Source: Dysgonomonas sp. 25
GTDB lineage: Bacteria; Bacteroidota; Bacteroidia; Bacteroidales; Dysgonomonadaceae
DNA: 51,583 bases
NCBI RefSeq assembly: GCF_010501075.1
Contig: NZ_QVMN01000014.1
Span: 1-51,583 of the forward strand
Reading direction: 5' to 3'
Part shown: positions 1 to 51,583 of the stretch, in pieces
Layout: each line of letters begins with the position of its first letter
Position numbering within the stretch: position 1 is the first letter of the stretch
The notes under the pieces: generated by a model
Told to the model about the DNA's origin: nothing
Database searches by the model: none
The model's input: the letters and a program-made list of their open reading frames with translations, nothing else
Position numbers and translations under genes: made by a program

Positions 1-71
1 TTTTTGTTGAGATTCTGCTTTTATATTGTAGGATACACTACTTCTTTTTCCGTCACCTGTCAAGTGACAGA
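1..71 (+). repeat. Left inverted repeat of element 1
   Basis: It is identical to the reverse complement of 416-486 over 71 bp. It contains the core with outer arm TTTCCGTCAC and spacer CTGTCAA. The window begins inside it, so its true outer end is unknown. Confidence 0.93.
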
Positions 72-364
72 ATTTACTTGTAGATGTCAGATAATTAGTA
101 AATTACAAACCTATGTTTCTTCTTGGGAAAACATACGGCAAAACAAAAAAGAGCCGAACAAACTTCTGAGAGATGTGTAATTGTTTCATCTTGTGCATAC
201 AAGAAAACATTTTGCGTTCGTTTAGTTACTATTTTTTGCATGACAAACATATAGTGTATTCATTTGTAGCATATTATGTTATCCAGTGTGGAATTGTTTG
301 TCATTTGCTTCAATGAAGAGAATTCAAAATGTATATTATATGATTGAATTTTAGACTCAAAAAA

Positions 365-396
365 TTGGGTCGATAAAAAATAAAAATGTATATTTG
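365..396 (+). promoter_or_regulatory. Promoter inside invertible element 1, ON orientation
   Basis: A -33-like TTGG (365-368) is followed after 20 nt by TATATTTG (389-396), a perfect match to the Bacteroidetes -7 consensus TAnnTTTG. Transcription would start near 403, run through the right inverted repeat and enter the gene at 506. After inversion it would point out of the window to the left. Confidence 0.75.
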
Positions 397-415
397 CCTC
401 TGTTATTAAGGCTCA

Positions 416-486
416 TCTGTCACTTGACAGGTGACGGAAAAAGAAGTAGTGTATCCTACAATATAAAAGCAGAATCTCAACAAAAA
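416..486 (-). repeat. Right inverted repeat of element 1
   Basis: It is the reverse complement of 1-71. Its core has spacer TTGACAG at 424-430 and outer arm GTGACGGAAA at 431-440. It lies in the 5' leader of the downstream gene, 19 bp before its ATG. Confidence 0.93.
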
Positions 487-505
487 TACAAATAATTCTT
501 ATTTT

Positions 506-1024
506 ATGGCCTCTATAATAGAAATCATTACCCAAGAAAAGACCAATACAGATGCAATTCATTTATATAAAGAAGGTCTATTTTGGAAAGCCTATCAACA
601 ATCAGCCTTCCGGATAGATTCGCAACCTTGTACAGCATACAAATTAATCAAAAAACACATCAAGGCCGTCTCCCATGAAGTGGTCTCTCTTGGCTTTCCC
701 TCACTAAATTTGACGAAACACTTTAGAGCAGAGCAAATCGAATACCTTGACGACCAGCATATCCGCATTCAAGATAAAGGCATTGAAGAATCGGAATATC
801 AAGATTGGTTTTCACAGATTCCTTTGTTCGTACCCAACCCGCCTAAACCCAAAGAACCGGAATACCTTACTCAAATCCATATATTCGAACCCACTCCCGA
901 AGCTAAAGCTTCGTTCTCTATCACGGATGAGATTGTCACTCGCTTACGCAACTTCCGTATCGAACAATCGACCCCTATGCAATGCATGCTTTTTCTTAGC
1001 CAGCTGCAAAAAGAATTACCATAA
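506..1024 (+). CDS. MutS N-terminal-domain-like protein, probable DGR accessory
   Basis: 172 aa, no signal peptide. Residues 16-35 (DAIHLYKEGLFWKAYQQSAF) resemble the start of MutS domain I, the mismatch-recognition domain, where the family has a G-D-F-Y-E-A-F motif. Here it reads G24-L-F26-W-K28-A-Y30: the base-stacking Phe is kept but the Glu of the Phe-X-Glu pair is Lys. No MutS core or ATPase domain follows. From memory, stand-alone MutS-like proteins have been noted near some Bacteroidetes DGRs, which fits the DGR that starts 2 kb downstream. It is the first gene after invertible promoter 1, with the recombinase gene 101 nt behind it. The family call is moderately sure; a role in mutagenic homing is inference. 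Confidence 0.6.
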   Translation: MASIIEIITQEKTNTDAIHLYKEGLFWKAYQQSAFRIDSQPCTAYKLIKKHIKAVSHEVVSLGFPSLNLTKHFRAEQIEYLDDQHIRIQDKGIEESEYQDWFSQIPLFVPNPPKPKEPEYLTQIHIFEPTPEAKASFSITDEIVTRLRNFRIEQSTPMQCMLFLSQLQKELP

Positions 1025-1051
1025 GGATGGTATCAGCAGACTAATTGCCTT

Positions 1052-1100
1052 GGGTTAGTACTACCTTCGTCCCTCGAAAAGTTAAAAACAGTACTAACCC
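1052..1100. repeat. 10-bp inverted repeat between MutS-like and recombinase genes
   Basis: GGGTTAGTAC (1052-1061) and GTACTAACCC (1091-1100) are perfect inverted copies around a 29-nt loop. They lie in the short gap between the two genes. The repeat could be an mRNA hairpin that tunes recombinase expression, or an operator. No T-run follows, so a simple terminator is less likely. Confidence 0.6.
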
Positions 1101-1125
1101 TTAAAAACAACAGAGAACCAACAAG

Positions 1126-2355
1126 ATGACAACGATCCATTTTTATTTGCAGCCATCGCTTCGTCCCAACCGGCCGGGCAGTATCCACCTACGCATCACC
1201 CACCGCCGGCAGACGCGGAGCATTGCCTTACCCATCAAGGTACACCCCTGCGATTGGGATGCTCGACGCGAATACAGCAACATCGAATCGATTAATAAAC
1301 AGCTGGACGAAAAGCGATTATTAACCGGACGGATTATCACCATTCTCTCCTCTCAAGGCGTTTACACAGCCGAGGATATAGCCCTGCGCTATCGTTGCCT
1401 GGCAAAAGGCAATAACTTACTCTCCTTCACCATGGAGCTATCCTCCATCTATATCCGGCGCAGGCAGGAGCGAACCGCGCGCGCCTATCTGACGGCTGCC
1501 GGGCGTCTTTGCCAATTCTGCCGGAACAAGAGTTTGCTCATTTCGCAAATCAACTCCTCGCTCATGATAGACTTCGAAAGACGGTTGCAGGACGAAGGCT
1601 TGACAGGCAACACCATCTCGTTTTACATGCGCAACCTGCGGGCGATATACAACAAGGCTGTGCAGATGCAACTAATCATCCCGCAGGAAGTTTCGCCTTT
1701 CAAGTATGTATTTACCGGTCGGGAGAAAACCATCAAACGAGCCTTGAGCAAAGACGAAGTCAACCGCTTGAACAATGCGAATATCCACGGAAATAAACAG
1801 CTTCGCTTTGCTCGTCAACTCTTTTTCTTCGGCTTCCATGCCAAAGGAATGAGCTTTGTGGATATGGCCTACCTGAAAAAGAGCGACTACAAAAACGGTA
1901 TTCTCCGCTACCGGAGAAAGAAAACGGGGCGCATCATTGAGGTGAAAGTGACCCAGCAGTTGCGTAAACTAATCGACTTTTTCGCACCCATGACCCGCGA
2001 AAGCGAATATCTTTTACCCATTATCACCAATCCCGAAAAAAATGAGCGCTTGCAATACGAAAGTGCCTTACGGTTGCAAAACAGCCGTCTGAAAACTCTC
2101 AGTAGACTTTCCAAGCTTACACATAAACTATCTACACATGTTTGTCGTCATACGTGGGCGAGCCTGGCCAAGCAAATCAATACGCCACTGGCCGTGATTA
2201 GCGAGAGCCTGGGGCATAGCGACGAGAAGACGACACAGATTTATCTGGCCTCGTTCGACCGCAAGATTTTAGATCGGGTGGGCGAACGAGTCAGTGATCT
2301 GATAACACACTTCCCCCCAACCAACAGCAGGGGAATTGAGCTGGCGCACCGATAA
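1126..2355 (+). CDS. Tyrosine site-specific recombinase (DNA invertase/integrase family)
   Basis: 409 aa: an N-terminal arm-binding region (about 1-85), a SAM-like core-binding domain (about 95-195) and a C-terminal catalytic domain. Visible catalytic residues are the H338-V-C-R341-H342 box, H364 in LGHSDEKTT and the nucleophile Y373 in QIYLAS. The box I region reads GFHAKGMSFVDM. From memory, Bacteroidales invertases such as Mpi/Tsr types usually have RGMSFVDM there, so Lys240 may replace the first catalytic Arg. The gene sits between two segments with invertase-type inverted repeats sharing the same 10-bp arms, so it is the best candidate for flipping both. It could instead be an integrase of the mobile element. 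Its transcription probably depends on element 1. Confidence 0.88.
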   Translation: MTTIHFYLQPSLRPNRPGSIHLRITHRRQTRSIALPIKVHPCDWDARREYSNIESINKQLDEKRLLTGRIITILSSQGVYTAEDIALRYRCLAKGNNLLSFTMELSSIYIRRRQERTARAYLTAAGRLCQFCRNKSLLISQINSSLMIDFERRLQDEGLTGNTISFYMRNLRAIYNKAVQMQLIIPQEVSPFKYVFTGREKTIKRALSKDEVNRLNNANIHGNKQLRFARQLFFFGFHAKGMSFVDMAYLKKSDYKNGILRYRRKKTGRIIEVKVTQQLRKLIDFFAPMTRESEYLLPIITNPEKNERLQYESALRLQNSRLKTLSRLSKLTHKLSTHVCRHTWASLAKQINTPLAVISESLGHSDEKTTQIYLASFDRKILDRVGERVSDLITHFPPTNSRGIELAHR

Positions 2356-2463
2356 GTCTACTCGAATAGACAAAATCACCTGATAATGATTGAACTGCAA
2401 CCCGAAAAGGCTGCGGTTAGGGCTTTTTGTACATACCAAAAACAACATTTGGAGCATTGGACT

Positions 2464-2484
2464 GTCCCCTTTGCTAAAGGGGAC
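2464..2484. repeat. Perfect 9-bp hairpin, dispersed CCCCT/AGGGG palindrome family
   Basis: GTCCCCTTT and AAAGGGGAC pair around the loop GCT. It is followed by a GGAGGGGTTGG stretch. The same kind of palindrome recurs in many gaps of this window and inside coding sequence at 15385-15690. It may end recombinase transcription, although no clear T-run follows. Confidence 0.6.
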
Positions 2485-2607
2485 GAGCGTAGCGGAGGGG
2501 TTGGAATCAGTTAACAGCTAAAAACAAAGTAATAGATGAAAACAGTATAAATAACAAAAAAAATAGCAAGAAAAACACCCCTCTTTGACGGTGAAATTTA
2601 CAGAAGA

Positions 2608-2977
2608 TTTCTGTCACTGATTAAGTGACGGAAATCTTATTAATAATTTGTATTTCAAATAATTATAGAATATACTTTACTTTTTGCAAAACATTTGTAA
2701 AAACAAAACTGATCTTAAACAATCAGCAAAAACGATTTAATTCCCTGATTATTGGCTATTTATGACATTATAAATAAAAGCTATACCTAAGAAAAATAAA
2801 AACAACGAATCAACTAATTGATATACAAGTTATTACCTTGATTCTGCAAAATATGCATATATCTCACCTTCTCTCAAAAAAAGGCTAATTACTTGATTGG
2901 TAATACTTGATATAGCAAAAAAAGTAGTATCTTTGCTTTTGTTTTTTCACGAACCATCACTTAATCAGTGACAGAAA
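2608..2977. other. Invertible promoter element 2 (predicted), upstream of DGR target
   Basis: 22-bp perfect inverted repeats lie at 2607-2628 and 2957-2978. Each contains outer arm TTTCTGTCAC, a 7-bp spacer (TGATTAA at 2618-2624; TTAATCA at 2961-2967) and a less conserved inner arm. The arms match those of element 1, but the spacer differs. The segment is AT-rich and noncoding, about the same size as element 1, and holds a promoter pointing at the target gene 97 bp beyond the right repeat. Inversion would turn the promoter back toward the 3' end of the recombinase gene and silence the target. Confidence 0.82.
2907..2935 (+). promoter_or_regulatory. Promoter inside invertible element 2, ON orientation
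   Basis: TTG at 2907-2909, 18 nt, then TATCTTTG at 2928-2935 (consensus TAnnTTTG). The expected start is near 2942, giving a leader of about 130 nt that contains the right inverted repeat and then the ATG at 3075. Confidence 0.75.
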
Positions 2978-3074
2978 TAAGCAAAATGTAAAATAGAAAG
3001 TAATAAAACACTTAAATAAAAGTACAAAATAGCCCCGGAACAATCAAATTACTATAAACTTAATCATAGATTTT

Positions 3075-5120
3075 ATGAAACGGAAATTTCTAACACTCAC
3101 ATTTTTTTGCACCTTGCTGCTCCTGAGTAACCAGGTAAATGCACAAGTAACCATTGGCAGCAGTAATCCGCCTGTCGGTGGCGCTTTATTAGACTTGAAA
3201 CAGCAAACTCCCGATGCAAACAACGTAACAGCATCGAAAGGTTTGGGACTGCCACGTGTAAAACTAACAGATTACGACCAACTTTTTCCGATGTTCGATG
3301 CCATAAGCGGAACTGATTATGTGAAAGGAGGTGACAGTTTTGATAAAGATACTCAAGATGCAGCGCATACCGGATTGGTTGTTTATCACGAAGATAAATG
3401 TACTATGACAGGTAAAGGAGTATATGTGTGGGTAGGCACTGAATGGCAGCCCTTACACAAAAAGAATACTTTTGTTCCCACTCTTAGCCAAACCTACTTT
3501 GATATTCCCAGCGGAAGGGATGCACGGGGAACGACTATTCCATCGGAGACATTAACTGTAACCTGGGAAGGTGGCGCAACTCCTACATGGGCGTTGCAGA
3601 ATACCAGTGGCTTGACACAGCTTCCTCTGACATCACCTGCTGCTACGGGCACAGTCGGTGCTTCGCCCTATGTGATGACTATTACGGCTACGGCAATGAC
3701 AGCAGCCGAAACACCGGCAAGCAATCCATGGAAGAGCAAGGAACGCAAGATAGCCTTTACTAACTTAGTTACCGAATGCGGACAGCAGGATTATGTAACA
3801 ATCAACCAGACCAACTATGCCTTAAAGGTTAACAACCAATTCAGCAATAGCCAGATTACCTACACTACTGCCTCAAGCGGTACATTTGCTGTACAGGGCA
3901 ATGCTGCGTGGAAAGCCACTCTTGCCAGCGATCCTAACAATGTGATAGCTTCCACAACCCCTGCTCTACCGACAACAGGTGGCGAAGACAAGAAAGACGG
4001 CACCACTGTAACACTTAGCCCGAACTTTTCGTACACTACCAATGCTGCTTCCAAGTATCACACAGCTGATATCACCTTTCAAGATACGGCAACAGTAAAA
4101 CGCTTCGATGACATCACTGTTACTATTCTCAATTGCAGCAATACAAACGAACCTACTCTCGAACAATGGGCTGAACGCCTTGGCTTTACTACGGCCGAGA
4201 TAACGGCTGTAAAGAACGGTACTGCACCCAACGATGGTGGTGTATCCTCAGATATCAATAACAGCTATCAGCTGCATCGTGACCAAGATGGAAATCTTTT
4301 TATCTCTTCTGAGTTTGGCAATGATGCTGCCAGCAGTGATGGTAAGAACCGTTGGATGATCACTAACCTTGCTGCTCGCAGCTTTGCTGCTGATGCCGGA
4401 CGCACGGGGGATGAAGGGGCTGTTGTTATCGCTCTACCGGGCAGCCCCTCTGCCGCCAGCGACTATGCCAATCCTCAATGGTGCTACCCACAGACCCCAA
4501 CTACTGCCACCACTTTCACTAACAACCCACGCATCGGGCTACTCTATAATTGGGCTGCAGCTACTAATAGTAAAGGGCGTAAAAACAGTTCGGGTGTAAC
4601 GAACACTACCGGGCAAGGCGTATGGAATGATGGCGAGGGTGGTAGTGGTCAAACTCCCCAGACAAACAAGATACAGGGTATTTGCCCTAACGGTTGGCAC
4701 TTACCCAGCGACAGGGAATTTACTGACCTGGAGCAGATAATCAGCGACAACACGGCTACCTACTCCGGTATACCCGATGCCGGCACAGGTATCACTGTAG
4801 GAGCTACAAACTGGCGTGGAACTACTCACGGTACAGGAATGAAAGACCCTTGTCCCGCACCTAACCAAACCACATATCAGAGCAACGGTGCCTCTAATGT
4901 GATGTCTCCGCACCTTGCCGGTGGCTTCAATATTATCCTTGCGGGCTACGCCAACAGTGGCTCGGCCGGCGGTTACGGCACGCACGCCTACTTGTGGTCG
5001 GCTGGCGGTAACAGTACCAACACCGCGTGGTATCGGACCTTCATCAACAGTTACGCGCAGGTGGCCCGTTTCTACCCCAATAGGCGCCACTTGTTCTCCG
5101 TGCGCTGTAAGAAAGACTAA
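3075..5120 (+). CDS. DGR target: secreted FISUMP-domain protein with hypervariable C-terminus
   Basis: 681 aa. Residues 1-24 form a signal peptide ending in VNAQ. Residues 25 to about 130 are a module (VTIGS, GALLDLK, GLGLPRVKL) shared with the three LRR proteins of this window. About 135-350 look like two beta-sandwich (BACON/Ig-like) domains. About 400-681 form a FISUMP (Fibrobacter succinogenes major paralogous domain) region with GLLYNWAAA and GICPNGWHLPSDREF, a fold used for display in many DGR targets. Codons 622-680 are the variable repeat; 15 residues there differ from the template-encoded version, most of them Asn in the template. The 26-nt 3' end is invariant. The protein is probably a surface binding protein whose ligand specificity is diversified. 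Expression should depend on invertible element 2. The ligand is unknown. Confidence 0.92.
   Translation: MKRKFLTLTFFCTLLLLSNQVNAQVTIGSSNPPVGGALLDLKQQTPDANNVTASKGLGLPRVKLTDYDQLFPMFDAISGTDYVKGGDSFDKDTQDAAHTGLVVYHEDKCTMTGKGVYVWVGTEWQPLHKKNTFVPTLSQTYFDIPSGRDARGTTIPSETLTVTWEGGATPTWALQNTSGLTQLPLTSPAATGTVGASPYVMTITATAMTAAETPASNPWKSKERKIAFTNLVTECGQQDYVTINQTNYALKVNNQFSNSQITYTTASSGTFAVQGNAAWKATLASDPNNVIASTTPALPTTGGEDKKDGTTVTLSPNFSYTTNAASKYHTADITFQDTATVKRFDDITVTILNCSNTNEPTLEQWAERLGFTTAEITAVKNGTAPNDGGVSSDINNSYQLHRDQDGNLFISSEFGNDAASSDGKNRWMITNLAARSFAADAGRTGDEGAVVIALPGSPSAASDYANPQWCYPQTPTTATTFTNNPRIGLLYNWAAATNSKGRKNSSGVTNTTGQGVWNDGEGGSGQTPQTNKIQGICPNGWHLPSDREFTDLEQIISDNTATYSGIPDAGTGITVGATNWRGTTHGTGMKDPCPAPNQTTYQSNGASNVMSPHLAGGFNIILAGYANSGSAGGYGTHAYLWSAGGNSTNTAWYRTFINSYAQVARFYPNRRHLFSVRCKKD
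4938..5114 (+). repeat. DGR variable repeat (VR)
   Basis: It aligns to the template repeat 6227-6403 over 177 nt without gaps. By hand count there are 20 differences, every one at a TR adenine (to G, C or T), out of about 53 adenines. None of the roughly 124 non-adenine positions changed. The last 26 nt are identical, as expected for the site where mutagenic homing starts. VR ends two codons before the stop of the target gene. Confidence 0.97.
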
Positions 5121-5154
5121 TGTGTGGTCTATTGGTCAATTTGACTATTCTACC

Positions 5155-5278
5155 ATTTAGCCGCCGCCGTAAGGCACGGCAGGCTGAGTGGCGGTGTAGC
5201 AAGCCCCGCGTTAGCAGGCTTGCTCACCTGACGCGAAGCGTCGATTTTTTTTTGAAAAATGGGATTTTTCAAAAAAAA
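5155..5278 (+). terminator. Hairpin cluster and terminator just after VR
   Basis: A GCCGT/ACGGC hairpin lies near 5167-5180. AGCAAGCC (5198-5205) pairs perfectly with GGCTTGCT (5217-5224). GACGC/GCGTC (5230-5242, loop GAA) is followed by nine T. A further 15-bp perfect stem (5246-5260 with 5264-5278, loop GGG) follows at once. The last two look like an intrinsic terminator for the target gene. In phage BPP-1 a hairpin behind VR helps target homing, so the upstream stems may do that here (inference). Confidence 0.75.
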
Positions 5279-5514
5279 CGGTCCAATCGGCGGAAGGAAA
5301 GAGGAAAATTCAACTTCAGCCAACAAATATAACGCTCTTGTACACTTGTATACTCTTGAACTAATAAACTCAAAGAAAAATGCTTGTGTTAATGTTAGGG
5401 GTGTTGCGGGCTGCGACAGCCGTCAGACCCTCCAGCCCCACCGGTCCTCCCTCAGGGGAGGAATAGGGGGTTGTTTTTTTAGATTTTTAATTTTTGAATT
5501 AACGTATTAGATTT
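5279..5514. other. Noncoding gap before avd with dispersed repeat pieces
   Basis: No credible gene. Positions 5376-5401 (ATGCTTGTGTTAATGT core) closely match the minus strand of the segments upstream of two LRR genes (about 30935-30965 and 51535-51565). Positions 5447-5475 carry a CCTCCCTCAGGGGAGG palindrome of the common repeat family. Confidence 0.6.
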
Positions 5515-5853
5515 ATGGCAACATACGACGAACTAATGGTATATAAACACACCTACGACCTGACGGTAGAGCTTATGAACCTGACTAAGAAGATGGACAA
5601 GGGTTATAAGTTTACGTTGGGCGAACGCATCAATGAGGCTTGTGTGGAGATGCTGCTTTGTATTTATCGCATCAATATATCGAAGCACGACAGAGAGACG
5701 TATTTTGCCCGTTCGCGGGAACAGATAGAGCTGATTCGTTTGCTGTTACGCTTGATGAAAGATTTAAGATTAATTGCCATTCGTCGCTTCTCGGTACTCA
5801 ACGAGTATGTAGAGAGCATTTCGAAACAGTTGACAGGGTGGAGCAGAAGTTAA
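5515..5853 (+). CDS. avd: Avd-like DGR accessory protein (four-helix bundle)
   Basis: 112 aa, all-helical, with basic residues throughout (for example KHTYDLTVELMNLTKKMDKGYKF split over helices 1-2). It belongs to the S23/four-helix-bundle family that includes Avd. Avd forms a pentameric barrel, binds the reverse transcriptase and template RNA, and is needed for adenine-mutagenic cDNA synthesis in studied DGRs. Position and length fit: it lies between the target gene and the template repeat, and Avd proteins are usually about 110-130 aa. The gene is separated from the target by a terminator, so it probably has its own promoter together with TR and RT. The family is confident; the Avd role comes from context. 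Confidence 0.88.
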   Translation: MATYDELMVYKHTYDLTVELMNLTKKMDKGYKFTLGERINEACVEMLLCIYRINISKHDRETYFARSREQIELIRLLLRLMKDLRLIAIRRFSVLNEYVESISKQLTGWSRS

Positions 5854-6226
5854 TTAACCAATATGCCAATGAACCAATGAGTTGAGACATAAGTGGCTTT
5901 GCTCAATTAGCATATTGGCACATTCGCTAATTTTTACATTAATAATACAGGATGGTTGTTTGTAACCGTCAGAGCTGGATACTCGCTACGGCAGATTCGG
6001 GCGTACACATTTATTTCAGTAGCCCACTATCGCGGTATTTAGGTATCGTTGTAGTAATCAAAGATGCGCTCTCTTTCGTAGATTGTTGCATATCCAAGGA
6101 GACTTGATCTTATTCCGTTAGATGGTATTTCGGCGGGATGTATGCGATGATTGGTCAGAGGGTTTTAAGATTCCATTTTGGAGTCTTAATTAAGCACAAA
6201 TTCAGTGGCTACTATACATTTTGGAG
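5854..6226 (+). ncRNA. 5' part of DGR template RNA (predicted)
   Basis: No coding sequence. An 11-bp hairpin with one G-U pair (6165-6175 with 6179-6189, loop TTT) lies 37 nt before TR. The early part (5866-5935) contains the dispersed ATATGCCAAT/ATTAGCATATTGG repeat type. In known DGRs the template RNA extends well beyond TR on both sides and binds Avd and RT. The RNA ends cannot be set from sequence. Confidence 0.55.
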
Positions 6227-6403
6227 CTTGCGGGCAACGCCAACAATGGCTCGGCCAACAATTACGGCACGAACGCCTACTTGTGGTCGGCTGGCGGTAA
6301 CAGTACCAACAACGCGTGGTATCGGAACTTCAACAACAGTAACGCGCAGGTGAACCGTAACAACACCAATAGGAACAACTTGTTCTCCGTGCGCTGTAAG
6401 AAA
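6227..6403 (+). repeat. DGR template repeat (TR)
   Basis: A 177-nt noncoding copy of VR, rich in AAC codons when read in the target frame, so adenine mutation hits Asn positions without creating stop codons easily. It ends 150 nt before the RT start codon. An open frame runs through it but is only the template's echo of the target frame, not a gene. Confidence 0.97.
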
Positions 6404-6553
6404 TAAAAAAGTGTTACAAGAACATCCTGTTATAATTTAATATGAAAATATGCAGATTAGCATATTTGAAAATCAGCAAATTCATAGGGTAAAGCCATTA
6501 GCATGACAACTCATTTGCTCATATGCTAATTATCAAATATTCAAATTTAAAAG
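6404..6553 (+). ncRNA. 3' part of DGR template RNA, with hairpin
   Basis: A perfect 8-bp stem, AAATATGC (6446-6453) with GCATATTT (6460-6467), lies 43 nt after TR. About 140 nt of RNA downstream of TR is essential for cDNA priming in BPP-1, and this gap has that length. The assignment is by analogy. Confidence 0.5.
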
Positions 6554-7744
6554 ATGGATAACGTTTACGGATTCAATACAAGTGAGTGTCGCAAGTTTAG
6601 GAATGATTTGTTTGTAGCCTATTACGATTGCCGGCGCAACAAACGGAATACGGCTAATGCATTGAGATTTGAGGTTAATTTCGAAGATAATATCCATGAA
6701 CTTTGGCGCGATGTATTGGAGGGAAGATACGAAATAGGGCGTTCGTGCGCTTTCATAGTGCATAAGCCTGTGAAGCGTGAGATATTTGCCGCCGATTTTC
6801 GCGACCGTGTGATCCATCATTACATCATAGCTAAACTGGAAGCGTTTTTCGAGCGAATGTTCATCTACGACAGTTACAGTTGCCGCAAGGATAAGGGAAC
6901 TCATTTTGCGGTAAAGCGAATGGAGCATTTTATGCGCTCGTGTTCGGATAATTATACACGCGATTGTTATGTGTTGAAATTGGATATTCAGGGCTTTTTT
7001 ATGAGTGTCCGCAAAGAAATACTGTATCACAAAGTGGAGAAAGTGATAGAGAAATACTATCGCGGCTTTGATAAGCAGCTATTGAAAAATCTGTCAGAAA
7101 AGGTAATCATGAACAATCCTGTTCCCCACTGTGTGATAAAGGGTAGTAGAAATGATTGGGATGGTTTGCCCGAAAGCAAATCCTTGTTTCGCAGTGGCGG
7201 ACATATAGGGCTTCCGATAGGCAATCTGACGAGCCAGATGTTTGCCAATTTGTATCTGAACGATTTTGACCATTATGTCAAGCGCGAGTTGAAAGTGAAG
7301 TATTATGGCCGGTATGTAGACGATTGTGCTTTTATGGCAGAAAGTAAAGGCGCACTTCGGCAAATAATAAAGCAAATACGTTCTTATTTACAAAGTAGTT
7401 TGGGGCTGACAATTCATCCCCGTAAGATTTATCTGCAACACTACACGAAAGGGCTGACATTTACAGGTATCATTATCAAGCCGCATCGGCAATATATTGG
7501 CAAACGTATCTGCCGGAGTATGAATCGTGTTTTTCGAAATGACTATCGTGCTATTTATAGCGAGAACGAAGAAGATTTTAAGAAAAATGGTGAACGCTGG
7601 TTGGCATCGGTCAATTCGTATTTGGGTATTGGGAGGCATTATGACAGTTATCGTTTTCGGAAGAAGTTGTGTGATATGGTTGCCGATAATCCGATAGGTA
7701 TTCGTTTTAACGAGAGTTATTGTGTGGTGAAACAAGAAGAGTAA
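6554..7744 (+). CDS. DGR reverse transcriptase
   Basis: 396 aa, RVT_1 family. The active-site motif is Y254-V-D-D257. The motif 4 region reads GLPIGNLTSQ (219-228), the form typical of DGR enzymes, whereas retroviral and group II RTs have QG...SP. There is no maturase or endonuclease domain, so it is neither a group II intron nor a retron protein. It copies the TR RNA with random incorporation opposite adenines, and the cDNA replaces VR in the target gene. It is the last gene of the DGR cassette. The RNA-binding partner would be the Avd protein 0.7 kb upstream. Length is normal for the family and the gene looks intact. Confidence 0.97.
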   Translation: MDNVYGFNTSECRKFRNDLFVAYYDCRRNKRNTANALRFEVNFEDNIHELWRDVLEGRYEIGRSCAFIVHKPVKREIFAADFRDRVIHHYIIAKLEAFFERMFIYDSYSCRKDKGTHFAVKRMEHFMRSCSDNYTRDCYVLKLDIQGFFMSVRKEILYHKVEKVIEKYYRGFDKQLLKNLSEKVIMNNPVPHCVIKGSRNDWDGLPESKSLFRSGGHIGLPIGNLTSQMFANLYLNDFDHYVKRELKVKYYGRYVDDCAFMAESKGALRQIIKQIRSYLQSSLGLTIHPRKIYLQHYTKGLTFTGIIIKPHRQYIGKRICRSMNRVFRNDYRAIYSENEEDFKKNGERWLASVNSYLGIGRHYDSYRFRKKLCDMVADNPIGIRFNESYCVVKQEE

Positions 7745-7925
7745 ATAAAAAGAAAATAAGGCTGTTAGTTACAATAAAAGTGCATTCTTTAAGAGTACAG
7801 CCCTTGATTTTGAGATGTATCGGTTAACGAAACCGGTGCATTTTTTTCAGTTTTGAATAAAGACCATCGCAAAATGGAACAAATGTGTTCCTTTTCAATT
7901 AGTATTAACTTAAAATAATTTGCGT

Positions 7926-8765
7926 ATGACAAATTTTATTGAAAAACTGACGGGGGAAGTGCGTATGACACTTTTGACAATCGAAATGGAAGAAGCGGAT
8001 ATTTTGCAACGTTCCGAACGTTCGATTGAGGTATTGGAACAAGTTTTTGTCGATTTGAAAGATTTTACGATTGGGTATACTTTTCCGTGCAAGGAAGAGG
8101 AAGTCCAATTTTTCAAAGAGACTAAACCGAATCTCTTTAGCATCCTGATTTATTACAGAAAATTGTATAACATCGAAATTAATCGCCCAAAAGGAGGCGA
8201 AGAGGAACTACAAAAATATCTGAAATGGCAACTTTGTTTGCTGAAAGATTATTTTGAACGCAACAGCGATTTTTACAGGTATTATCGTTCCGGCGATACA
8301 CGCATGGATGAATATTATTTTTTGCGACAAAAACCGACTATTCACATGACGATGGAGAGTTTCTATTTCGAGCGCGATCCTCGCTTTTCCACACCTGCCG
8401 ATTTTAAGATGGCAAAGTTGATTGGGAATGACAGGGTGGAAGAATATTTATGTGAAGAGTTGCGGCGATTGAAAACAAAAAACGAAGGAGAAGCTTTGTC
8501 CCTGAAAGAGAAATTGACATGGACATCTCCAAAAGTTTTTCTTATTGAATTGATTTATTTGTTATTCTGGGTTGGCGTTTTCAACCATGGAAAAGCAACA
8601 CTAAAAGAAATATGCTCTTATTTCGAAACTATTTACAATATTGATTTGGGAGCTAATGTTTCCGGTAGTTTTGCTAAGATGCAGGATCGTAAAAACAGAA
8701 GTCCGTTTTTAGACCTTTTGAGAACGACTTTCTCTCAGAAAATGAATAAATTTGATAAAAAATAA
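7926..8765 (+). CDS. rteC: RteC-like regulator of element excision
   Basis: 279 aa from the ATG at 7926; an in-frame TTG at 7920 is less likely. The sequence matches the RteC family throughout, for example KYLKWQLCLLKDYFERNSDF in the middle and a C-terminal helical region with LIYLLFWVGVFNHGKA and IYNIDLG. In CTnDOT, RteC activates the promoter of the excision operon (xis2c-xis2d-orf3-exc). Here the next genes are a Xis2d-like HTH, an Orf3-like DUF3945 protein and an Exc-like topoisomerase III, so the same circuit is likely. The RteA/RteB two-component genes that feed RteC in CTnDOT are not in the window. Note that it directly follows the DGR. Confidence 0.9.
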   Translation: MTNFIEKLTGEVRMTLLTIEMEEADILQRSERSIEVLEQVFVDLKDFTIGYTFPCKEEEVQFFKETKPNLFSILIYYRKLYNIEINRPKGGEEELQKYLKWQLCLLKDYFERNSDFYRYYRSGDTRMDEYYFLRQKPTIHMTMESFYFERDPRFSTPADFKMAKLIGNDRVEEYLCEELRRLKTKNEGEALSLKEKLTWTSPKVFLIELIYLLFWVGVFNHGKATLKEICSYFETIYNIDLGANVSGSFAKMQDRKNRSPFLDLLRTTFSQKMNKFDKK

Positions 8766-8785
8766 TATATTGAAATGAAATAGAA

Positions 8786-8993
8786 GAAATAGAATCAGTA
8801 CAAATTGTACGCTTCATCTCACATGAAATAGAAAACTGGTAATTTTTGAATAAACAAACGAGAGGAAACGTAATGACCTGTGCTATGCAATATAGCGTGG
8901 ATCGTTATTCCCGTTTGTTTGGGTATACCAGTACCTCTATTTGGGGAGATTATGAATCCACGCTATTTTTTCTGATCTATTTCATTTTTTTTT
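8786..8993 (+). ncRNA. Structured RNA or regulatory region with pseudoknot topology
   Basis: An outer stem pairs 8786-8798 with 8972-8983 (one bulge) and is followed by a T-run. Inside it, AAACAAACG (8852-8860) pairs with CGTTTGTTT (8912-8920), and ATAGCGTGGAT (8892-8902) pairs with ATCCACGCTAT (8956-8966), which runs into five T. The two inner helices interleave (A-B-A'-B'), so they form a pseudoknot or exclude each other. CTnDOT encodes a small RNA, RteR, near rteC; this may be an analogue or an attenuator. The stems are visible; the function is inferred. Confidence 0.6.
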
Positions 8994-9173
8994 AGGTTAG
9001 CAAACCAATTTCGTTTTCTCAAAAAACGATATTTTATAGGATTGTAATACACAGTAAATCAACCTTATTTCATTTTGTTTTTAAAATACCTCACCCTACT
9101 ATCCCTCGAATAAGCCTTCTCTTTCAGAACTTTGTACCGCTGATTTACGAATATTCAATAATTCTTAAAACCG

Positions 9174-9467
9174 ATGGAAGTAGCAGACAATATATTCGAT
9201 GACGGGATGAAAGGACTTCACAAACGCCTGGATGAAATCTTTTTTTTACTCAAAGCAAGAAATCGCCTGAATGGTAAAACCATTCTTGACAATCAGGACT
9301 TATGTCTGTTATTGAATCTTAGTAAACGTACGCTGCGGCGTTACAGAGCCACAGGTATATTACCCTACTTCCAGATTGGAGGTAAGCCATTTTATTACGA
9401 ATCGGATGTAGAAGAGTTTATCAGAAGAAACCAAGAGAATGATATTCCAGCTTCAGAAGAAGAATAG
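9174..9467 (+). CDS. Helix-turn-helix protein, Xis2d/excisionase-like
   Basis: 97 aa. Residues 1-30 are a short helix (coiled coil-like). Residues 36-88 form a MerR/excisionase-type HTH_17 domain (DNQDLCLLLNLSKRTLRRYR, then a wing with YFQIGGKPFYYESDVEEFIRR). This is the usual small HTH protein of Bacteroidales conjugative elements, whose CTnDOT relative Xis2d is required with Xis2c for excision. It lies between rteC and the Orf3/Exc-like genes, as in CTnDOT. A separate xis2c was not found in the window. A GAACTTTG at 9128-9135 could be a -7 box. DNA binding is well supported; the excision role comes from context. Confidence 0.85.
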   Translation: MEVADNIFDDGMKGLHKRLDEIFFLLKARNRLNGKTILDNQDLCLLLNLSKRTLRRYRATGILPYFQIGGKPFYYESDVEEFIRRNQENDIPASEEE

Positions 9468-9506
9468 TTATATAATAGGACTTCATCATACGACAAAACA
9501 GGGGCA

Positions 9507-9533
9507 GTATCGGAAAATCCGGTACTTTTTTTA
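9507..9533 (+). terminator. Terminator after the HTH gene
   Basis: GTATCGG (9507-9513) pairs with CCGGTAC (9519-9525, one G-U) around AAAAT and is followed by seven T. It lies 40 bp after the stop of the HTH gene. Confidence 0.75.
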
Positions 9534-9796
9534 TGTCTTAATCCCACAAAATCATTTTATGGCGGTCTAAGCCGGACAAAGGCGGCCACACTATTGAGAA
9601 TCAATGCATCCTATCATTTTTCATTTTACATTAGCTCCCGAAATATTTTTTCAAGCCCGTTATCCCCGGGTTATTTATAAATCATAGTCGTAGGCTTCGT
9701 AAAATAAAAGGGTCTGCGACCCCTAATTATCCCAATTATTAACTCGTTGCCGGTAGTCAAACGTGTCTACTTGTAACATGTAACCCTTAAAGAACG
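9534..9796. promoter_or_regulatory. Gap with small leader hairpin before the DUF3945 gene
   Basis: GGGTC-TGC-GACCC (9710-9722) is followed by CTAATTATCCCAATTATTAA. A very similar arrangement (GAGCC-TGC-GGCTC then CTAATTATCCAAACTATTA) precedes the DUF1896 gene at 13778. The pair suggests a shared leader element of this mobile element. Otherwise nothing is seen. Confidence 0.45.
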
Positions 9797-11197
9797 ATGA
9801 ATGAAAATCTAAAAGACCACAAAGAGCAGACTGATGTTCTGCTGGTCACAGAAAAAGGCGATAACAATCCTAAAGTAGTCGCAGGACTGAACGAAGACGG
9901 AAGCCCTAAAACCGTCAAACCCGAACAGAAGAACGAACCCGAATTTCTGAAAATCGACAAACACAGCGATGCTTTGGAAAATTTCATGTCCAACTTTCTC
10001 AAACAGTGTAAGGAACCGACACATTTTCATTTTTTCAGAGTACCCATGAATGCAATAGATAATATTGCTAATGTATTGAGTGATATGCTCAAAGACCCTG
10101 AAAACCCATCCAACAAAAAATTTATGGATGAAATTCGTGTCCTACCCGAAGCCTTTGCCAAAAAGCCCTATCAGGCAATTGATGAATCCCGCATCGATTG
10201 GTCACAATTCGAAAAGTTCGGTATCACTAAAGAGCAGATTGATAAAAAAACGTTGGATAAAATGCTCAATTGGCAAAAAACGTCGACCCTTATCCCCATC
10301 AAAACCGAAGTTGGTGATTCCATTATCCGTACTGATGCACGATTGTCGTTGAGAGAAAATGATGAAGGCAAGTTGAACCTTGTAATACATGCCATTCGTA
10401 AAGAACCGCAACTCGAAGGCTTTGTCTATGGAACCCGACTGACCGAAGAAGATAAACAAAACCTTCGCCAGACAGGTCATGCAGGGCGATTAGTAGAGAT
10501 AGAACCTGTTAAAGATCAAAAGATGATGGCATTTCTATCTATTGACAAGTTGACTAATGAATTGGTGGCCGTTCGTGCCGATAGGATTAAAATTCCGAAT
10601 GAAATCAAAGGCGTTACCCTTGATGACCAACAAAAGAAAGATTTGTCGGAAGGGAAAGCCGTCTATCTCGAAGGCATGAAATCCAAGAACGACAAAGAGT
10701 TCAATGCTACTGTTCAGATCAATGCCGACCGCCGAAGTCTGGAGTTCCGATTCGATAATTCTCCAAAGCAAGGGCAAAAGCAGTCTAAACAACAATCTCA
10801 ATCAGGAGAAACACAGTTCCGTATTCCAACTAAACTACTTGGAGCAGAGCTTTCCGAACAGCAACAAAAAGACCTAAAGGAACACAAAACCATCTATGTT
10901 ACGGGTATGACCGATAAAAAAGGTGAACCCTTCAATGCTTACATCAAAGTCAATGTAGAAAAGGAAAAACTCGACTTTTTCAGATGGAATCCCGACAAAG
11001 CGAAGAAACAAGGAGCGGAAGTCAAGCCCGATAATGCTTCCAAGACACAGGTTGCCGTTAACTCCGAAGGAAAGGCCAATGAAGCGACTAAGGATATCAA
11101 AGAACCTTTGAAACAAGGACAGACCGCTCCGACTGCCAAACAGGAAGAGAAGAAGGAAGAAAAGAAAGTAGTGAAATCCAAAGGAATGAAATTTTAA
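9797..11197 (+). CDS. DUF4099/DUF3945 protein (CTnDOT Orf3-like)
   Basis: 466 aa, hydrophilic and Lys/Glu-rich, no signal or membrane segment. About residues 120-185 match the DUF4099 type (IDWSQFEKFGITKEQIDKKT). About 225-400 contain repeated DUF3945-like units with the recurring pattern GVTLDDQQKKDLSEGKAVYL and a later copy GAELSEQQQKDLKEHKTIYV. The C-terminal 60 residues are low-complexity and end in KSKGMKF. Such proteins sit next to topoisomerase III in Bacteroidales conjugative elements. In CTnDOT the corresponding Orf3 has no essential excision role that I recall. The biochemical function is unknown. Confidence 0.85.
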   Translation: MNENLKDHKEQTDVLLVTEKGDNNPKVVAGLNEDGSPKTVKPEQKNEPEFLKIDKHSDALENFMSNFLKQCKEPTHFHFFRVPMNAIDNIANVLSDMLKDPENPSNKKFMDEIRVLPEAFAKKPYQAIDESRIDWSQFEKFGITKEQIDKKTLDKMLNWQKTSTLIPIKTEVGDSIIRTDARLSLRENDEGKLNLVIHAIRKEPQLEGFVYGTRLTEEDKQNLRQTGHAGRLVEIEPVKDQKMMAFLSIDKLTNELVAVRADRIKIPNEIKGVTLDDQQKKDLSEGKAVYLEGMKSKNDKEFNATVQINADRRSLEFRFDNSPKQGQKQSKQQSQSGETQFRIPTKLLGAELSEQQQKDLKEHKTIYVTGMTDKKGEPFNAYIKVNVEKEKLDFFRWNPDKAKKQGAEVKPDNASKTQVAVNSEGKANEATKDIKEPLKQGQTAPTAKQEEKKEEKKVVKSKGMKF

Positions 11198-11371
11198 TAT
11201 GCCAATATGTCAATTCGAAAACAACGTTCGCCGAAGCGAAGGCGAGGCAAATAAGCAAATTGGCGCAAAGCGACAAGAATTAGTAGCTAAGACATTCGCT
11301 AATTATCTAATCTTCAAATTTGCTAATTGAATTGGCACATCGGCATATCATCACATTAAAAAATTAAAATC

Positions 11372-13597
11372 ATGATAGCAATTATAGCAGAAAAACCTTC
11401 GGTAGCACGCGAAATCGCCACTATCGTGGGTGCAAACGATAAAAAAGATGGTTACCTCAGTGGCAATAATTATTTAGTAACATGGGCATTAGGACACTTG
11501 GTGCAGCTCGCCATGCCCGAAGAATATGGAGCAAGCAGCTTTGTTCGGGAACAACTACCTATTACCCCTCCATCTTTCAAACTCGTCCCCCGACAAATAA
11601 GAGCAGACAAAGGGATGAAATCAGACCCCGGAGCATTGAAACAACTCAAAGTCATCCGCTCAGTCTTCGAGCAGTGCGACAGCATTATTGTTGCTACCGA
11701 TGCAGGAAGAGAAGGAGAACTGATATTTCGCTACATTTATACCTATCTGAATTGTCAAAAACCTTTCGACAGGTTATGGATCAGTAGTCTTACCGAAAAA
11801 GCTATCCGTGAAGGCTTGCAAAATCTCAAAGACGGAGCATCTTATAACAAACTCTATGATGCAGCCAAAGCTCGTAGCCAAGCCGATTGGCTGGTAGGTA
11901 TCAATGCCTCACAAGCGATAACCATTGCTGCCGGACAAGGCATATTCTCATTGGGACGAGTGCAAACACCTACGTTGGCGATGGTTTGCTCCCGTTATCT
12001 GGAGTATACCAATTTCACACCGATTCCTTATTGGGACTTGCGTCTGGATACTTTTTCGGGTAATAAAACCTTTTCAGCCATTACTAAAGAGCGGATTGAC
12101 TCTCGCTCAATCGCTAAAGAACTGTATGAGAAACAGAAGCAGCAAAAGACCGTTATTGTGCAAAGTGTGGAGAAAAAGGAAGTATCGCAAGAACCACCCT
12201 TGCTTTACGATTTGACTACCTTGCAAAAGGAAGCCAACAGTAAATATGGATTCTCTGCCGACAAGGCCTTGTCTATTGCTCAGAAACTGTATGAATCGAA
12301 ATTTATTACCTATCCACGGACAGGCAGCCGGTATATTTCTGATGATGTATTTATGGAAGTTCCCGAATTGATTCGCAAACTGATAAAATATGAATCCTTT
12401 TCAAATTATGCTGAAAAGCTTTCAGATATGAATCTCAATATCCGAAGCGTAGACAGCAAGAAAGTAACCGATCATCATGCCTTATTGGTTACAGGGCAAC
12501 TGCCGAATACTATCAGTTATGATGAACGGAAAATCTACGACATGATAGCCGGACGGATGTTAGAAGCATTTTCGGGAAAATGTATCAAAGACCAAACAAC
12601 CGTCACATTAAATTGCGCAGATACGCTTTATGTAGTCAAGGGATCGGTTACCAAAGTGGCTGGCTGGCGAAAAGTCTGGAACGAGCAAGGGGAAGGTAAA
12701 GACGAAAACAAAGAACTTCCAATTTTGGCAGAAGGGCAAGAGCTTCATGTTTCCAATATACAACTATTGGAGAAACTGACCAAGCCGAAGCCATTACACA
12801 CCGAGAGCAGTTTATTAAGTTCGATGGAGAGTGCCGGTAAAGAATTGGATAACGAAGAACAACGTTTGGCAATGAAAATACCGACTAAGCGAGAGCAAAG
12901 TGAGCTCGCTCACAATTTGCCGAGTGAGAGGTATTTATCTAAAGAATGCGGTATCGGTACGCCCGCCACACGAGCCTCTATTATCGAAACCTTATTCTCA
13001 CGGGATTATATGCGGCGAGAACCGACAACAAGTCGAGAGCAATCATGTTTACATGAATTGCCGAGACGCGAAGGAGGAAGGCGTAGCCAAAAAAAGTCGC
13101 TTATTCCTACCGAAAAAGGATTGGCCGTGTACCATGCTGTCAAAGACAAACGCATTGCCGATGTGGAGATGACAGGTATGTGGGAAAACACTTTTGCTAA
13201 GATAGAATCGGGAGAAGCCGATGCCGATAATTTTACCAAAGGTATAGAAATCTATGCTTCGCAAATCACGGAAGAATTACTCAATGTCAAGTTGAACTTG
13301 CCCCAAATACAAACTGCCACTTGTCCCAAATGTGGTAAACAGGTTAACCTCTATCCCAAAGTAGCCAAATGTTCCGACGCCGAATGTGGCCTGATGGTAT
13401 TTACCTCGTTATGTGGAAAAACACTGTCTGACGATATTCTGCAAACTCTTTTATCAGGAAAGCAAACAAGTGTTGTTAAAGGCTTCAAATCTAAAGCCGG
13501 AAAATGTTTCGATGCTACTCTGATACTTGATGAAGACTACAAAGTGAAGTTTGTATTTGACAACAACCCAAAGGGACTTTCTAAAAAGAAATTGTAG
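11372..13597 (+). CDS. topB: DNA topoisomerase III (TopB/Exc-like)
   Basis: 741 aa type IA topoisomerase. An N-terminal Toprim domain starts at IAEKPSVAREIA and contains TDAGREGELIFRY. The catalytic Tyr lies in ITYPRTGSRYI (near 320). CGIGTPATRA and the C-terminal KKSLIPTEKGLAVY blocks follow. A zinc-finger-like CPKCG...CSDAECG lies near residues 650-670. It relaxes and decatenates DNA through single-strand passage. Its CTnDOT homologue Exc belongs to the excision operon. Two in-frame insertions of 22 and about 23 codons interrupt conserved blocks (see 12878-12943 and 13022-13090). They keep the frame, so the enzyme may still work, but this is not shown. Confidence 0.95.
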   Translation: MIAIIAEKPSVAREIATIVGANDKKDGYLSGNNYLVTWALGHLVQLAMPEEYGASSFVREQLPITPPSFKLVPRQIRADKGMKSDPGALKQLKVIRSVFEQCDSIIVATDAGREGELIFRYIYTYLNCQKPFDRLWISSLTEKAIREGLQNLKDGASYNKLYDAAKARSQADWLVGINASQAITIAAGQGIFSLGRVQTPTLAMVCSRYLEYTNFTPIPYWDLRLDTFSGNKTFSAITKERIDSRSIAKELYEKQKQQKTVIVQSVEKKEVSQEPPLLYDLTTLQKEANSKYGFSADKALSIAQKLYESKFITYPRTGSRYISDDVFMEVPELIRKLIKYESFSNYAEKLSDMNLNIRSVDSKKVTDHHALLVTGQLPNTISYDERKIYDMIAGRMLEAFSGKCIKDQTTVTLNCADTLYVVKGSVTKVAGWRKVWNEQGEGKDENKELPILAEGQELHVSNIQLLEKLTKPKPLHTESSLLSSMESAGKELDNEEQRLAMKIPTKREQSELAHNLPSERYLSKECGIGTPATRASIIETLFSRDYMRREPTTSREQSCLHELPRREGGRRSQKKSLIPTEKGLAVYHAVKDKRIADVEMTGMWENTFAKIESGEADADNFTKGIEIYASQITEELLNVKLNLPQIQTATCPKCGKQVNLYPKVAKCSDAECGLMVFTSLCGKTLSDDILQTLLSGKQTSVVKGFKSKAGKCFDATLILDEDYKVKFVFDNNPKGLSKKKL
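12878..12943 (+). repeat. In-frame palindromic insertion 1 in topB
   Basis: 66 nt (22 codons, PTKREQSELAHNLPSER core) lie between LAMK and ECGIGTPATRA, blocks that I recall as adjacent in related enzymes. It contains a GTGAG/CTCAC hairpin within a CGAGAGCAA...TTGCCGAG frame. It shares its framework with the insertion at 13022. Confidence 0.65.
13022..13090 (+). repeat. In-frame palindromic insertion 2 in topB
   Basis: About 69 nt (PTTSREQSCLHELPRREGG core) lie between YMRRE and KKSLIPTEKG. It contains the perfect palindrome TCATGT-TT-ACATGA. CGAGAGCAA and ATTGCCGAG are shared with the first insertion, so both are copies of one palindromic element that keeps an open frame. Confidence 0.65.
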
Positions 13598-13611
13598 TAA
13601 GAATAACAAAA

Positions 13612-13660
13612 GAGCCTGCGGCTCCCCAAAAACGGTGCTTGGGTATCCCTCCCAAGCACC
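13612..13660. promoter_or_regulatory. Two leader hairpins between topB and DUF1896 gene
   Basis: GAGCC/GGCTC (13612-13624) and a perfect 10-bp stem GGTGCTTGGG (13634-13643) with CCCAAGCACC (13651-13660) are present. No T-run follows, so this is more likely an mRNA structure than a terminator. It resembles the hairpin at 9710-9722. Confidence 0.5.
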
Positions 13661-13777
13661 TCACTAATTATCCAAACTATTATATCAGGTTTAACCCGAT
13701 TGCCTCACGACAATAATTTGAAGTGAAACAAAGGTAGGTTATTCCGATTATTATTCATCCATCAAAAGAATAAAATC

Positions 13778-14218
13778 ATGAAGAAAAACAACAAACCCAT
13801 AGAGCTATCCTATTATAGACTAAGCCTTTTGTCCTATTTCAAAGAGAGTCATCCCACTCTGGCATCCGATACCGACTTTATCAAAACCAGAGCCGATGAA
13901 GCGGCAGAAGCCTATTCCAATGCTATCAAAGACGGCTTATCCCATCCCGAAGCTGAAGAATTGGCAAACCTGACATTGTTTCGTGATTTGCTGTTCTCCA
14001 AACAGGATATGCTTATCAATGTGTTGTGGAATGAATTCTCCGGTATCATCCCTCAATCGGAAGCCAAAGACTATGCCGGGAAAATACTTTCCCAATGTGA
14101 AATGATCTTTCTGCAATATACACTCTCGGACGAGTTTATGTATTCCGCTGACTACGATAAGCTCTATACAGAACTGACAGGTTTCATTTCACTTTGGCTG
14201 GGAGAAAATGGCTTATAA
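13778..14218 (+). CDS. DUF1896 family protein
   Basis: 146 aa, soluble and mostly helical. The N-terminus ([18 protein letters not shown]) and the [23 protein letters not shown] region identify DUF1896, a family almost confined to Bacteroidales mobile elements. It is found between topB and the large methylase-helicase gene, as here. Its last 11 nt overlap the start of the next gene (ATG at 14208, stop at 14216-14218), which implies translational coupling. Function is unknown. A small partner of the helicase is possible because of the overlap. Confidence 0.85.
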
Positions 14219-17200
14219 CAAGCGGACACATCTTCGAGCCAACATCGATGCTATCCGTACCGTCTTGATTCTCGACAAAGAACAACGACCGGCTATTGAT
14301 GCTGAGAAGGTGGTACTTTCGGGTTACACAGGATTCGGAGGACTTAAATGTGTCCTCAATCCTGCGAACTCGCTGGCAGATACTGCTCGTTGGGCAAAAT
14401 CGGAGCTGGAATTATTTCCTTTGGTTGCCGAACTGCACCAGATAATCCGGGATAATACTTCATCGGAAAAAGAGTATAAGCAATATTTCGACAGTATTCG
14501 TAATTCAGTACTGACCGCTTTCTATACACCGCCCGAAGTGGTGCAGACTTTGGCGGATAGTATCAATGAATCGGGAATAACGATCAGTCGCTTTCTGGAC
14601 CCATCGGCAGGTATGGGTGAGTTTTCGAATAGCTTTTCAAAAAATGCGATAGAAAAAACCTGTTTTGAAAAGGATATTTTGACAGGTAAAATTCTATCTC
14701 ATCTTTCACCCGATGATAGAGTAAATATCGAAGGCTTTGAAACTATCGAAAGCAGATACAACAATTATTTTGATGTCGTTTCATCTAATATTCCTTTCGG
14801 GGAGATGAGTGTGTTTGATGCTGCTTTTAGGAAGAGTAAAGACAGTGTGCTACAACAATCTACCAAAGCTATTCACAACTATTTCTTTGTAAAAGGTATC
14901 GAATCGCTTCGGGAAGGTGGCGTAATGGCATTTATTACTTCGCAAGGAGTAATGAACTCGCCCAATAACGAGCCTATTCGAAATTGGTTGATGCACAACA
15001 GTAATCTGGTATCAGCGATTCGCCTACCGAATAATTTGTTTACAGATTATGCAGGAACAGAGGTCGGTAGCGACTTAATTGTTTTGCAAAAGAATACAGC
15101 CAAAGATAAACCTCTCAATATGTGGGAAGAATTATTTGTTACCAGTTCCCTGCATCGGGAAACAGAAACCTACAACAACGATTATTTCTATAATCTGGGA
15201 CGAGTGGTACAAACTAAAGCCACTGTCGGGACCGATCCTTATGGTAAACCTGCACAAGTCTATATTCATGAAGGTGGAATGGATGAAATTGCCGACTATA
15301 TGGGACAAATGTTGAAAAGCGATCTGAAAGCCAATCTTAATATCGACCTGTATAATGCACACTTGATTGATATTAAACAGAAAATCCCCTCTTTATCTCC
15401 CCATAGGGGAGAATCAATAGCATCCCGGGAGCAGATAGAACAACCACGTTTTGCTACTATTAAAGTAGAGGAAGTTACCCCCTCTATTGGAGGGGGACAG
15501 GGGGAGGTGCCCATAATGAGTTTATACGATCTCTTTGGTTTTTCACAAGAGGAACGGACACAGGTAAAGCCCAAACGAAGTTCTAGGAAGAGAACGAGCC
15601 CCCTAAATCCCCCAAGGGGAACTTCTACGACTATTCGTCAAGAGAAAACCGAACCAAAGGCCCCTCCTATGGAGGGGTTGGGGAGGCTCGAACTTCGACC
15701 ATTCTCCGGCGAGCTGATGGAGCATCACAAGAAAGGTTCATTGGTTGAAGATTCGGAGCAGGTCGGTTATCTCAAAGAACGCTATCGGGATAGAGCAGAG
15801 TTTCAGCCTTTGGATCTGCCTTTCGACCAAAAGGCGAAAATTAGTCGCTATGTGGAGATTCGGGATATTTACCATATGCTTTACGATCATGAAGCTAAGA
15901 ATCTGACCGAACACGCTTCCCTTCGTGGTAACCTCAATATCCTTTATGATAACTTCATCAAACGATACGGCAATCTCAATGATAAAAAGAATCTCGATCT
16001 TATTAAGATGGATGCAGGTGGTACACAGATACTCGCCTTAGAAAGGGTTGTTGATGGCAAACTGCAAAAGGCGGATATCTTTGACCGTCCTGTGGCTTTC
16101 AATCCCAATGAAATTGCGATAGCCGATACTCCCGATGAAGCATTAACAGCTTCACTAAATAAGTACGGCGAAATTCATTTGGACTATATGCTTTCGTTGA
16201 TGGAGAACAAAGACCGGGATGAGTTGGTACACGATCTGCAAGGACGAATGTATTTCAATCCGCTGATTCAAAACTATGAAATAAATGACAAGTTTATCGC
16301 AGGCAATGTCGTGGAGAAAGCTGAACAGATAGAAGGATATCTCTCCAATCATCCTGATGATTTACGGTCTCAACAATCCTTAAAAGCCCTGCAAAAAGCC
16401 ACACCCAAACCCATACGTTTCTCCGAATTGGATTTTAATTTCGGTGAACGTTGGATTGATATGTCCGTATATGAGGACTATATATCTAAATTGTTCGAGA
16501 CGGATATCACAATAGATTATTATGCTTCACGAGATGATTTTCAGATAGAAGCTAAAGGAAGTAATCAGATTATCAACGAAAAATTTGCCGTACAGAGTGA
16601 AAGCCAACTCTTTACCGGAATACATCTTCTAAAGCACGCTTTGTTCAATACAACGCCCAATATTACCAAAACGATCAATGTTGTTGACAAGGATACGGAC
16701 GAAGAGAAAAAAGTAAAAGTGCCTGATGGCGAGACTATTCAGTTAGCCAATAGTAAGATTGATGAAATACGAACAGGATTTACTGATTGGCTGAACGAAC
16801 AATCACCCGAATTTCAAAACAAGCTGGCGGATGTTTATAACCGAAAATTCAACTGTTATGTGCGTCCCGAGTACGATGGCTCACACCAAACGTTCCTCGA
16901 TTTAGATTTAAAAGGCTTGGGTATTCCCGATTTATATCCAAGTCAGAAAGATTGTATCTGGATGCTTAAAATATTAGGAGGCGGGATCGCGGATCATGAG
17001 GTGGGCGGCGGTAAAACATTGATAATGTGCTGTGCAGCTTATGAAATGAAACGATTGGGATTGGTCAATAAACCGATGATTATCGGATTGAAAGCCAATG
17101 TGCACGAAATAGCTAAAACTTTTGCTACTGCTTATCCCAACGCTCGTATTCTTTATCCCGGCAAGGAAGATTTTACACCCCAAAAGCGGGTGAAGATTTT

Positions 17201-19661
17201 CAATGACATCAAGAACAATAATTGGGATGCCGTGATATTAACGCATGACCAATTTGGCAAGATACCCCAATCTCCCGAAATGCAACAGCAGATTTTTCAA
17301 CAAGAATTAGATTCGGTAGAGGAAAACTTGCGTGTATTGGAGATGACCAGCGGTCAATCGGCATCTAAACGGATGCTGCATGGTTTGGAAGTTCGCAAGA
17401 ATAACCTTGAAGTGAAGTTGGAAAATCTGGTTGATACAATTAAGAATCGTACCGACGACGTGGTAGATTTTAAGATGATGGGTATAGATCATTTGTTTAT
17501 AGACGAGAGCCATCAGTTCAAAAATTTAACCTTTACCACTCGTCATGACCGGGTGGCAGGTTTAGGTAATCCCGAAGGTAGTCAGCGAGCATTGAATATG
17601 CTTTTTGCCATTCGAACTATTCAAGAGCGGAATGACAAAGATTTGGGAGCAACCTTCTTGTCGGGTACGACTATTTCTAATAGTCTGACAGAATTATATC
17701 TCTTGTTCAAATACTTGCGACCAAAGGAGTTGGAAAAACAGAATATCAACTCGTTTGATGCGTGGGCGGCTATTTATGCCAAAAAATCGACAGACTATGA
17801 GTTTTCGGTAACCAACCAGATTGTACAAAAAGAACGTTTCCGCTATTTTATCAAAGTGCCGGAATTGGCTGCTTTCTACAATGAGATTACCGACTACCGT
17901 ACAGCCAGGGATATTGGTATAGACCGCCCACAAAAGAACGAAATTCTGCATAATATCCCACCCACACCACAGCAAGAAGTCTTTATCGGAAAGTTAATGG
18001 AGTTTGCTAAAAGTGGTGATGCGACACTGTTGGGCAGAGAACCACTCTCTCAAAAGGAAGAAAAGGCAAAGATGTTGATCGCTACCGACTATGCCCGTAA
18101 GATGTCGCTCGATATGCGGATGATAAGCCCTCATTTTGACGACCATGTGGATAATAAAGCAAGCCATTGTGCAGCTAAGATAGCCGAGTATTATAACAAA
18201 TACGATTTTCAGAAAGGAACACAGTTCGTATTCTCCGATTTGGGAACCTACAAACCCAACGAGTGGAATCCATATTCGGAAATCAAACGCAAATTGGTGG
18301 AAGATCACGGCATCCCTGCCCATGAAATACGCTTTATACAGGAAGCTAAGACCGACAAAGCACGTAAGGCGATGATAGATGCCATGAATGCAGGACGTAT
18401 CCGTGTGCTATTCGGTTCTACATCCATGTTGGGGACGGGTGTAAATGCTCAACAGAGGGCTGTGGCGATTCATCATGCCGATACGCCCTGGCGTCCGTCT
18501 GATCTCACCCAGAGGGATGGTCGGGCAATTCGTAAAGGCAACGAAGTGGCAAAGTTATACGCTGATAACAAGGTCGATATAATTATCTATGCCGTTGAGA
18601 AAAGTTTGGACTCCTATAAGTTCAATCTCTTGCAGAACAAGCAAACCTTTATCAATCAATTAAAATCGAACAATCTCGGTAGCCGTACCATTGACGAGGG
18701 TAGTCTGGACGAGAGTTCAGGTATGAATTTTTCGGAGTATGTAGCGATACTGTCGGGCAATACCGATTTATTGGAAAAAGCCAAGTTAGAAAAGAAAATT
18801 AACGCCCTCGAAAGCGAGAAACGCACTTTTAACAAAAGTAAATCTTCTGCTATCTACAAATTTGAGGATAATACCCGAACCATTGATGGTAACAACGAGC
18901 TTATTGCCCGAATGGGAAAAGACCTAACTGCTTTTAATGATAAGGTACAGACAGACAAGGAAGATAACAAGCTTAATCCGATCACGTTGGATAATTTCAA
19001 TAGCATTAACCCCAAAGCGATTGGGGAAAAACTTAATCAGTTAGCTGATAATGCCCGTACCAATGGGGAGTATTTTAAGATTGGAGAGTTGTACGGCTTC
19101 AAAATTCTTGTTAAGACCAAAGACAGTCAGAAAGAAGGAGTAGCCTTTAAGGACAATCGCTTCTTTATTGAAGGGGAAGGAGGAGTGAAATACAATTATA
19201 ACAATGGGCATATTGCCCACGACCCGCTATTGGCATCTAAAAACTTTCTGAATGCTCTGGAGAAAATCCCGAACCTGATTGAGAAATACCAGTCGGAGAA
19301 CGCGAAGCTATCGAAAGACCTGCCTGTACTCAAAAATGTGATTGATTCTATTTTTAGGAAAGAGCCGGAATTGAAGAACTTAAAGTCGCAGTTGGACTCA
19401 CTCAATAGGCAAATCAGTTTGAGTTTGGAGAATAAGGATAAGGAACAGCAGATGGATGCACAGCAGGCGGTTGATGTACCAAAGGAAAATGTGAAAACTG
19501 ATAGCCAAAATGTTCGTTCTGAGCAAGCAATGTCCATCAAAGAGATTATCGAAGCTAATCCCGGTAGGATTTTTATTGCCAAGCCAGATACAAGTATTAA
19601 GCAAACAGAAATCAAACCCTCGGATGAACCAAAGAAATCATTCAAGAGGTTTAAAATGTAA
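14208..19661 (+). CDS. Giant N6-adenine methylase-like / SNF2-type helicase fusion
   Basis: 1817 aa. The N-terminal third carries a DNA methylase fold: [15 protein letters not shown] (SAM-binding motif I) and [10 protein letters not shown] (catalytic N-x-P-F motif). The C-terminal half is a superfamily 2 helicase with Walker [11 protein letters not shown], Walker [10 protein letters not shown] and motifs [13 protein letters not shown] and [13 protein letters not shown] coiled-coil tail ends in a basic peptide. Such proteins are standard cargo of CTnDOT-like elements and may protect or remodel transferred DNA, though their role is not established. Around residues 395-495 the linker is enlarged by four palindromic repeat insertions (see 15385-15690), all in frame. 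Confidence 0.9.
15385..15690 (+). repeat. Cluster of four palindromic repeats inside a coding sequence
   Basis: CCCCT...AGGGG-type palindromes lie at about 15385-15411, 15477-15512, 15598-15622 and 15659-15690. They encode Pro/Gly-rich stretches such as [29 protein letters not shown] and [11 protein letters not shown]. The same DNA family fills intergenic gaps here (for example 29225-29300, 36815-36845, 50750-50900). All four keep the reading frame, in the linker between methylase and helicase parts. Confidence 0.75.
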
Positions 19662-19686
19662 AAACATGATTATAAAACAAATAAAT

Positions 19687-20043
19687 ATGAAAGAAGCGAT
19701 AATATTGGATTCGGAATCTTTTAAAAGATTAGTAGAAAAAATAGATTCTATTGCCGACTTTATAAAAGAGAAACGAGAATCGGAAAATACCAATTTGGAT
19801 GAGGAGTGGGTGGATAGTTACGAAGTTTGCACCTTTCTTCGGATTAGCGAACGCACACTTCAACGGCTACGCACCAATGGAGTAATAACTTATTCTGTTA
19901 TCTCAGGTAAGACCTATTACACCATTGCTGAAATCAAGCGTATTTTGAAAGAGCGGTTGGTGAAAAGGAGAGAGGAGTGTTTGGAGGAGTTGATTAGAAA
20001 TCATAGAGAGTATAGGGAAAGGAGAAAAATCAGAAATAAATAA
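19687..20043 (+). CDS. Helix-turn-helix domain protein
   Basis: 118 aa from the ATG at 19687; an ATG at 19666 would add seven residues. The N-terminal helix (SESFKRLVEKIDSIADFIKE) is coiled-coil-like. Residues about 39-92 form an HTH_17 domain (EWVDSYEVCTFLRISERTLQ, then a wing and IAEIKRILKERL). The C-terminal tail is very basic (REYRERRKIRNK). It resembles the HTH protein at 9174 in layout but has a different sequence. Two such proteins per element are common in CTnDOT relatives. It is probably a DNA-binding factor for excision or regulation, and the last gene of the module. Confidence 0.82.
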   Translation: MKEAIILDSESFKRLVEKIDSIADFIKEKRESENTNLDEEWVDSYEVCTFLRISERTLQRLRTNGVITYSVISGKTYYTIAEIKRILKERLVKRREECLEELIRNHREYRERRKIRNK

Positions 20044-20171
20044 AAGTTATTATCCCCGGATTAATTAAAATGATTTGGGGATTTTTATTATGGGAATTAA
20101 CTTCATTACTTATTTGATAATGCATTGAATAATAATTGATAAATTTGTGAGATACAGAAAAATCAAAGTAA

Positions 20172-20537
20172 ATGTTATATGAGATAAATAATATATAGAA
20201 AGAGTTTAAGGATATATATTCTATTATCTCTTTTCACAAGAATAGAGCCTATCGGACTGTTAATACAGAAGTCTTATTAACAAATTGGGAAGTCGGCAAA
20301 TATGTATCTCAAAAACTTAAAAATTCAGAATGGGGTACAGGAGTGGTAGATAACCTTGTAAACTACTTGAAAGAAATAGAGCCTGAGCTGAAAGGATATA
20401 ATCGAAGAACAATATATAGAATGGTACAATTCTATGAAACTTACGGTTCAACAGAATTTGTGTCAATTGAATTGACACAAATTGATAGAGAAAATGAGAT
20501 TCTAAGGTTGTTGGCCCTTAATATTATTCAAGGATAG
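20172..20537 (+). pseudogene. DUF1016 (YhcG-like) N-terminal domain, broken
   Basis: From the ATG at 20172 the frame meets a TAG at 20196. It then continues open through YRTVNTEVLLTNWEVGKYVS, SEWGTGVVDNLVNYLKEIEP and YNRRTIYRMVQFYETYG, the hallmark blocks of the DUF1016 N-terminal domain. The PDDEXK nuclease part is missing, but the peptide FLSLPEVHSEK encoded just downstream (20551-20583, different frame) resembles the family's later FLGLP block. The gene therefore seems to have suffered a nonsense mutation and an internal deletion. Confidence 0.7.
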
Positions 20538-20631
20538 TTATATGGTTGATTTTTTGAGTTTGCCTGAAGTGCATAGCGAAAAAATATATTTTAATACCAA
20601 TTATATAAATAATATTTCCTATATTAGAATA

Positions 20632-21603
20632 ATGAATAAAGGAGAGATAATAATATATCAAACATCAGATGGGGCTACCAATCTGGATGTAAAGTTAGAG
20701 AATGATACTGTGTGGCTCAATCGCCAGCAAATGGCAGAGTTGTTTGACAGAGATATCAAGACAATAGGAAAACACATCAACAATGCCCTTAAGGAAGAAT
20801 TAGAGAATATTCCAACTGTCGCAAAATTTGCGACAGTTCAAACTGAAGGTTCCAGAGTCGTAGAAAGACAAGTAGAACACTATAGCTTAGATATGATTTT
20901 ATCTGTCGGTTATCGAGTAAAATCAAACAGAGGAATACAATTCCGCATCTGGGCTAATAAAATTCTCAAGGAATATCTTGTAAAAAGCTTTGTTGTCAAT
21001 CAGCAAGCTAAAGTAAAGCAACTGCAAGAAGCATTGGATTCTATCAAAGTGTTGACAGGAATAGCAACAAGACCTACCTTGTCGGATGATGGAGCCAAAG
21101 GTATATTGCAGGTTATATCAGATTATGCACATGGGCTTGATATTCTGGATCAATACGACCATCAGCAGTTAACAATAGATCTTAGTGAAACAAAGGAGCA
21201 ATTTCGTGCTACATATGAGACAGCAAAAGAAGCTATCAAAGAATTGTACGACAAATTTGGAGGAGGAATACTTTTTGGAAATGAGAAAGACGAATCTTTC
21301 AAAAGCTCTATCAATACAATTTACCAGACATTTGATGGAACAGAGTTGTACCCGAGCGTGGAAGAAAAAGCAGCAATGCTTCTGTATCTGGTAACAAAAA
21401 ATCATTCTTTCAGTGATGGGAATAAACGTATCGCTGCTTTTCTCTTTATTTGGTTCTTAGATCAAAACGGAATATTATACAATGCTGATGCTACAAAGCG
21501 TATTGAAAATAACACGCTCGTCGCTCTAACTCTGATGATTGCCGAAAGTAGGACAGAAGAAAAAGATATGATGATAAAAGTGATTGTGAATTTGATTGGG
21601 TAG
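20632..21603 (+). CDS. RhuM-Fic fusion protein (virulence RhuM / Fic-Doc family)
   Basis: 323 aa from the ATG at 20632. Upstream in-frame codons belong to the decayed DUF1016 gene. The N-terminal half is a RhuM domain (ATNLDVKLENDTVWLNRQQM, then VERQVEHYSLDMILSVGYRV). The C-terminal half is a Fic/Doc domain with HSFSDGNKRIA, matching HxFx(D/E)GNxxR of AMP- or phosphotransferases. Fic enzymes modify protein hydroxyls; the target of this fusion is unknown. No inhibitory (S/T)xxxE(G/N) helix was clearly recognised. It lies beyond the integrative-element core, beside a broken gene, as is typical of accessory islands. Confidence 0.88.
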   Translation: MNKGEIIIYQTSDGATNLDVKLENDTVWLNRQQMAELFDRDIKTIGKHINNALKEELENIPTVAKFATVQTEGSRVVERQVEHYSLDMILSVGYRVKSNRGIQFRIWANKILKEYLVKSFVVNQQAKVKQLQEALDSIKVLTGIATRPTLSDDGAKGILQVISDYAHGLDILDQYDHQQLTIDLSETKEQFRATYETAKEAIKELYDKFGGGILFGNEKDESFKSSINTIYQTFDGTELYPSVEEKAAMLLYLVTKNHSFSDGNKRIAAFLFIWFLDQNGILYNADATKRIENNTLVALTLMIAESRTEEKDMMIKVIVNLIG

Positions 21604-21651
21604 ATCTGTTTATTAACATAAAGCGTCATGACAATGCAAAAACACCAATAA

Positions 21652-21685
21652 TTTGCACTGTTTGAGTGCAAATATATTATCTTTG
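21652..21685 (+). promoter_or_regulatory. Promoter of the ATPase gene
   Basis: TTTG (21652-21655), 22 nt, TATCTTTG (21678-21685). The predicted start leaves a leader of about ten bases before the ATG at 21701. Confidence 0.7.
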
Positions 21686-21700
21686 TAAAAAATAGATAAT

Positions 21701-22870
21701 ATGGAAAAGCTATTTGAATATTCCAACAAGCTGATAAAAGAAGCAGATACAGGCTTTTTACGCTATATGTACAATGAGATCAACTGGAAAAGTCGGATGA
21801 TTGGACTTATCGGTCCTCGTGGTGTAGGAAAAACAACGCTTGTATTACAATATATAAAACAAAATCTAAATCCAACAGAAACGCTCTATGTAACAGCAGA
21901 AGACTTTTATTTTGTGGATAATCGGATTACTGAATTGGTCGACACTTTTGTTAAGTACGGTGGCAAGTATTTGTTTATAGATGAAATCCATAAATACAAG
22001 GACTGGGCAAAAGAACTCAAACTCATTTATGATTATCACAAAGATTTAAGAGTCGTTTTCACAGGTTCTTCCGTTCTGGATATAAAGAAAGGAGTTTCTG
22101 ATCTGAGCCGCAGGGCTGTTATGTACAATATGCAAGGCTTGTCTTTCCGTGAATACTTGCAACTGTTTCATAATATTTCGGCAAAAACATATTCTTTGGA
22201 AGAGATATTGGAACATAAAGTTGAGATAGCTGATTTAAAACGTCCGCAGCCTCTTTTTGCAGATTATCTGAAGAGAGGATATTACCCTTTTGCTTTAGAA
22301 GAAGATCTTGAGATACGTTTAGGTCAGATAATCAATCAAACCTTAGAAAATGATATCCCGATGTATGCAGACATGAATGTAGCAACCGGCAGGAAATTAA
22401 AACAATTGCTTGCTATCATCTCCAAGAGCGCACCGTTCAAACCCAATATGAGTAAGATCGCCGAAATGCTATCTGCTAGCCGCAATAATATTGCAGATTA
22501 TTGCCTGTATATTGAAGAAGCAGGAATGATATCTCAACTAAGAGACAACACAGGCGGTATTCGTGGATTGGGGAAGGTGGATAAGATATACCTTGACAAT
22601 ACGAATCTGATTTACACCCTTGCAGAAGACACTTCTAATAAAGGCAATATTCGGGAAACATTCTTTTTGAATCAAATGCGGGTAAGACACGATGTATTTG
22701 CATCGCCTGTTTCCGATTTTCTGATTGATAATAAAACATTTGAAGTCGGAGGTAAGAACAAGGGACAGAAGCAAATCAAAGAAGTTGAGAACGGATATAT
22801 TGTAAAAGACGATATAGAAAGCGGCTTTTTAAATGTTGTTCCGTTATGGCAATTGGGCTTGACTTATTGA
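21701..22870 (+). CDS. AAA_14/DUF4143 family ATPase
   Basis: 389 aa. Walker A is GPRGVGKTT (about residues 38-46) and Walker B is YLFIDEIHKY. A sensor segment VVFTGSSVLDI is present. The C-terminal part (from about 230) is the winged-helix/nuclease-like DUF4143 region (SKIAEMLSASRNNIADYCLY, then a PD-(D/E)XK-like tail with FEVGGKNKG). These ATPases are widespread in Bacteroidetes accessory DNA and their function is unresolved. It has its own promoter, no partner gene, and follows the RhuM-Fic gene by 97 bp. Intact length for the family. Confidence 0.88.
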   Translation: MEKLFEYSNKLIKEADTGFLRYMYNEINWKSRMIGLIGPRGVGKTTLVLQYIKQNLNPTETLYVTAEDFYFVDNRITELVDTFVKYGGKYLFIDEIHKYKDWAKELKLIYDYHKDLRVVFTGSSVLDIKKGVSDLSRRAVMYNMQGLSFREYLQLFHNISAKTYSLEEILEHKVEIADLKRPQPLFADYLKRGYYPFALEEDLEIRLGQIINQTLENDIPMYADMNVATGRKLKQLLAIISKSAPFKPNMSKIAEMLSASRNNIADYCLYIEEAGMISQLRDNTGGIRGLGKVDKIYLDNTNLIYTLAEDTSNKGNIRETFFLNQMRVRHDVFASPVSDFLIDNKTFEVGGKNKGQKQIKEVENGYIVKDDIESGFLNVVPLWQLGLTY

Positions 22871-22954
22871 ACGTAAAACAGACTCTTAGTGTAGTACTAA
22901 ATATTTATTCTGTCTTTGTAATGGTCATTACAATAATGCGTATTAAATAATGTT

Positions 22955-23179
22955 ATGAAATTTTTAATAGAAATACCGAACTAAGTATATTGGAGCGAAA
23001 CTTCATTCAATCCAAGAATAACTCTCAGTAGTTTGGACAAAAAAGCTCTGATTGCAAAAGTAAAACGTAATCTCCAAAAAATAAATTTGAATCTACTTCA
23101 AGCAAAATCAGAATTGATAAAAAAAGAGATTTCAAAGTATAATGTAAACTTGAAGGGTCTATCTATAGATGATATGTAG
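22955..23179 (+). pseudogene. Remnant of a small unknown gene
   Basis: Frame from ATG 22955: MKFLIEIPN, then TAA at 22982, then an open frame of 64 codons containing LDKKALIAKVKRNL and a C-terminus NVNLKGLSIDDM. The helical, Lys-rich sequence has coding character but no start after the stop. The family was not recognised. It could also be a fortuitous frame. Confidence 0.35.
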
Positions 23180-23384
23180 AAGAGGTAAAAAAATTCTTCT
23201 TTTTCAAAAATATAATCCTTATATTTGTAACAGGGAAATAACACTTTCCAATGGCAGACAAAAAAGTGACAAATGTGTCAAATTAGCCTCTCCTAAAGTG
23301 TTCACCCCAAGGCGATCTGAACAAATAAAATGCTGATAAATACAAGGTTGATGGGTATGGTTCACAATCCCCCGCTTCCGCAAA

Positions 23385-23409
23385 AGCAACCTGAAAAGGT
23401 TGCTTTTTT
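23385..23409 (+). terminator. Intrinsic terminator
   Basis: AGCAACCT (23385-23392), loop GAAA, AGGTTGCT (23397-23404), then a T-run. The preceding CCCCCGCTTCCGCA looks like the 3' end of a tRNA, but no tRNA is present (see findings). The rest of 23180-23384 holds nothing recognisable. Confidence 0.8.
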
Positions 23410-23464
23410 TACGTAAATACGAAGAAAGTACAGCTATAACTTTTCCAACATTAAGAGTTAAGGT

Positions 23465-24421
23465 CTACCACTCATCATCCAATTTGGTCATTTCTTTTTT
23501 CAGCGATATGAATATATCATCTATTATATTGTTGATGCTTCTGTTTATGTCTTTTTGCTCATTGAAAATTGAACTTGCGTCTTTCTTTTCAGCATCAGAG
23601 AGTGTTTGGTTATAGAACCTGTCCCAATTAGACACCAACAACGCATTCAGAACGTGCGGATTTGCTTCGAAACGGTTCTCGTCACTCTTTTCTAAAAATA
23701 TATCGTCTACCATACATTTGTATCGGCCGTCTTTGCAATCTATTGTAATGACATACGATAGCCACGTATTATTGTTTATTTGGTAGTCGTTTTTCAATAT
23801 CAACCGTCCTGCATCGGCATCCTCCATCCTCATTACAGCCTTGTAGTTATGGTATCTTTTCACCGCCCACGTTTTGGCATTCATAAACAAATTATTCATC
23901 TTGCTTCCATCGATAGTCACTACTTCCTGATACTTCCATTCGCCGCTTACCGAGTCGAAAGGAATAAGATACTCCTCATAATAATAAGGCATCAGATTCT
24001 CTATATAAGCATCATCTTCCGGCAATATCACATTTTCGTCATAATACGATTGTTTGAAATTGTCTACCTCTATCTCGCCCTTTACCAATCCCGCTTCGAT
24101 ATTGATACAAAAAAGATCCGTGAAGGCATATATAACCCCATCTTGTTTCTTGAAATACTTAACAGCTTGTTCTTTAGATGTATACTTTTTTTCTGCCAAT
24201 CTTACCGGTGCGTCGTTAAGATTTAAAACTTTTACATTGATAAAGTCTCCGTTGAGCCCCTGTCCCTTTTTCAGATGAATGATGTTGCCGACAACCAGCG
24301 TATCAAATTTACTCGTAATATAAGGTTTCGTTGTTTTAGGCTCCCTCTCGATGCTCATATTTTGTGAATAGGCAAGACTGCCGATTGAAATAAAAAGAAA
24401 AGATAAAATTATTCTTAACAT
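23465..24421 (-). CDS. Secreted DUF4468-domain protein
   Basis: 318 aa with an N-terminal signal peptide (LSFLFISIGSLAYSQ). Residues about 160-250 form a DUF4468 domain (TBP-like fold), recognised by VVTIDGSKMNNLFMNAKTWA and YVITIDCKDGRYKCMVDDI. The N-terminal half is unassigned. DUF4468 proteins are common exported Bacteroidetes proteins of unknown role. It is transcribed alone; a TACCTTTG -7 box lies on the minus strand at 24447-24454. A second DUF4468 protein is encoded at 37346-38590. Confidence 0.75.
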   Translation of the reverse strand: MLRIILSFLFISIGSLAYSQNMSIEREPKTTKPYITSKFDTLVVGNIIHLKKGQGLNGDFINVKVLNLNDAPVRLAEKKYTSKEQAVKYFKKQDGVIYAFTDLFCINIEAGLVKGEIEVDNFKQSYYDENVILPEDDAYIENLMPYYYEEYLIPFDSVSGEWKYQEVVTIDGSKMNNLFMNAKTWAVKRYHNYKAVMRMEDADAGRLILKNDYQINNNTWLSYVITIDCKDGRYKCMVDDIFLEKSDENRFEANPHVLNALLVSNWDRFYNQTLSDAEKKDASSIFNEQKDINRSINNIIDDIFISLKKEMTKLDDEW

Positions 24422-24672
24422 AGCGTTTGTGATTTAGTGTAAGCCTCAAAGGTAAGAAAAACGATCGAATTCCCGATAGGTCGAATAAAAAGCGTACCCT
24501 TCGAATAAGTTAAAATTTGATTTTCGTCGTGCCAATATCCTCTTTGGTCTACGAAAAGAGGCAGTTTGTCTCATTTATCGATTTATAGCTCAATTCCCGT
24601 TAAACCCCTGCTACGGAAAGGTGTCAAATATAGTGATGATACGAACTATTATAAATTGAAATAAATTTGGGG

Positions 24673-25479
24673 ATGAAACAAATTAGTTTTTTGGTAGGTA
24701 TGGTCGTTTTCGGATTATTCTTTACCTGTGCAAGCAACACCGTTTATTCAGCCAATCCGGAGAATAAGACGGCAGAACAATTGATAAACAGGAAGCAAAA
24801 GGAGTTGCAGGATTTCGTGCGTTCTCTGAATGAAGAATGCCCGATGGATAATGGAGATACGCGCTATGATAAAGTCGAGTTTATCTCAGAGAATGAAGTC
24901 GGCATCTTTGTTTCTTTCGTAGAAGAAACAGTGCTGAGTGTTTATACGGATGAGGAGATTGCAGCAATGGATTTGACAGGGATTAAGGATGGATTGTTAT
25001 CTGCTATACAAACCCCTTCATGGAGTCCTTTATGTACGGGCACAACAACTGTGTCATTCTGCTTCAGCGACAATACGGGGCGGGAGTTATTTCGAATAAG
25101 AATTACCCCGGAGGATTATTTGAAAACTTCGAATGCTGGAAGCAAAAATAGCAAGGAAGGTTTGCAGGAAATTGTAAATGGTTTGAATAATGCCTGTCCG
25201 ACAGTAATCGCTCCGAACCGGTACGACAAAGTAGAATTGTTACCGGATAATGAGGTGGAAATTGTTATCACACATATGAAGGAGACAGTACTCAGTAGAT
25301 ATAGCGATGCTCAATTGAAAACGTTAGATGGACAGTTGAAAAAGATGCTTTTACCTCAAATTCAAAGTGATGTTTGGGCTGCTTTACATGCATATGAGAT
25401 CACTTTTGTGATGGTTTATAAGGATAAGAACGGGCGTCAGTTGTTCAGGATAAAGTATACACCGGCGGATTACAAATAA
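24673..25479 (+). CDS. Exported protein with two tandem homologous domains, unknown function
   Basis: 268 aa from the ATG at 24673. A signal peptide or lipoprotein-like leader (LVGMVVFGLFFTCASN) is present. Two copies of a roughly 105-residue unit follow: the first with RYDKVEFISENEVGIFVSF and GRELFRIRITPEDY, the second with RYDKVELLPDNEVEIVITH and GRQLFRIKYTPADY. Each carries a conserved Cys-Pro near its start (EECPM, NACPT). I do not recognise the domain. It has its own transcription unit, divergent from the DUF4468 gene. Internal duplication is clear; function is unknown. Confidence 0.75.
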   Translation: MKQISFLVGMVVFGLFFTCASNTVYSANPENKTAEQLINRKQKELQDFVRSLNEECPMDNGDTRYDKVEFISENEVGIFVSFVEETVLSVYTDEEIAAMDLTGIKDGLLSAIQTPSWSPLCTGTTTVSFCFSDNTGRELFRIRITPEDYLKTSNAGSKNSKEGLQEIVNGLNNACPTVIAPNRYDKVELLPDNEVEIVITHMKETVLSRYSDAQLKTLDGQLKKMLLPQIQSDVWAALHAYEITFVMVYKDKNGRQLFRIKYTPADYK

Positions 25480-25543
25480 ACATAAACACACATTATATAT
25501 ATTCCGGGGGTGGCATTTTTGAGTAAGTGCTGCCCCTTACTTT

Positions 25544-26596
25544 TTACTCTTCCGTTGTGGTTGCTCCCTCATAATCCGCTTTTATAGCCGAAAGGAGGTT
25601 GTATATTTCTTCCGTCTTATCTTCCCTGTCGCGTCTCACCCAGAACGAATAAATCCACATCACATTGGCTTCCTCGTCATCCTTTTTCATCGCTTCGATG
25701 GATGATTCGGGCAGTTGTTTGCGGATGAGTTGTCCTATCTCCTGCGGAATCCATTGGTTGCCTTCGTAATCGGGATGCCCCATCAGATATTCGTGCCGTG
25801 CCATAGCCGATGCAACTTCCTCTAATAAGGATTCCTGCTGTTGAAAATCATTATAGGCAACCAATAAGCAGTTGACCAGATGTTGGTACTTCTCGTCATA
25901 AACCTGTTTGGGTAGCAAGGTGCGGGCAAGGGTTCTGTTATTCGTATAGAGACTATAAAAATTGATAGAAAATCTGTTGAGTGACAGATACTCCACTATT
26001 TTGTTATAGGCGACATAACCTGTTGAAAAGTCGGGATAATAGATAAGGACTTTCTGGCGTTTTTCGAGGTCGAGTACCCTATAAGTATAATTTTCATATT
26101 CGTCAGAGTCATGCCTCCTGAAAACAATTGGCTTGATATGCGATGGAAGAACATCATCTAAGAAATAGAAATCGCCCGTATCCCAGTTTCCATGTGTGTT
26201 CCAGACATATTCCATCATGTTGTTGAGGCTGTCGATAACGACCGGGTCTTCGATGGCTGTCTCCTGAGCTTCGGCAAGGAAAGACACATCCCACGGAAAC
26301 TCTACGGAGAGGTATTTCTTTTCCTCTTGCTCCGGTGCTTCTTCGATGTAATATACCTCCCAGTCGATGTCGTCGTATTCTCTGTTCCAGCTTCCATCTT
26401 CAGTTGTTTCCTCTTCCTCCTCATCCATCTGTGATTCGGGACGGTAAGGAATGTTAGGCTCACCGCTATTATTGCTTTGCGCTTGTGCCGGAACTGTCTG
26501 GTCGGGATTGCTCTTTGCTTTGCTGTTGCAGGAGTGCAACAGACAAGTAAGGCATAATATAATTGCTGCAATAAGGAATAAGGTATGTGTTTTCAT
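25544..26596 (-). CDS. Predicted lipoprotein, unknown function
   Basis: 350 aa. The signal peptide ends in a lipobox (CLLHSC, Cys near residue 23). An acidic low-complexity stretch (QMDEEEEETTEDG) follows, then a soluble region rich in Tyr and Glu without a recognised domain. The gene lies 15 bp downstream of mltG on the same strand, so it is probably the third gene of the queA-mltG transcript. Membrane anchoring is the only supported property. Confidence 0.7.
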   Translation of the reverse strand: MKTHTLFLIAAIILCLTCLLHSCNSKAKSNPDQTVPAQAQSNNSGEPNIPYRPESQMDEEEEETTEDGSWNREYDDIDWEVYYIEEAPEQEEKKYLSVEFPWDVSFLAEAQETAIEDPVVIDSLNNMMEYVWNTHGNWDTGDFYFLDDVLPSHIKPIVFRRHDSDEYENYTYRVLDLEKRQKVLIYYPDFSTGYVAYNKIVEYLSLNRFSINFYSLYTNNRTLARTLLPKQVYDEKYQHLVNCLLVAYNDFQQQESLLEEVASAMARHEYLMGHPDYEGNQWIPQEIGQLIRKQLPESSIEAMKKDDEEANVMWIYSFWVRRDREDKTEEIYNLLSAIKADYEGATTTEE

Positions 26597-26611
26597 ATAG
26601 GGCTGGTTCTG

Positions 26612-27646
26612 TTATCTGTATATCCCTTGATTATTAAGTGCCTTGCGGTAGTTGGCTGCATTTTTGTTGTGCTCCACTAAGGTCTTGGCAAAATTGTGCC
26701 GCCCTGAGAAATCCTCTTTGGCACACATGTATAGATAATCGCTTTTTTTATAGTTTAATACACTGTCGATACCTTTGATAGATGGTATGCGGATAGGTCC
26801 CGGAGGAAGCCCTGCATATTTGTATGTATTGTAAGGCGAATCCGTTTCGAGGTGCTTATTCAGTACGCGGCGCAGGCTGAAGTCGCCGACGGCGAATTTA
26901 ACGGTCGGATCGGCTTGTAATAGCTGTCCCCGCTTCAGGCGGTTGAGGTATAGGCCTGCGACGGTGGAATATTCATCGGTATAGGTACACTCCTCCTCTA
27001 CGATGGAGGCAAGGGTAGACACTTCATCGGGAGTAAGACCGATAGTTGCGGCCTTTGCACGGCGTTCCTCTGTCCAGAAAGCGTCGTATTCGCGTTTCAT
27101 CCGTTTGAGGAATCCGTCGACGCTGATGTTCCAGTAAAGTTCGTAGGTATTGGGTATAAACATCGCCACCACCGACTCTTTCGTGAAGCCGTAGTTGCCG
27201 CATATCTGTTCGTTATCCAGCGCTGCCAGCAAGCTGACTTCATCCATCATCAGTTGCTCCGAAACGCGTTTCGCAAAGTCTTCTTTGGTGCGTATGTTAT
27301 TGAACGTGAACCGTACCGATGTCTGTGTGCCGGCTCTTAGTTGCTGGATGAGGGAGCGGACAGTCATGCCCGGTTTGACGGCATATCGCCCCGGCTTCAT
27401 CGTCGAATGGTTATACTTCATCCATGATGCCACACTGTTGAAACTGCCGATGTTCTCCACTTTGGCGGAATCGCGTATATCAGCCACCAGTTTGTCATAG
27501 TCTTTGTCCTCGCCGATGTAGATATAGACCGTTTTGTCTATGCCGAAGCCGGTATTGACAACCGAGTAAATATAAGCGCCCGCACCTCCGGCAATCAGCA
27601 GGAGAGCGGCAGCGACAATGGCTATGATCTTAATCTTCTTCTTCAT
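26612..27646 (-). CDS. mltG: Endolytic murein transglycosylase MltG (YceG-like)
   Basis: 344 aa. One N-terminal membrane helix (IIAIVAAALLLIAGGAGAYI) is followed by a LysM-like region and the YceG catalytic domain with ASIVEEECTY, where the first Glu of VEEE corresponds to the catalytic residue, and LPPGPIRIPSIKGIDSVLN near the end. It cleaves nascent glycan strands in the periplasm and sets their length. The ATG at 27646 lies 2 nt after the queA stop; a TTG two codons earlier is possible. Linkage of mltG with queA is seen here; co-transcription is likely. Confidence 0.93.
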   Translation of the reverse strand: MKKKIKIIAIVAAALLLIAGGAGAYIYSVVNTGFGIDKTVYIYIGEDKDYDKLVADIRDSAKVENIGSFNSVASWMKYNHSTMKPGRYAVKPGMTVRSLIQQLRAGTQTSVRFTFNNIRTKEDFAKRVSEQLMMDEVSLLAALDNEQICGNYGFTKESVVAMFIPNTYELYWNISVDGFLKRMKREYDAFWTEERRAKAATIGLTPDEVSTLASIVEEECTYTDEYSTVAGLYLNRLKRGQLLQADPTVKFAVGDFSLRRVLNKHLETDSPYNTYKYAGLPPGPIRIPSIKGIDSVLNYKKSDYLYMCAKEDFSGRHNFAKTLVEHNKNAANYRKALNNQGIYR

Positions 27647-27648
27647 AA

Positions 27649-28872
27649 TCAATCCCGTAAAAGTAAGGAACTATCTCCATAACTCAAAAAGCGGTAACCA
27701 TTATTTAGCGCGTGCCCGTATATCCTGCGCCAGCAGTCGTATTTCCCATCGAGTGCCGTAAAGGCGGAAACCAGCAGCAGCAATGTGCTTTTGGGCTGAT
27801 GAAAGTTCGTGACTATTGCGTCCACCAAGTGGAACGTGTATCCCGGCTTAATCATTATCTGTGTTTCGGCAATCAGGTTGTGCAGATTGTTGCGGTCGAG
27901 GTAATCCAGTATGTTCTCTAATGCCTGTTCCTTCGATAGCGAACTTCCGCCCTTGTATGGCTGGAACTGGTCGACTTTCAGGTTTTCGGGCGAAGCATCC
28001 TTTTCGAGCAATTCGCCTATGTAGTATAAACTTTCCAATGTCCGTACCGAAGTGGTGCCGACGGCTACTATCTTACCCGTATGATCAAGCAAATGTTGTA
28101 TCAGCTCGCGGCGTACAGCGATAAACTCGGCATGCATAACATGTTCGTCCACATGCTGCACTTTCACGGGCTTGAACGTGCCTGCCCCTACATGCAGGGT
28201 GACTTCGTCCGTACTTATACCTTTCGGTTTCAACTCCTGCAATACCCGCTCGGTGAAATGCAATCCGGCCGTAGGGGCTGCAACCGAGCCTTTTATTTTG
28301 GAATAGATAGTCTGATAGGTCTGCTTATCCTGCTCTTCCGTTTCGCGGTTGAGGTAGGGTGGGATAGGCAATTCGCCCATAGCATCCAGTATGTCCGCAA
28401 AGGTAATACTGCTATCGTTCCACTCGAACGCTATGATATGGCTGTCGCCATGCGATTGCAAGCGGCGGGCAGATACCTCTACCTGCTTGCTGTTGACCGT
28501 AATCGCTTTGGCGAGATAGCCTTCCTTCCACTTTTTCAGGTTGCCGACTAAGCAGATCCACGAACATTTTGTTGTCTGCTGGAATATCAATGCATAGTCG
28601 TGCGGTGCATGCGGTTCGAGGCAGAATATCTCTATCTGTGCGCCTGTCGGTTTTTGGAAGTGCATCCGTGCCTGTATGACTTTCGAGTTGTTGAATATCA
28701 ACAGGCTGTCGGCAGGCAGGAAATCCGGCAGGGAGGTAAACTGCGAATCGATGATTTCACCTTTCCGGTAGACCAATAATTTCGATGCATCCCTCTCCGG
28801 GAGCGGATATTTAGCTATTCGTTCGTCGGGTAACTGATAGTCGAAATCGTCGATATGTATCTCGTTTTGCAT
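27649..28872 (-). CDS. queA: S-adenosylmethionine:tRNA ribosyltransferase-isomerase QueA
   Basis: 407 aa, longer than the usual 340-360 because of internal loops. Family blocks are visible: DFDYQLPDERIAKYPLPERD at the start, VAAPTAGLHFTERVL, LHVGAGTFKPV and VGTTSVRTLESL. The enzyme transfers and isomerises the ribosyl group of SAM onto preQ1-modified tRNA to give epoxyqueuosine. A minus-strand TATCTTTG box (28878-28885) sits just before the ATG. It is first in an apparent operon with mltG and a lipoprotein gene. Confidence 0.95.
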   Translation of the reverse strand: MQNEIHIDDFDYQLPDERIAKYPLPERDASKLLVYRKGEIIDSQFTSLPDFLPADSLLIFNNSKVIQARMHFQKPTGAQIEIFCLEPHAPHDYALIFQQTTKCSWICLVGNLKKWKEGYLAKAITVNSKQVEVSARRLQSHGDSHIIAFEWNDSSITFADILDAMGELPIPPYLNRETEEQDKQTYQTIYSKIKGSVAAPTAGLHFTERVLQELKPKGISTDEVTLHVGAGTFKPVKVQHVDEHVMHAEFIAVRRELIQHLLDHTGKIVAVGTTSVRTLESLYYIGELLEKDASPENLKVDQFQPYKGGSSLSKEQALENILDYLDRNNLHNLIAETQIMIKPGYTFHLVDAIVTNFHQPKSTLLLLVSAFTALDGKYDCWRRIYGHALNNGYRFLSYGDSSLLLRD

Positions 28873-29300
28873 AGCTGCAAAGATACATATTCCTGCCCAT
28901 TAGCCATCGGCTAACCCCTACAAAAAGCCCGAAAAGTGTCGCTTTTTTGTACCATTTTTTTGTCCCGGAAGTTATTTTCATTTGTTCTTATTATAAGCAT
29001 ATTAGCGTCTTTTTCCGGTACAAAGAATAGTATTTTTTGTGAGGTTACTTTTCTGTTTTTTTAACCACAGAGCCGCACAGAGTTTTTCACGGAGTAGCAC
29101 GAAGTAAAACAACGGTTCTGTCATGCTGAGCCTTTGGCGAAGCATCCCGACCCGGCTATGAACAGCGCAAAGCGCAGTGAGATCTCTCACTGCGCTTCGG
29201 GATGACAAAGAACACAGAGAAACAGTCCCACCCCCTCCAACCTCCCCCATTGGGGGAGGTAGTTTCCTCTCCATTGGGAGAGGGATATAGGGTGAGGTGC
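28873..29300. repeat. Intergenic region of mosaic dispersed repeats
   Basis: No gene. Positions 29100-29215 hold the GTCATGCTGAGC...GCGCTTCGGGATGAC palindromic family, also present at about 36967-37050 and 49110-49195. Positions 29220-29300 hold CCTCCCCCATTGGGGGAGG-type palindromes, ending in a TATAGGGTGAGGTG segment that also follows the other two LRR genes. Confidence 0.7.
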
Positions 29301-30479
29301 TTACGGACAAGTAGGCTTGGTTACAGAAGGATCTATTGTCGTCGTGCCCGGGAAATATTGGGGAGTTACATACCACCAAGATATATTCGGACAATAATTC
29401 GGATGAAGCTTAAATTTATTCACCTCCGCCTGTATCAATTGATTGTCATCACAATACAGCTTCGTTAAGGCCGTGTTGGTCGACACATCCAAGCTCGTCA
29501 GTTGGTTAGCTCGGCAAACCAACTGAGTTAGAGCCATGTTAGCCGAGACATCCAAACCCGTCAACTGGTTATAACCGCAATCCAGATATATTAAAGCCAT
29601 GTTGGCAGATATGTTTAAACTCGTCAGTTGGTTAAGAGTGCAATTCAGCCTCGTTAGAGCTGTATTGGCCGATACATCCAAAGTAGTCAGTTGGTTATCA
29701 TTGCAATACAGCGTTATTAAGGCCGTATTGGCCGATACATCCAAAGTAGTCAGTTGGTTATTTTGGCAATACAGTATCGTTAAGGCCATATTGGACGACA
29801 CATCCAAGCTCATTAGTGGGTTAGAACCACAAGACAACTCTGTCAAATCCATATTGGACGACACATCCAAAGTAGTCAGTTGGTTAAGACCGCAATCCAG
29901 ATATGTCAAAGCATACAGTTTACCGATTCCGGTAGCAAAGGTTAGTTTTTTGTTAAAAACGTTCAATTGCGTTGCTCTTTTTTCGCCGCATATAGTCGTC
30001 CAGGTAACCCCGGCAAAATTTGCGGGGTCGCCACTCAAATTCCATCCCAGCGTATTGCCCGGGTTGGCATTGTAGAGGTCTTTCAGGGCTTGCACATCCT
30101 CGGCATAGCTGCCCTTTTTGGTGATTTGGCTTCCCGACAGTTGCACCCATGTCGCTCCATCCCACACGTATAATCCCTTAGAGAAACACATTGTTTCTTT
30201 GGTGTTGTACACTATCAGTCCGGTGTGGTTCAGGGCATCTGCTCCCGTTATTTCGGGGGCTGTTCCTATCTTCAGTTTGCTCAAATCCGAAAGTTCCACC
30301 TTCGGCAATCCAAGCCCGTGCTTTGCCGTTGCATTATTGGCATCGGGGGCATGCTCTTTCAGGTCTAATAACGCACCGTCAACGGGTGGCTCTGCACTGC
30401 CGATGGTTACCTGTGCCTGCAAACTAATTGCTGTAAATAAGGCTAATATGATAATAGCCTGTGTCAAAGTTCTTTTCAT
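29301..30479 (-). CDS. Secreted leucine-rich-repeat protein, 8 repeats
   Basis: 392 aa. The signal peptide ends near LQAQ. An N-terminal module (VTIGSAEPPVDGALLDLKEH, GLGLPKVELSDL) is shared with the DGR target and the other two LRR proteins. About residues 135-195 resemble an LRR N-cap (DVQALKDLYNANPGNTLGWN, then a CGEKR motif as in LRRNT_2). Eight 21-residue repeats follow, of form LTxLxCxxNQLTTLDVSANTA. The C-terminus (VNKFKLHPNYCPNISWW...KPTCP) is common to all three paralogues. Probably a surface-exposed binding protein; the ligand is unknown. The nucleotide repeats are nearly identical, so slippage could change copy number. Confidence 0.85.
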   Translation of the reverse strand: MKRTLTQAIIILALFTAISLQAQVTIGSAEPPVDGALLDLKEHAPDANNATAKHGLGLPKVELSDLSKLKIGTAPEITGADALNHTGLIVYNTKETMCFSKGLYVWDGATWVQLSGSQITKKGSYAEDVQALKDLYNANPGNTLGWNLSGDPANFAGVTWTTICGEKRATQLNVFNKKLTFATGIGKLYALTYLDCGLNQLTTLDVSSNMDLTELSCGSNPLMSLDVSSNMALTILYCQNNQLTTLDVSANTALITLYCNDNQLTTLDVSANTALTRLNCTLNQLTSLNISANMALIYLDCGYNQLTGLDVSANMALTQLVCRANQLTSLDVSTNTALTKLYCDDNQLIQAEVNKFKLHPNYCPNISWWYVTPQYFPGTTTIDPSVTKPTCP

Positions 30480-30884
30480 GTTGTAAAAAAAAATAAAAGC
30501 CCCCTCTGCCTCCCCCGCAGGGGGAGAAAAGGAAGCCGGGTGAATAAATAGTTGTATTGGTAAGCCCCTCCTTTCCTCCCCGTGGGGGAGGCTAAGAGAA
30601 GGATATATTTTCGTTTTTTATTGAATGGTGGTGCAAACCTATTTCCCCCTCTGGGGGATAAAGGGGGCCGGTTATTGTCATCCCGAGTGGATACGAGGGA
30701 TCTCTTGCCAACTTGGGTGTATGGGGCAATAAATATTGCCCCGTATATATCGATTTGCGGGCGCACACGCAGGTGCGCCCCTACAAGGGCTCTATTGTTG
30801 ATAGAAGAGGATGATATACTTCCCCCTTTGGGGGATTGAGGGGGCCTGCTGTTGACTGAATAGTGCTGCTCACTGTCAACTGAA

Positions 30885-30962
30885 AAATCCCGCTTCTCCT
30901 CACGGAGAAGACGGGACGAAATGGGGGTTCTTCCCCTGACATTAACACAAGCATATTTTTTA
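30885..30962 (-). ncRNA. Candidate small RNA ending in a terminator-like hairpin
   Basis: On the minus strand a conserved head (ATGCTTGTGTTAATGT) is followed by a short GGGG/CCCC stem and then a strong stem, CCCG plus CTTCTCC (30889-30899) with GGAGAAG and CGGG (30904-30915), running into five T. The whole unit recurs at about 51484-51565, and its head alone at 5376-5401. It may be a small RNA or only a conserved repeat; no promoter was identified. Confidence 0.35.
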
Positions 30963-31144
30963 GTAGACGAGTTACAAGTTACGAGTGACGAGTAGGGGCA
31001 AAGCCGTACAGCAGTTCGCAAGTTATCTCTTGTAACTCGTAACTGTGCGAAGCACGAAGTAACTGCCCGTAGGGCGAAGTAACTTTTCTTTGAAAATTCT
31101 TCTCTAAAACCTTGGATTAATCCGAAATATTGACTATACTTCGC

Positions 31145-31163
31145 GTGTGTGTGTGTGTGTGTG
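31145..31163. repeat. GT dinucleotide microsatellite
   Basis: About nine GT units in a noncoding gap, 130 bp downstream of the GT39 gene's stop. No gene frame depends on it. Confidence 0.9.
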
Positions 31164-31289
31164 AAAGTCTCATTTTTTCAACTATCAGGTTGATAAAACG
31201 AATCTTAAATAAAAATATAGGTGAATTATTCCACATGATTTGTATAGCTATACTTCAGCAAAGGAACGAAAAATATATAAATAACAGCA

Positions 31290-32951
31290 TTAATTCTCCG
31301 ATAAATTTACCGAATCGCGGGCAATTCTGATGACAGCTACATGCGAAACTAACTTTTCGTTATATTTTTTGTTCCGCTGTTTCTGCCAGTTATTGTCGAA
31401 AGTACCGATATAATCTATCTCGATATTTTTCCCTTTCAATACACTGTCGGTAGGCTCTTGCGTAATCAGCACAAGCGGTAATTTACCGTAAAAAACCGAA
31501 TCATTATTTAAATCTAACGGTGTAATGACCCTGTTGGATTCGTAAACCAGTTCCATCCGCAGAAATTCATCCGCATTATGATAGAAAGGCAAATCTCTCA
31601 GCCTTTCGTTATCCCGCAATAGGCGGATGCTATGCCGTTTTTCGTTGATAAAAAGATTCCTGACAGGTTCGGCATAAAAACATTCGGCAACAATCATCGC
31701 AAGGATGAAACAGGCAAAAATCCGCATAACGGCGATGCCCCTTTTCCGCCACAATCCTTTCAGCATAACTACAGCGAGCAACAGGAACGAGACGGTGATT
31801 ATAATATATGTCGATAGCGAAATCAGCTCTTTTTGCACAAAAATGATATACATTGCCACAGGAATAGCGCACAAAACCAGTGCGACAATAATCGTATTCA
31901 GCCGGAAGATAACTTTGTTGCCCTTTGTCATGGCATATTTGGCGCTGTAGAAAATATACATCGCTATATTGATTGCTCCCGGAATCAGTAAGGGGAAGAG
32001 GTAGCGGGTTTTCTTTTCGGGGATGACTGAGAGGAGAATCAATGCAAGGAACATCCAGATGATAGAGAAAGAAAACACCTCGCGCTTATCCGTATTGTTC
32101 CGCTTCGCAAAGAAGTAAACGATCGATGTCACCCAGAACAACGCCCATATTCCCGCTTCGGCAGGGAATTTCCAATAATACCAGAACGGGCGCACATTGC
32201 GATCAGTCCAGGCGGTCGTCTCTTTCCCGGCAACGGCAAGCAATTCTTCGTGATGGAACATCCAGATATACCCGTACCACCAGAAAGAAATCAGCAGGCA
32301 TACGGCTATCATCATCGCCAAAGGCAGGATTTTACCTTTCATGCGTGGGCGGAAAACCAGCGCATAGGAAGCGAGAAACGGAAGTAGCAAGGCATAAAAC
32401 GAAACCGGCCCTTTGCTCAGGAAAGACAATCCCATCAATACGCCCGACAGGAAGAAGCAGCCCCATTGCCTGCCTTTCCGGTCTAATGCCAGTATCAGGA
32501 AATAGATGCCTCCCAGCATAAAGCAATGGCAATAAATGTCCCATGTGGCTAAACGCCCCATCATAACGACATTGTAGAACGATGCGCAGAGCAGTGCCGC
32601 CGTGAATCCTATATCGTAACTTCGCGAGACGCGTGCCACCACCAGAAAAAGGAAGAAAATCATCGCCGTGGCCGCCAATCCCGCCATCGATCGCTGAAGC
32701 ATCAGATTGTCAGGTGAGAGATGCTCTATACCTGCTGCTATCCATGTGGGCAAAGGTGGTTTCTCGAGCCTTAATTCGCCATTCATTGTCGGCATCAGGT
32801 AGTTGCCGTTTTTCACCATTTCCTGTGCCGTAGCCAGATTGCGCGATTCCATGTAGTCGGCGGGAATGACATGGTTGTTCATGAAGAATGCGAAAAAACA
32901 AACGACGAGGATAATGATACAATAAACAGGGTTATTTTTTGTTTTTACCAT
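31290..32951 (-). CDS. GT39/ArnT-like membrane glycosyltransferase
   Basis: 553 aa with about 11-12 membrane helices. The N-terminal helix is followed by the GT39/PMT_2 signature region ADYMESRNLATAQEMVKNGN and LRLEKPPLPTW, where acidic residues of the first periplasmic loop are catalytic in ArnT. Such enzymes move a sugar from a polyprenyl phosphate onto lipid A or another envelope acceptor. It is divergent from a GT2 / lipid-A-N / epimerase operon 155 bp away that could make that donor. A minus-strand TATCTTTG box lies at 33007-33014. The exact sugar is an inference. Confidence 0.88.
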   Translation of the reverse strand: MVKTKNNPVYCIIILVVCFFAFFMNNHVIPADYMESRNLATAQEMVKNGNYLMPTMNGELRLEKPPLPTWIAAGIEHLSPDNLMLQRSMAGLAATAMIFFLFLVVARVSRSYDIGFTAALLCASFYNVVMMGRLATWDIYCHCFMLGGIYFLILALDRKGRQWGCFFLSGVLMGLSFLSKGPVSFYALLLPFLASYALVFRPRMKGKILPLAMMIAVCLLISFWWYGYIWMFHHEELLAVAGKETTAWTDRNVRPFWYYWKFPAEAGIWALFWVTSIVYFFAKRNNTDKREVFSFSIIWMFLALILLSVIPEKKTRYLFPLLIPGAINIAMYIFYSAKYAMTKGNKVIFRLNTIIVALVLCAIPVAMYIIFVQKELISLSTYIIITVSFLLLAVVMLKGLWRKRGIAVMRIFACFILAMIVAECFYAEPVRNLFINEKRHSIRLLRDNERLRDLPFYHNADEFLRMELVYESNRVITPLDLNNDSVFYGKLPLVLITQEPTDSVLKGKNIEIDYIGTFDNNWQKQRNKKYNEKLVSHVAVIRIARDSVNLSEN

Positions 32952-33050
32952 AGCTCAATTAAATTAATCTTTCCGGATAGCAGGGTGTCTTGCCTTTTTA
33001 GCATAGCAAAGATAGTATATTCTTATTAAACGTAGCGAACAACCCATATC

Positions 33051-33083
33051 TTGCCTGTTATTGGAAAGAAAAATGTATTTTTG
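33051..33083 (+). promoter_or_regulatory. Promoter of the GT2 operon
   Basis: TTG (33051-33053), 22 nt, TATTTTTG (33076-33083), 23 bp before the ATG at 33106. The divergent GT39 promoter box lies at 33007-33014. Confidence 0.65.
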
Positions 33084-33105
33084 TGCAAAATATTAGATTC
33101 CTGTA

Positions 33106-33855
33106 ATGAATAAGACCGGATTGTTCGAACTGACTATTATTGTTCCGATATACAACGAAGAAGACAATATGCTCCGCCTCGAGAAAGAATTGGCGGAATA
33201 CCTGTCGCATGCGTCGGTCGGTTCGTGCGTGCTTTTCGTCAATGACGGGTCGAAAGACAATAGCGGCAAACTGGTACAGGAAATATGCAAACGGAACAAA
33301 GCCTTTTTTTACCTCTCATTTGTTAAAAATGCCGGATTGAGTGCAGCTATTAAGGCAGGGATAGATGCGGCACAGTCTCCTTACGTCGCTTATATCGATG
33401 CTGACCTGCAAACAACCCCCGAAGATTTCGAATTGTTGCTCCCTTACCGGCAGGAATATGCGCTGGTGATGGGAATCCGCACGGGGCGCAAAGACAGCTT
33501 CGGCAAGAAATTGTCTTCCAAAGTTGCGAACAAATTCCGCCGGATGATGACACACGACGGGGTAGAAGATACGGGTTGCCCGCTGAAGATAATCGACACA
33601 GCCTATGCCAAACGGATTCCTTTCTTCAAAGGGATGCACCGCTTTCTTCCCGCGCTGATTCAGCTTCAACAGGGGAAAGTGAAGCAAATCGCTGTACGCC
33701 ACTTCGAGCGAACGGCAGGAAAATCGAAGTTTAATCTTCGCAACAGGCTTGTCGCGCCATTTGTCGATTGCTTTGCCTATCGCTGGATGCGTAAACGATA
33801 TATCAATTATTCCATTCACTCCGAAAATATCTCCGACCAAGTAAATGACAGATAA
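33106..33855 (+). CDS. Family 2 glycosyltransferase (DPM1/ArnC-like)
   Basis: 249 aa, GT-A fold. It begins ELTIIVPIYNEEDNMLRLEK. The DXD-type motif is YIDADLQTTPEDFELL, and GMHRFLPALIQ is typical of polyprenyl-phosphate hexose synthases. No C-terminal membrane helices are visible, so it resembles soluble DPM1 rather than ArnC. It would load a sugar from a nucleotide donor onto undecaprenyl phosphate at the inner face of the membrane. Its end overlaps the next gene by 11 nt. Confidence 0.88.
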   Translation: MNKTGLFELTIIVPIYNEEDNMLRLEKELAEYLSHASVGSCVLFVNDGSKDNSGKLVQEICKRNKAFFYLSFVKNAGLSAAIKAGIDAAQSPYVAYIDADLQTTPEDFELLLPYRQEYALVMGIRTGRKDSFGKKLSSKVANKFRRMMTHDGVEDTGCPLKIIDTAYAKRIPFFKGMHRFLPALIQLQQGKVKQIAVRHFERTAGKSKFNLRNRLVAPFVDCFAYRWMRKRYINYSIHSENISDQVNDR

Positions 33856-34468
33856 CTGGTGGATTTTTGCGATAGGATTTGCGGCGCAGCTTCTCTTTTC
33901 TGCGCGGATGCTTATCCAATGGCTGATGTCCGAAAAAGCCAGACAGGTTGTTTCGCCCGCTGTCTACTGGCAGTTGAGTTTGCTGGCGGCTATCCTCTTC
34001 CTCGCATATGGCTGGCTGCGAAACGATTTTGCCATTATCCTCGGACAATTTATCTCGTATTATATCTACATCTGGAACCTGAATGAAAAAGGCGACTGGA
34101 AGAAAGTTCACCGGGCGATACGGTTGCTTATTTACCTGATTCCTCTTGCCGCTCTCACCTACGTGTTTGTCGATATAGAGATGGTTGGAAAACGTCTCTT
34201 CGATTTTGCGAATATTTCGTTGCCGCTTCTGTTGTTCGGTTCGTTCGGACAGATTATCTTTGTCTTCCGGTTTATTTACCAATGGCAATATTCGCGTACC
34301 CGCCACCAGTCGTTGCTCCCCCGGGGCTTTTGGCTGATGAGCATTGTAGGGTCGCTTGCTATTGTCACTTACGGAATATTCCGCAACGACCCGGTATTAA
34401 TCGTCGGACACAGTGTAGGATTTATCATTTACAGCCGCAACTGGTGGCTGGCAAAAAGGCAACAATGA
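33845..34468 (+). CDS. Lipid-A-disaccharide synthase N-terminal-domain membrane protein
   Basis: 207 aa with about six membrane helices arranged as two homologous LAB_N units. The first has FAAQLLFSARMLIQWLMSEK and the second has FGQIIFVFRFIYQWQYSRTR, each followed by a W...S...YG segment. The LAB_N domain is usually fused to LpxB; alone it is a small transporter-like protein often next to DPM1-like genes. It may flip the polyprenyl-linked sugar, by analogy with ArnE/ArnF position in arn operons. The start overlaps the GT2 gene and the stop overlaps the next ATG (ATGA). Confidence 0.88.
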   Translation: MTDNWWIFAIGFAAQLLFSARMLIQWLMSEKARQVVSPAVYWQLSLLAAILFLAYGWLRNDFAIILGQFISYYIYIWNLNEKGDWKKVHRAIRLLIYLIPLAALTYVFVDIEMVGKRLFDFANISLPLLLFGSFGQIIFVFRFIYQWQYSRTRHQSLLPRGFWLMSIVGSLAIVTYGIFRNDPVLIVGHSVGFIIYSRNWWLAKRQQ

Positions 34469-35484
34469 GAATATTAATTACAGGAGCAGCAGGATTTATC
34501 GGTTTCTATGTCGTACAACGATTGTTGAAAGAAGAAAATATAGAGGTCGTAGGGCTCGATAACCTGAACGATTATTATGATGTCGGCTTAAAGCTGGCTC
34601 GCCTGAAAGCGTGTGGTATAGACACGTCGCAGATGGAGGCGAAAAAAAACATAACCGGCACGCTCTTTCCGCATTATACCTTTCGCCAAACGGATATTAC
34701 CGATTCGCAGGATATAGAACAGCTATTCGCCGAAGGGCAATTCGATTATGTCATACACTTAGCCGCGCAAACGGGGGTACGCTATTCCATCGAAAATCCG
34801 ATGCTGTATGTGCAGTCCAATATGGTGGGCTTTGCCAATATACTCGAAGCGTGCCGCCATCATCATATCAAGCATCTGATATATGCTTCCAGTTCGTCGG
34901 TATATGGTATGCACAACAAGATACCTTACAGCGAAACGGATAACGTCGATTATCCTGTCAGCTTGTATGCCGCTACCAAAAAGAGCAACGAATTGATGGC
35001 TCATGCTTATAGCCACCTCTATCAGTTGCCGGCAACAGGCTTGCGCTTTTTTACGGTTTACGGGCCGTGGGGACGGCCGGATATGGCGCCCATGCTTTTT
35101 GCGGAAGCTATTTTTGCAGGGAAGCCCATCAAATTGTTTAATGGTGGAGATATGTTGCGCGACTTCACTTTTGTGGAGGATATTGCCGAAGGGGTATTCC
35201 GCACAATAACGGTCATTCCGGATAGCGCAGGCGAGCATCCCTATTACAGATTATTTAATATTGGCAATTCGGCGGCTGTTGATTTATCTGCTTTTGTGTC
35301 CGAGATGGAGCGTGCGTGTGACCGGCAGGCGATTGTCGAATTGTATCCGATGCAGCCGGGTGATGTGAAAGAAACATATGCCGATACTACTTCGCTGCAA
35401 GCCCAAACGGGTTATAAGCCGTCCACGCCTCTTGGCGAAGGGGTGCGAAGATTTATTGATTGGTACAAAGCATATTATTGGTAG
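34465..35484 (+). CDS. NAD-dependent epimerase, UDP-glucuronate 4-epimerase-like
   Basis: 339 aa, extended SDR. The N-terminal GAAGFIGFYV is the NAD-binding glycine motif. SSSSVYG and YAATKKSNE give the Ser/Tyr/Lys catalytic set. LDNLNDYYDVGLKLARL and FFTVYGPWGRPDMA are typical of UDP-glucuronate 4-epimerases (LpsL/GAE types). It would make UDP-galacturonate for the GT2 enzyme encoded in the same operon. The ATG at 34465 overlaps the previous stop. A different UDP-sugar epimerase cannot be excluded. Confidence 0.88.
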   Translation: MRILITGAAGFIGFYVVQRLLKEENIEVVGLDNLNDYYDVGLKLARLKACGIDTSQMEAKKNITGTLFPHYTFRQTDITDSQDIEQLFAEGQFDYVIHLAAQTGVRYSIENPMLYVQSNMVGFANILEACRHHHIKHLIYASSSSVYGMHNKIPYSETDNVDYPVSLYAATKKSNELMAHAYSHLYQLPATGLRFFTVYGPWGRPDMAPMLFAEAIFAGKPIKLFNGGDMLRDFTFVEDIAEGVFRTITVIPDSAGEHPYYRLFNIGNSAAVDLSAFVSEMERACDRQAIVELYPMQPGDVKETYADTTSLQAQTGYKPSTPLGEGVRRFIDWYKAYYW

Positions 35485-35819
35485 ATTTTTTGTTTATCCC
35501 GCCAGAAAGCCTTATTTTTGCTTTTGCATCGATACTTATAAGTGGTGAAAATATTGTATACATCAGGCATGGTTTTTTAATCAACCAACCTATTAAGTTA
35601 TAAAAATTAGCAAATATTTCAGAATAATTCAAGGTTTTAGTAGAAAAATTATTTTGTCTTGCGGGCAGTGATAATCAACAGTGAATGACAAAATCTTTGT
35701 AGGGGCAAACAGCGTTCAACGAATCGCAGCGAGCCGATAAATATTGCTCCGCATAACAAAAGTTATGATAAAACCTTTTTCGGATATGCTAATATGCTAA
35801 TTCACAATTTGATATTGTT
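35485..35819. other. Intergenic region with fragmentary repeats
   Basis: No gene. Positions 35698-35760 carry degenerate pieces of the GTAGGGGC...ATATTGC repeat family. Positions 35780-35805 carry ATATGCTAATATGCTAAT, a word common in other gaps. No clear promoter for the LRR gene was found. Confidence 0.6.
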
Positions 35820-36806
35820 ATGAGAACAACTTTAACACTGGCTATCACGATTATAGCCTTATTTACAACAACTACTACTACTCTACAAGCGCAGGTGACT
35901 ATAGGAAGTCCAGAGAAACCCTATGCCGGCGCACTACTTGACTTGAAGATGAAACCCGATGGCACATCTACGCTGGGATTGGGTTTGCCGCGTGTGCAGC
36001 TAAGCAACTTAAAACCTACTACAGATACAGAATTGGCTCAGTCGATAGGCAATACTTCGGAGAGTTATAATATGGCCGATCATGTGGGATTGGTAGTCTA
36101 TAACACCTTGGATGCTCCCTCGTGTGGGATGCCCGCCGGATTATTTGTATGGGATGGCGAACAATGGTCGCAACTATCAGGTGCAGCAAGTACTAAACTC
36201 AAAGGCAGCTATGCCGAGGACGTGCAAGCCTTGAAAGACCTCTACAATGCCAACCCGAGCAATACGCTGGGGTGGAATCTAAGTGGCGACCCTGCCGAGT
36301 TTGCCGGGGTTACCTGGGCAACTATATGCGGCGAGAAAAGAGTAACCCAATTAAATATTGGTTACAGAAACTTATCATCCTCTACCGGAATAGATAAACT
36401 TTATGCGTTAACGTGGCTGGATTGCCATGATAACCTATTGACAAGTTTGGATGTATCGGGAGCCACCGCTTTAACGCATTTTTTGTTATATTATAACCAA
36501 CTGACAACGTTGGATGTATCGGCCAACACGTCTCTGGTGGAGTTGCGATGCCAAGCTAATCAATTGACGAGTTTGAATGTATCGGGAGCCACCGCTTTAA
36601 CGGTGCTGTTTTGCTCTTTTAACCAACTGACTACGTTGGATGTATCGACCAACACCACGTTAATGGTGCTGGATTGCTCTTATAACAAACTGACACAGAC
36701 GGAAGTGAACAAGTTTAAGCTTCATCCGAATTATTGTCCGAAGATTTTTGATTGGAATGTAGCTCCCCAGAATGGTAGCTCTGTAAGCAAACCTACTTGT
36801 CCGTAA
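35820..36806 (+). CDS. Secreted leucine-rich-repeat protein, 5 repeats
   Basis: 328 aa. Signal peptide ends near TLQAQ. The shared N-terminal module is present (VTIGSPEKPYAGALLDLKMK, GLGLPRVQLSNL), with an LRR N-cap at about 140-195. Five LRR units follow, two of them degenerate in the Cys position (LLYYN, FCSFN), then the common tail VNKFKLHPNYCPKIFDW and KPTCP. It is the shortest of the three paralogues. Its middle part (SYNMADHVGLVVYNTLDAP) is closest to the protein at 49354-50718, with which it also shares its 3' flank in inverted orientation. Probably surface-associated; ligand unknown. Confidence 0.85.
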   Translation: MRTTLTLAITIIALFTTTTTTLQAQVTIGSPEKPYAGALLDLKMKPDGTSTLGLGLPRVQLSNLKPTTDTELAQSIGNTSESYNMADHVGLVVYNTLDAPSCGMPAGLFVWDGEQWSQLSGAASTKLKGSYAEDVQALKDLYNANPSNTLGWNLSGDPAEFAGVTWATICGEKRVTQLNIGYRNLSSSTGIDKLYALTWLDCHDNLLTSLDVSGATALTHFLLYYNQLTTLDVSANTSLVELRCQANQLTSLNVSGATALTVLFCSFNQLTTLDVSTNTTLMVLDCSYNKLTQTEVNKFKLHPNYCPKIFDWNVAPQNGSSVSKPTCP

Positions 36807-36970
36807 TTCACCTCACCCTATATCCCTCTCCCAATGGAGAGGGACTTCTTTGAGTCGCCTACGCTCCTCGATCGCTGATTGTTAATTGCCTACAACGAGA
36901 GCAGGGGATTTTTATCTATACAAGAAAAGTTGACAAGTAGACAAGTTAATGAGTTGACATATAGATTGTC
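36807..36970 (+). repeat. Inverted copy of 49190-49353
   Basis: About 165 bp downstream of this LRR gene are nearly identical, in reverse complement, to the region downstream of the LRR gene at 49354-50718 (shared landmarks: the AGAGGGACTTCTTTGAGTCG and TCTATACAAGAAAAGTTGAC stretches). With the paralogous genes themselves this forms a long imperfect inverted repeat around about 12 kb of chromosome. Confidence 0.85.
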
Positions 36971-37285
36971 ATCCCGAGCGGAAGCAAGGGATCTCGTTGC
37001 GCTTTGCGCTGTTCACAGTTGGGTCGGGAAAAGGCTCAGCATGACAGAACCGTTCTTTTACTTTGTGCCCTTTGAGTCGCCTACGCTCCTCGAACGTTGT
37101 TTGTGGTTAAATAACAAAAAAGTAACCACACTAAAAAATGCACAAATAATATATACTTTTTGTATACCTTTTTTACTTAACAGACTTATAATGAGTATGA
37201 ATTGAAGTGCGCAAAAGTAACAAAAGGGTAACACAAAAGTGACACCTTTGTCACATTTTACACAGGCGAGAATAGACATGCCAGC
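36971..37285. other. Repeat-rich gap
   Basis: No credible gene. Positions 36967-37050 hold a GTCATCCCGAGCGG...CAGCATGACAG palindromic-family copy. A GAGTCGCCTACGCTCCTCGA fragment is repeated at 36851 and 37074. Confidence 0.6.
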
Positions 37286-37321
37286 AATAAAAAAGACTGC
37301 CTTCGCATAGAAAGCAGCCTT
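37286..37321 (-). terminator. Terminator of the flavin reductase-like gene
   Basis: On the minus strand GGCTGCT pairs with GGCAGTC (two G-U pairs) and is followed by a six-T run (complement of 37289-37294). It lies 25 bp after the stop of the gene at 37346-38590. Confidence 0.6.
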
Positions 37322-37345
37322 TATATTGTGACTGAAAGAATAAGG

Positions 37346-38590
37346 CTATTTCACCCAGACATTCAGTATTTCGCCCATATACATTTTGTGCAGGCCGTCT
37401 TTCGTCCATCCTGCCTCCAGTTCGGACTTGGCTATTTTTACCGCAGCTTCCGAGATTGGTTGTGCGATAATCTTGCGACACTCTATTATCATCCATGCCT
37501 CGGTGAAGGCTGTTGCGCCCGAAGGCAATTTGACAGGGGTAAGTCCCGAGCCTTTGACTTTGTCAGTATCTTTACCGCTATTCGAGCCGCAATATAGCAA
37601 TACGTCCTTGTAGGCAGCGCTATAGAACGAGATAGTATACGTTTCGCCTTCGTCCATCGTTTTGATAGAGTGGCGGGTAGGGTTGAGGAAAAGGAATGTC
37701 ACCGGTTTGTTCCAGAAAGTACCTAAACCTCCCCACGAAGCGGTCATTACGTTCACGTTTTCACCTTTGCCCGATGTGACGAGCGTCCAGTCGTTGAGCA
37801 GCTTAATGTAGTTGCCCGGGATATTGTCGGGGCTGATGCTTTTGTAACCTTCGAAAGTCGTACCTGTAGTTGCCAGCGGCGTTGCAGCCTGAATAGGTGC
37901 TGCCGTTTGAACAGGAGCGGTTGTCTGCGCAGGAGGCGTTGCGACATCCGGCTGTGCTATCTGTTGGCCTGTGGCTTTGTCGATATATACGATTTGGACT
38001 TCCTTCTTCTTGGAAGCACCGTTGATATATTGCTCCAACGATTGGAATATTACATTGATGCTGTCGATGGTCGCTTTGCGGAATTTGCCGTAGTAATTGG
38101 CTAACTTGTCGCCTTTCTTGGTGAGTCCATATTTGTCGGTTATCATATCTTCGGCAAAGAGCTTTTCGTTTTCTTTGCCGCTGCTGTAGTCGTAGTTGAT
38201 TCCTTTGACGGTGGCATCACACGCACCGTTGTCGACTTTCAGTATTAGCTGATATGTCATGCCTGCCATATCCAACGATATAAGCTTGCGCCCGAAAACG
38301 ATATTCGTTTCGCCCAGACAGGCTACCTGCTTCTTCGAAGCGTCGGAGAGCAATACGCGGTTGCTGGTTTTGCCGTCGTTCAGGTTGTATGTTTTCTCAG
38401 CCCACTCGTTTACTTTGTTGAACAGTTGGGTGTCGTCTAATTTCGGATTCGAATTGATGACTTTATTGAAGACCACCTTCCCGTTCATTTCGGTTACTGC
38501 ACCTTTCAGGTAAGGGGTATCGTCCTGAGCAATCAAACTGGTTGCGGATAGTAGGATTGCGGCTAATAATAAAAGATATTTTCCACTCAT
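37346..38590 (-). CDS. Exported DUF4468 - flavin reductase-like fusion protein
   Basis: 414 aa. The signal peptide ends near SLIAQ. Residues about 25-120 form a DUF4468 domain (VVFNKVINSNPKLDDTQLFN, then YQLILKVDNGACDATVKGI). A Pro/Thr/Ala linker (about 210-245) leads to a flavin reductase/flavoredoxin-like domain (about 250-414) with NDWTLVTSG, NVMTASWGGLGTFWNKPVTF and TISFYSAAYKD, an FMN-binding split barrel. Flavin reductases are normally cytoplasmic, so a secreted fusion is unusual. It is a single-gene unit with a minus-strand TATCTTTA box in the leader. Confidence 0.8.
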   Translation of the reverse strand: MSGKYLLLLAAILLSATSLIAQDDTPYLKGAVTEMNGKVVFNKVINSNPKLDDTQLFNKVNEWAEKTYNLNDGKTSNRVLLSDASKKQVACLGETNIVFGRKLISLDMAGMTYQLILKVDNGACDATVKGINYDYSSGKENEKLFAEDMITDKYGLTKKGDKLANYYGKFRKATIDSINVIFQSLEQYINGASKKKEVQIVYIDKATGQQIAQPDVATPPAQTTAPVQTAAPIQAATPLATTGTTFEGYKSISPDNIPGNYIKLLNDWTLVTSGKGENVNVMTASWGGLGTFWNKPVTFLFLNPTRHSIKTMDEGETYTISFYSAAYKDVLLYCGSNSGKDTDKVKGSGLTPVKLPSGATAFTEAWMIIECRKIIAQPISEAAVKIAKSELEAGWTKDGLHKMYMGEILNVWVK

Positions 38591-38735
38591 TGATATATTC
38601 GTTTTAGGTTTCTCAAATGAAGACTTAAAGATAACAAAACTAATTTATCCTCTGGGATAAAACGCAAAAATCTTCGTTTTGGTATCTTCCCAAAGGAATA
38701 AATTAAGAGTGGATATATGAAGCCCCGAGGGGTAT

Positions 38736-39926
38736 TTATTCGCTGAGCTCTTTGACTTTATCGATGATTCTCTGCAGGTTGTTGCTGCTTGCTCCTATCA
38801 CCACCGATTGGATGACACCATCTTTGTCGATGACAAGGGTGGTAGGCGTCAGCCTGATTCCATGTTTGTCGAACAGGTCTTGCCCATCTATCATATTGTT
38901 GAAGAGGAAAGGCGTCCGTTCGATAATCGGTCTGGCCACTTCGGACGAGTTCCATGTGCAAGAAAGGAAGTTGACTTCCGGATATTCGTCTATCCACTTG
39001 TTCATTTGGGGCATTTCTTTGATGCATGGCATACATCCGGCATGCCAAAAGTTGATAACGGTGGGTTTGCCCAGGATGGATTTGTTTGTCCAGGTCTTAC
39101 CTTTTATATCTTTCAGCGAAAATTCAGCTATTGACGATCCTTGTAGCTTATTCTTGCTGACAGCAACAGAAACGCCGCCGGATGTCATAGCCTTGTCGCT
39201 CCTTATTTCGTTCAGCTTTTGTTGGGGTAATTTGCCGGCTGATGCTCTGTCTGCTTCATTTTCGAGAATGAGGGAAGGACCTTTCTTCATTACGAGGCTG
39301 CCTTTTGCCTCTTCGTCCGGTTCATCTACTTTCACTTCGCCCTTTGCGCTTTCATAATCGGGGTGACTGGCTTTTATCGTATATATGCCTGCCTCGACAT
39401 TGGTGAAGGCATAAATTCCTTTGTCTCTGCTTTTTATTTGTTTTATTGTTGTGCCTTTTTCATCTATTAGTTCTACGTGTGCTTTGAGGAGAGGATTTCC
39501 CATAAGATCCGAAATTTTCCCTACAACCACTGTCCCATTGAGTGTGGCTATCGATTCATTGTCTGCTTCTTCCCCCTGATTTGCTTGTGCTGCTTTCCGG
39601 CTTTCCTCGTTTTCGAGAGCGATAGAATGTATATAGACATTGTTAGCACCTTCTTCCTTGATGTTGATCTGCGTCAAAGATTCTTCATAATTGGGGTGGG
39701 TTGTCTTTATGGTATAGATGCCTTTTCCTACATTTTCGAATGTAAAAGTGCCTTCTTTCTGTGTGGTGAGCGTTGCCAACTCCTTCTTATCTTTCATCAA
39801 TACCAAAACTGCATCAGCGATTGCCTCTTTTTTCAGGTTGGTTACTTTCCCCATGATTCTGGCTTCCTGCCCTGCGAGAGAAAGCGATAACGCAAAAATT
39901 GAAAGGAGTAATAGCATTTTTTTCAT
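38736..39926 (-). CDS. Exported thioredoxin-like (TlpA/ResA) protein with carboxypeptidase-regulatory-like repeats
   Basis: 396 aa with a signal peptide (MLLLLSIFALSLSLAGQ). Two CarboxypepD_reg-like beta-sandwich repeats occur at about 22-105 and 128-215 (GIYTIKTTHPNYEES and GIYTIKASHPDYESA are the matching segments). The C-terminal thioredoxin fold (from about 265) has NFWHAGCMPCIKEMPQMNKW, a CxxC with Met-Pro inside, and a cis-Pro region LTPTTLVID. Such proteins reduce periplasmic disulfides or act in cytochrome maturation. It has a strong promoter of its own (39978-40008). Confidence 0.88.
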   Translation of the reverse strand: MKKMLLLLSIFALSLSLAGQEARIMGKVTNLKKEAIADAVLVLMKDKKELATLTTQKEGTFTFENVGKGIYTIKTTHPNYEESLTQINIKEEGANNVYIHSIALENEESRKAAQANQGEEADNESIATLNGTVVVGKISDLMGNPLLKAHVELIDEKGTTIKQIKSRDKGIYAFTNVEAGIYTIKASHPDYESAKGEVKVDEPDEEAKGSLVMKKGPSLILENEADRASAGKLPQQKLNEIRSDKAMTSGGVSVAVSKNKLQGSSIAEFSLKDIKGKTWTNKSILGKPTVINFWHAGCMPCIKEMPQMNKWIDEYPEVNFLSCTWNSSEVARPIIERTPFLFNNMIDGQDLFDKHGIRLTPTTLVIDKDGVIQSVVIGASSNNLQRIIDKVKELSE

Positions 39927-39977
39927 AGCAATCTATTTTTAGGTGATATGTTTATCTATATTGTAGTATTATATTTG

Positions 39978-40008
39978 CAAATATAAAACACACGGGAAGT
40001 AAATCAAA
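39978..40008 (-). promoter_or_regulatory. Promoter of the thioredoxin-like gene
   Basis: On the minus strand TTTG (40005-40008), 19 nt, TATATTTG (39978-39985). It lies about 52 bp upstream of the ATG and is one of the best consensus matches in the window. Confidence 0.78.
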
Positions 40009-40132
40009 AGATTTGTCTAAGAAAATAGACAAAAAATTAAATTTCGGTTAAGATTATACGTATTAAAGGGAGTAATAAATAACAAATACTTATCTTTATA
40101 TGTTATAACAGCATGAATGAAAAAAGTTATAA

Positions 40133-43054
40133 ATGAACGCAAAGAAACATTATACGGGACTTACTGACGCACAAGTCCTCGAGAGCCGCAAAAAACATGG
40201 CGACAACCTGCTCACTCCTCCGCCTAAAACGCCGATATGGAAGTTGTTTCTCGAAAAATTCGAGGATCCTATTATCCGTATCTTGCTTATTGCCGCTTTC
40301 TTATCTTTAGGGATTTCGATTATACACAATGAGTATGCCGAGACAATCGGTATCTTCTGTGCCATATTCCTTGCAACAGGTGTTGCTTTTTGGTTCGAAC
40401 TGGATGCCAATAAAAAATTCGACGTACTGAATCAGGTCAATGACGACGAACTGGTTATGGTCAACCGTAACGGGCACGTTTGTCAGGTGGCAAAGAAAGA
40501 TATAGTCGTGGGCGATATTGTCCTGCTCGAAACAGGAAACGAAGTGCCTGCCGACGGCGAGTTACTGGAAGCTGTTTCGCTTCAGTTGGACGAGTCTACG
40601 TTGACGGGCGAGCCATCTGCCAACAAAACATGTGATCCGCAGCATTTCTCGAGCGAATCCACCTATCCGTCGAATATGGTGTTGCGGGGTACGAAGGTTA
40701 TCAATGGCCATGGGATTTACCGTGTGGAAAAGGTTGGCGATTCCTCCGAATTCGGGAAGGTAGCCCGTAAGGCAACCGAAACGGTAGAGAAACAGACGCC
40801 GTTGGATAAGCAGCTCGATGCGCTGTCCAAATTTATCGGGGTTACCGGATTGTCTTTGGCCGTATTGACTTTTGCGATATTGTTTATCAAAAATATAGTT
40901 CTTTCGTCGGATATAACCGTTACGTGGCAGGAATATTATTCGCTGACCGCCGTAATGGTGGGTATTGCCATTGCCCTTTCCAAAATGTGGGTGCCTATCT
41001 TTCATGATGGTATGTCGCTGTTCGGGAAAGAACGGGAACTGCCGAAACCGATTGCTAAATGGGGCTGGATCATTTGGATTATCTTAGGCCTCATTACAAT
41101 GGTAATCTTGTTGTCGGTCGGAACGCTTTTCGGCGTGAATCCGATAAAAGACAGCTCGTGGATCGAACTTGATATTGCCGGACGGATATTGCAATACTTC
41201 ATGATAGCCGTTACCCTTGTGGTGGTGGCTGTGCCCGAAGGGTTGCCGATGAGCGTGACGCTCAGCCTCGCCCTTAGCATGCGCCGTATGCTGAAAATGA
41301 ACAATTTGGTGCGCAAAATGCATGCTTGCGAAACGATGGGTGCTACCACCGTTATCTGTACGGACAAGACGGGTACATTAACCCAGAACCAGATGCAGGT
41401 GTATAAGACGAACTTCTATTCGCTGCCTGCGCAGGAATTGAAAGATAATGCCGAAACCCGTTTGGTTGTGGAAAGCATAGCGGTGAATACGACTGCCTTC
41501 CTCGATTTTTCGAATACGGCCAAAACCAGTGTCTTGGGCAATCCTACTGAAGGGGCATTGCTCCTTTGGCTGAACAGGTACAATATTAATTACCTCGATG
41601 TGCGCGAACGCTCTTCGATTGTCGATCAGCTGCCATTCTCCACCGAGCGCAAATATATGGCGACGATAGTAGAATCAAACACCTTCAAAGGGAAGCGTGT
41701 GTTATACATCAAGGGTGCGCCGGAGGTGGTGCTGGCGAAATGTAAGACCGTGAGAAACGAAACACGCGAGGATGCCGTAGACAAATATGACGAAACCATC
41801 AAAGAACAATTGCTGAAATACCAGAATCAGGCCATGCGTACGCTGGGTTTCGCCTATAAGATAGTGGATGACGATTGCGCCGATACTCCGTCAGCATTGG
41901 CGACAAACGACCTGATTTTTGTCGGTATCGTTGCCATATCAGACCCTGTGCGTCCCGATGTTCCGGCAGCCGTCACCGAATGTCTGAATGCGGGCATCGA
42001 CGTGAAGATTGTTACCGGCGACACCTATGGCACAGCCAAAGAGATAGGTCGCCAGATAGGTATATGGGACGATGATGCCCATGACGAACATCATATTATT
42101 TCGGGTGTCGATTTCGAAAAGCTATCGGACAAAGATGCGCTGGAATTGGTGAAGCACCTGAAAATCATGTGTCGCGCACGTCCTACCGACAAGCAACGCC
42201 TTGTGTACCTGCTCAAACAGGCAGGCGAAGTGGTGGCCGTCACCGGCGACGGGACGAATGACGCTCCGGCACTCAATTATGCCGATGTCGGTTTGTCGAT
42301 GGGTAGCGGTACATCCGTAGCTAAAGAGGCGAGCGACATAACCTTATTAGACGATTCTTTCAGCAGTATCGATACGGCCGTGATGTGGGGACGATCGCTC
42401 TATCAGAATATACAACGCTTCCTGCTTTTCCAGTTGACCATTAATGTGGCAGCCTTGCTGTTGGTATTCTTCGGTTCTATCTTCGGACATACACTACCAT
42501 TGACCGTCACGCAGATGTTGTGGGTGAACCTGATAATGGACACCTTCGCTGCAGGAGCTTTGGCTTCGCTGCCTCCTAATCCGGGCGTGATGAAAGATAA
42601 GCCGCGAAGCAGCAATGCATTCATTGTCACTCCGTTGATGGCTACATGGATTTTTACTGTCGGAATCATTTTTGTGGTGATACTAATCGGGATGTTGATA
42701 TACTTCCGCGATCCGGTCCATCTCGATTCATTCTTCGACTATATAGCACCGGGCAAGCGCGGCGATTACTTCCTTTCCTACTTTTTCACCGTATTTGTGA
42801 TGTTCCAGTTCTGGAATCTGTTTAATGCCAAGGCTTTCCTCACCGGTAAATCTGCCTTTACGGGGATGGGCAAGAGCTTTGGGTTCGAAGTGGTAGCCAT
42901 TGTCATCCTGATAGGACAAATCCTGATAGTGACATTTGGAGGAGACGTATTCCGTACTGTTCCGCTAACCATTCAGGATTGGGTAACCATCATCTTAGGG
43001 ACGTCGGTTGTCCTGTGGATTGGTGAGCTGATCCGCCTTATATGGAAGAAATAA
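40133..43054 (+). CDS. Calcium-type P-type ATPase (P2 family)
   Basis: 973 aa. An N-terminal cation-ATPase domain starts with TGLTDAQVLESRKKHG. The actuator motif is LTGEPSANK. The phosphorylation motif is CTDKTGTLTQ with Asp411. The hinge is GDGTNDAPAL. About ten membrane helices are present, and VAVPEGLPM in helix 4 is typical of Ca2+ pumps of PMCA/SERCA type. It exports Ca2+ (or a similar cation) from the cytoplasm. The Ser of the usual TGES is Pro here, but the essential Glu remains. It is transcribed alone and convergent with the WG-repeat gene, with 10 bp between stops. Confidence 0.95.
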   Translation: MNAKKHYTGLTDAQVLESRKKHGDNLLTPPPKTPIWKLFLEKFEDPIIRILLIAAFLSLGISIIHNEYAETIGIFCAIFLATGVAFWFELDANKKFDVLNQVNDDELVMVNRNGHVCQVAKKDIVVGDIVLLETGNEVPADGELLEAVSLQLDESTLTGEPSANKTCDPQHFSSESTYPSNMVLRGTKVINGHGIYRVEKVGDSSEFGKVARKATETVEKQTPLDKQLDALSKFIGVTGLSLAVLTFAILFIKNIVLSSDITVTWQEYYSLTAVMVGIAIALSKMWVPIFHDGMSLFGKERELPKPIAKWGWIIWIILGLITMVILLSVGTLFGVNPIKDSSWIELDIAGRILQYFMIAVTLVVVAVPEGLPMSVTLSLALSMRRMLKMNNLVRKMHACETMGATTVICTDKTGTLTQNQMQVYKTNFYSLPAQELKDNAETRLVVESIAVNTTAFLDFSNTAKTSVLGNPTEGALLLWLNRYNINYLDVRERSSIVDQLPFSTERKYMATIVESNTFKGKRVLYIKGAPEVVLAKCKTVRNETREDAVDKYDETIKEQLLKYQNQAMRTLGFAYKIVDDDCADTPSALATNDLIFVGIVAISDPVRPDVPAAVTECLNAGIDVKIVTGDTYGTAKEIGRQIGIWDDDAHDEHHIISGVDFEKLSDKDALELVKHLKIMCRARPTDKQRLVYLLKQAGEVVAVTGDGTNDAPALNYADVGLSMGSGTSVAKEASDITLLDDSFSSIDTAVMWGRSLYQNIQRFLLFQLTINVAALLLVFFGSIFGHTLPLTVTQMLWVNLIMDTFAAGALASLPPNPGVMKDKPRSSNAFIVTPLMATWIFTVGIIFVVILIGMLIYFRDPVHLDSFFDYIAPGKRGDYFLSYFFTVFVMFQFWNLFNAKAFLTGKSAFTGMGKSFGFEVVAIVILIGQILIVTFGGDVFRTVPLTIQDWVTIILGTSVVLWIGELIRLIWKK

Positions 43055-43064
43055 CGGCTTCTGG

Positions 43065-44219
43065 TTATTTGTTTTCCTTCCTGAGCAGGTTGCCTTCGTA
43101 GTCGTATACATCTACCTCGTCCGTAGAAACGCGGAATTTTAAGGTGCGATCTTTAGAGTTGAGCCACCCCATAGAAGAATCCTTATACTTGATAGGGATT
43201 ACTTCTTCGTTATTGGCATTTACCGCACCATACAAGCCATTGTGTTTAACCGAGAAGAGGTTTTCGCTGTACACATTTATACGCTCCTCATACATGATAG
43301 GAAGGAGCTGCTTTTGAGCAGCAATGGAATAAAGTCCCCATTTCTTGTTATCCTTTGTCAGGTTCAGGTAACTTGTCGTTCCGTCTTTGGCCTCTTTGGC
43401 AACTATCTTGATGAACTCGACAGGGACAATGATTTTCCCTGTTCGGGCATTGATGATACCATACATTGTTCCCTTTTTCAGGCGGCAATAGGTTGTTTCA
43501 TAGTTCGTCACTTCGGGCGGCCGCTGTATCTCATCATATTCGAAAGGGGCGATTACCTTGTTCATGATGTCGATAATCCCGTATTTCCCGTTTTTGCGGG
43601 CTATGATGAAAGGCCTATCGACAGAAGGACGTTTGAGGTAATCGTATTCGGCAGGAATGATGATTTTGCCATTGTTTTTATATCGATATCCTTGTTTGTC
43701 GTTTTCGTAAAATGTTTCTATTTCGTACTTATCTATTTTTCTCAGAAGGTCTTCCGGCGATTCTGCTTTTCGGGCGGTGGCAACTTCAGGTTGAGCCTGT
43801 TGCGGTTTGTTAGGTGGCGTAGGCTCTGCCTTTGCTGTAGGTGTTGCAGGTGTTGCAGGCACAGGATATTCTATCGTTTCGCTCTCTTGTTCGGAATCGC
43901 TATCGCTATCCAATGCTGGAATATAGCCTTCGGGCTCTTCTGGCGTATTAGGCGTATCAGTGCGCGTTGTTCCGCCTTTCTTTACAGGCCCTTTTCTTTC
44001 CGGCTTTTCAGTATTGCTGCTCGATGATGCTTTCGGCGATATAATATCAAGAACGAATTCTTTGGCTTCCTTATAATAGACTGCTCCCAGCACGATGAGT
44101 GCAATCATTATGATTGGGATAACAATATAAGAGAATGAGAATGATTTCTTTCGGGGGATAGGGGGCGGGGTGTTTGCATCCCCTTTGTTATAGTTGCCGG
44201 AATCCTTATTATAAGCCAT
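43065..44219 (-). CDS. Single-pass membrane WG-repeat protein
   Basis: 384 aa. A cytoplasmic N-terminus is followed by one membrane helix (about 28-48, SYIVIPIIMIALIVLGAVYY). A Pro/Thr/Glu-rich linker (60-160) leads to about five WG-type repeats (for example GKYGIIDIMNKVIAPFEYDE and GTMYGIINARTGKIIVPVEF). WG repeats form a beta-propeller-like binding surface. Function unknown. A good promoter precedes it (44321-44353). Confidence 0.82.
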   Translation of the reverse strand: MAYNKDSGNYNKGDANTPPPIPRKKSFSFSYIVIPIIMIALIVLGAVYYKEAKEFVLDIISPKASSSSNTEKPERKGPVKKGGTTRTDTPNTPEEPEGYIPALDSDSDSEQESETIEYPVPATPATPTAKAEPTPPNKPQQAQPEVATARKAESPEDLLRKIDKYEIETFYENDKQGYRYKNNGKIIIPAEYDYLKRPSVDRPFIIARKNGKYGIIDIMNKVIAPFEYDEIQRPPEVTNYETTYCRLKKGTMYGIINARTGKIIVPVEFIKIVAKEAKDGTTSYLNLTKDNKKWGLYSIAAQKQLLPIMYEERINVYSENLFSVKHNGLYGAVNANNEEVIPIKYKDSSMGWLNSKDRTLKFRVSTDEVDVYDYEGNLLRKENK

Positions 44220-44320
44220 AATACATTGTGTTTTTGGTGTAAATGAATAAGTAAATATAGTGAAAGCCGGGAGGCAAGCTGAAGTTGTTTGCGCTCGTCC
44301 AAAGCGTATCCTATATTCTG

Positions 44321-44353
44321 CAAATATAATGAAATACCAATTATTATGGCAAA
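44321..44353 (-). promoter_or_regulatory. Promoter of the WG-repeat gene
   Basis: On the minus strand TTTG (44350-44353), 21 nt, TATATTTG (44321-44328). The leader would be about 95 nt. The rest of 44220-44657 holds no gene. Confidence 0.7.
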
Positions 44354-44594
44354 CTGCTCTGAATAAAAAATGCTCCCTGCCGCAAGAAGTGCGACAGAGA
44401 GCGATTGTAGTGTTTGAAAAAAGTGATTAAAGTTGGGAAGTTTTGGATATTGTGTTATCCATACACAAAGATAAAAGGCTCCTGTTCCGAGCCCAAATTA
44501 ATTATCACTTTTTGTGATTATAGTTCAGTATGAGTAGATTAGAGGTCTTTTTTTTAACTTCTGAAATATAAGTACGGAGAAATTAACATTTTCA

Positions 44595-44629
44595 AAAATT
44601 GAAAACCCTGCCAATGGAAGTTGACAGGG
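44595..44629 (-). terminator. Terminator of the pdxJ-dedA gene run
   Basis: Minus-strand stem CCCTGTCAA (from 44629) with TTGGCAGGG (to 44606; one mismatch), followed by a T-rich stretch. It lies 29 bp after the dedA-like stop codon and would end the four-gene run 47554 to 44658. Confidence 0.7.
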
Positions 44630-44657
44630 CGGATATTTAGTCGGTTGGCGAATCATT

Positions 44658-45347
44658 CTATTCGGTTTCCTCTTCGACCTTCTTTGCCTTGCGGGATTGA
44701 AGCTTCGCTTTTACAAACTCATATACTCCCGGCAGGATGGAAACAATGACGATAATAATAACGACCTTGTCCAGATTCTTCTCCACCCACTCGAGGCGTC
44801 CGATAAGAGCTCCCAGGATGCAGAACAGCATAATCCAGGCAATGCCTCCTATTACGTTGTACGAAAGGAAGCGCTTGTAGCTCATCTTGCCCATTCCGGC
44901 AACGAAAGGCGCAAATGTACGCACAATTGGCACAAAGCGGGCGAGGATAATCGTTTTCCCTCCATGCTTTTCGTAGAACTGGTTTGTCTTTTCGAGGTAG
45001 CTTTGCTTGAATATCTTCGATTTCGGGTTGCTAAACAGCTTTTGCCCGAAGAAGCGCCCGATGGTATAGTTTGCCCCATCACCCAAAATGGCGGCTACTA
45101 TCAATATCAGGATCAACCAGTAAAGGTGCAGGTCGTTTTCGGGTCGGACGGCTATTGCTCCCGCCAGAAACAACAACGAGTCTCCCGGCAGAAAAGGTGT
45201 CACAACAAGCCCTGTCTCGCAAAAGATGATTATAAAAAGAATGGCATAAACCCAAGTGCCGTAGTCGTTTACTAACATGTCGAGCGTCCCGCCCGTATCT
45301 CTGAGTAAATTAACAAAGAAATTCCAAAGTTCGTGTAAAAAGTCCAT
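44658..45347 (-). CDS. DedA family membrane protein
   Basis: 229 aa with about five membrane or re-entrant helices. The family block is visible: ETGLVVTPFLPGDSLLFLAG near the start, GDGANYTIGRFFG in the middle and ARFVPIVRTFAPFVAGMGKM with the functional Arg residues. DedA proteins act in undecaprenyl phosphate or phospholipid recycling and in membrane homeostasis. It ends a minus-strand run with a DJ-1-like gene, tonB and pdxJ. Confidence 0.92.
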   Translation of the reverse strand: MDFLHELWNFFVNLLRDTGGTLDMLVNDYGTWVYAILFIIIFCETGLVVTPFLPGDSLLFLAGAIAVRPENDLHLYWLILILIVAAILGDGANYTIGRFFGQKLFSNPKSKIFKQSYLEKTNQFYEKHGGKTIILARFVPIVRTFAPFVAGMGKMSYKRFLSYNVIGGIAWIMLFCILGALIGRLEWVEKNLDKVVIIIVIVSILPGVYEFVKAKLQSRKAKKVEEETE

Positions 45348-45370
45348 CTAAGTTATTTAATATGATTGAT

Positions 45371-45916
45371 TTACTTTACTAAGAGCCCGGCGGCTATTTC
45401 ATCCCTTTTGGCTTTCCCGGCAATGATTTCTACCAGTTTGAGCGCAAAGTCGATGGTAAGTCCGGGACCTTTCCCTGTGATTATATTGCCATCTATCACA
45501 ACAGCCTTATCTGTTTGCAGGTTCGCCCCTTCGAGATATTGTTCGAATCCCGGGTAGCAAGTTGCATTCTTGCCTTTCAACAATCCTAATCCTCCGAGTA
45601 CCATCGGCGAAGCACAAATAGCCGCGACATTCTTTCCGCTGTTTGCGAAGGCTAATACTTCCTTCTTCATTGCTTCGTGCTCGTTGTATTTAGGTGTACC
45701 TCCCGGCAATACCAACATTTCGGCACCGGCGAAGTCTTTTACATCGGCAAACATAGTGTCGGCTATCACAGTTACGTTGCGGCTCGAGGTTACTTCTTTC
45801 GTCGCAACAAGCGAAACGGTTTTCACACTAAGTCCTGCGCGGCGCAAGATATCTACTGTCCCGAGTGCTTCTATTTCTTCGAAGCCTGTCATTAAGAAAA
45901 CATATATATCTTTCAT
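45371..45916 (-). CDS. DJ-1/PfpI family protein (YajL-like)
   Basis: 181 aa. The flavodoxin-like domain starts VFLMTGFEEIEALGTVDIL, with the conserved Glu in the GFEE motif. The nucleophilic Cys lies in AAICASPMVLGG, and GNIITGKGPG is near the end. It matches the ThiJ/YajL branch, which act as redox-sensitive chaperones or deglycase-like proteins (activity debated). 23 bp separate it from dedA and 19 bp from tonB, so an operon is likely. Confidence 0.92.
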   Translation of the reverse strand: MKDIYVFLMTGFEEIEALGTVDILRRAGLSVKTVSLVATKEVTSSRNVTVIADTMFADVKDFAGAEMLVLPGGTPKYNEHEAMKKEVLAFANSGKNVAAICASPMVLGGLGLLKGKNATCYPGFEQYLEGANLQTDKAVVIDGNIITGKGPGLTIDFALKLVEIIAGKAKRDEIAAGLLVK

Positions 45917-45935
45917 ACCAATATTTTGTCCTGTT

Positions 45936-46799
45936 CTAATTCAGTGTAAATGTATAGGTTATCGTTCCTATCTCGTCTTTGTTTACTTCTATTTCGTTGA
46001 AGCGTGTTCTTTCGGCAGCTTTCAAAGCCTCTTTCAGCAGCGTCGGATTACTTGCCGTAGTCCCTTGTCCCACGGTAGCCTCTACCACACGGCCTTTGGC
46101 ATTCACGCGGATGTTGACGATTACGCGTCCTTCGGCATTTACATTATAAGCCGGACGAATCAATCCTCCCGCCCCGAGTTTTCGGTTTCCGAGTTTGAAA
46201 CCTCCACCGACACCGCCGATGCCCGATTTCTCGCCGAAGCTGGCATTTCCTGTTTCCACACCTTGCGTACCTTCGCCTTCGCTGTCGCCGCGGCTACCTT
46301 GTCCGTCGCCGTTGCCGAACAGCCCTGCCACCTGATTACCTATCTGCTGACCTTTGGCTGCCTGTTCGCGCGCTATGCGATCGGCTTCCTCTTTCTTGCG
46401 GCGCTCTTCGGCGGCTATAGCTTCCAGACGGGCTTTCTCTTCCGCAGCCTTTTTGTCTGCTTCTGCTTTTATGGCTATTGTCTCATCCATATCCTGTGTG
46501 GCGATGGTATTGTCGCCTGCGGGAAGTGGATCCGATGCCGGTTCGGCAGTTGTCACGTCGGCAGCATTCGGTTTGGGCGAAGTGTTATCAGCCACATATC
46601 CGCTGCCACGCCCGAAAGGCTCGTCGTCGCCTCCTGCTTCGGGCACATTGCCGAACATAACAGGGATTCCACCCAGAGAGCTTTCTTCGTCCCGTACTAA
46701 AGCGGGTTTCAGGTAAACGAGCAATAGGAAAACCACGATGAGGAGGTGGAAAACTCCTGTTCCTATGGCGCTTATTAATCGTTCTTTACGTGTATCCAT
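45936..46799 (-). CDS. TonB-family energy transducer
   Basis: 287 aa. One N-terminal membrane helix (AIGTGVFHLLIVVFLLLVYL) is followed by an acidic/Ala-rich charged linker with a long Glu-Ala-Lys helix (about 95-150) and a Gly-rich stretch. The C-terminal TonB domain (about 200-287) has EGRVIVNIRVNAKGRVVEAT and ends TITYTFTLN. It transmits proton-motive energy to outer-membrane receptors. No exbB/exbD genes are in the window; they usually lie upstream of such genes, but here pdxJ does (2 bp gap). Confidence 0.85.
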   Translation of the reverse strand: MDTRKERLISAIGTGVFHLLIVVFLLLVYLKPALVRDEESSLGGIPVMFGNVPEAGGDDEPFGRGSGYVADNTSPKPNAADVTTAEPASDPLPAGDNTIATQDMDETIAIKAEADKKAAEEKARLEAIAAEERRKKEEADRIAREQAAKGQQIGNQVAGLFGNGDGQGSRGDSEGEGTQGVETGNASFGEKSGIGGVGGGFKLGNRKLGAGGLIRPAYNVNAEGRVIVNIRVNAKGRVVEATVGQGTTASNPTLLKEALKAAERTRFNEIEVNKDEIGTITYTFTLN

Positions 46800-46801
46800 A
46801 A

Positions 46802-47554
46802 TTACTTAGTATCAAATAATGGATAAGTATCGTTATCTGTTATCTTGAGGCAATCTTTGTATGCCGCAATCGTCTTTTCCAGTCCCATATACAGCGCATC
46901 GCTGATGAGTGCATGCCCTATCGAAACCTCATCTATCCAAGGGATATTGACATACAGGTAGTGCAGGTTTTCGAGGCTTAAATCGTGTCCTGCATTCAAG
47001 CCCAGTCCAAGCTTTTTAGCCATTTTAGCCGCTTCTACAAAGGGCGTAATCGCTTCCTCCCGGTTCTTGGCATACCTTTCGGCATACGGTTCTGTATATA
47101 GTTCAATCCGGTCGGTACCCGTCTTGGCGGCATATTCCACCATCACAGGATCGGCATCGACAAATATCGACGAGCGTATGCCTGCTTCCTGCAGTTTATC
47201 TACGATGTCCGAAAGCATCTGATGATTGGCTTGTGTGTCCCAGCCGGCATTTGACGTAATAGCATCCGGCGCATCGGGAACCAATGTTACCTGCGTAGGT
47301 TTGGCATTGATAACCAGTTCCATAAATTTGGGAGACGGATAGCCTTCGATGTTGAACTCGGTGGTAATCCTTCCGCGCAAATCATAAACGTCTTTGAAGC
47401 GTATGTGTCTTTCGTCGGGACGGGGATGTACTGTTATGCCGTCTGCTCCGAACTTTTCGCAATCCATTGCTACCGTGAGGATGTTGGGTACGTTACCCCC
47501 TCTGGCGTTGCGGATAGTAGCGACTTTGTTGATATTTACACTGAGTTTAGTCAT
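46802..47554 (-). CDS. pdxJ: Pyridoxine 5'-phosphate synthase PdxJ
   Basis: 250 aa TIM barrel of standard length. It begins [17 protein letters not shown], then [15 protein letters not shown] and [14 protein letters not shown], the family's signature blocks. It condenses 3-amino-2-oxopropyl phosphate with 1-deoxyxylulose 5-phosphate to give pyridoxine phosphate (vitamin B6 synthesis). A minus-strand TACATTTG -7 box lies at 47595-47602. It is the first gene of the run that continues with tonB. Confidence 0.96.
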
Positions 47555-47719
47555 CGATGAATCGGTTCATGTATTCTATTAAGTACAATCGCTGCAAATG
47601 TACAACGATTTAGCGAGATATAGCAATCTAAAATAATCCTTAATTCTTATTTGGCCTAATATTTTAGCAATTTTAATTATTAAACACCGCCAAAAGCGGG
47701 ATATTTGACGCCAATCAGC

Positions 47720-47727
47720 TATATTTG
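47720..47727 (+). promoter_or_regulatory. -7 box of nadK
   Basis: TATATTTG. A clear -33 partner at the normal distance was not seen. Its position makes a TTG start at 47725 impossible in practice and supports translation from 47746. Confidence 0.55.
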
Positions 47728-47745
47728 GGGAAAATTGATCGACCA

Positions 47746-48612
47746 ATGATGAAAGTAGCTGTATTCGGGAGCCGTAACCGGAAGATAGATCAGATTAAGA
47801 TCGTATTCGACGAGTTGAAGAAGCATGATGTAAAGATCGCTGTGCAGGATAAGTTCTACCGGCATATTATGTCATTAGGCCTCGACTACAAGGTCGGCGA
47901 AATCATTATGAATGACGACTTTGCGGCCGATATGGTCATCAGCATCGGAGGCGATGGTACGTTCCTGCGTACGACGGCGGCTATCGGCAAAAAGGATATC
48001 CCTATCTTCGGCATCAATGCCGGACGGTTGGGCTTCCTGGCCGACATCAACGAGAACGAACTCGCCAAGGCGATGGAGGAAGTCCTGACCGGAAAGTATA
48101 CTATCGAGCAGCGCAGCCTGCTGCAGCTATCGACCTCGGAAAAGGTCTTCGAGGGATATAACTATGCCCTGAACGAGATAGCTGTTCTGAAGCAGGACAC
48201 AGCTTCCATGATAACGGTGAATGCGCACATCGACGATCAATTCCTCAACTCGTACGAGGCGGACGGACTGATAATCGCCACTCCTACCGGTTCCACAGCC
48301 TATGCCATGAGCGTGGGCGGCCCTATTATGACGCCTACAGCATCCAACTTTATTCTGGCGGCAGTTGCCCCTCATAGCCTGACGGCACGCCCGTTGGTGG
48401 TGGAGGATTGCAGCGTGGTAACGTTGGACATCGAGAGCCGTAGCGGCAGCTTCCTCATCTCTGTCGACGGGCGTTCCAATGTCCTTCCGGCAGATACCCG
48501 CCTGACCATCAAAAAAGCTGACTTCACCCTGAAAGTTATCAAGCGGCAGGGACAGACATTCTATTCCACCCTCCGCGACAAGCTGATGTGGGGAGTAGAT
48601 TCCCGTTCTTAA
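47746..48612 (+). CDS. nadK: NAD kinase
   Basis: 288 aa from the ATG at 47746 (an adjacent ATG follows). It begins MKVAVFGSRNRKID. The diagnostic GGDGTFLRTT motif is present, as are NAGRLGFLADI, the NE motif in ALNEIAVLK and TPTGSTAYAMSVGGP. It phosphorylates NAD to NADP. It is divergent from pdxJ and its stop overlaps the stop of the convergent GNAT gene by 4 nt. Confidence 0.96.
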   Translation: MMKVAVFGSRNRKIDQIKIVFDELKKHDVKIAVQDKFYRHIMSLGLDYKVGEIIMNDDFAADMVISIGGDGTFLRTTAAIGKKDIPIFGINAGRLGFLADINENELAKAMEEVLTGKYTIEQRSLLQLSTSEKVFEGYNYALNEIAVLKQDTASMITVNAHIDDQFLNSYEADGLIIATPTGSTAYAMSVGGPIMTPTASNFILAAVAPHSLTARPLVVEDCSVVTLDIESRSGSFLISVDGRSNVLPADTRLTIKKADFTLKVIKRQGQTFYSTLRDKLMWGVDSRS

Positions 48613-48899
48613 TAATTCGCTCTTTCTACCAGCAGATCCCAGTATTCGGGATGCCTTTCGATATATGCCTCGGTATAAGGGCATAGCGGAAGGACTTTCG
48701 CCCCTTCCTTGCGGATGTAATCGAGCAATGCTTTGGTCAGTGCGGCCGCAATGCCCTGCCCGCTTATCGGTTTGGGTACACCCGTGTGCGTAACGGCATA
48801 GTAGCCGTTTTGCTTCTTATAGTCTACGACGGCCGTCATGCCGTCTACATGTGCTTCGAAGCGTTCGGCTTCCTTGTTGTGCTCTATCTTGTACTCCAT
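48609..48899 (-). CDS. Small GNAT acetyltransferase (YjdJ-like)
   Basis: 96 aa from the ATG at 48899; an upstream in-frame start would add 15 residues that look noncoding. It matches the Acetyltransf_CG family: HTGVPKPISGQGIAAALTKA (acetyl-CoA loop with GQGIA) and VLPLCPYTEAYIERHPEYWD at the end, where the Cys is conserved. The substrate is unknown. The gene is convergent with nadK and overlaps its end. Confidence 0.88.
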   Translation of the reverse strand: MEYKIEHNKEAERFEAHVDGMTAVVDYKKQNGYYAVTHTGVPKPISGQGIAAALTKALLDYIRKEGAKVLPLCPYTEAYIERHPEYWDLLVERANY

Positions 48900-49189
48900 A
48901 GCAGTATAAGTTGATATTTTAAGGTTAAACAACTGCCGGAGCAAAAAGTTACAGATGCGTCGCTTTATTGTTACCCTACTGTCACCTTTGTGTACTTGCG
49001 ACTTTACTCATTATAAACGAATTAAGCGAAAAAGGCATACAAAAAGTATACTTCTTTTGTGCATTTTTTGGTGAGGTTACTTTTTGTTTTTTTACCATAG
49101 CATTTTTGTCATGCCGAGCGGATGCGAGGCATCCCGACCCGAGGATGGACAGCACAAAGCGCAGCGAGATCCCTCACCGCGTTTCGGGA
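48900..49189. other. Repeat-rich gap downstream of LRR gene
   Basis: No gene. Positions 49110-49195 hold a GTCATGCCGAGCGG...TTTCGGGATGAC palindromic-family copy, the inverted partner of 36967-37050. Positions 48975-49100 resemble, in inverted orientation, 37130-37260 (AGTATA and GTTACTTTT words). Confidence 0.6.
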
Positions 49190-49353
49190 TGACAATCTAT
49201 ATGTCGACTCATTTACTTGTCTTCTTGTCAACTTTTCTTGTATAGATAAAAATCCCCTGCTCTCGTTGTAGGCAATTAACAATCAGCGATCGAGGAGCGT
49301 AGGCGACTCAAAGAAGTCCCTCTCCATTGGGAGAGGGATATAGGGTGAGGTGG
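49190..49353 (-). repeat. Inverted copy of 36807-36970
   Basis: Nearly identical to the downstream flank of the LRR gene at 35820-36806, reverse complement. It starts exactly at the stop codon of the LRR gene here. Confidence 0.85.
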
Positions 49354-50718
49354 TTACGGACAAGTAGGCTTGGTTACCGTAGTGCCATTCTGAGGAGTTA
49401 CAACCCAATTAGATATATTCGGACAATAATTCGGGTGAAGCTTAAACTTGTTCACTTCTGCCTGTATCATCCGGTTGTAGCGACAATTCAGCGCCGTTAG
49501 CGCGGTGTTGACCGACACATCCAACACAGTCAGTTCGTTATTAGGGCAGTACAACGTCGTCAACGCGGTATTGGCCGATATATTCAAACTACTCAGTTTG
49601 TTACCTTGGCAATGCAACGATGTTAGTGCGGTGTTATTCGAAATATCCAATGTCGTCAGTTGGTTATTATGAAAGCTCAGCGCTGTTAATGCCGTGTTAG
49701 CCGATACATTCAATGCAGTCAGTTGGTTATTGCCACAATACAATTCCGTTAACGCCGTGTTAACCGATATATTCAAGTTGCTCAGCTGGTTACCATTGCA
49801 ATTCAGCGACATTAATGCTGTATTTTTCGATACATCCAATATGGTCAGTGAGTTATAATCGCACCTCAACGTCGTTAATGCGGTGTTCTTCGATACGTCC
49901 AAGTTTGTTAGTTGGTTCTGGTGGCACTCCAGATATGTTAGAGCCGTATTTGCCGATACATCCAACGCAGAGAGTTGGTTATATGAGCAAGTCAATGTCG
50001 CTAATACGGCATTGTCCGGCACACTCAAGGTTGCCAGTTGATTATGATCGCAATTCAGCTTCGTTAGCACGGTGTTGGCCGACACATTCAGGCTCGTTAG
50101 TTGGTTAGAAGTACACTCCAGTTCCCTTAATGCATAAAGTTTATCGATTCCGGTAGCAAAGGTTAAGTTTTTGGTACCAATACTCAAGCCGGTTACTCTT
50201 TTTTCGCCGCATACAATCTCCCAGGTAACCCCGGCAAACCCGGTAGGGTCGCCACTTAGATTCCAGTGTAGCGTATTGCCCGGGTTGGCATTGTAGAGAT
50301 CTTTCAGCGCTTGCACATCCTCGGCGTAGCTGCCTTTGAGCTCGCCGGGAGGTATCCCTATCAGCTGCACCCATTGCTCTCCATCCCAGAGGTATGGTCC
50401 GGTAGGCCTTCCGCACAGGGGAGCATCCAGGATGTTATAGACTATCAACCCTACATGGTCGGCCATATTGTAGCTTTCCGAAGTGTTTCCAATCGATTGG
50501 GCTAATTCTGCATCTGTGGCAGGTCTCAACTTGCTTAGCTGCACCTTGGGCAGCCCCAACCCCAGCGTAGATGTGCCGTCGGGCTTCATTTTCAGGTCTA
50601 ATAACGCACCGTCGACGGGTGGCTCTGCACTCCCGATAGTCACCTGCCCGTGCAGATTGATTGTTGCTGTGAATAAGGCTAATATGATAATAGCCTGTGT
50701 CAAGATTTTCTGTTTCAT
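49354..50718 (-). CDS. Secreted leucine-rich-repeat protein, 11 repeats
   Basis: 454 aa from the ATG at 50718; upstream in-frame codons derive from repeat DNA. Signal peptide (ILTQAIIILALFTATINLHG) and the shared module (VTIGSAEPPVDGALLDLKMK) are present. An LRR N-cap (DVQALKDLYNANPGNTLHWN, CGEKRVTGL) is followed by eleven 21-residue LRR units (LTxLxCxxNQLTxLDVSxNTA; one has SFHNN in place of the Cys) and the common tail ending KPTCP. It is the longest of three paralogues with 5, 8 and 11 repeats. Probably a surface-binding protein of unknown ligand. Confidence 0.87.
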   Translation of the reverse strand: MKQKILTQAIIILALFTATINLHGQVTIGSAEPPVDGALLDLKMKPDGTSTLGLGLPKVQLSKLRPATDAELAQSIGNTSESYNMADHVGLIVYNILDAPLCGRPTGPYLWDGEQWVQLIGIPPGELKGSYAEDVQALKDLYNANPGNTLHWNLSGDPTGFAGVTWEIVCGEKRVTGLSIGTKNLTFATGIDKLYALRELECTSNQLTSLNVSANTVLTKLNCDHNQLATLSVPDNAVLATLTCSYNQLSALDVSANTALTYLECHQNQLTNLDVSKNTALTTLRCDYNSLTILDVSKNTALMSLNCNGNQLSNLNISVNTALTELYCGNNQLTALNVSANTALTALSFHNNQLTTLDISNNTALTSLHCQGNKLSSLNISANTALTTLYCPNNELTVLDVSVNTALTALNCRYNRMIQAEVNKFKLHPNYCPNISNWVVTPQNGTTVTKPTCP

Positions 50719-50889
50719 GTTATATAAAGAATTAACCACCTCCCCCTGCCCCCTCCAACAGAGGGGGAGCAAGAAAAGATGAAGTGAATAATAAGTTTGA
50801 TTGTATTTTAGCCCTACCAAACCTCCCCGTGTGGGAGGCTAAGAGAAGGATATATTTTCGTTTTTTGTTGAATGGTGGCGTAAACCCAT

Positions 50890-51420
50890 TTCCCCCTCCG
50901 GGGGATAAAGGGGGCCGGTTATTGCCATCCCGAGTGGATACGAGGGATCTCTTGCCAACTTGGGTGTAGGGGGCAATAAACATTGCCCCGTATATGTCGG
51001 TTCGCGGGCGCACATGCAGATGCGCCCCTACAAGGGCTCTATTGTTGATAGAAGAGGATGATATACTTCCCCCTTCGGGGGATAAAGGGGGCCGGTTATT
51101 GCCATCCCGAGTGGATACGAGGGATCTCTTGCCAACTTGGGTGTATGGGGCAATAAACATTGCCCCGTATATGTCGGTTCGCGGGCGCACATGCAGATGC
51201 GCCCCTACAAGGGCTCTATTGTTGATAGAAGAGGATGATATACTTCCCCCTTCGGGGGATAAAGGGGGCCGGTTATTGCCATCCCGAGTGGATACGAGGG
51301 ATCTCTTGCCAACTTGGGTGTATGGGGCAATAAACATTGCCCCGTATATGTCGGTTCGCGGGCGCACATGCAGATGCGCCCCTACAAGGGCTCTATTGTT
51401 GATAGAAGAGGATGATATAC
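50890..51420. repeat. Three tandem 177-bp repeat units
   Basis: Unit boundaries recur at 50892, 51069 and 51246 (measured at the CCCCC stretch), a period of exactly 177 bp. Each unit has a CCCCCTTCGGGGG palindrome, a CCATCCCGAGTGGATACGAG block and a GGGCGCACATGCAGATGCGC palindrome. Because 177 is divisible by 3, long open frames run through on both strands, but these are artefacts. A single similar unit lies upstream of the other LRR gene (about 30650-30825). Confidence 0.9.
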
Positions 51421-51583
51421 TTCCCCCTTTGGGGGATTGAGGGGGCCTGCTGTTGACTGAATAGTGCTGCTCACTGTCAACTGAAAAATCCCGCTTCTCC
51501 TCACGGAGAAGACGGGACGAAATGGGGGTTCTTCCCCTGACATTAACACAAGCATATTTTTTAGTAGACGAGTTACAAGTTAC
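51246..51583. repeat. Direct duplicate of about 30648-30985
   Basis: The upstream regions of the LRR genes at 49354 and 29301 are nearly identical here, including the CGCTTCTCCTCACGGAGAAG hairpin and the ACATTAACACAAGCAT stretch. The duplication runs to the end of the window and probably beyond. Confidence 0.88.

Follow-up and report, generated by a model that had tools for sequence, protein, structure and literature searches.

Two putative invertible promoters, a tyrosine recombinase and a diversity-generating retroelement in one cassette of a Dysgonomonas conjugative element

Among the programmed routes by which Bacteroidales vary their surface, diversity-generating retroelements (DGRs) and promoter inversion are the main two. 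Does a single locus of Dysgonomonas sp. 25 combine them, and what would the promoters control? The window, i.e., the whole 51,583-nucleotide stretch analysed, is an entire contig (C5, NZ_QVMN01000014.1) and holds a complete DGR, a tyrosine recombinase gene, a DGR accessory gene and two promoter-bearing segments bounded by inverted repeats (Table 1). Repeat, promoter, domain and template repeat/variable repeat (TR/VR) analyses confirmed the layout given in the original prediction, with the recombinase gene between the two segments and the complete DGR after them.

The locus is probably a cargo cassette of a conjugative element in which one tyrosine recombinase serves two invertible promoters. 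The recombinase would act on CTGTCAC(T)..AGTGACAG sites. Element 2, directly 3' of the recombinase gene as in relatives, would switch the secreted FISUMP target ON or OFF, perhaps along with Avd, TR and the reverse transcriptase (RT). Element 1, upstream, would switch the operon of the DGR accessory gene and the recombinase, and the recombinase would therefore control its own supply. These expression consequences of element orientation are predicted from sequence.

Table 1. Features of the cassette and the adjoining conjugative element (positions in the window)
Feature	Position	Strand	Basis or remark
Contig-end stretch, reverse complement of 436-486	1-51	.	Element 1 downstream flank via inverted junction
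Element 1, left repeat arm	52-71	.	Site-pattern search, C5/C7 comparison
Element 1, invertible segment, 344 bp	72-415	.	Inverted copy at C7 end
Promoter P1, TTG-N21-TATATTTG, inside element 1	365-396	+	Points to 506-2355
Element 1, right repeat arm	416-435	.	Site-pattern search, C5/C7 comparison
DGR accessory family gene, 172 aa	506-1024	+	Family distribution, structure model
Tyrosine recombinase, 409 aa, putative promoter invertase	1126-2355	+	Pfam, family comparison
Element 2, left repeat arm	2607-2631	.	Inverted-repeat analysis
Element 2, presumed invertible segment, 322 bp	2632-2953	.	Repeat analysis, shuffles, family association
Promoter P2, TTG-N18-TATCTTTG, inside element 2	2907-2935	+	Points to DGR target
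Element 2, right repeat arm	2954-2978	.	Inverted-repeat analysis
DGR target, 681 aa, apparent signal peptide (by eye), C-terminal FISUMP domain	3075-5120	+	Pfam/NCBIfam
VR	4938-5114	+	TR/VR comparison
Hairpin and T run between target and Avd	5229-5265	+	Terminator-like or DGR cis element
Avd accessory protein	5515-5853	+	Pfam/NCBIfam
TR	6227-6403	+	TR/VR comparison
DGR RT, IGLPIGNLTSQ and YVDD motifs	6554-7744	+	RVT_1 match, sequence reading
RteC, conjugative element regulator	7926-8765	+	Pfam
HTH_17 protein, excisionase-like	9174-9467	+	Pfam/NCBIfam
DUF3945/DUF4099 protein and topoisomerase of conjugative element	9797-13597	+	Pfam

The DGR and its accessory gene

At the sequence level, the DGR is identified by an RT with a DGR-type motif, by Avd and by adenine-specific TR/VR differences. 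All 20 differences within the VR fall on TR adenines; across the 188-nt match the figure is 23 of 24. Avd matches Pfam bAvd above the cut-off and NCBIfam DivGenRetAVD with an E value of 6.6e-15, below that profile's own cut-off, and the closest RT relatives in other genomes likewise adjoin Avd. FISUMP is the only domain of the target to pass its cut-off in Pfam and NCBIfam; neither a fimbrillin nor an Mfa domain was found there, and the target was not classed as a type V pilus tip. The hairpin between target and Avd occupies 5229-5243, with the T run after it, and a similar motif follows the VR at another locus (L119). Its terminator-like character counts against the reading preferred here.

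The gene at 506-1024, called MutS-like in the original prediction, belongs to a family that we take to be the one named MSL in the DGR literature. It has no profile match in Pfam, NCBIfam or the PDB. Its structure model (pLDDT 87) gave no Foldseek match at E values up to 0.001, MutS-beta chains appearing at 0.9-1.7. Of 37 other RT loci, 15 have a member of this family at most 1.4 kb from the RT; the count leaves aside four stretches replaced by longer ones, as well as L015, which is outside the annotated set.

Both orientations of element 1 are present in the assembly

Comparison with contig C7 of the same genome defines the repeat of element 1 as 20 nt and exact; the repeats first proposed, at 57-63 and 424-430, are the centres of these arms. 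Since an inverted copy of element 1 closes C7, the source assembly contains the element in both orientations at the contig level. The end of C7 reads upstream flank, repeat, inverted segment, repeat and 51 nt of downstream flank, and the same junction, as its reverse complement, opens C5, followed by the other junction. A perfect 71-nt palindrome at 1-71/416-486 is a contig-end effect, since positions 1-51 are the reverse complement of 436-486. They are not genuine upstream flank, which is the mobC end on C7 (L013). Three of the four junctions expected for a mixed population are represented in the assembly; the fourth, joining the upstream flank to the non-inverted segment, is missing, and this counts against the preferred reading.

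An assembly artefact, with element 1 a fixed inverted repeat, is very improbable. Both contigs do terminate at a palindromic repeat, but each holds 51 nt of unique flank past the 20-nt repeat, and an artefact would require an assembly overlap of about 20 nt.

Promoters and recombination sites

The interior of each element contains one Bacteroides-type promoter (TTG-N-TAnnTTTG), which faces the genes and lies 18-19 nt from the right arm. Shuffled interiors hold a match in 11.6% (element 1) and 10.7% (element 2) of cases, so each match alone is weak; this chance rate of 11-12% also counts against the preferred reading. Within 1-8000, P1 and P2 are nevertheless the sole full matches on the + strand, with one on the - strand (6542-6576). 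A scan for E. coli-type sigma-70 promoters was uninformative (20 found versus 15.8 expected). The terminator hairpin 3' of mobC is strong (-20.3 kcal/mol, z -6.95), which leaves P1 as the sole full-consensus promoter detected for 506-2355. The suggestion that element 1 may control the invertase agrees with the direction of P1, which faces this operon.

The site pattern RTCACYNNNNNRGTGAC has six forward and five reverse matches genome-wide, every one inside these elements (the second copy of element 1 on C7 included), and its reversed control has two of each. The half-site spacers differ between the elements (CTGTCAA and TGATTAA); each element should therefore recombine with its own partner rather than across the recombinase gene.

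The recombinase and element 2

The recombinase matches Phage_integrase, Phage_int_SAM_5 and Arm-DNA-bind_5 in Pfam and is predicted to catalyse both inversions. Its relatives were compared at 51 loci, i.e., 52 distinct places with E values up to 1e-100, minus two at contig edges, plus L109 (E 1.1e-88). An inverted repeat of at least 15 nt starts no more than 400 bp downstream at 35 of the 51, the window included, where shuffles expect 0.1. The recombinase is thus linked to invertible promoters by family association. The other 16 loci lack such a repeat, and two of the 35 (L109 and L232) have repeats with neither core; both observations count against the preferred reading. Of 46 family loci, the window alone proved to have an element upstream of the recombinase.

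It is improbable that another recombinase, of the genome or of the conjugative element, performs the inversions and that the cassette enzyme does something else. The genome has 13 matches to the recombinase at E values up to 1e-15, and the presumed first catalytic Arg, present in its two relatives, is Lys in the enzyme; this Lys also counts against the preferred reading. The cassette enzyme is, however, the only strong member in the genome of the subfamily that is paired with the core (721 bits; next, 94), and the sites are absent elsewhere in the genome.

Repeats surround a consensus promoter in element 2 as in element 1. The arms of element 2 are 25 nt long and 96% complementary, and they share an exact match of up to 22 nt; none longer than 14 nt arose in 500 shuffles. 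Element 2 is present in a single orientation in the one assembly, which counts against the preferred reading; at other loci, homologous elements occur in opposite states. It nonetheless probably flips in the source strain, as 35 of 51 family loci have the downstream repeat and two genomes pair the recombinase, the core and a complete DGR. The single orientation and imperfect arms would also suit a fixed or decayed relic, with element 1 alone active, the target constitutively ON and the DGR beside an ordinary phase switch. Such a relic is unlikely: the exact 22 nt include the whole core, the position matches that in the 35 relatives, and the promoter-arm distance equals that of element 1.

Related loci

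Conservation of the repeat cores beside other DGRs had been set in advance as a test, and its outcome did not refute the prediction: in two other genomes the core is again located between the recombinase and the DGR operon. G036 and G018 combine the same recombinase, the same repeat core type and a complete DGR, with TR/VR differences at A in 16 of 16 and 25 of 26 cases, respectively. The DGR-linked segment of G018 has the opposite orientation to two homologous segments in that genome (69% over 962 nt; 68% over 300 nt), and a promoter-like -7 box moves along with it. The proposal that ON/OFF switching and hypermutation are combined in one locus gains partial support from this recurrence, from the two orientations of element 1 and from the occurrence of the recombinase family beside such repeats. 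In the original prediction, new variants would face selection in ON cells alone.

G018 has eight strong recombinase relatives but only two DGR RT matches, and the relatives examined are mostly beside surface-protein-like operons, with no RT in the examined stretch. This would fit inheritance of both elements with a phase-variable surface module that the DGR joined later, leaving switching and mutation coupled only through shared transcription of the target. The chance of such an origin is somewhat short of even; it leaves unexplained why the DGR accessory gene and the recombinase share one operon behind element 1.

Like the window, G451 (L109) and G322 (L105) have a recombinase 5' of a surface operon that ends in a DGR RT; in these two genomes it is a DUF3575/Mfa-like fimbrial operon. 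G451 differs in the absence of a core-type inverted repeat, and G322 in its recombinase branch, its repeat core and the lack of a detectable TR/VR pair, for which reason it was rejected as a complete DGR composite. In G473 (L228), recombinase, inverted repeat, accessory gene and RT share one contig; it was also rejected as a composite, with an ORF on the opposite strand intervening and the RT cut by the contig end. The arrangement is partly recurrent: the sequence of recombinase, invertible promoter, surface operon and DGR is found again, and the second element before the recombinase is unique in the sample.

A single-sequence recombinase query of viral contigs found no relatives, and an alignment query found five distant ones, none with a DGR. 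A scan of genome contigs yielded six distant Bacteroidota loci, none with a tblastn DGR gene match. Among 92 DGR RT loci examined on viral contigs, the RT was present in 87, the accessory family in 33 and the RT with a distant recombinase match in 9. None of these nine contigs had an inverted repeat of at least 16 nt, a result counted against the preferred reading.

Comparison with known systems

In the E. coli fim switch, the action of FimE is orientation dependent, and switch orientation feeds back on recombinase supply. The window would share this feedback, whereas in fim the recombinase gene lies beside the switch, feedback is via the transcript and there is no DGR. In the passages covered of PMC11892184, invertons consist of a tyrosine recombinase beside a repeat-flanked promoter, 5' of a surface-protein operon; the adjacent invertases are described as non-regulatable in general, group 145 being the one possible exception. 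The B. fragilis capsule is among the examples of Bacteroidales invertible promoters in the part of PMC12632263 covered. The window shares the promoter between inverted repeats, the nearby tyrosine recombinase and the surface-protein operon 3' of it, but differs from the invertons in those passages in that element 1 points into the invertase operon and the downstream gene is a DGR target. According to Macadangdang et al., as cited in the covered part of PMC12632263, Bacteroides DGRs act on type V pilin tips. Both systems are Bacteroidales DGRs varying a surface adhesin-like protein, although in the window the target carries a FISUMP domain and lacks a fimbrillin match. The passages covered on DGRs and on invertible promoters treat the two separately. 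The cassette is thus of a known kind, a phase-variable surface operon and a DGR carried by a conjugative element, and its apparently new feature is the wiring, in which a flipping promoter of their own precedes the DGR accessory gene and the putative invertase.

A tentative extension is a two-switch logic in which the supply of accessory protein and invertase requires element 1 to be ON, and that of target, Avd, template and RT requires the same of element 2. If both were ON, cells would go on switching and mutating; with element 1 OFF there would be no invertase, and the state of element 2 and the target variant would be frozen. The cassette would then alternate between searching and locked modes and be carried between hosts by the conjugative element. 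If one recombinase gates both itself and the display of a hypermutated protein, variant selection, mutation rate and lock-in of the winner would be experimentally separable in a mobile cassette. The recombinase-site pairs at the 35 loci also provide a testable rule for matching invertase to promoter.

Conjugative element context

Macadangdang et al. are said to have reported horizontal transfer of Bacteroides DGRs. No close DNA relatives of window positions 1-9000 were found among plasmids. The surroundings of the cassette are those of a Bacteroidales conjugative element of the RteC/Mob type: RteC and the topoisomerase are encoded in the window, and the mobilisation genes are on C7, where MobB and MobC score above the NCBIfam cut-offs. 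Further transfer genes of the element were recognised by eye.

Cassette organization and retroelement

The window, all of contig C5 (51,583 bp) of Dysgonomonas sp. 25, belongs to an assembly of 3.74 Mb in 58 contigs. RteC in the window and, on another contig (C7), matches to MobB and MobC models (Bacteroid, NCBIfam) point to Bacteroidales. Target, Avd, template repeat (TR) and reverse transcriptase (RT) are all present, and all 20 differences between variable repeat (VR) and TR within 4938-5114 fall on template adenines; the diversity-generating retroelement (DGR) is therefore complete with the expected signature, as originally predicted. Across the 188 nt reported by the tool, 23 of 24 differences are at adenines, with the last four positions at and past the point where the coding repeat stops.

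Features of the cassette and its 3' flank
Feature	Position	Strand
Element 1 (inverted repeats, promoter P1)	52-435	
172-aa accessory gene	506-1024	+
Tyrosine recombinase	1126-2355	+
Element 2 (inverted repeats, promoter P2)	2607-2978	
DGR target	3075-5120	+
Avd	5515-5853	+
TR	6227-6403	+
RT	6554-7744	+
RteC, excisionase-like HTH protein, DUF3945 protein, topoisomerase (in order)	3' of RT	+

By eye, the N-terminal motif of the target (AQVTIGS..P..GALLDLK) also occurs in open reading frames 29301-30479, 35820-36806 and 49354-50820, which continue into repeat proteins. Repeated low-complexity coding-like sequence (NNRPPLSPRGGN...) is found at 30476-31021 and 50732-51583.

Two orientations of element 1

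The predicted invertibility of the first promoter segment is supported by the assembly, in which element 1 is present in both orientations, reversed at the end of C7. The last features of that contig are, in order, the tail of mobC, a strong terminator formed by a hairpin of -20.3 kcal/mol (z -6.95), one repeat copy, window 72-415 in reverse complement, the other repeat copy and 51 nt identical to window 436-486. C5 starts with the reverse complement of this final junction, followed by the segment and the other junction. The assembly holds three of the four junctions expected of a mixed population at element 1; the fourth, joining the upstream flank to the non-inverted segment, is absent from it. 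Crossover is placed inside the 20-nt repeat because flank bases keep to their flank while the segment swaps sides. Element 2 is present in a single orientation in the assembly, which counts against the proposed reading.

Pairing of recombinase and inverted repeats

The cassette recombinase is the sole strong member of its subfamily in the genome (721 bits; next best, 94), and a genome-wide pattern search found no match to the site outside these elements. At 35 of 51 family loci, window included, an inverted repeat of at least 15 nt begins no more than 400 bp 3' of the recombinase (0.1 expected from shuffles), whereas one within 1 kb upstream was found at 1 of 46, that of the window; element 2 therefore occupies the usual position and element 1 is the exception. 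A script assigned 21 of the 35 repeats to a CACTT-AAGTG core and 12 to a TCTT-AAGA-like core (including L215, which by eye is of the former type), and two (L109 and L232) to neither. The 16 loci without such a downstream repeat, 3 of which had <600 bp of sequence, count against the proposed reading. So does the lysine at the presumed first catalytic arginine (HAKGM versus HARGM/YARGM in its two relatives); H338, R341, H364, Y373 and K266 are retained. The half-site spacer is identical within each pair read out and often different between loci. Elements 1 and 2 have different spacers and should therefore not recombine with each other.

Recurrence beside other DGRs

A search for recombinase and inverted repeat near other DGRs showed that the arrangement recurs with complete DGRs in two genomes, G036 and G018. 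In both, the recombinase is followed by the inverted-repeat element, a surface-protein operon that includes the DGR target(s), the accessory gene, Avd, TR and RT, with RteC and the HTH protein last (L085/L119 and L086/L120). All 16 TR/VR differences in G036 and 25 of 26 in G018 are at adenines; in a second target, G018 carries another repeat copy that is more diverged. Their recombinases share 43% (G036) and 41% (G018) identity with that of the window over the alignment. The window, G036 and G018 loci have conjugative-element genes in common and are not independent.

A same-strand recombinase lies within 10 kb of RT at 5 of 13 RT loci (the window plus 12 with at least 9 kb of upstream sequence), namely those of the window, G036, G018, G322 and G451. 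For rough comparison, 72 recombinase matches (E up to 1e-15) occur in the ~42 Mb of 12 of these genomes. The G451 locus has no core-type repeat; G322 has another repeat type, and a search there for TR/VR found none. Inverted repeats of this kind were found in none of nine viral contigs with RT and a distant recombinase match, which counts against the reading.

The DGR-linked segment of G018, which contains an AraC-family gene (Pfam, L086/L120 copy), has the opposite orientation to two homologous segments of the same genome (69% over 962 nt and 68% over 300 nt): its -7-like box is near the operon end, versus near the recombinase end in the other two. The G036 element has a full promoter directed away from the operon. 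DGR-locus elements therefore occur in both states, though across genomes. Invertible segments of ~1.2 kb enclosing an AraC-family type gene were seen in L120, L206 and L209 (the latter two by sequence similarity). In a post hoc hand count, 26 of 35 recombinase-linked elements had an outward-pointing TAnnTTTG box no more than 45 nt from one of the ends. In 24 of these the box faces the recombinase, the OFF state for the operon. The two in which it faces the operon, window element 2 and L120, are DGR linked; the third DGR-linked element, L085, is OFF.

Proposed switching and relation to known systems

The DGR signature, the repeats with their promoters, both orientations of element 1 and the family-wide pairing of recombinase and repeat are observed. 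The cassette recombinase is proposed to invert both elements, with promoter states setting expression. With P1 ON, recombinase and accessory protein would be made; with P2 ON, the target would be. Each promoter match by itself has an 11 to 12% chance expectation, which counts against the reading. P1 and P2 are the only full-consensus promoters on the + strand of window 1-8000; given this and the mobC terminator upstream, element 1 in the OFF state should cut the recombinase supply.

Bacteroidales are already known to have invertible promoters ahead of surface operons, and DGRs that act on surface proteins are known as well (PMC12632263; PMC11892184); the cassette is a variant of these, for which priority is not claimed. 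In passages from papers that name both DGRs and invertible promoters, the two are treated apart. PMC11892184 describes invertases beside invertons as generally not positioned to be driven by the inverton promoter and notes a single possible exception. Pointing into the recombinase operon, element 1 departs from that rule.

Hairpin and accessory gene

The GACGCGAAGCGTC hairpin and T run between target and Avd bear on whether P2 serves Avd and RT. A similar hairpin and tract lie downstream of VR in G036 (L119), so the window hairpin (5229-5265) may be a DGR element instead of a terminator. In both genomes, a GCGAAGC hairpin and T run are followed by GAAAAATGGGATT 3' of VR, as either a terminator or a DGR cis element.

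The name 'MutS-like' for the accessory protein comes from the original prediction. No fold matched its structure model (mean pLDDT 87) significantly, MutS-beta chains scoring no better than E 0.9-1.7, and a PDB profile search gave no match. The family occurs within 1.4 kb of RT at 15 of 37 other RT loci and at 33 of 87 viral-contig RT loci, often immediately 5' of Avd; the window gene is instead placed before the recombinase, 5.5 kb from the RT. In G322 (L066 7731-8641 and G322:C5 26105), an accessory gene-Avd pair lies ~18 kb from the RT, which itself lacks both.
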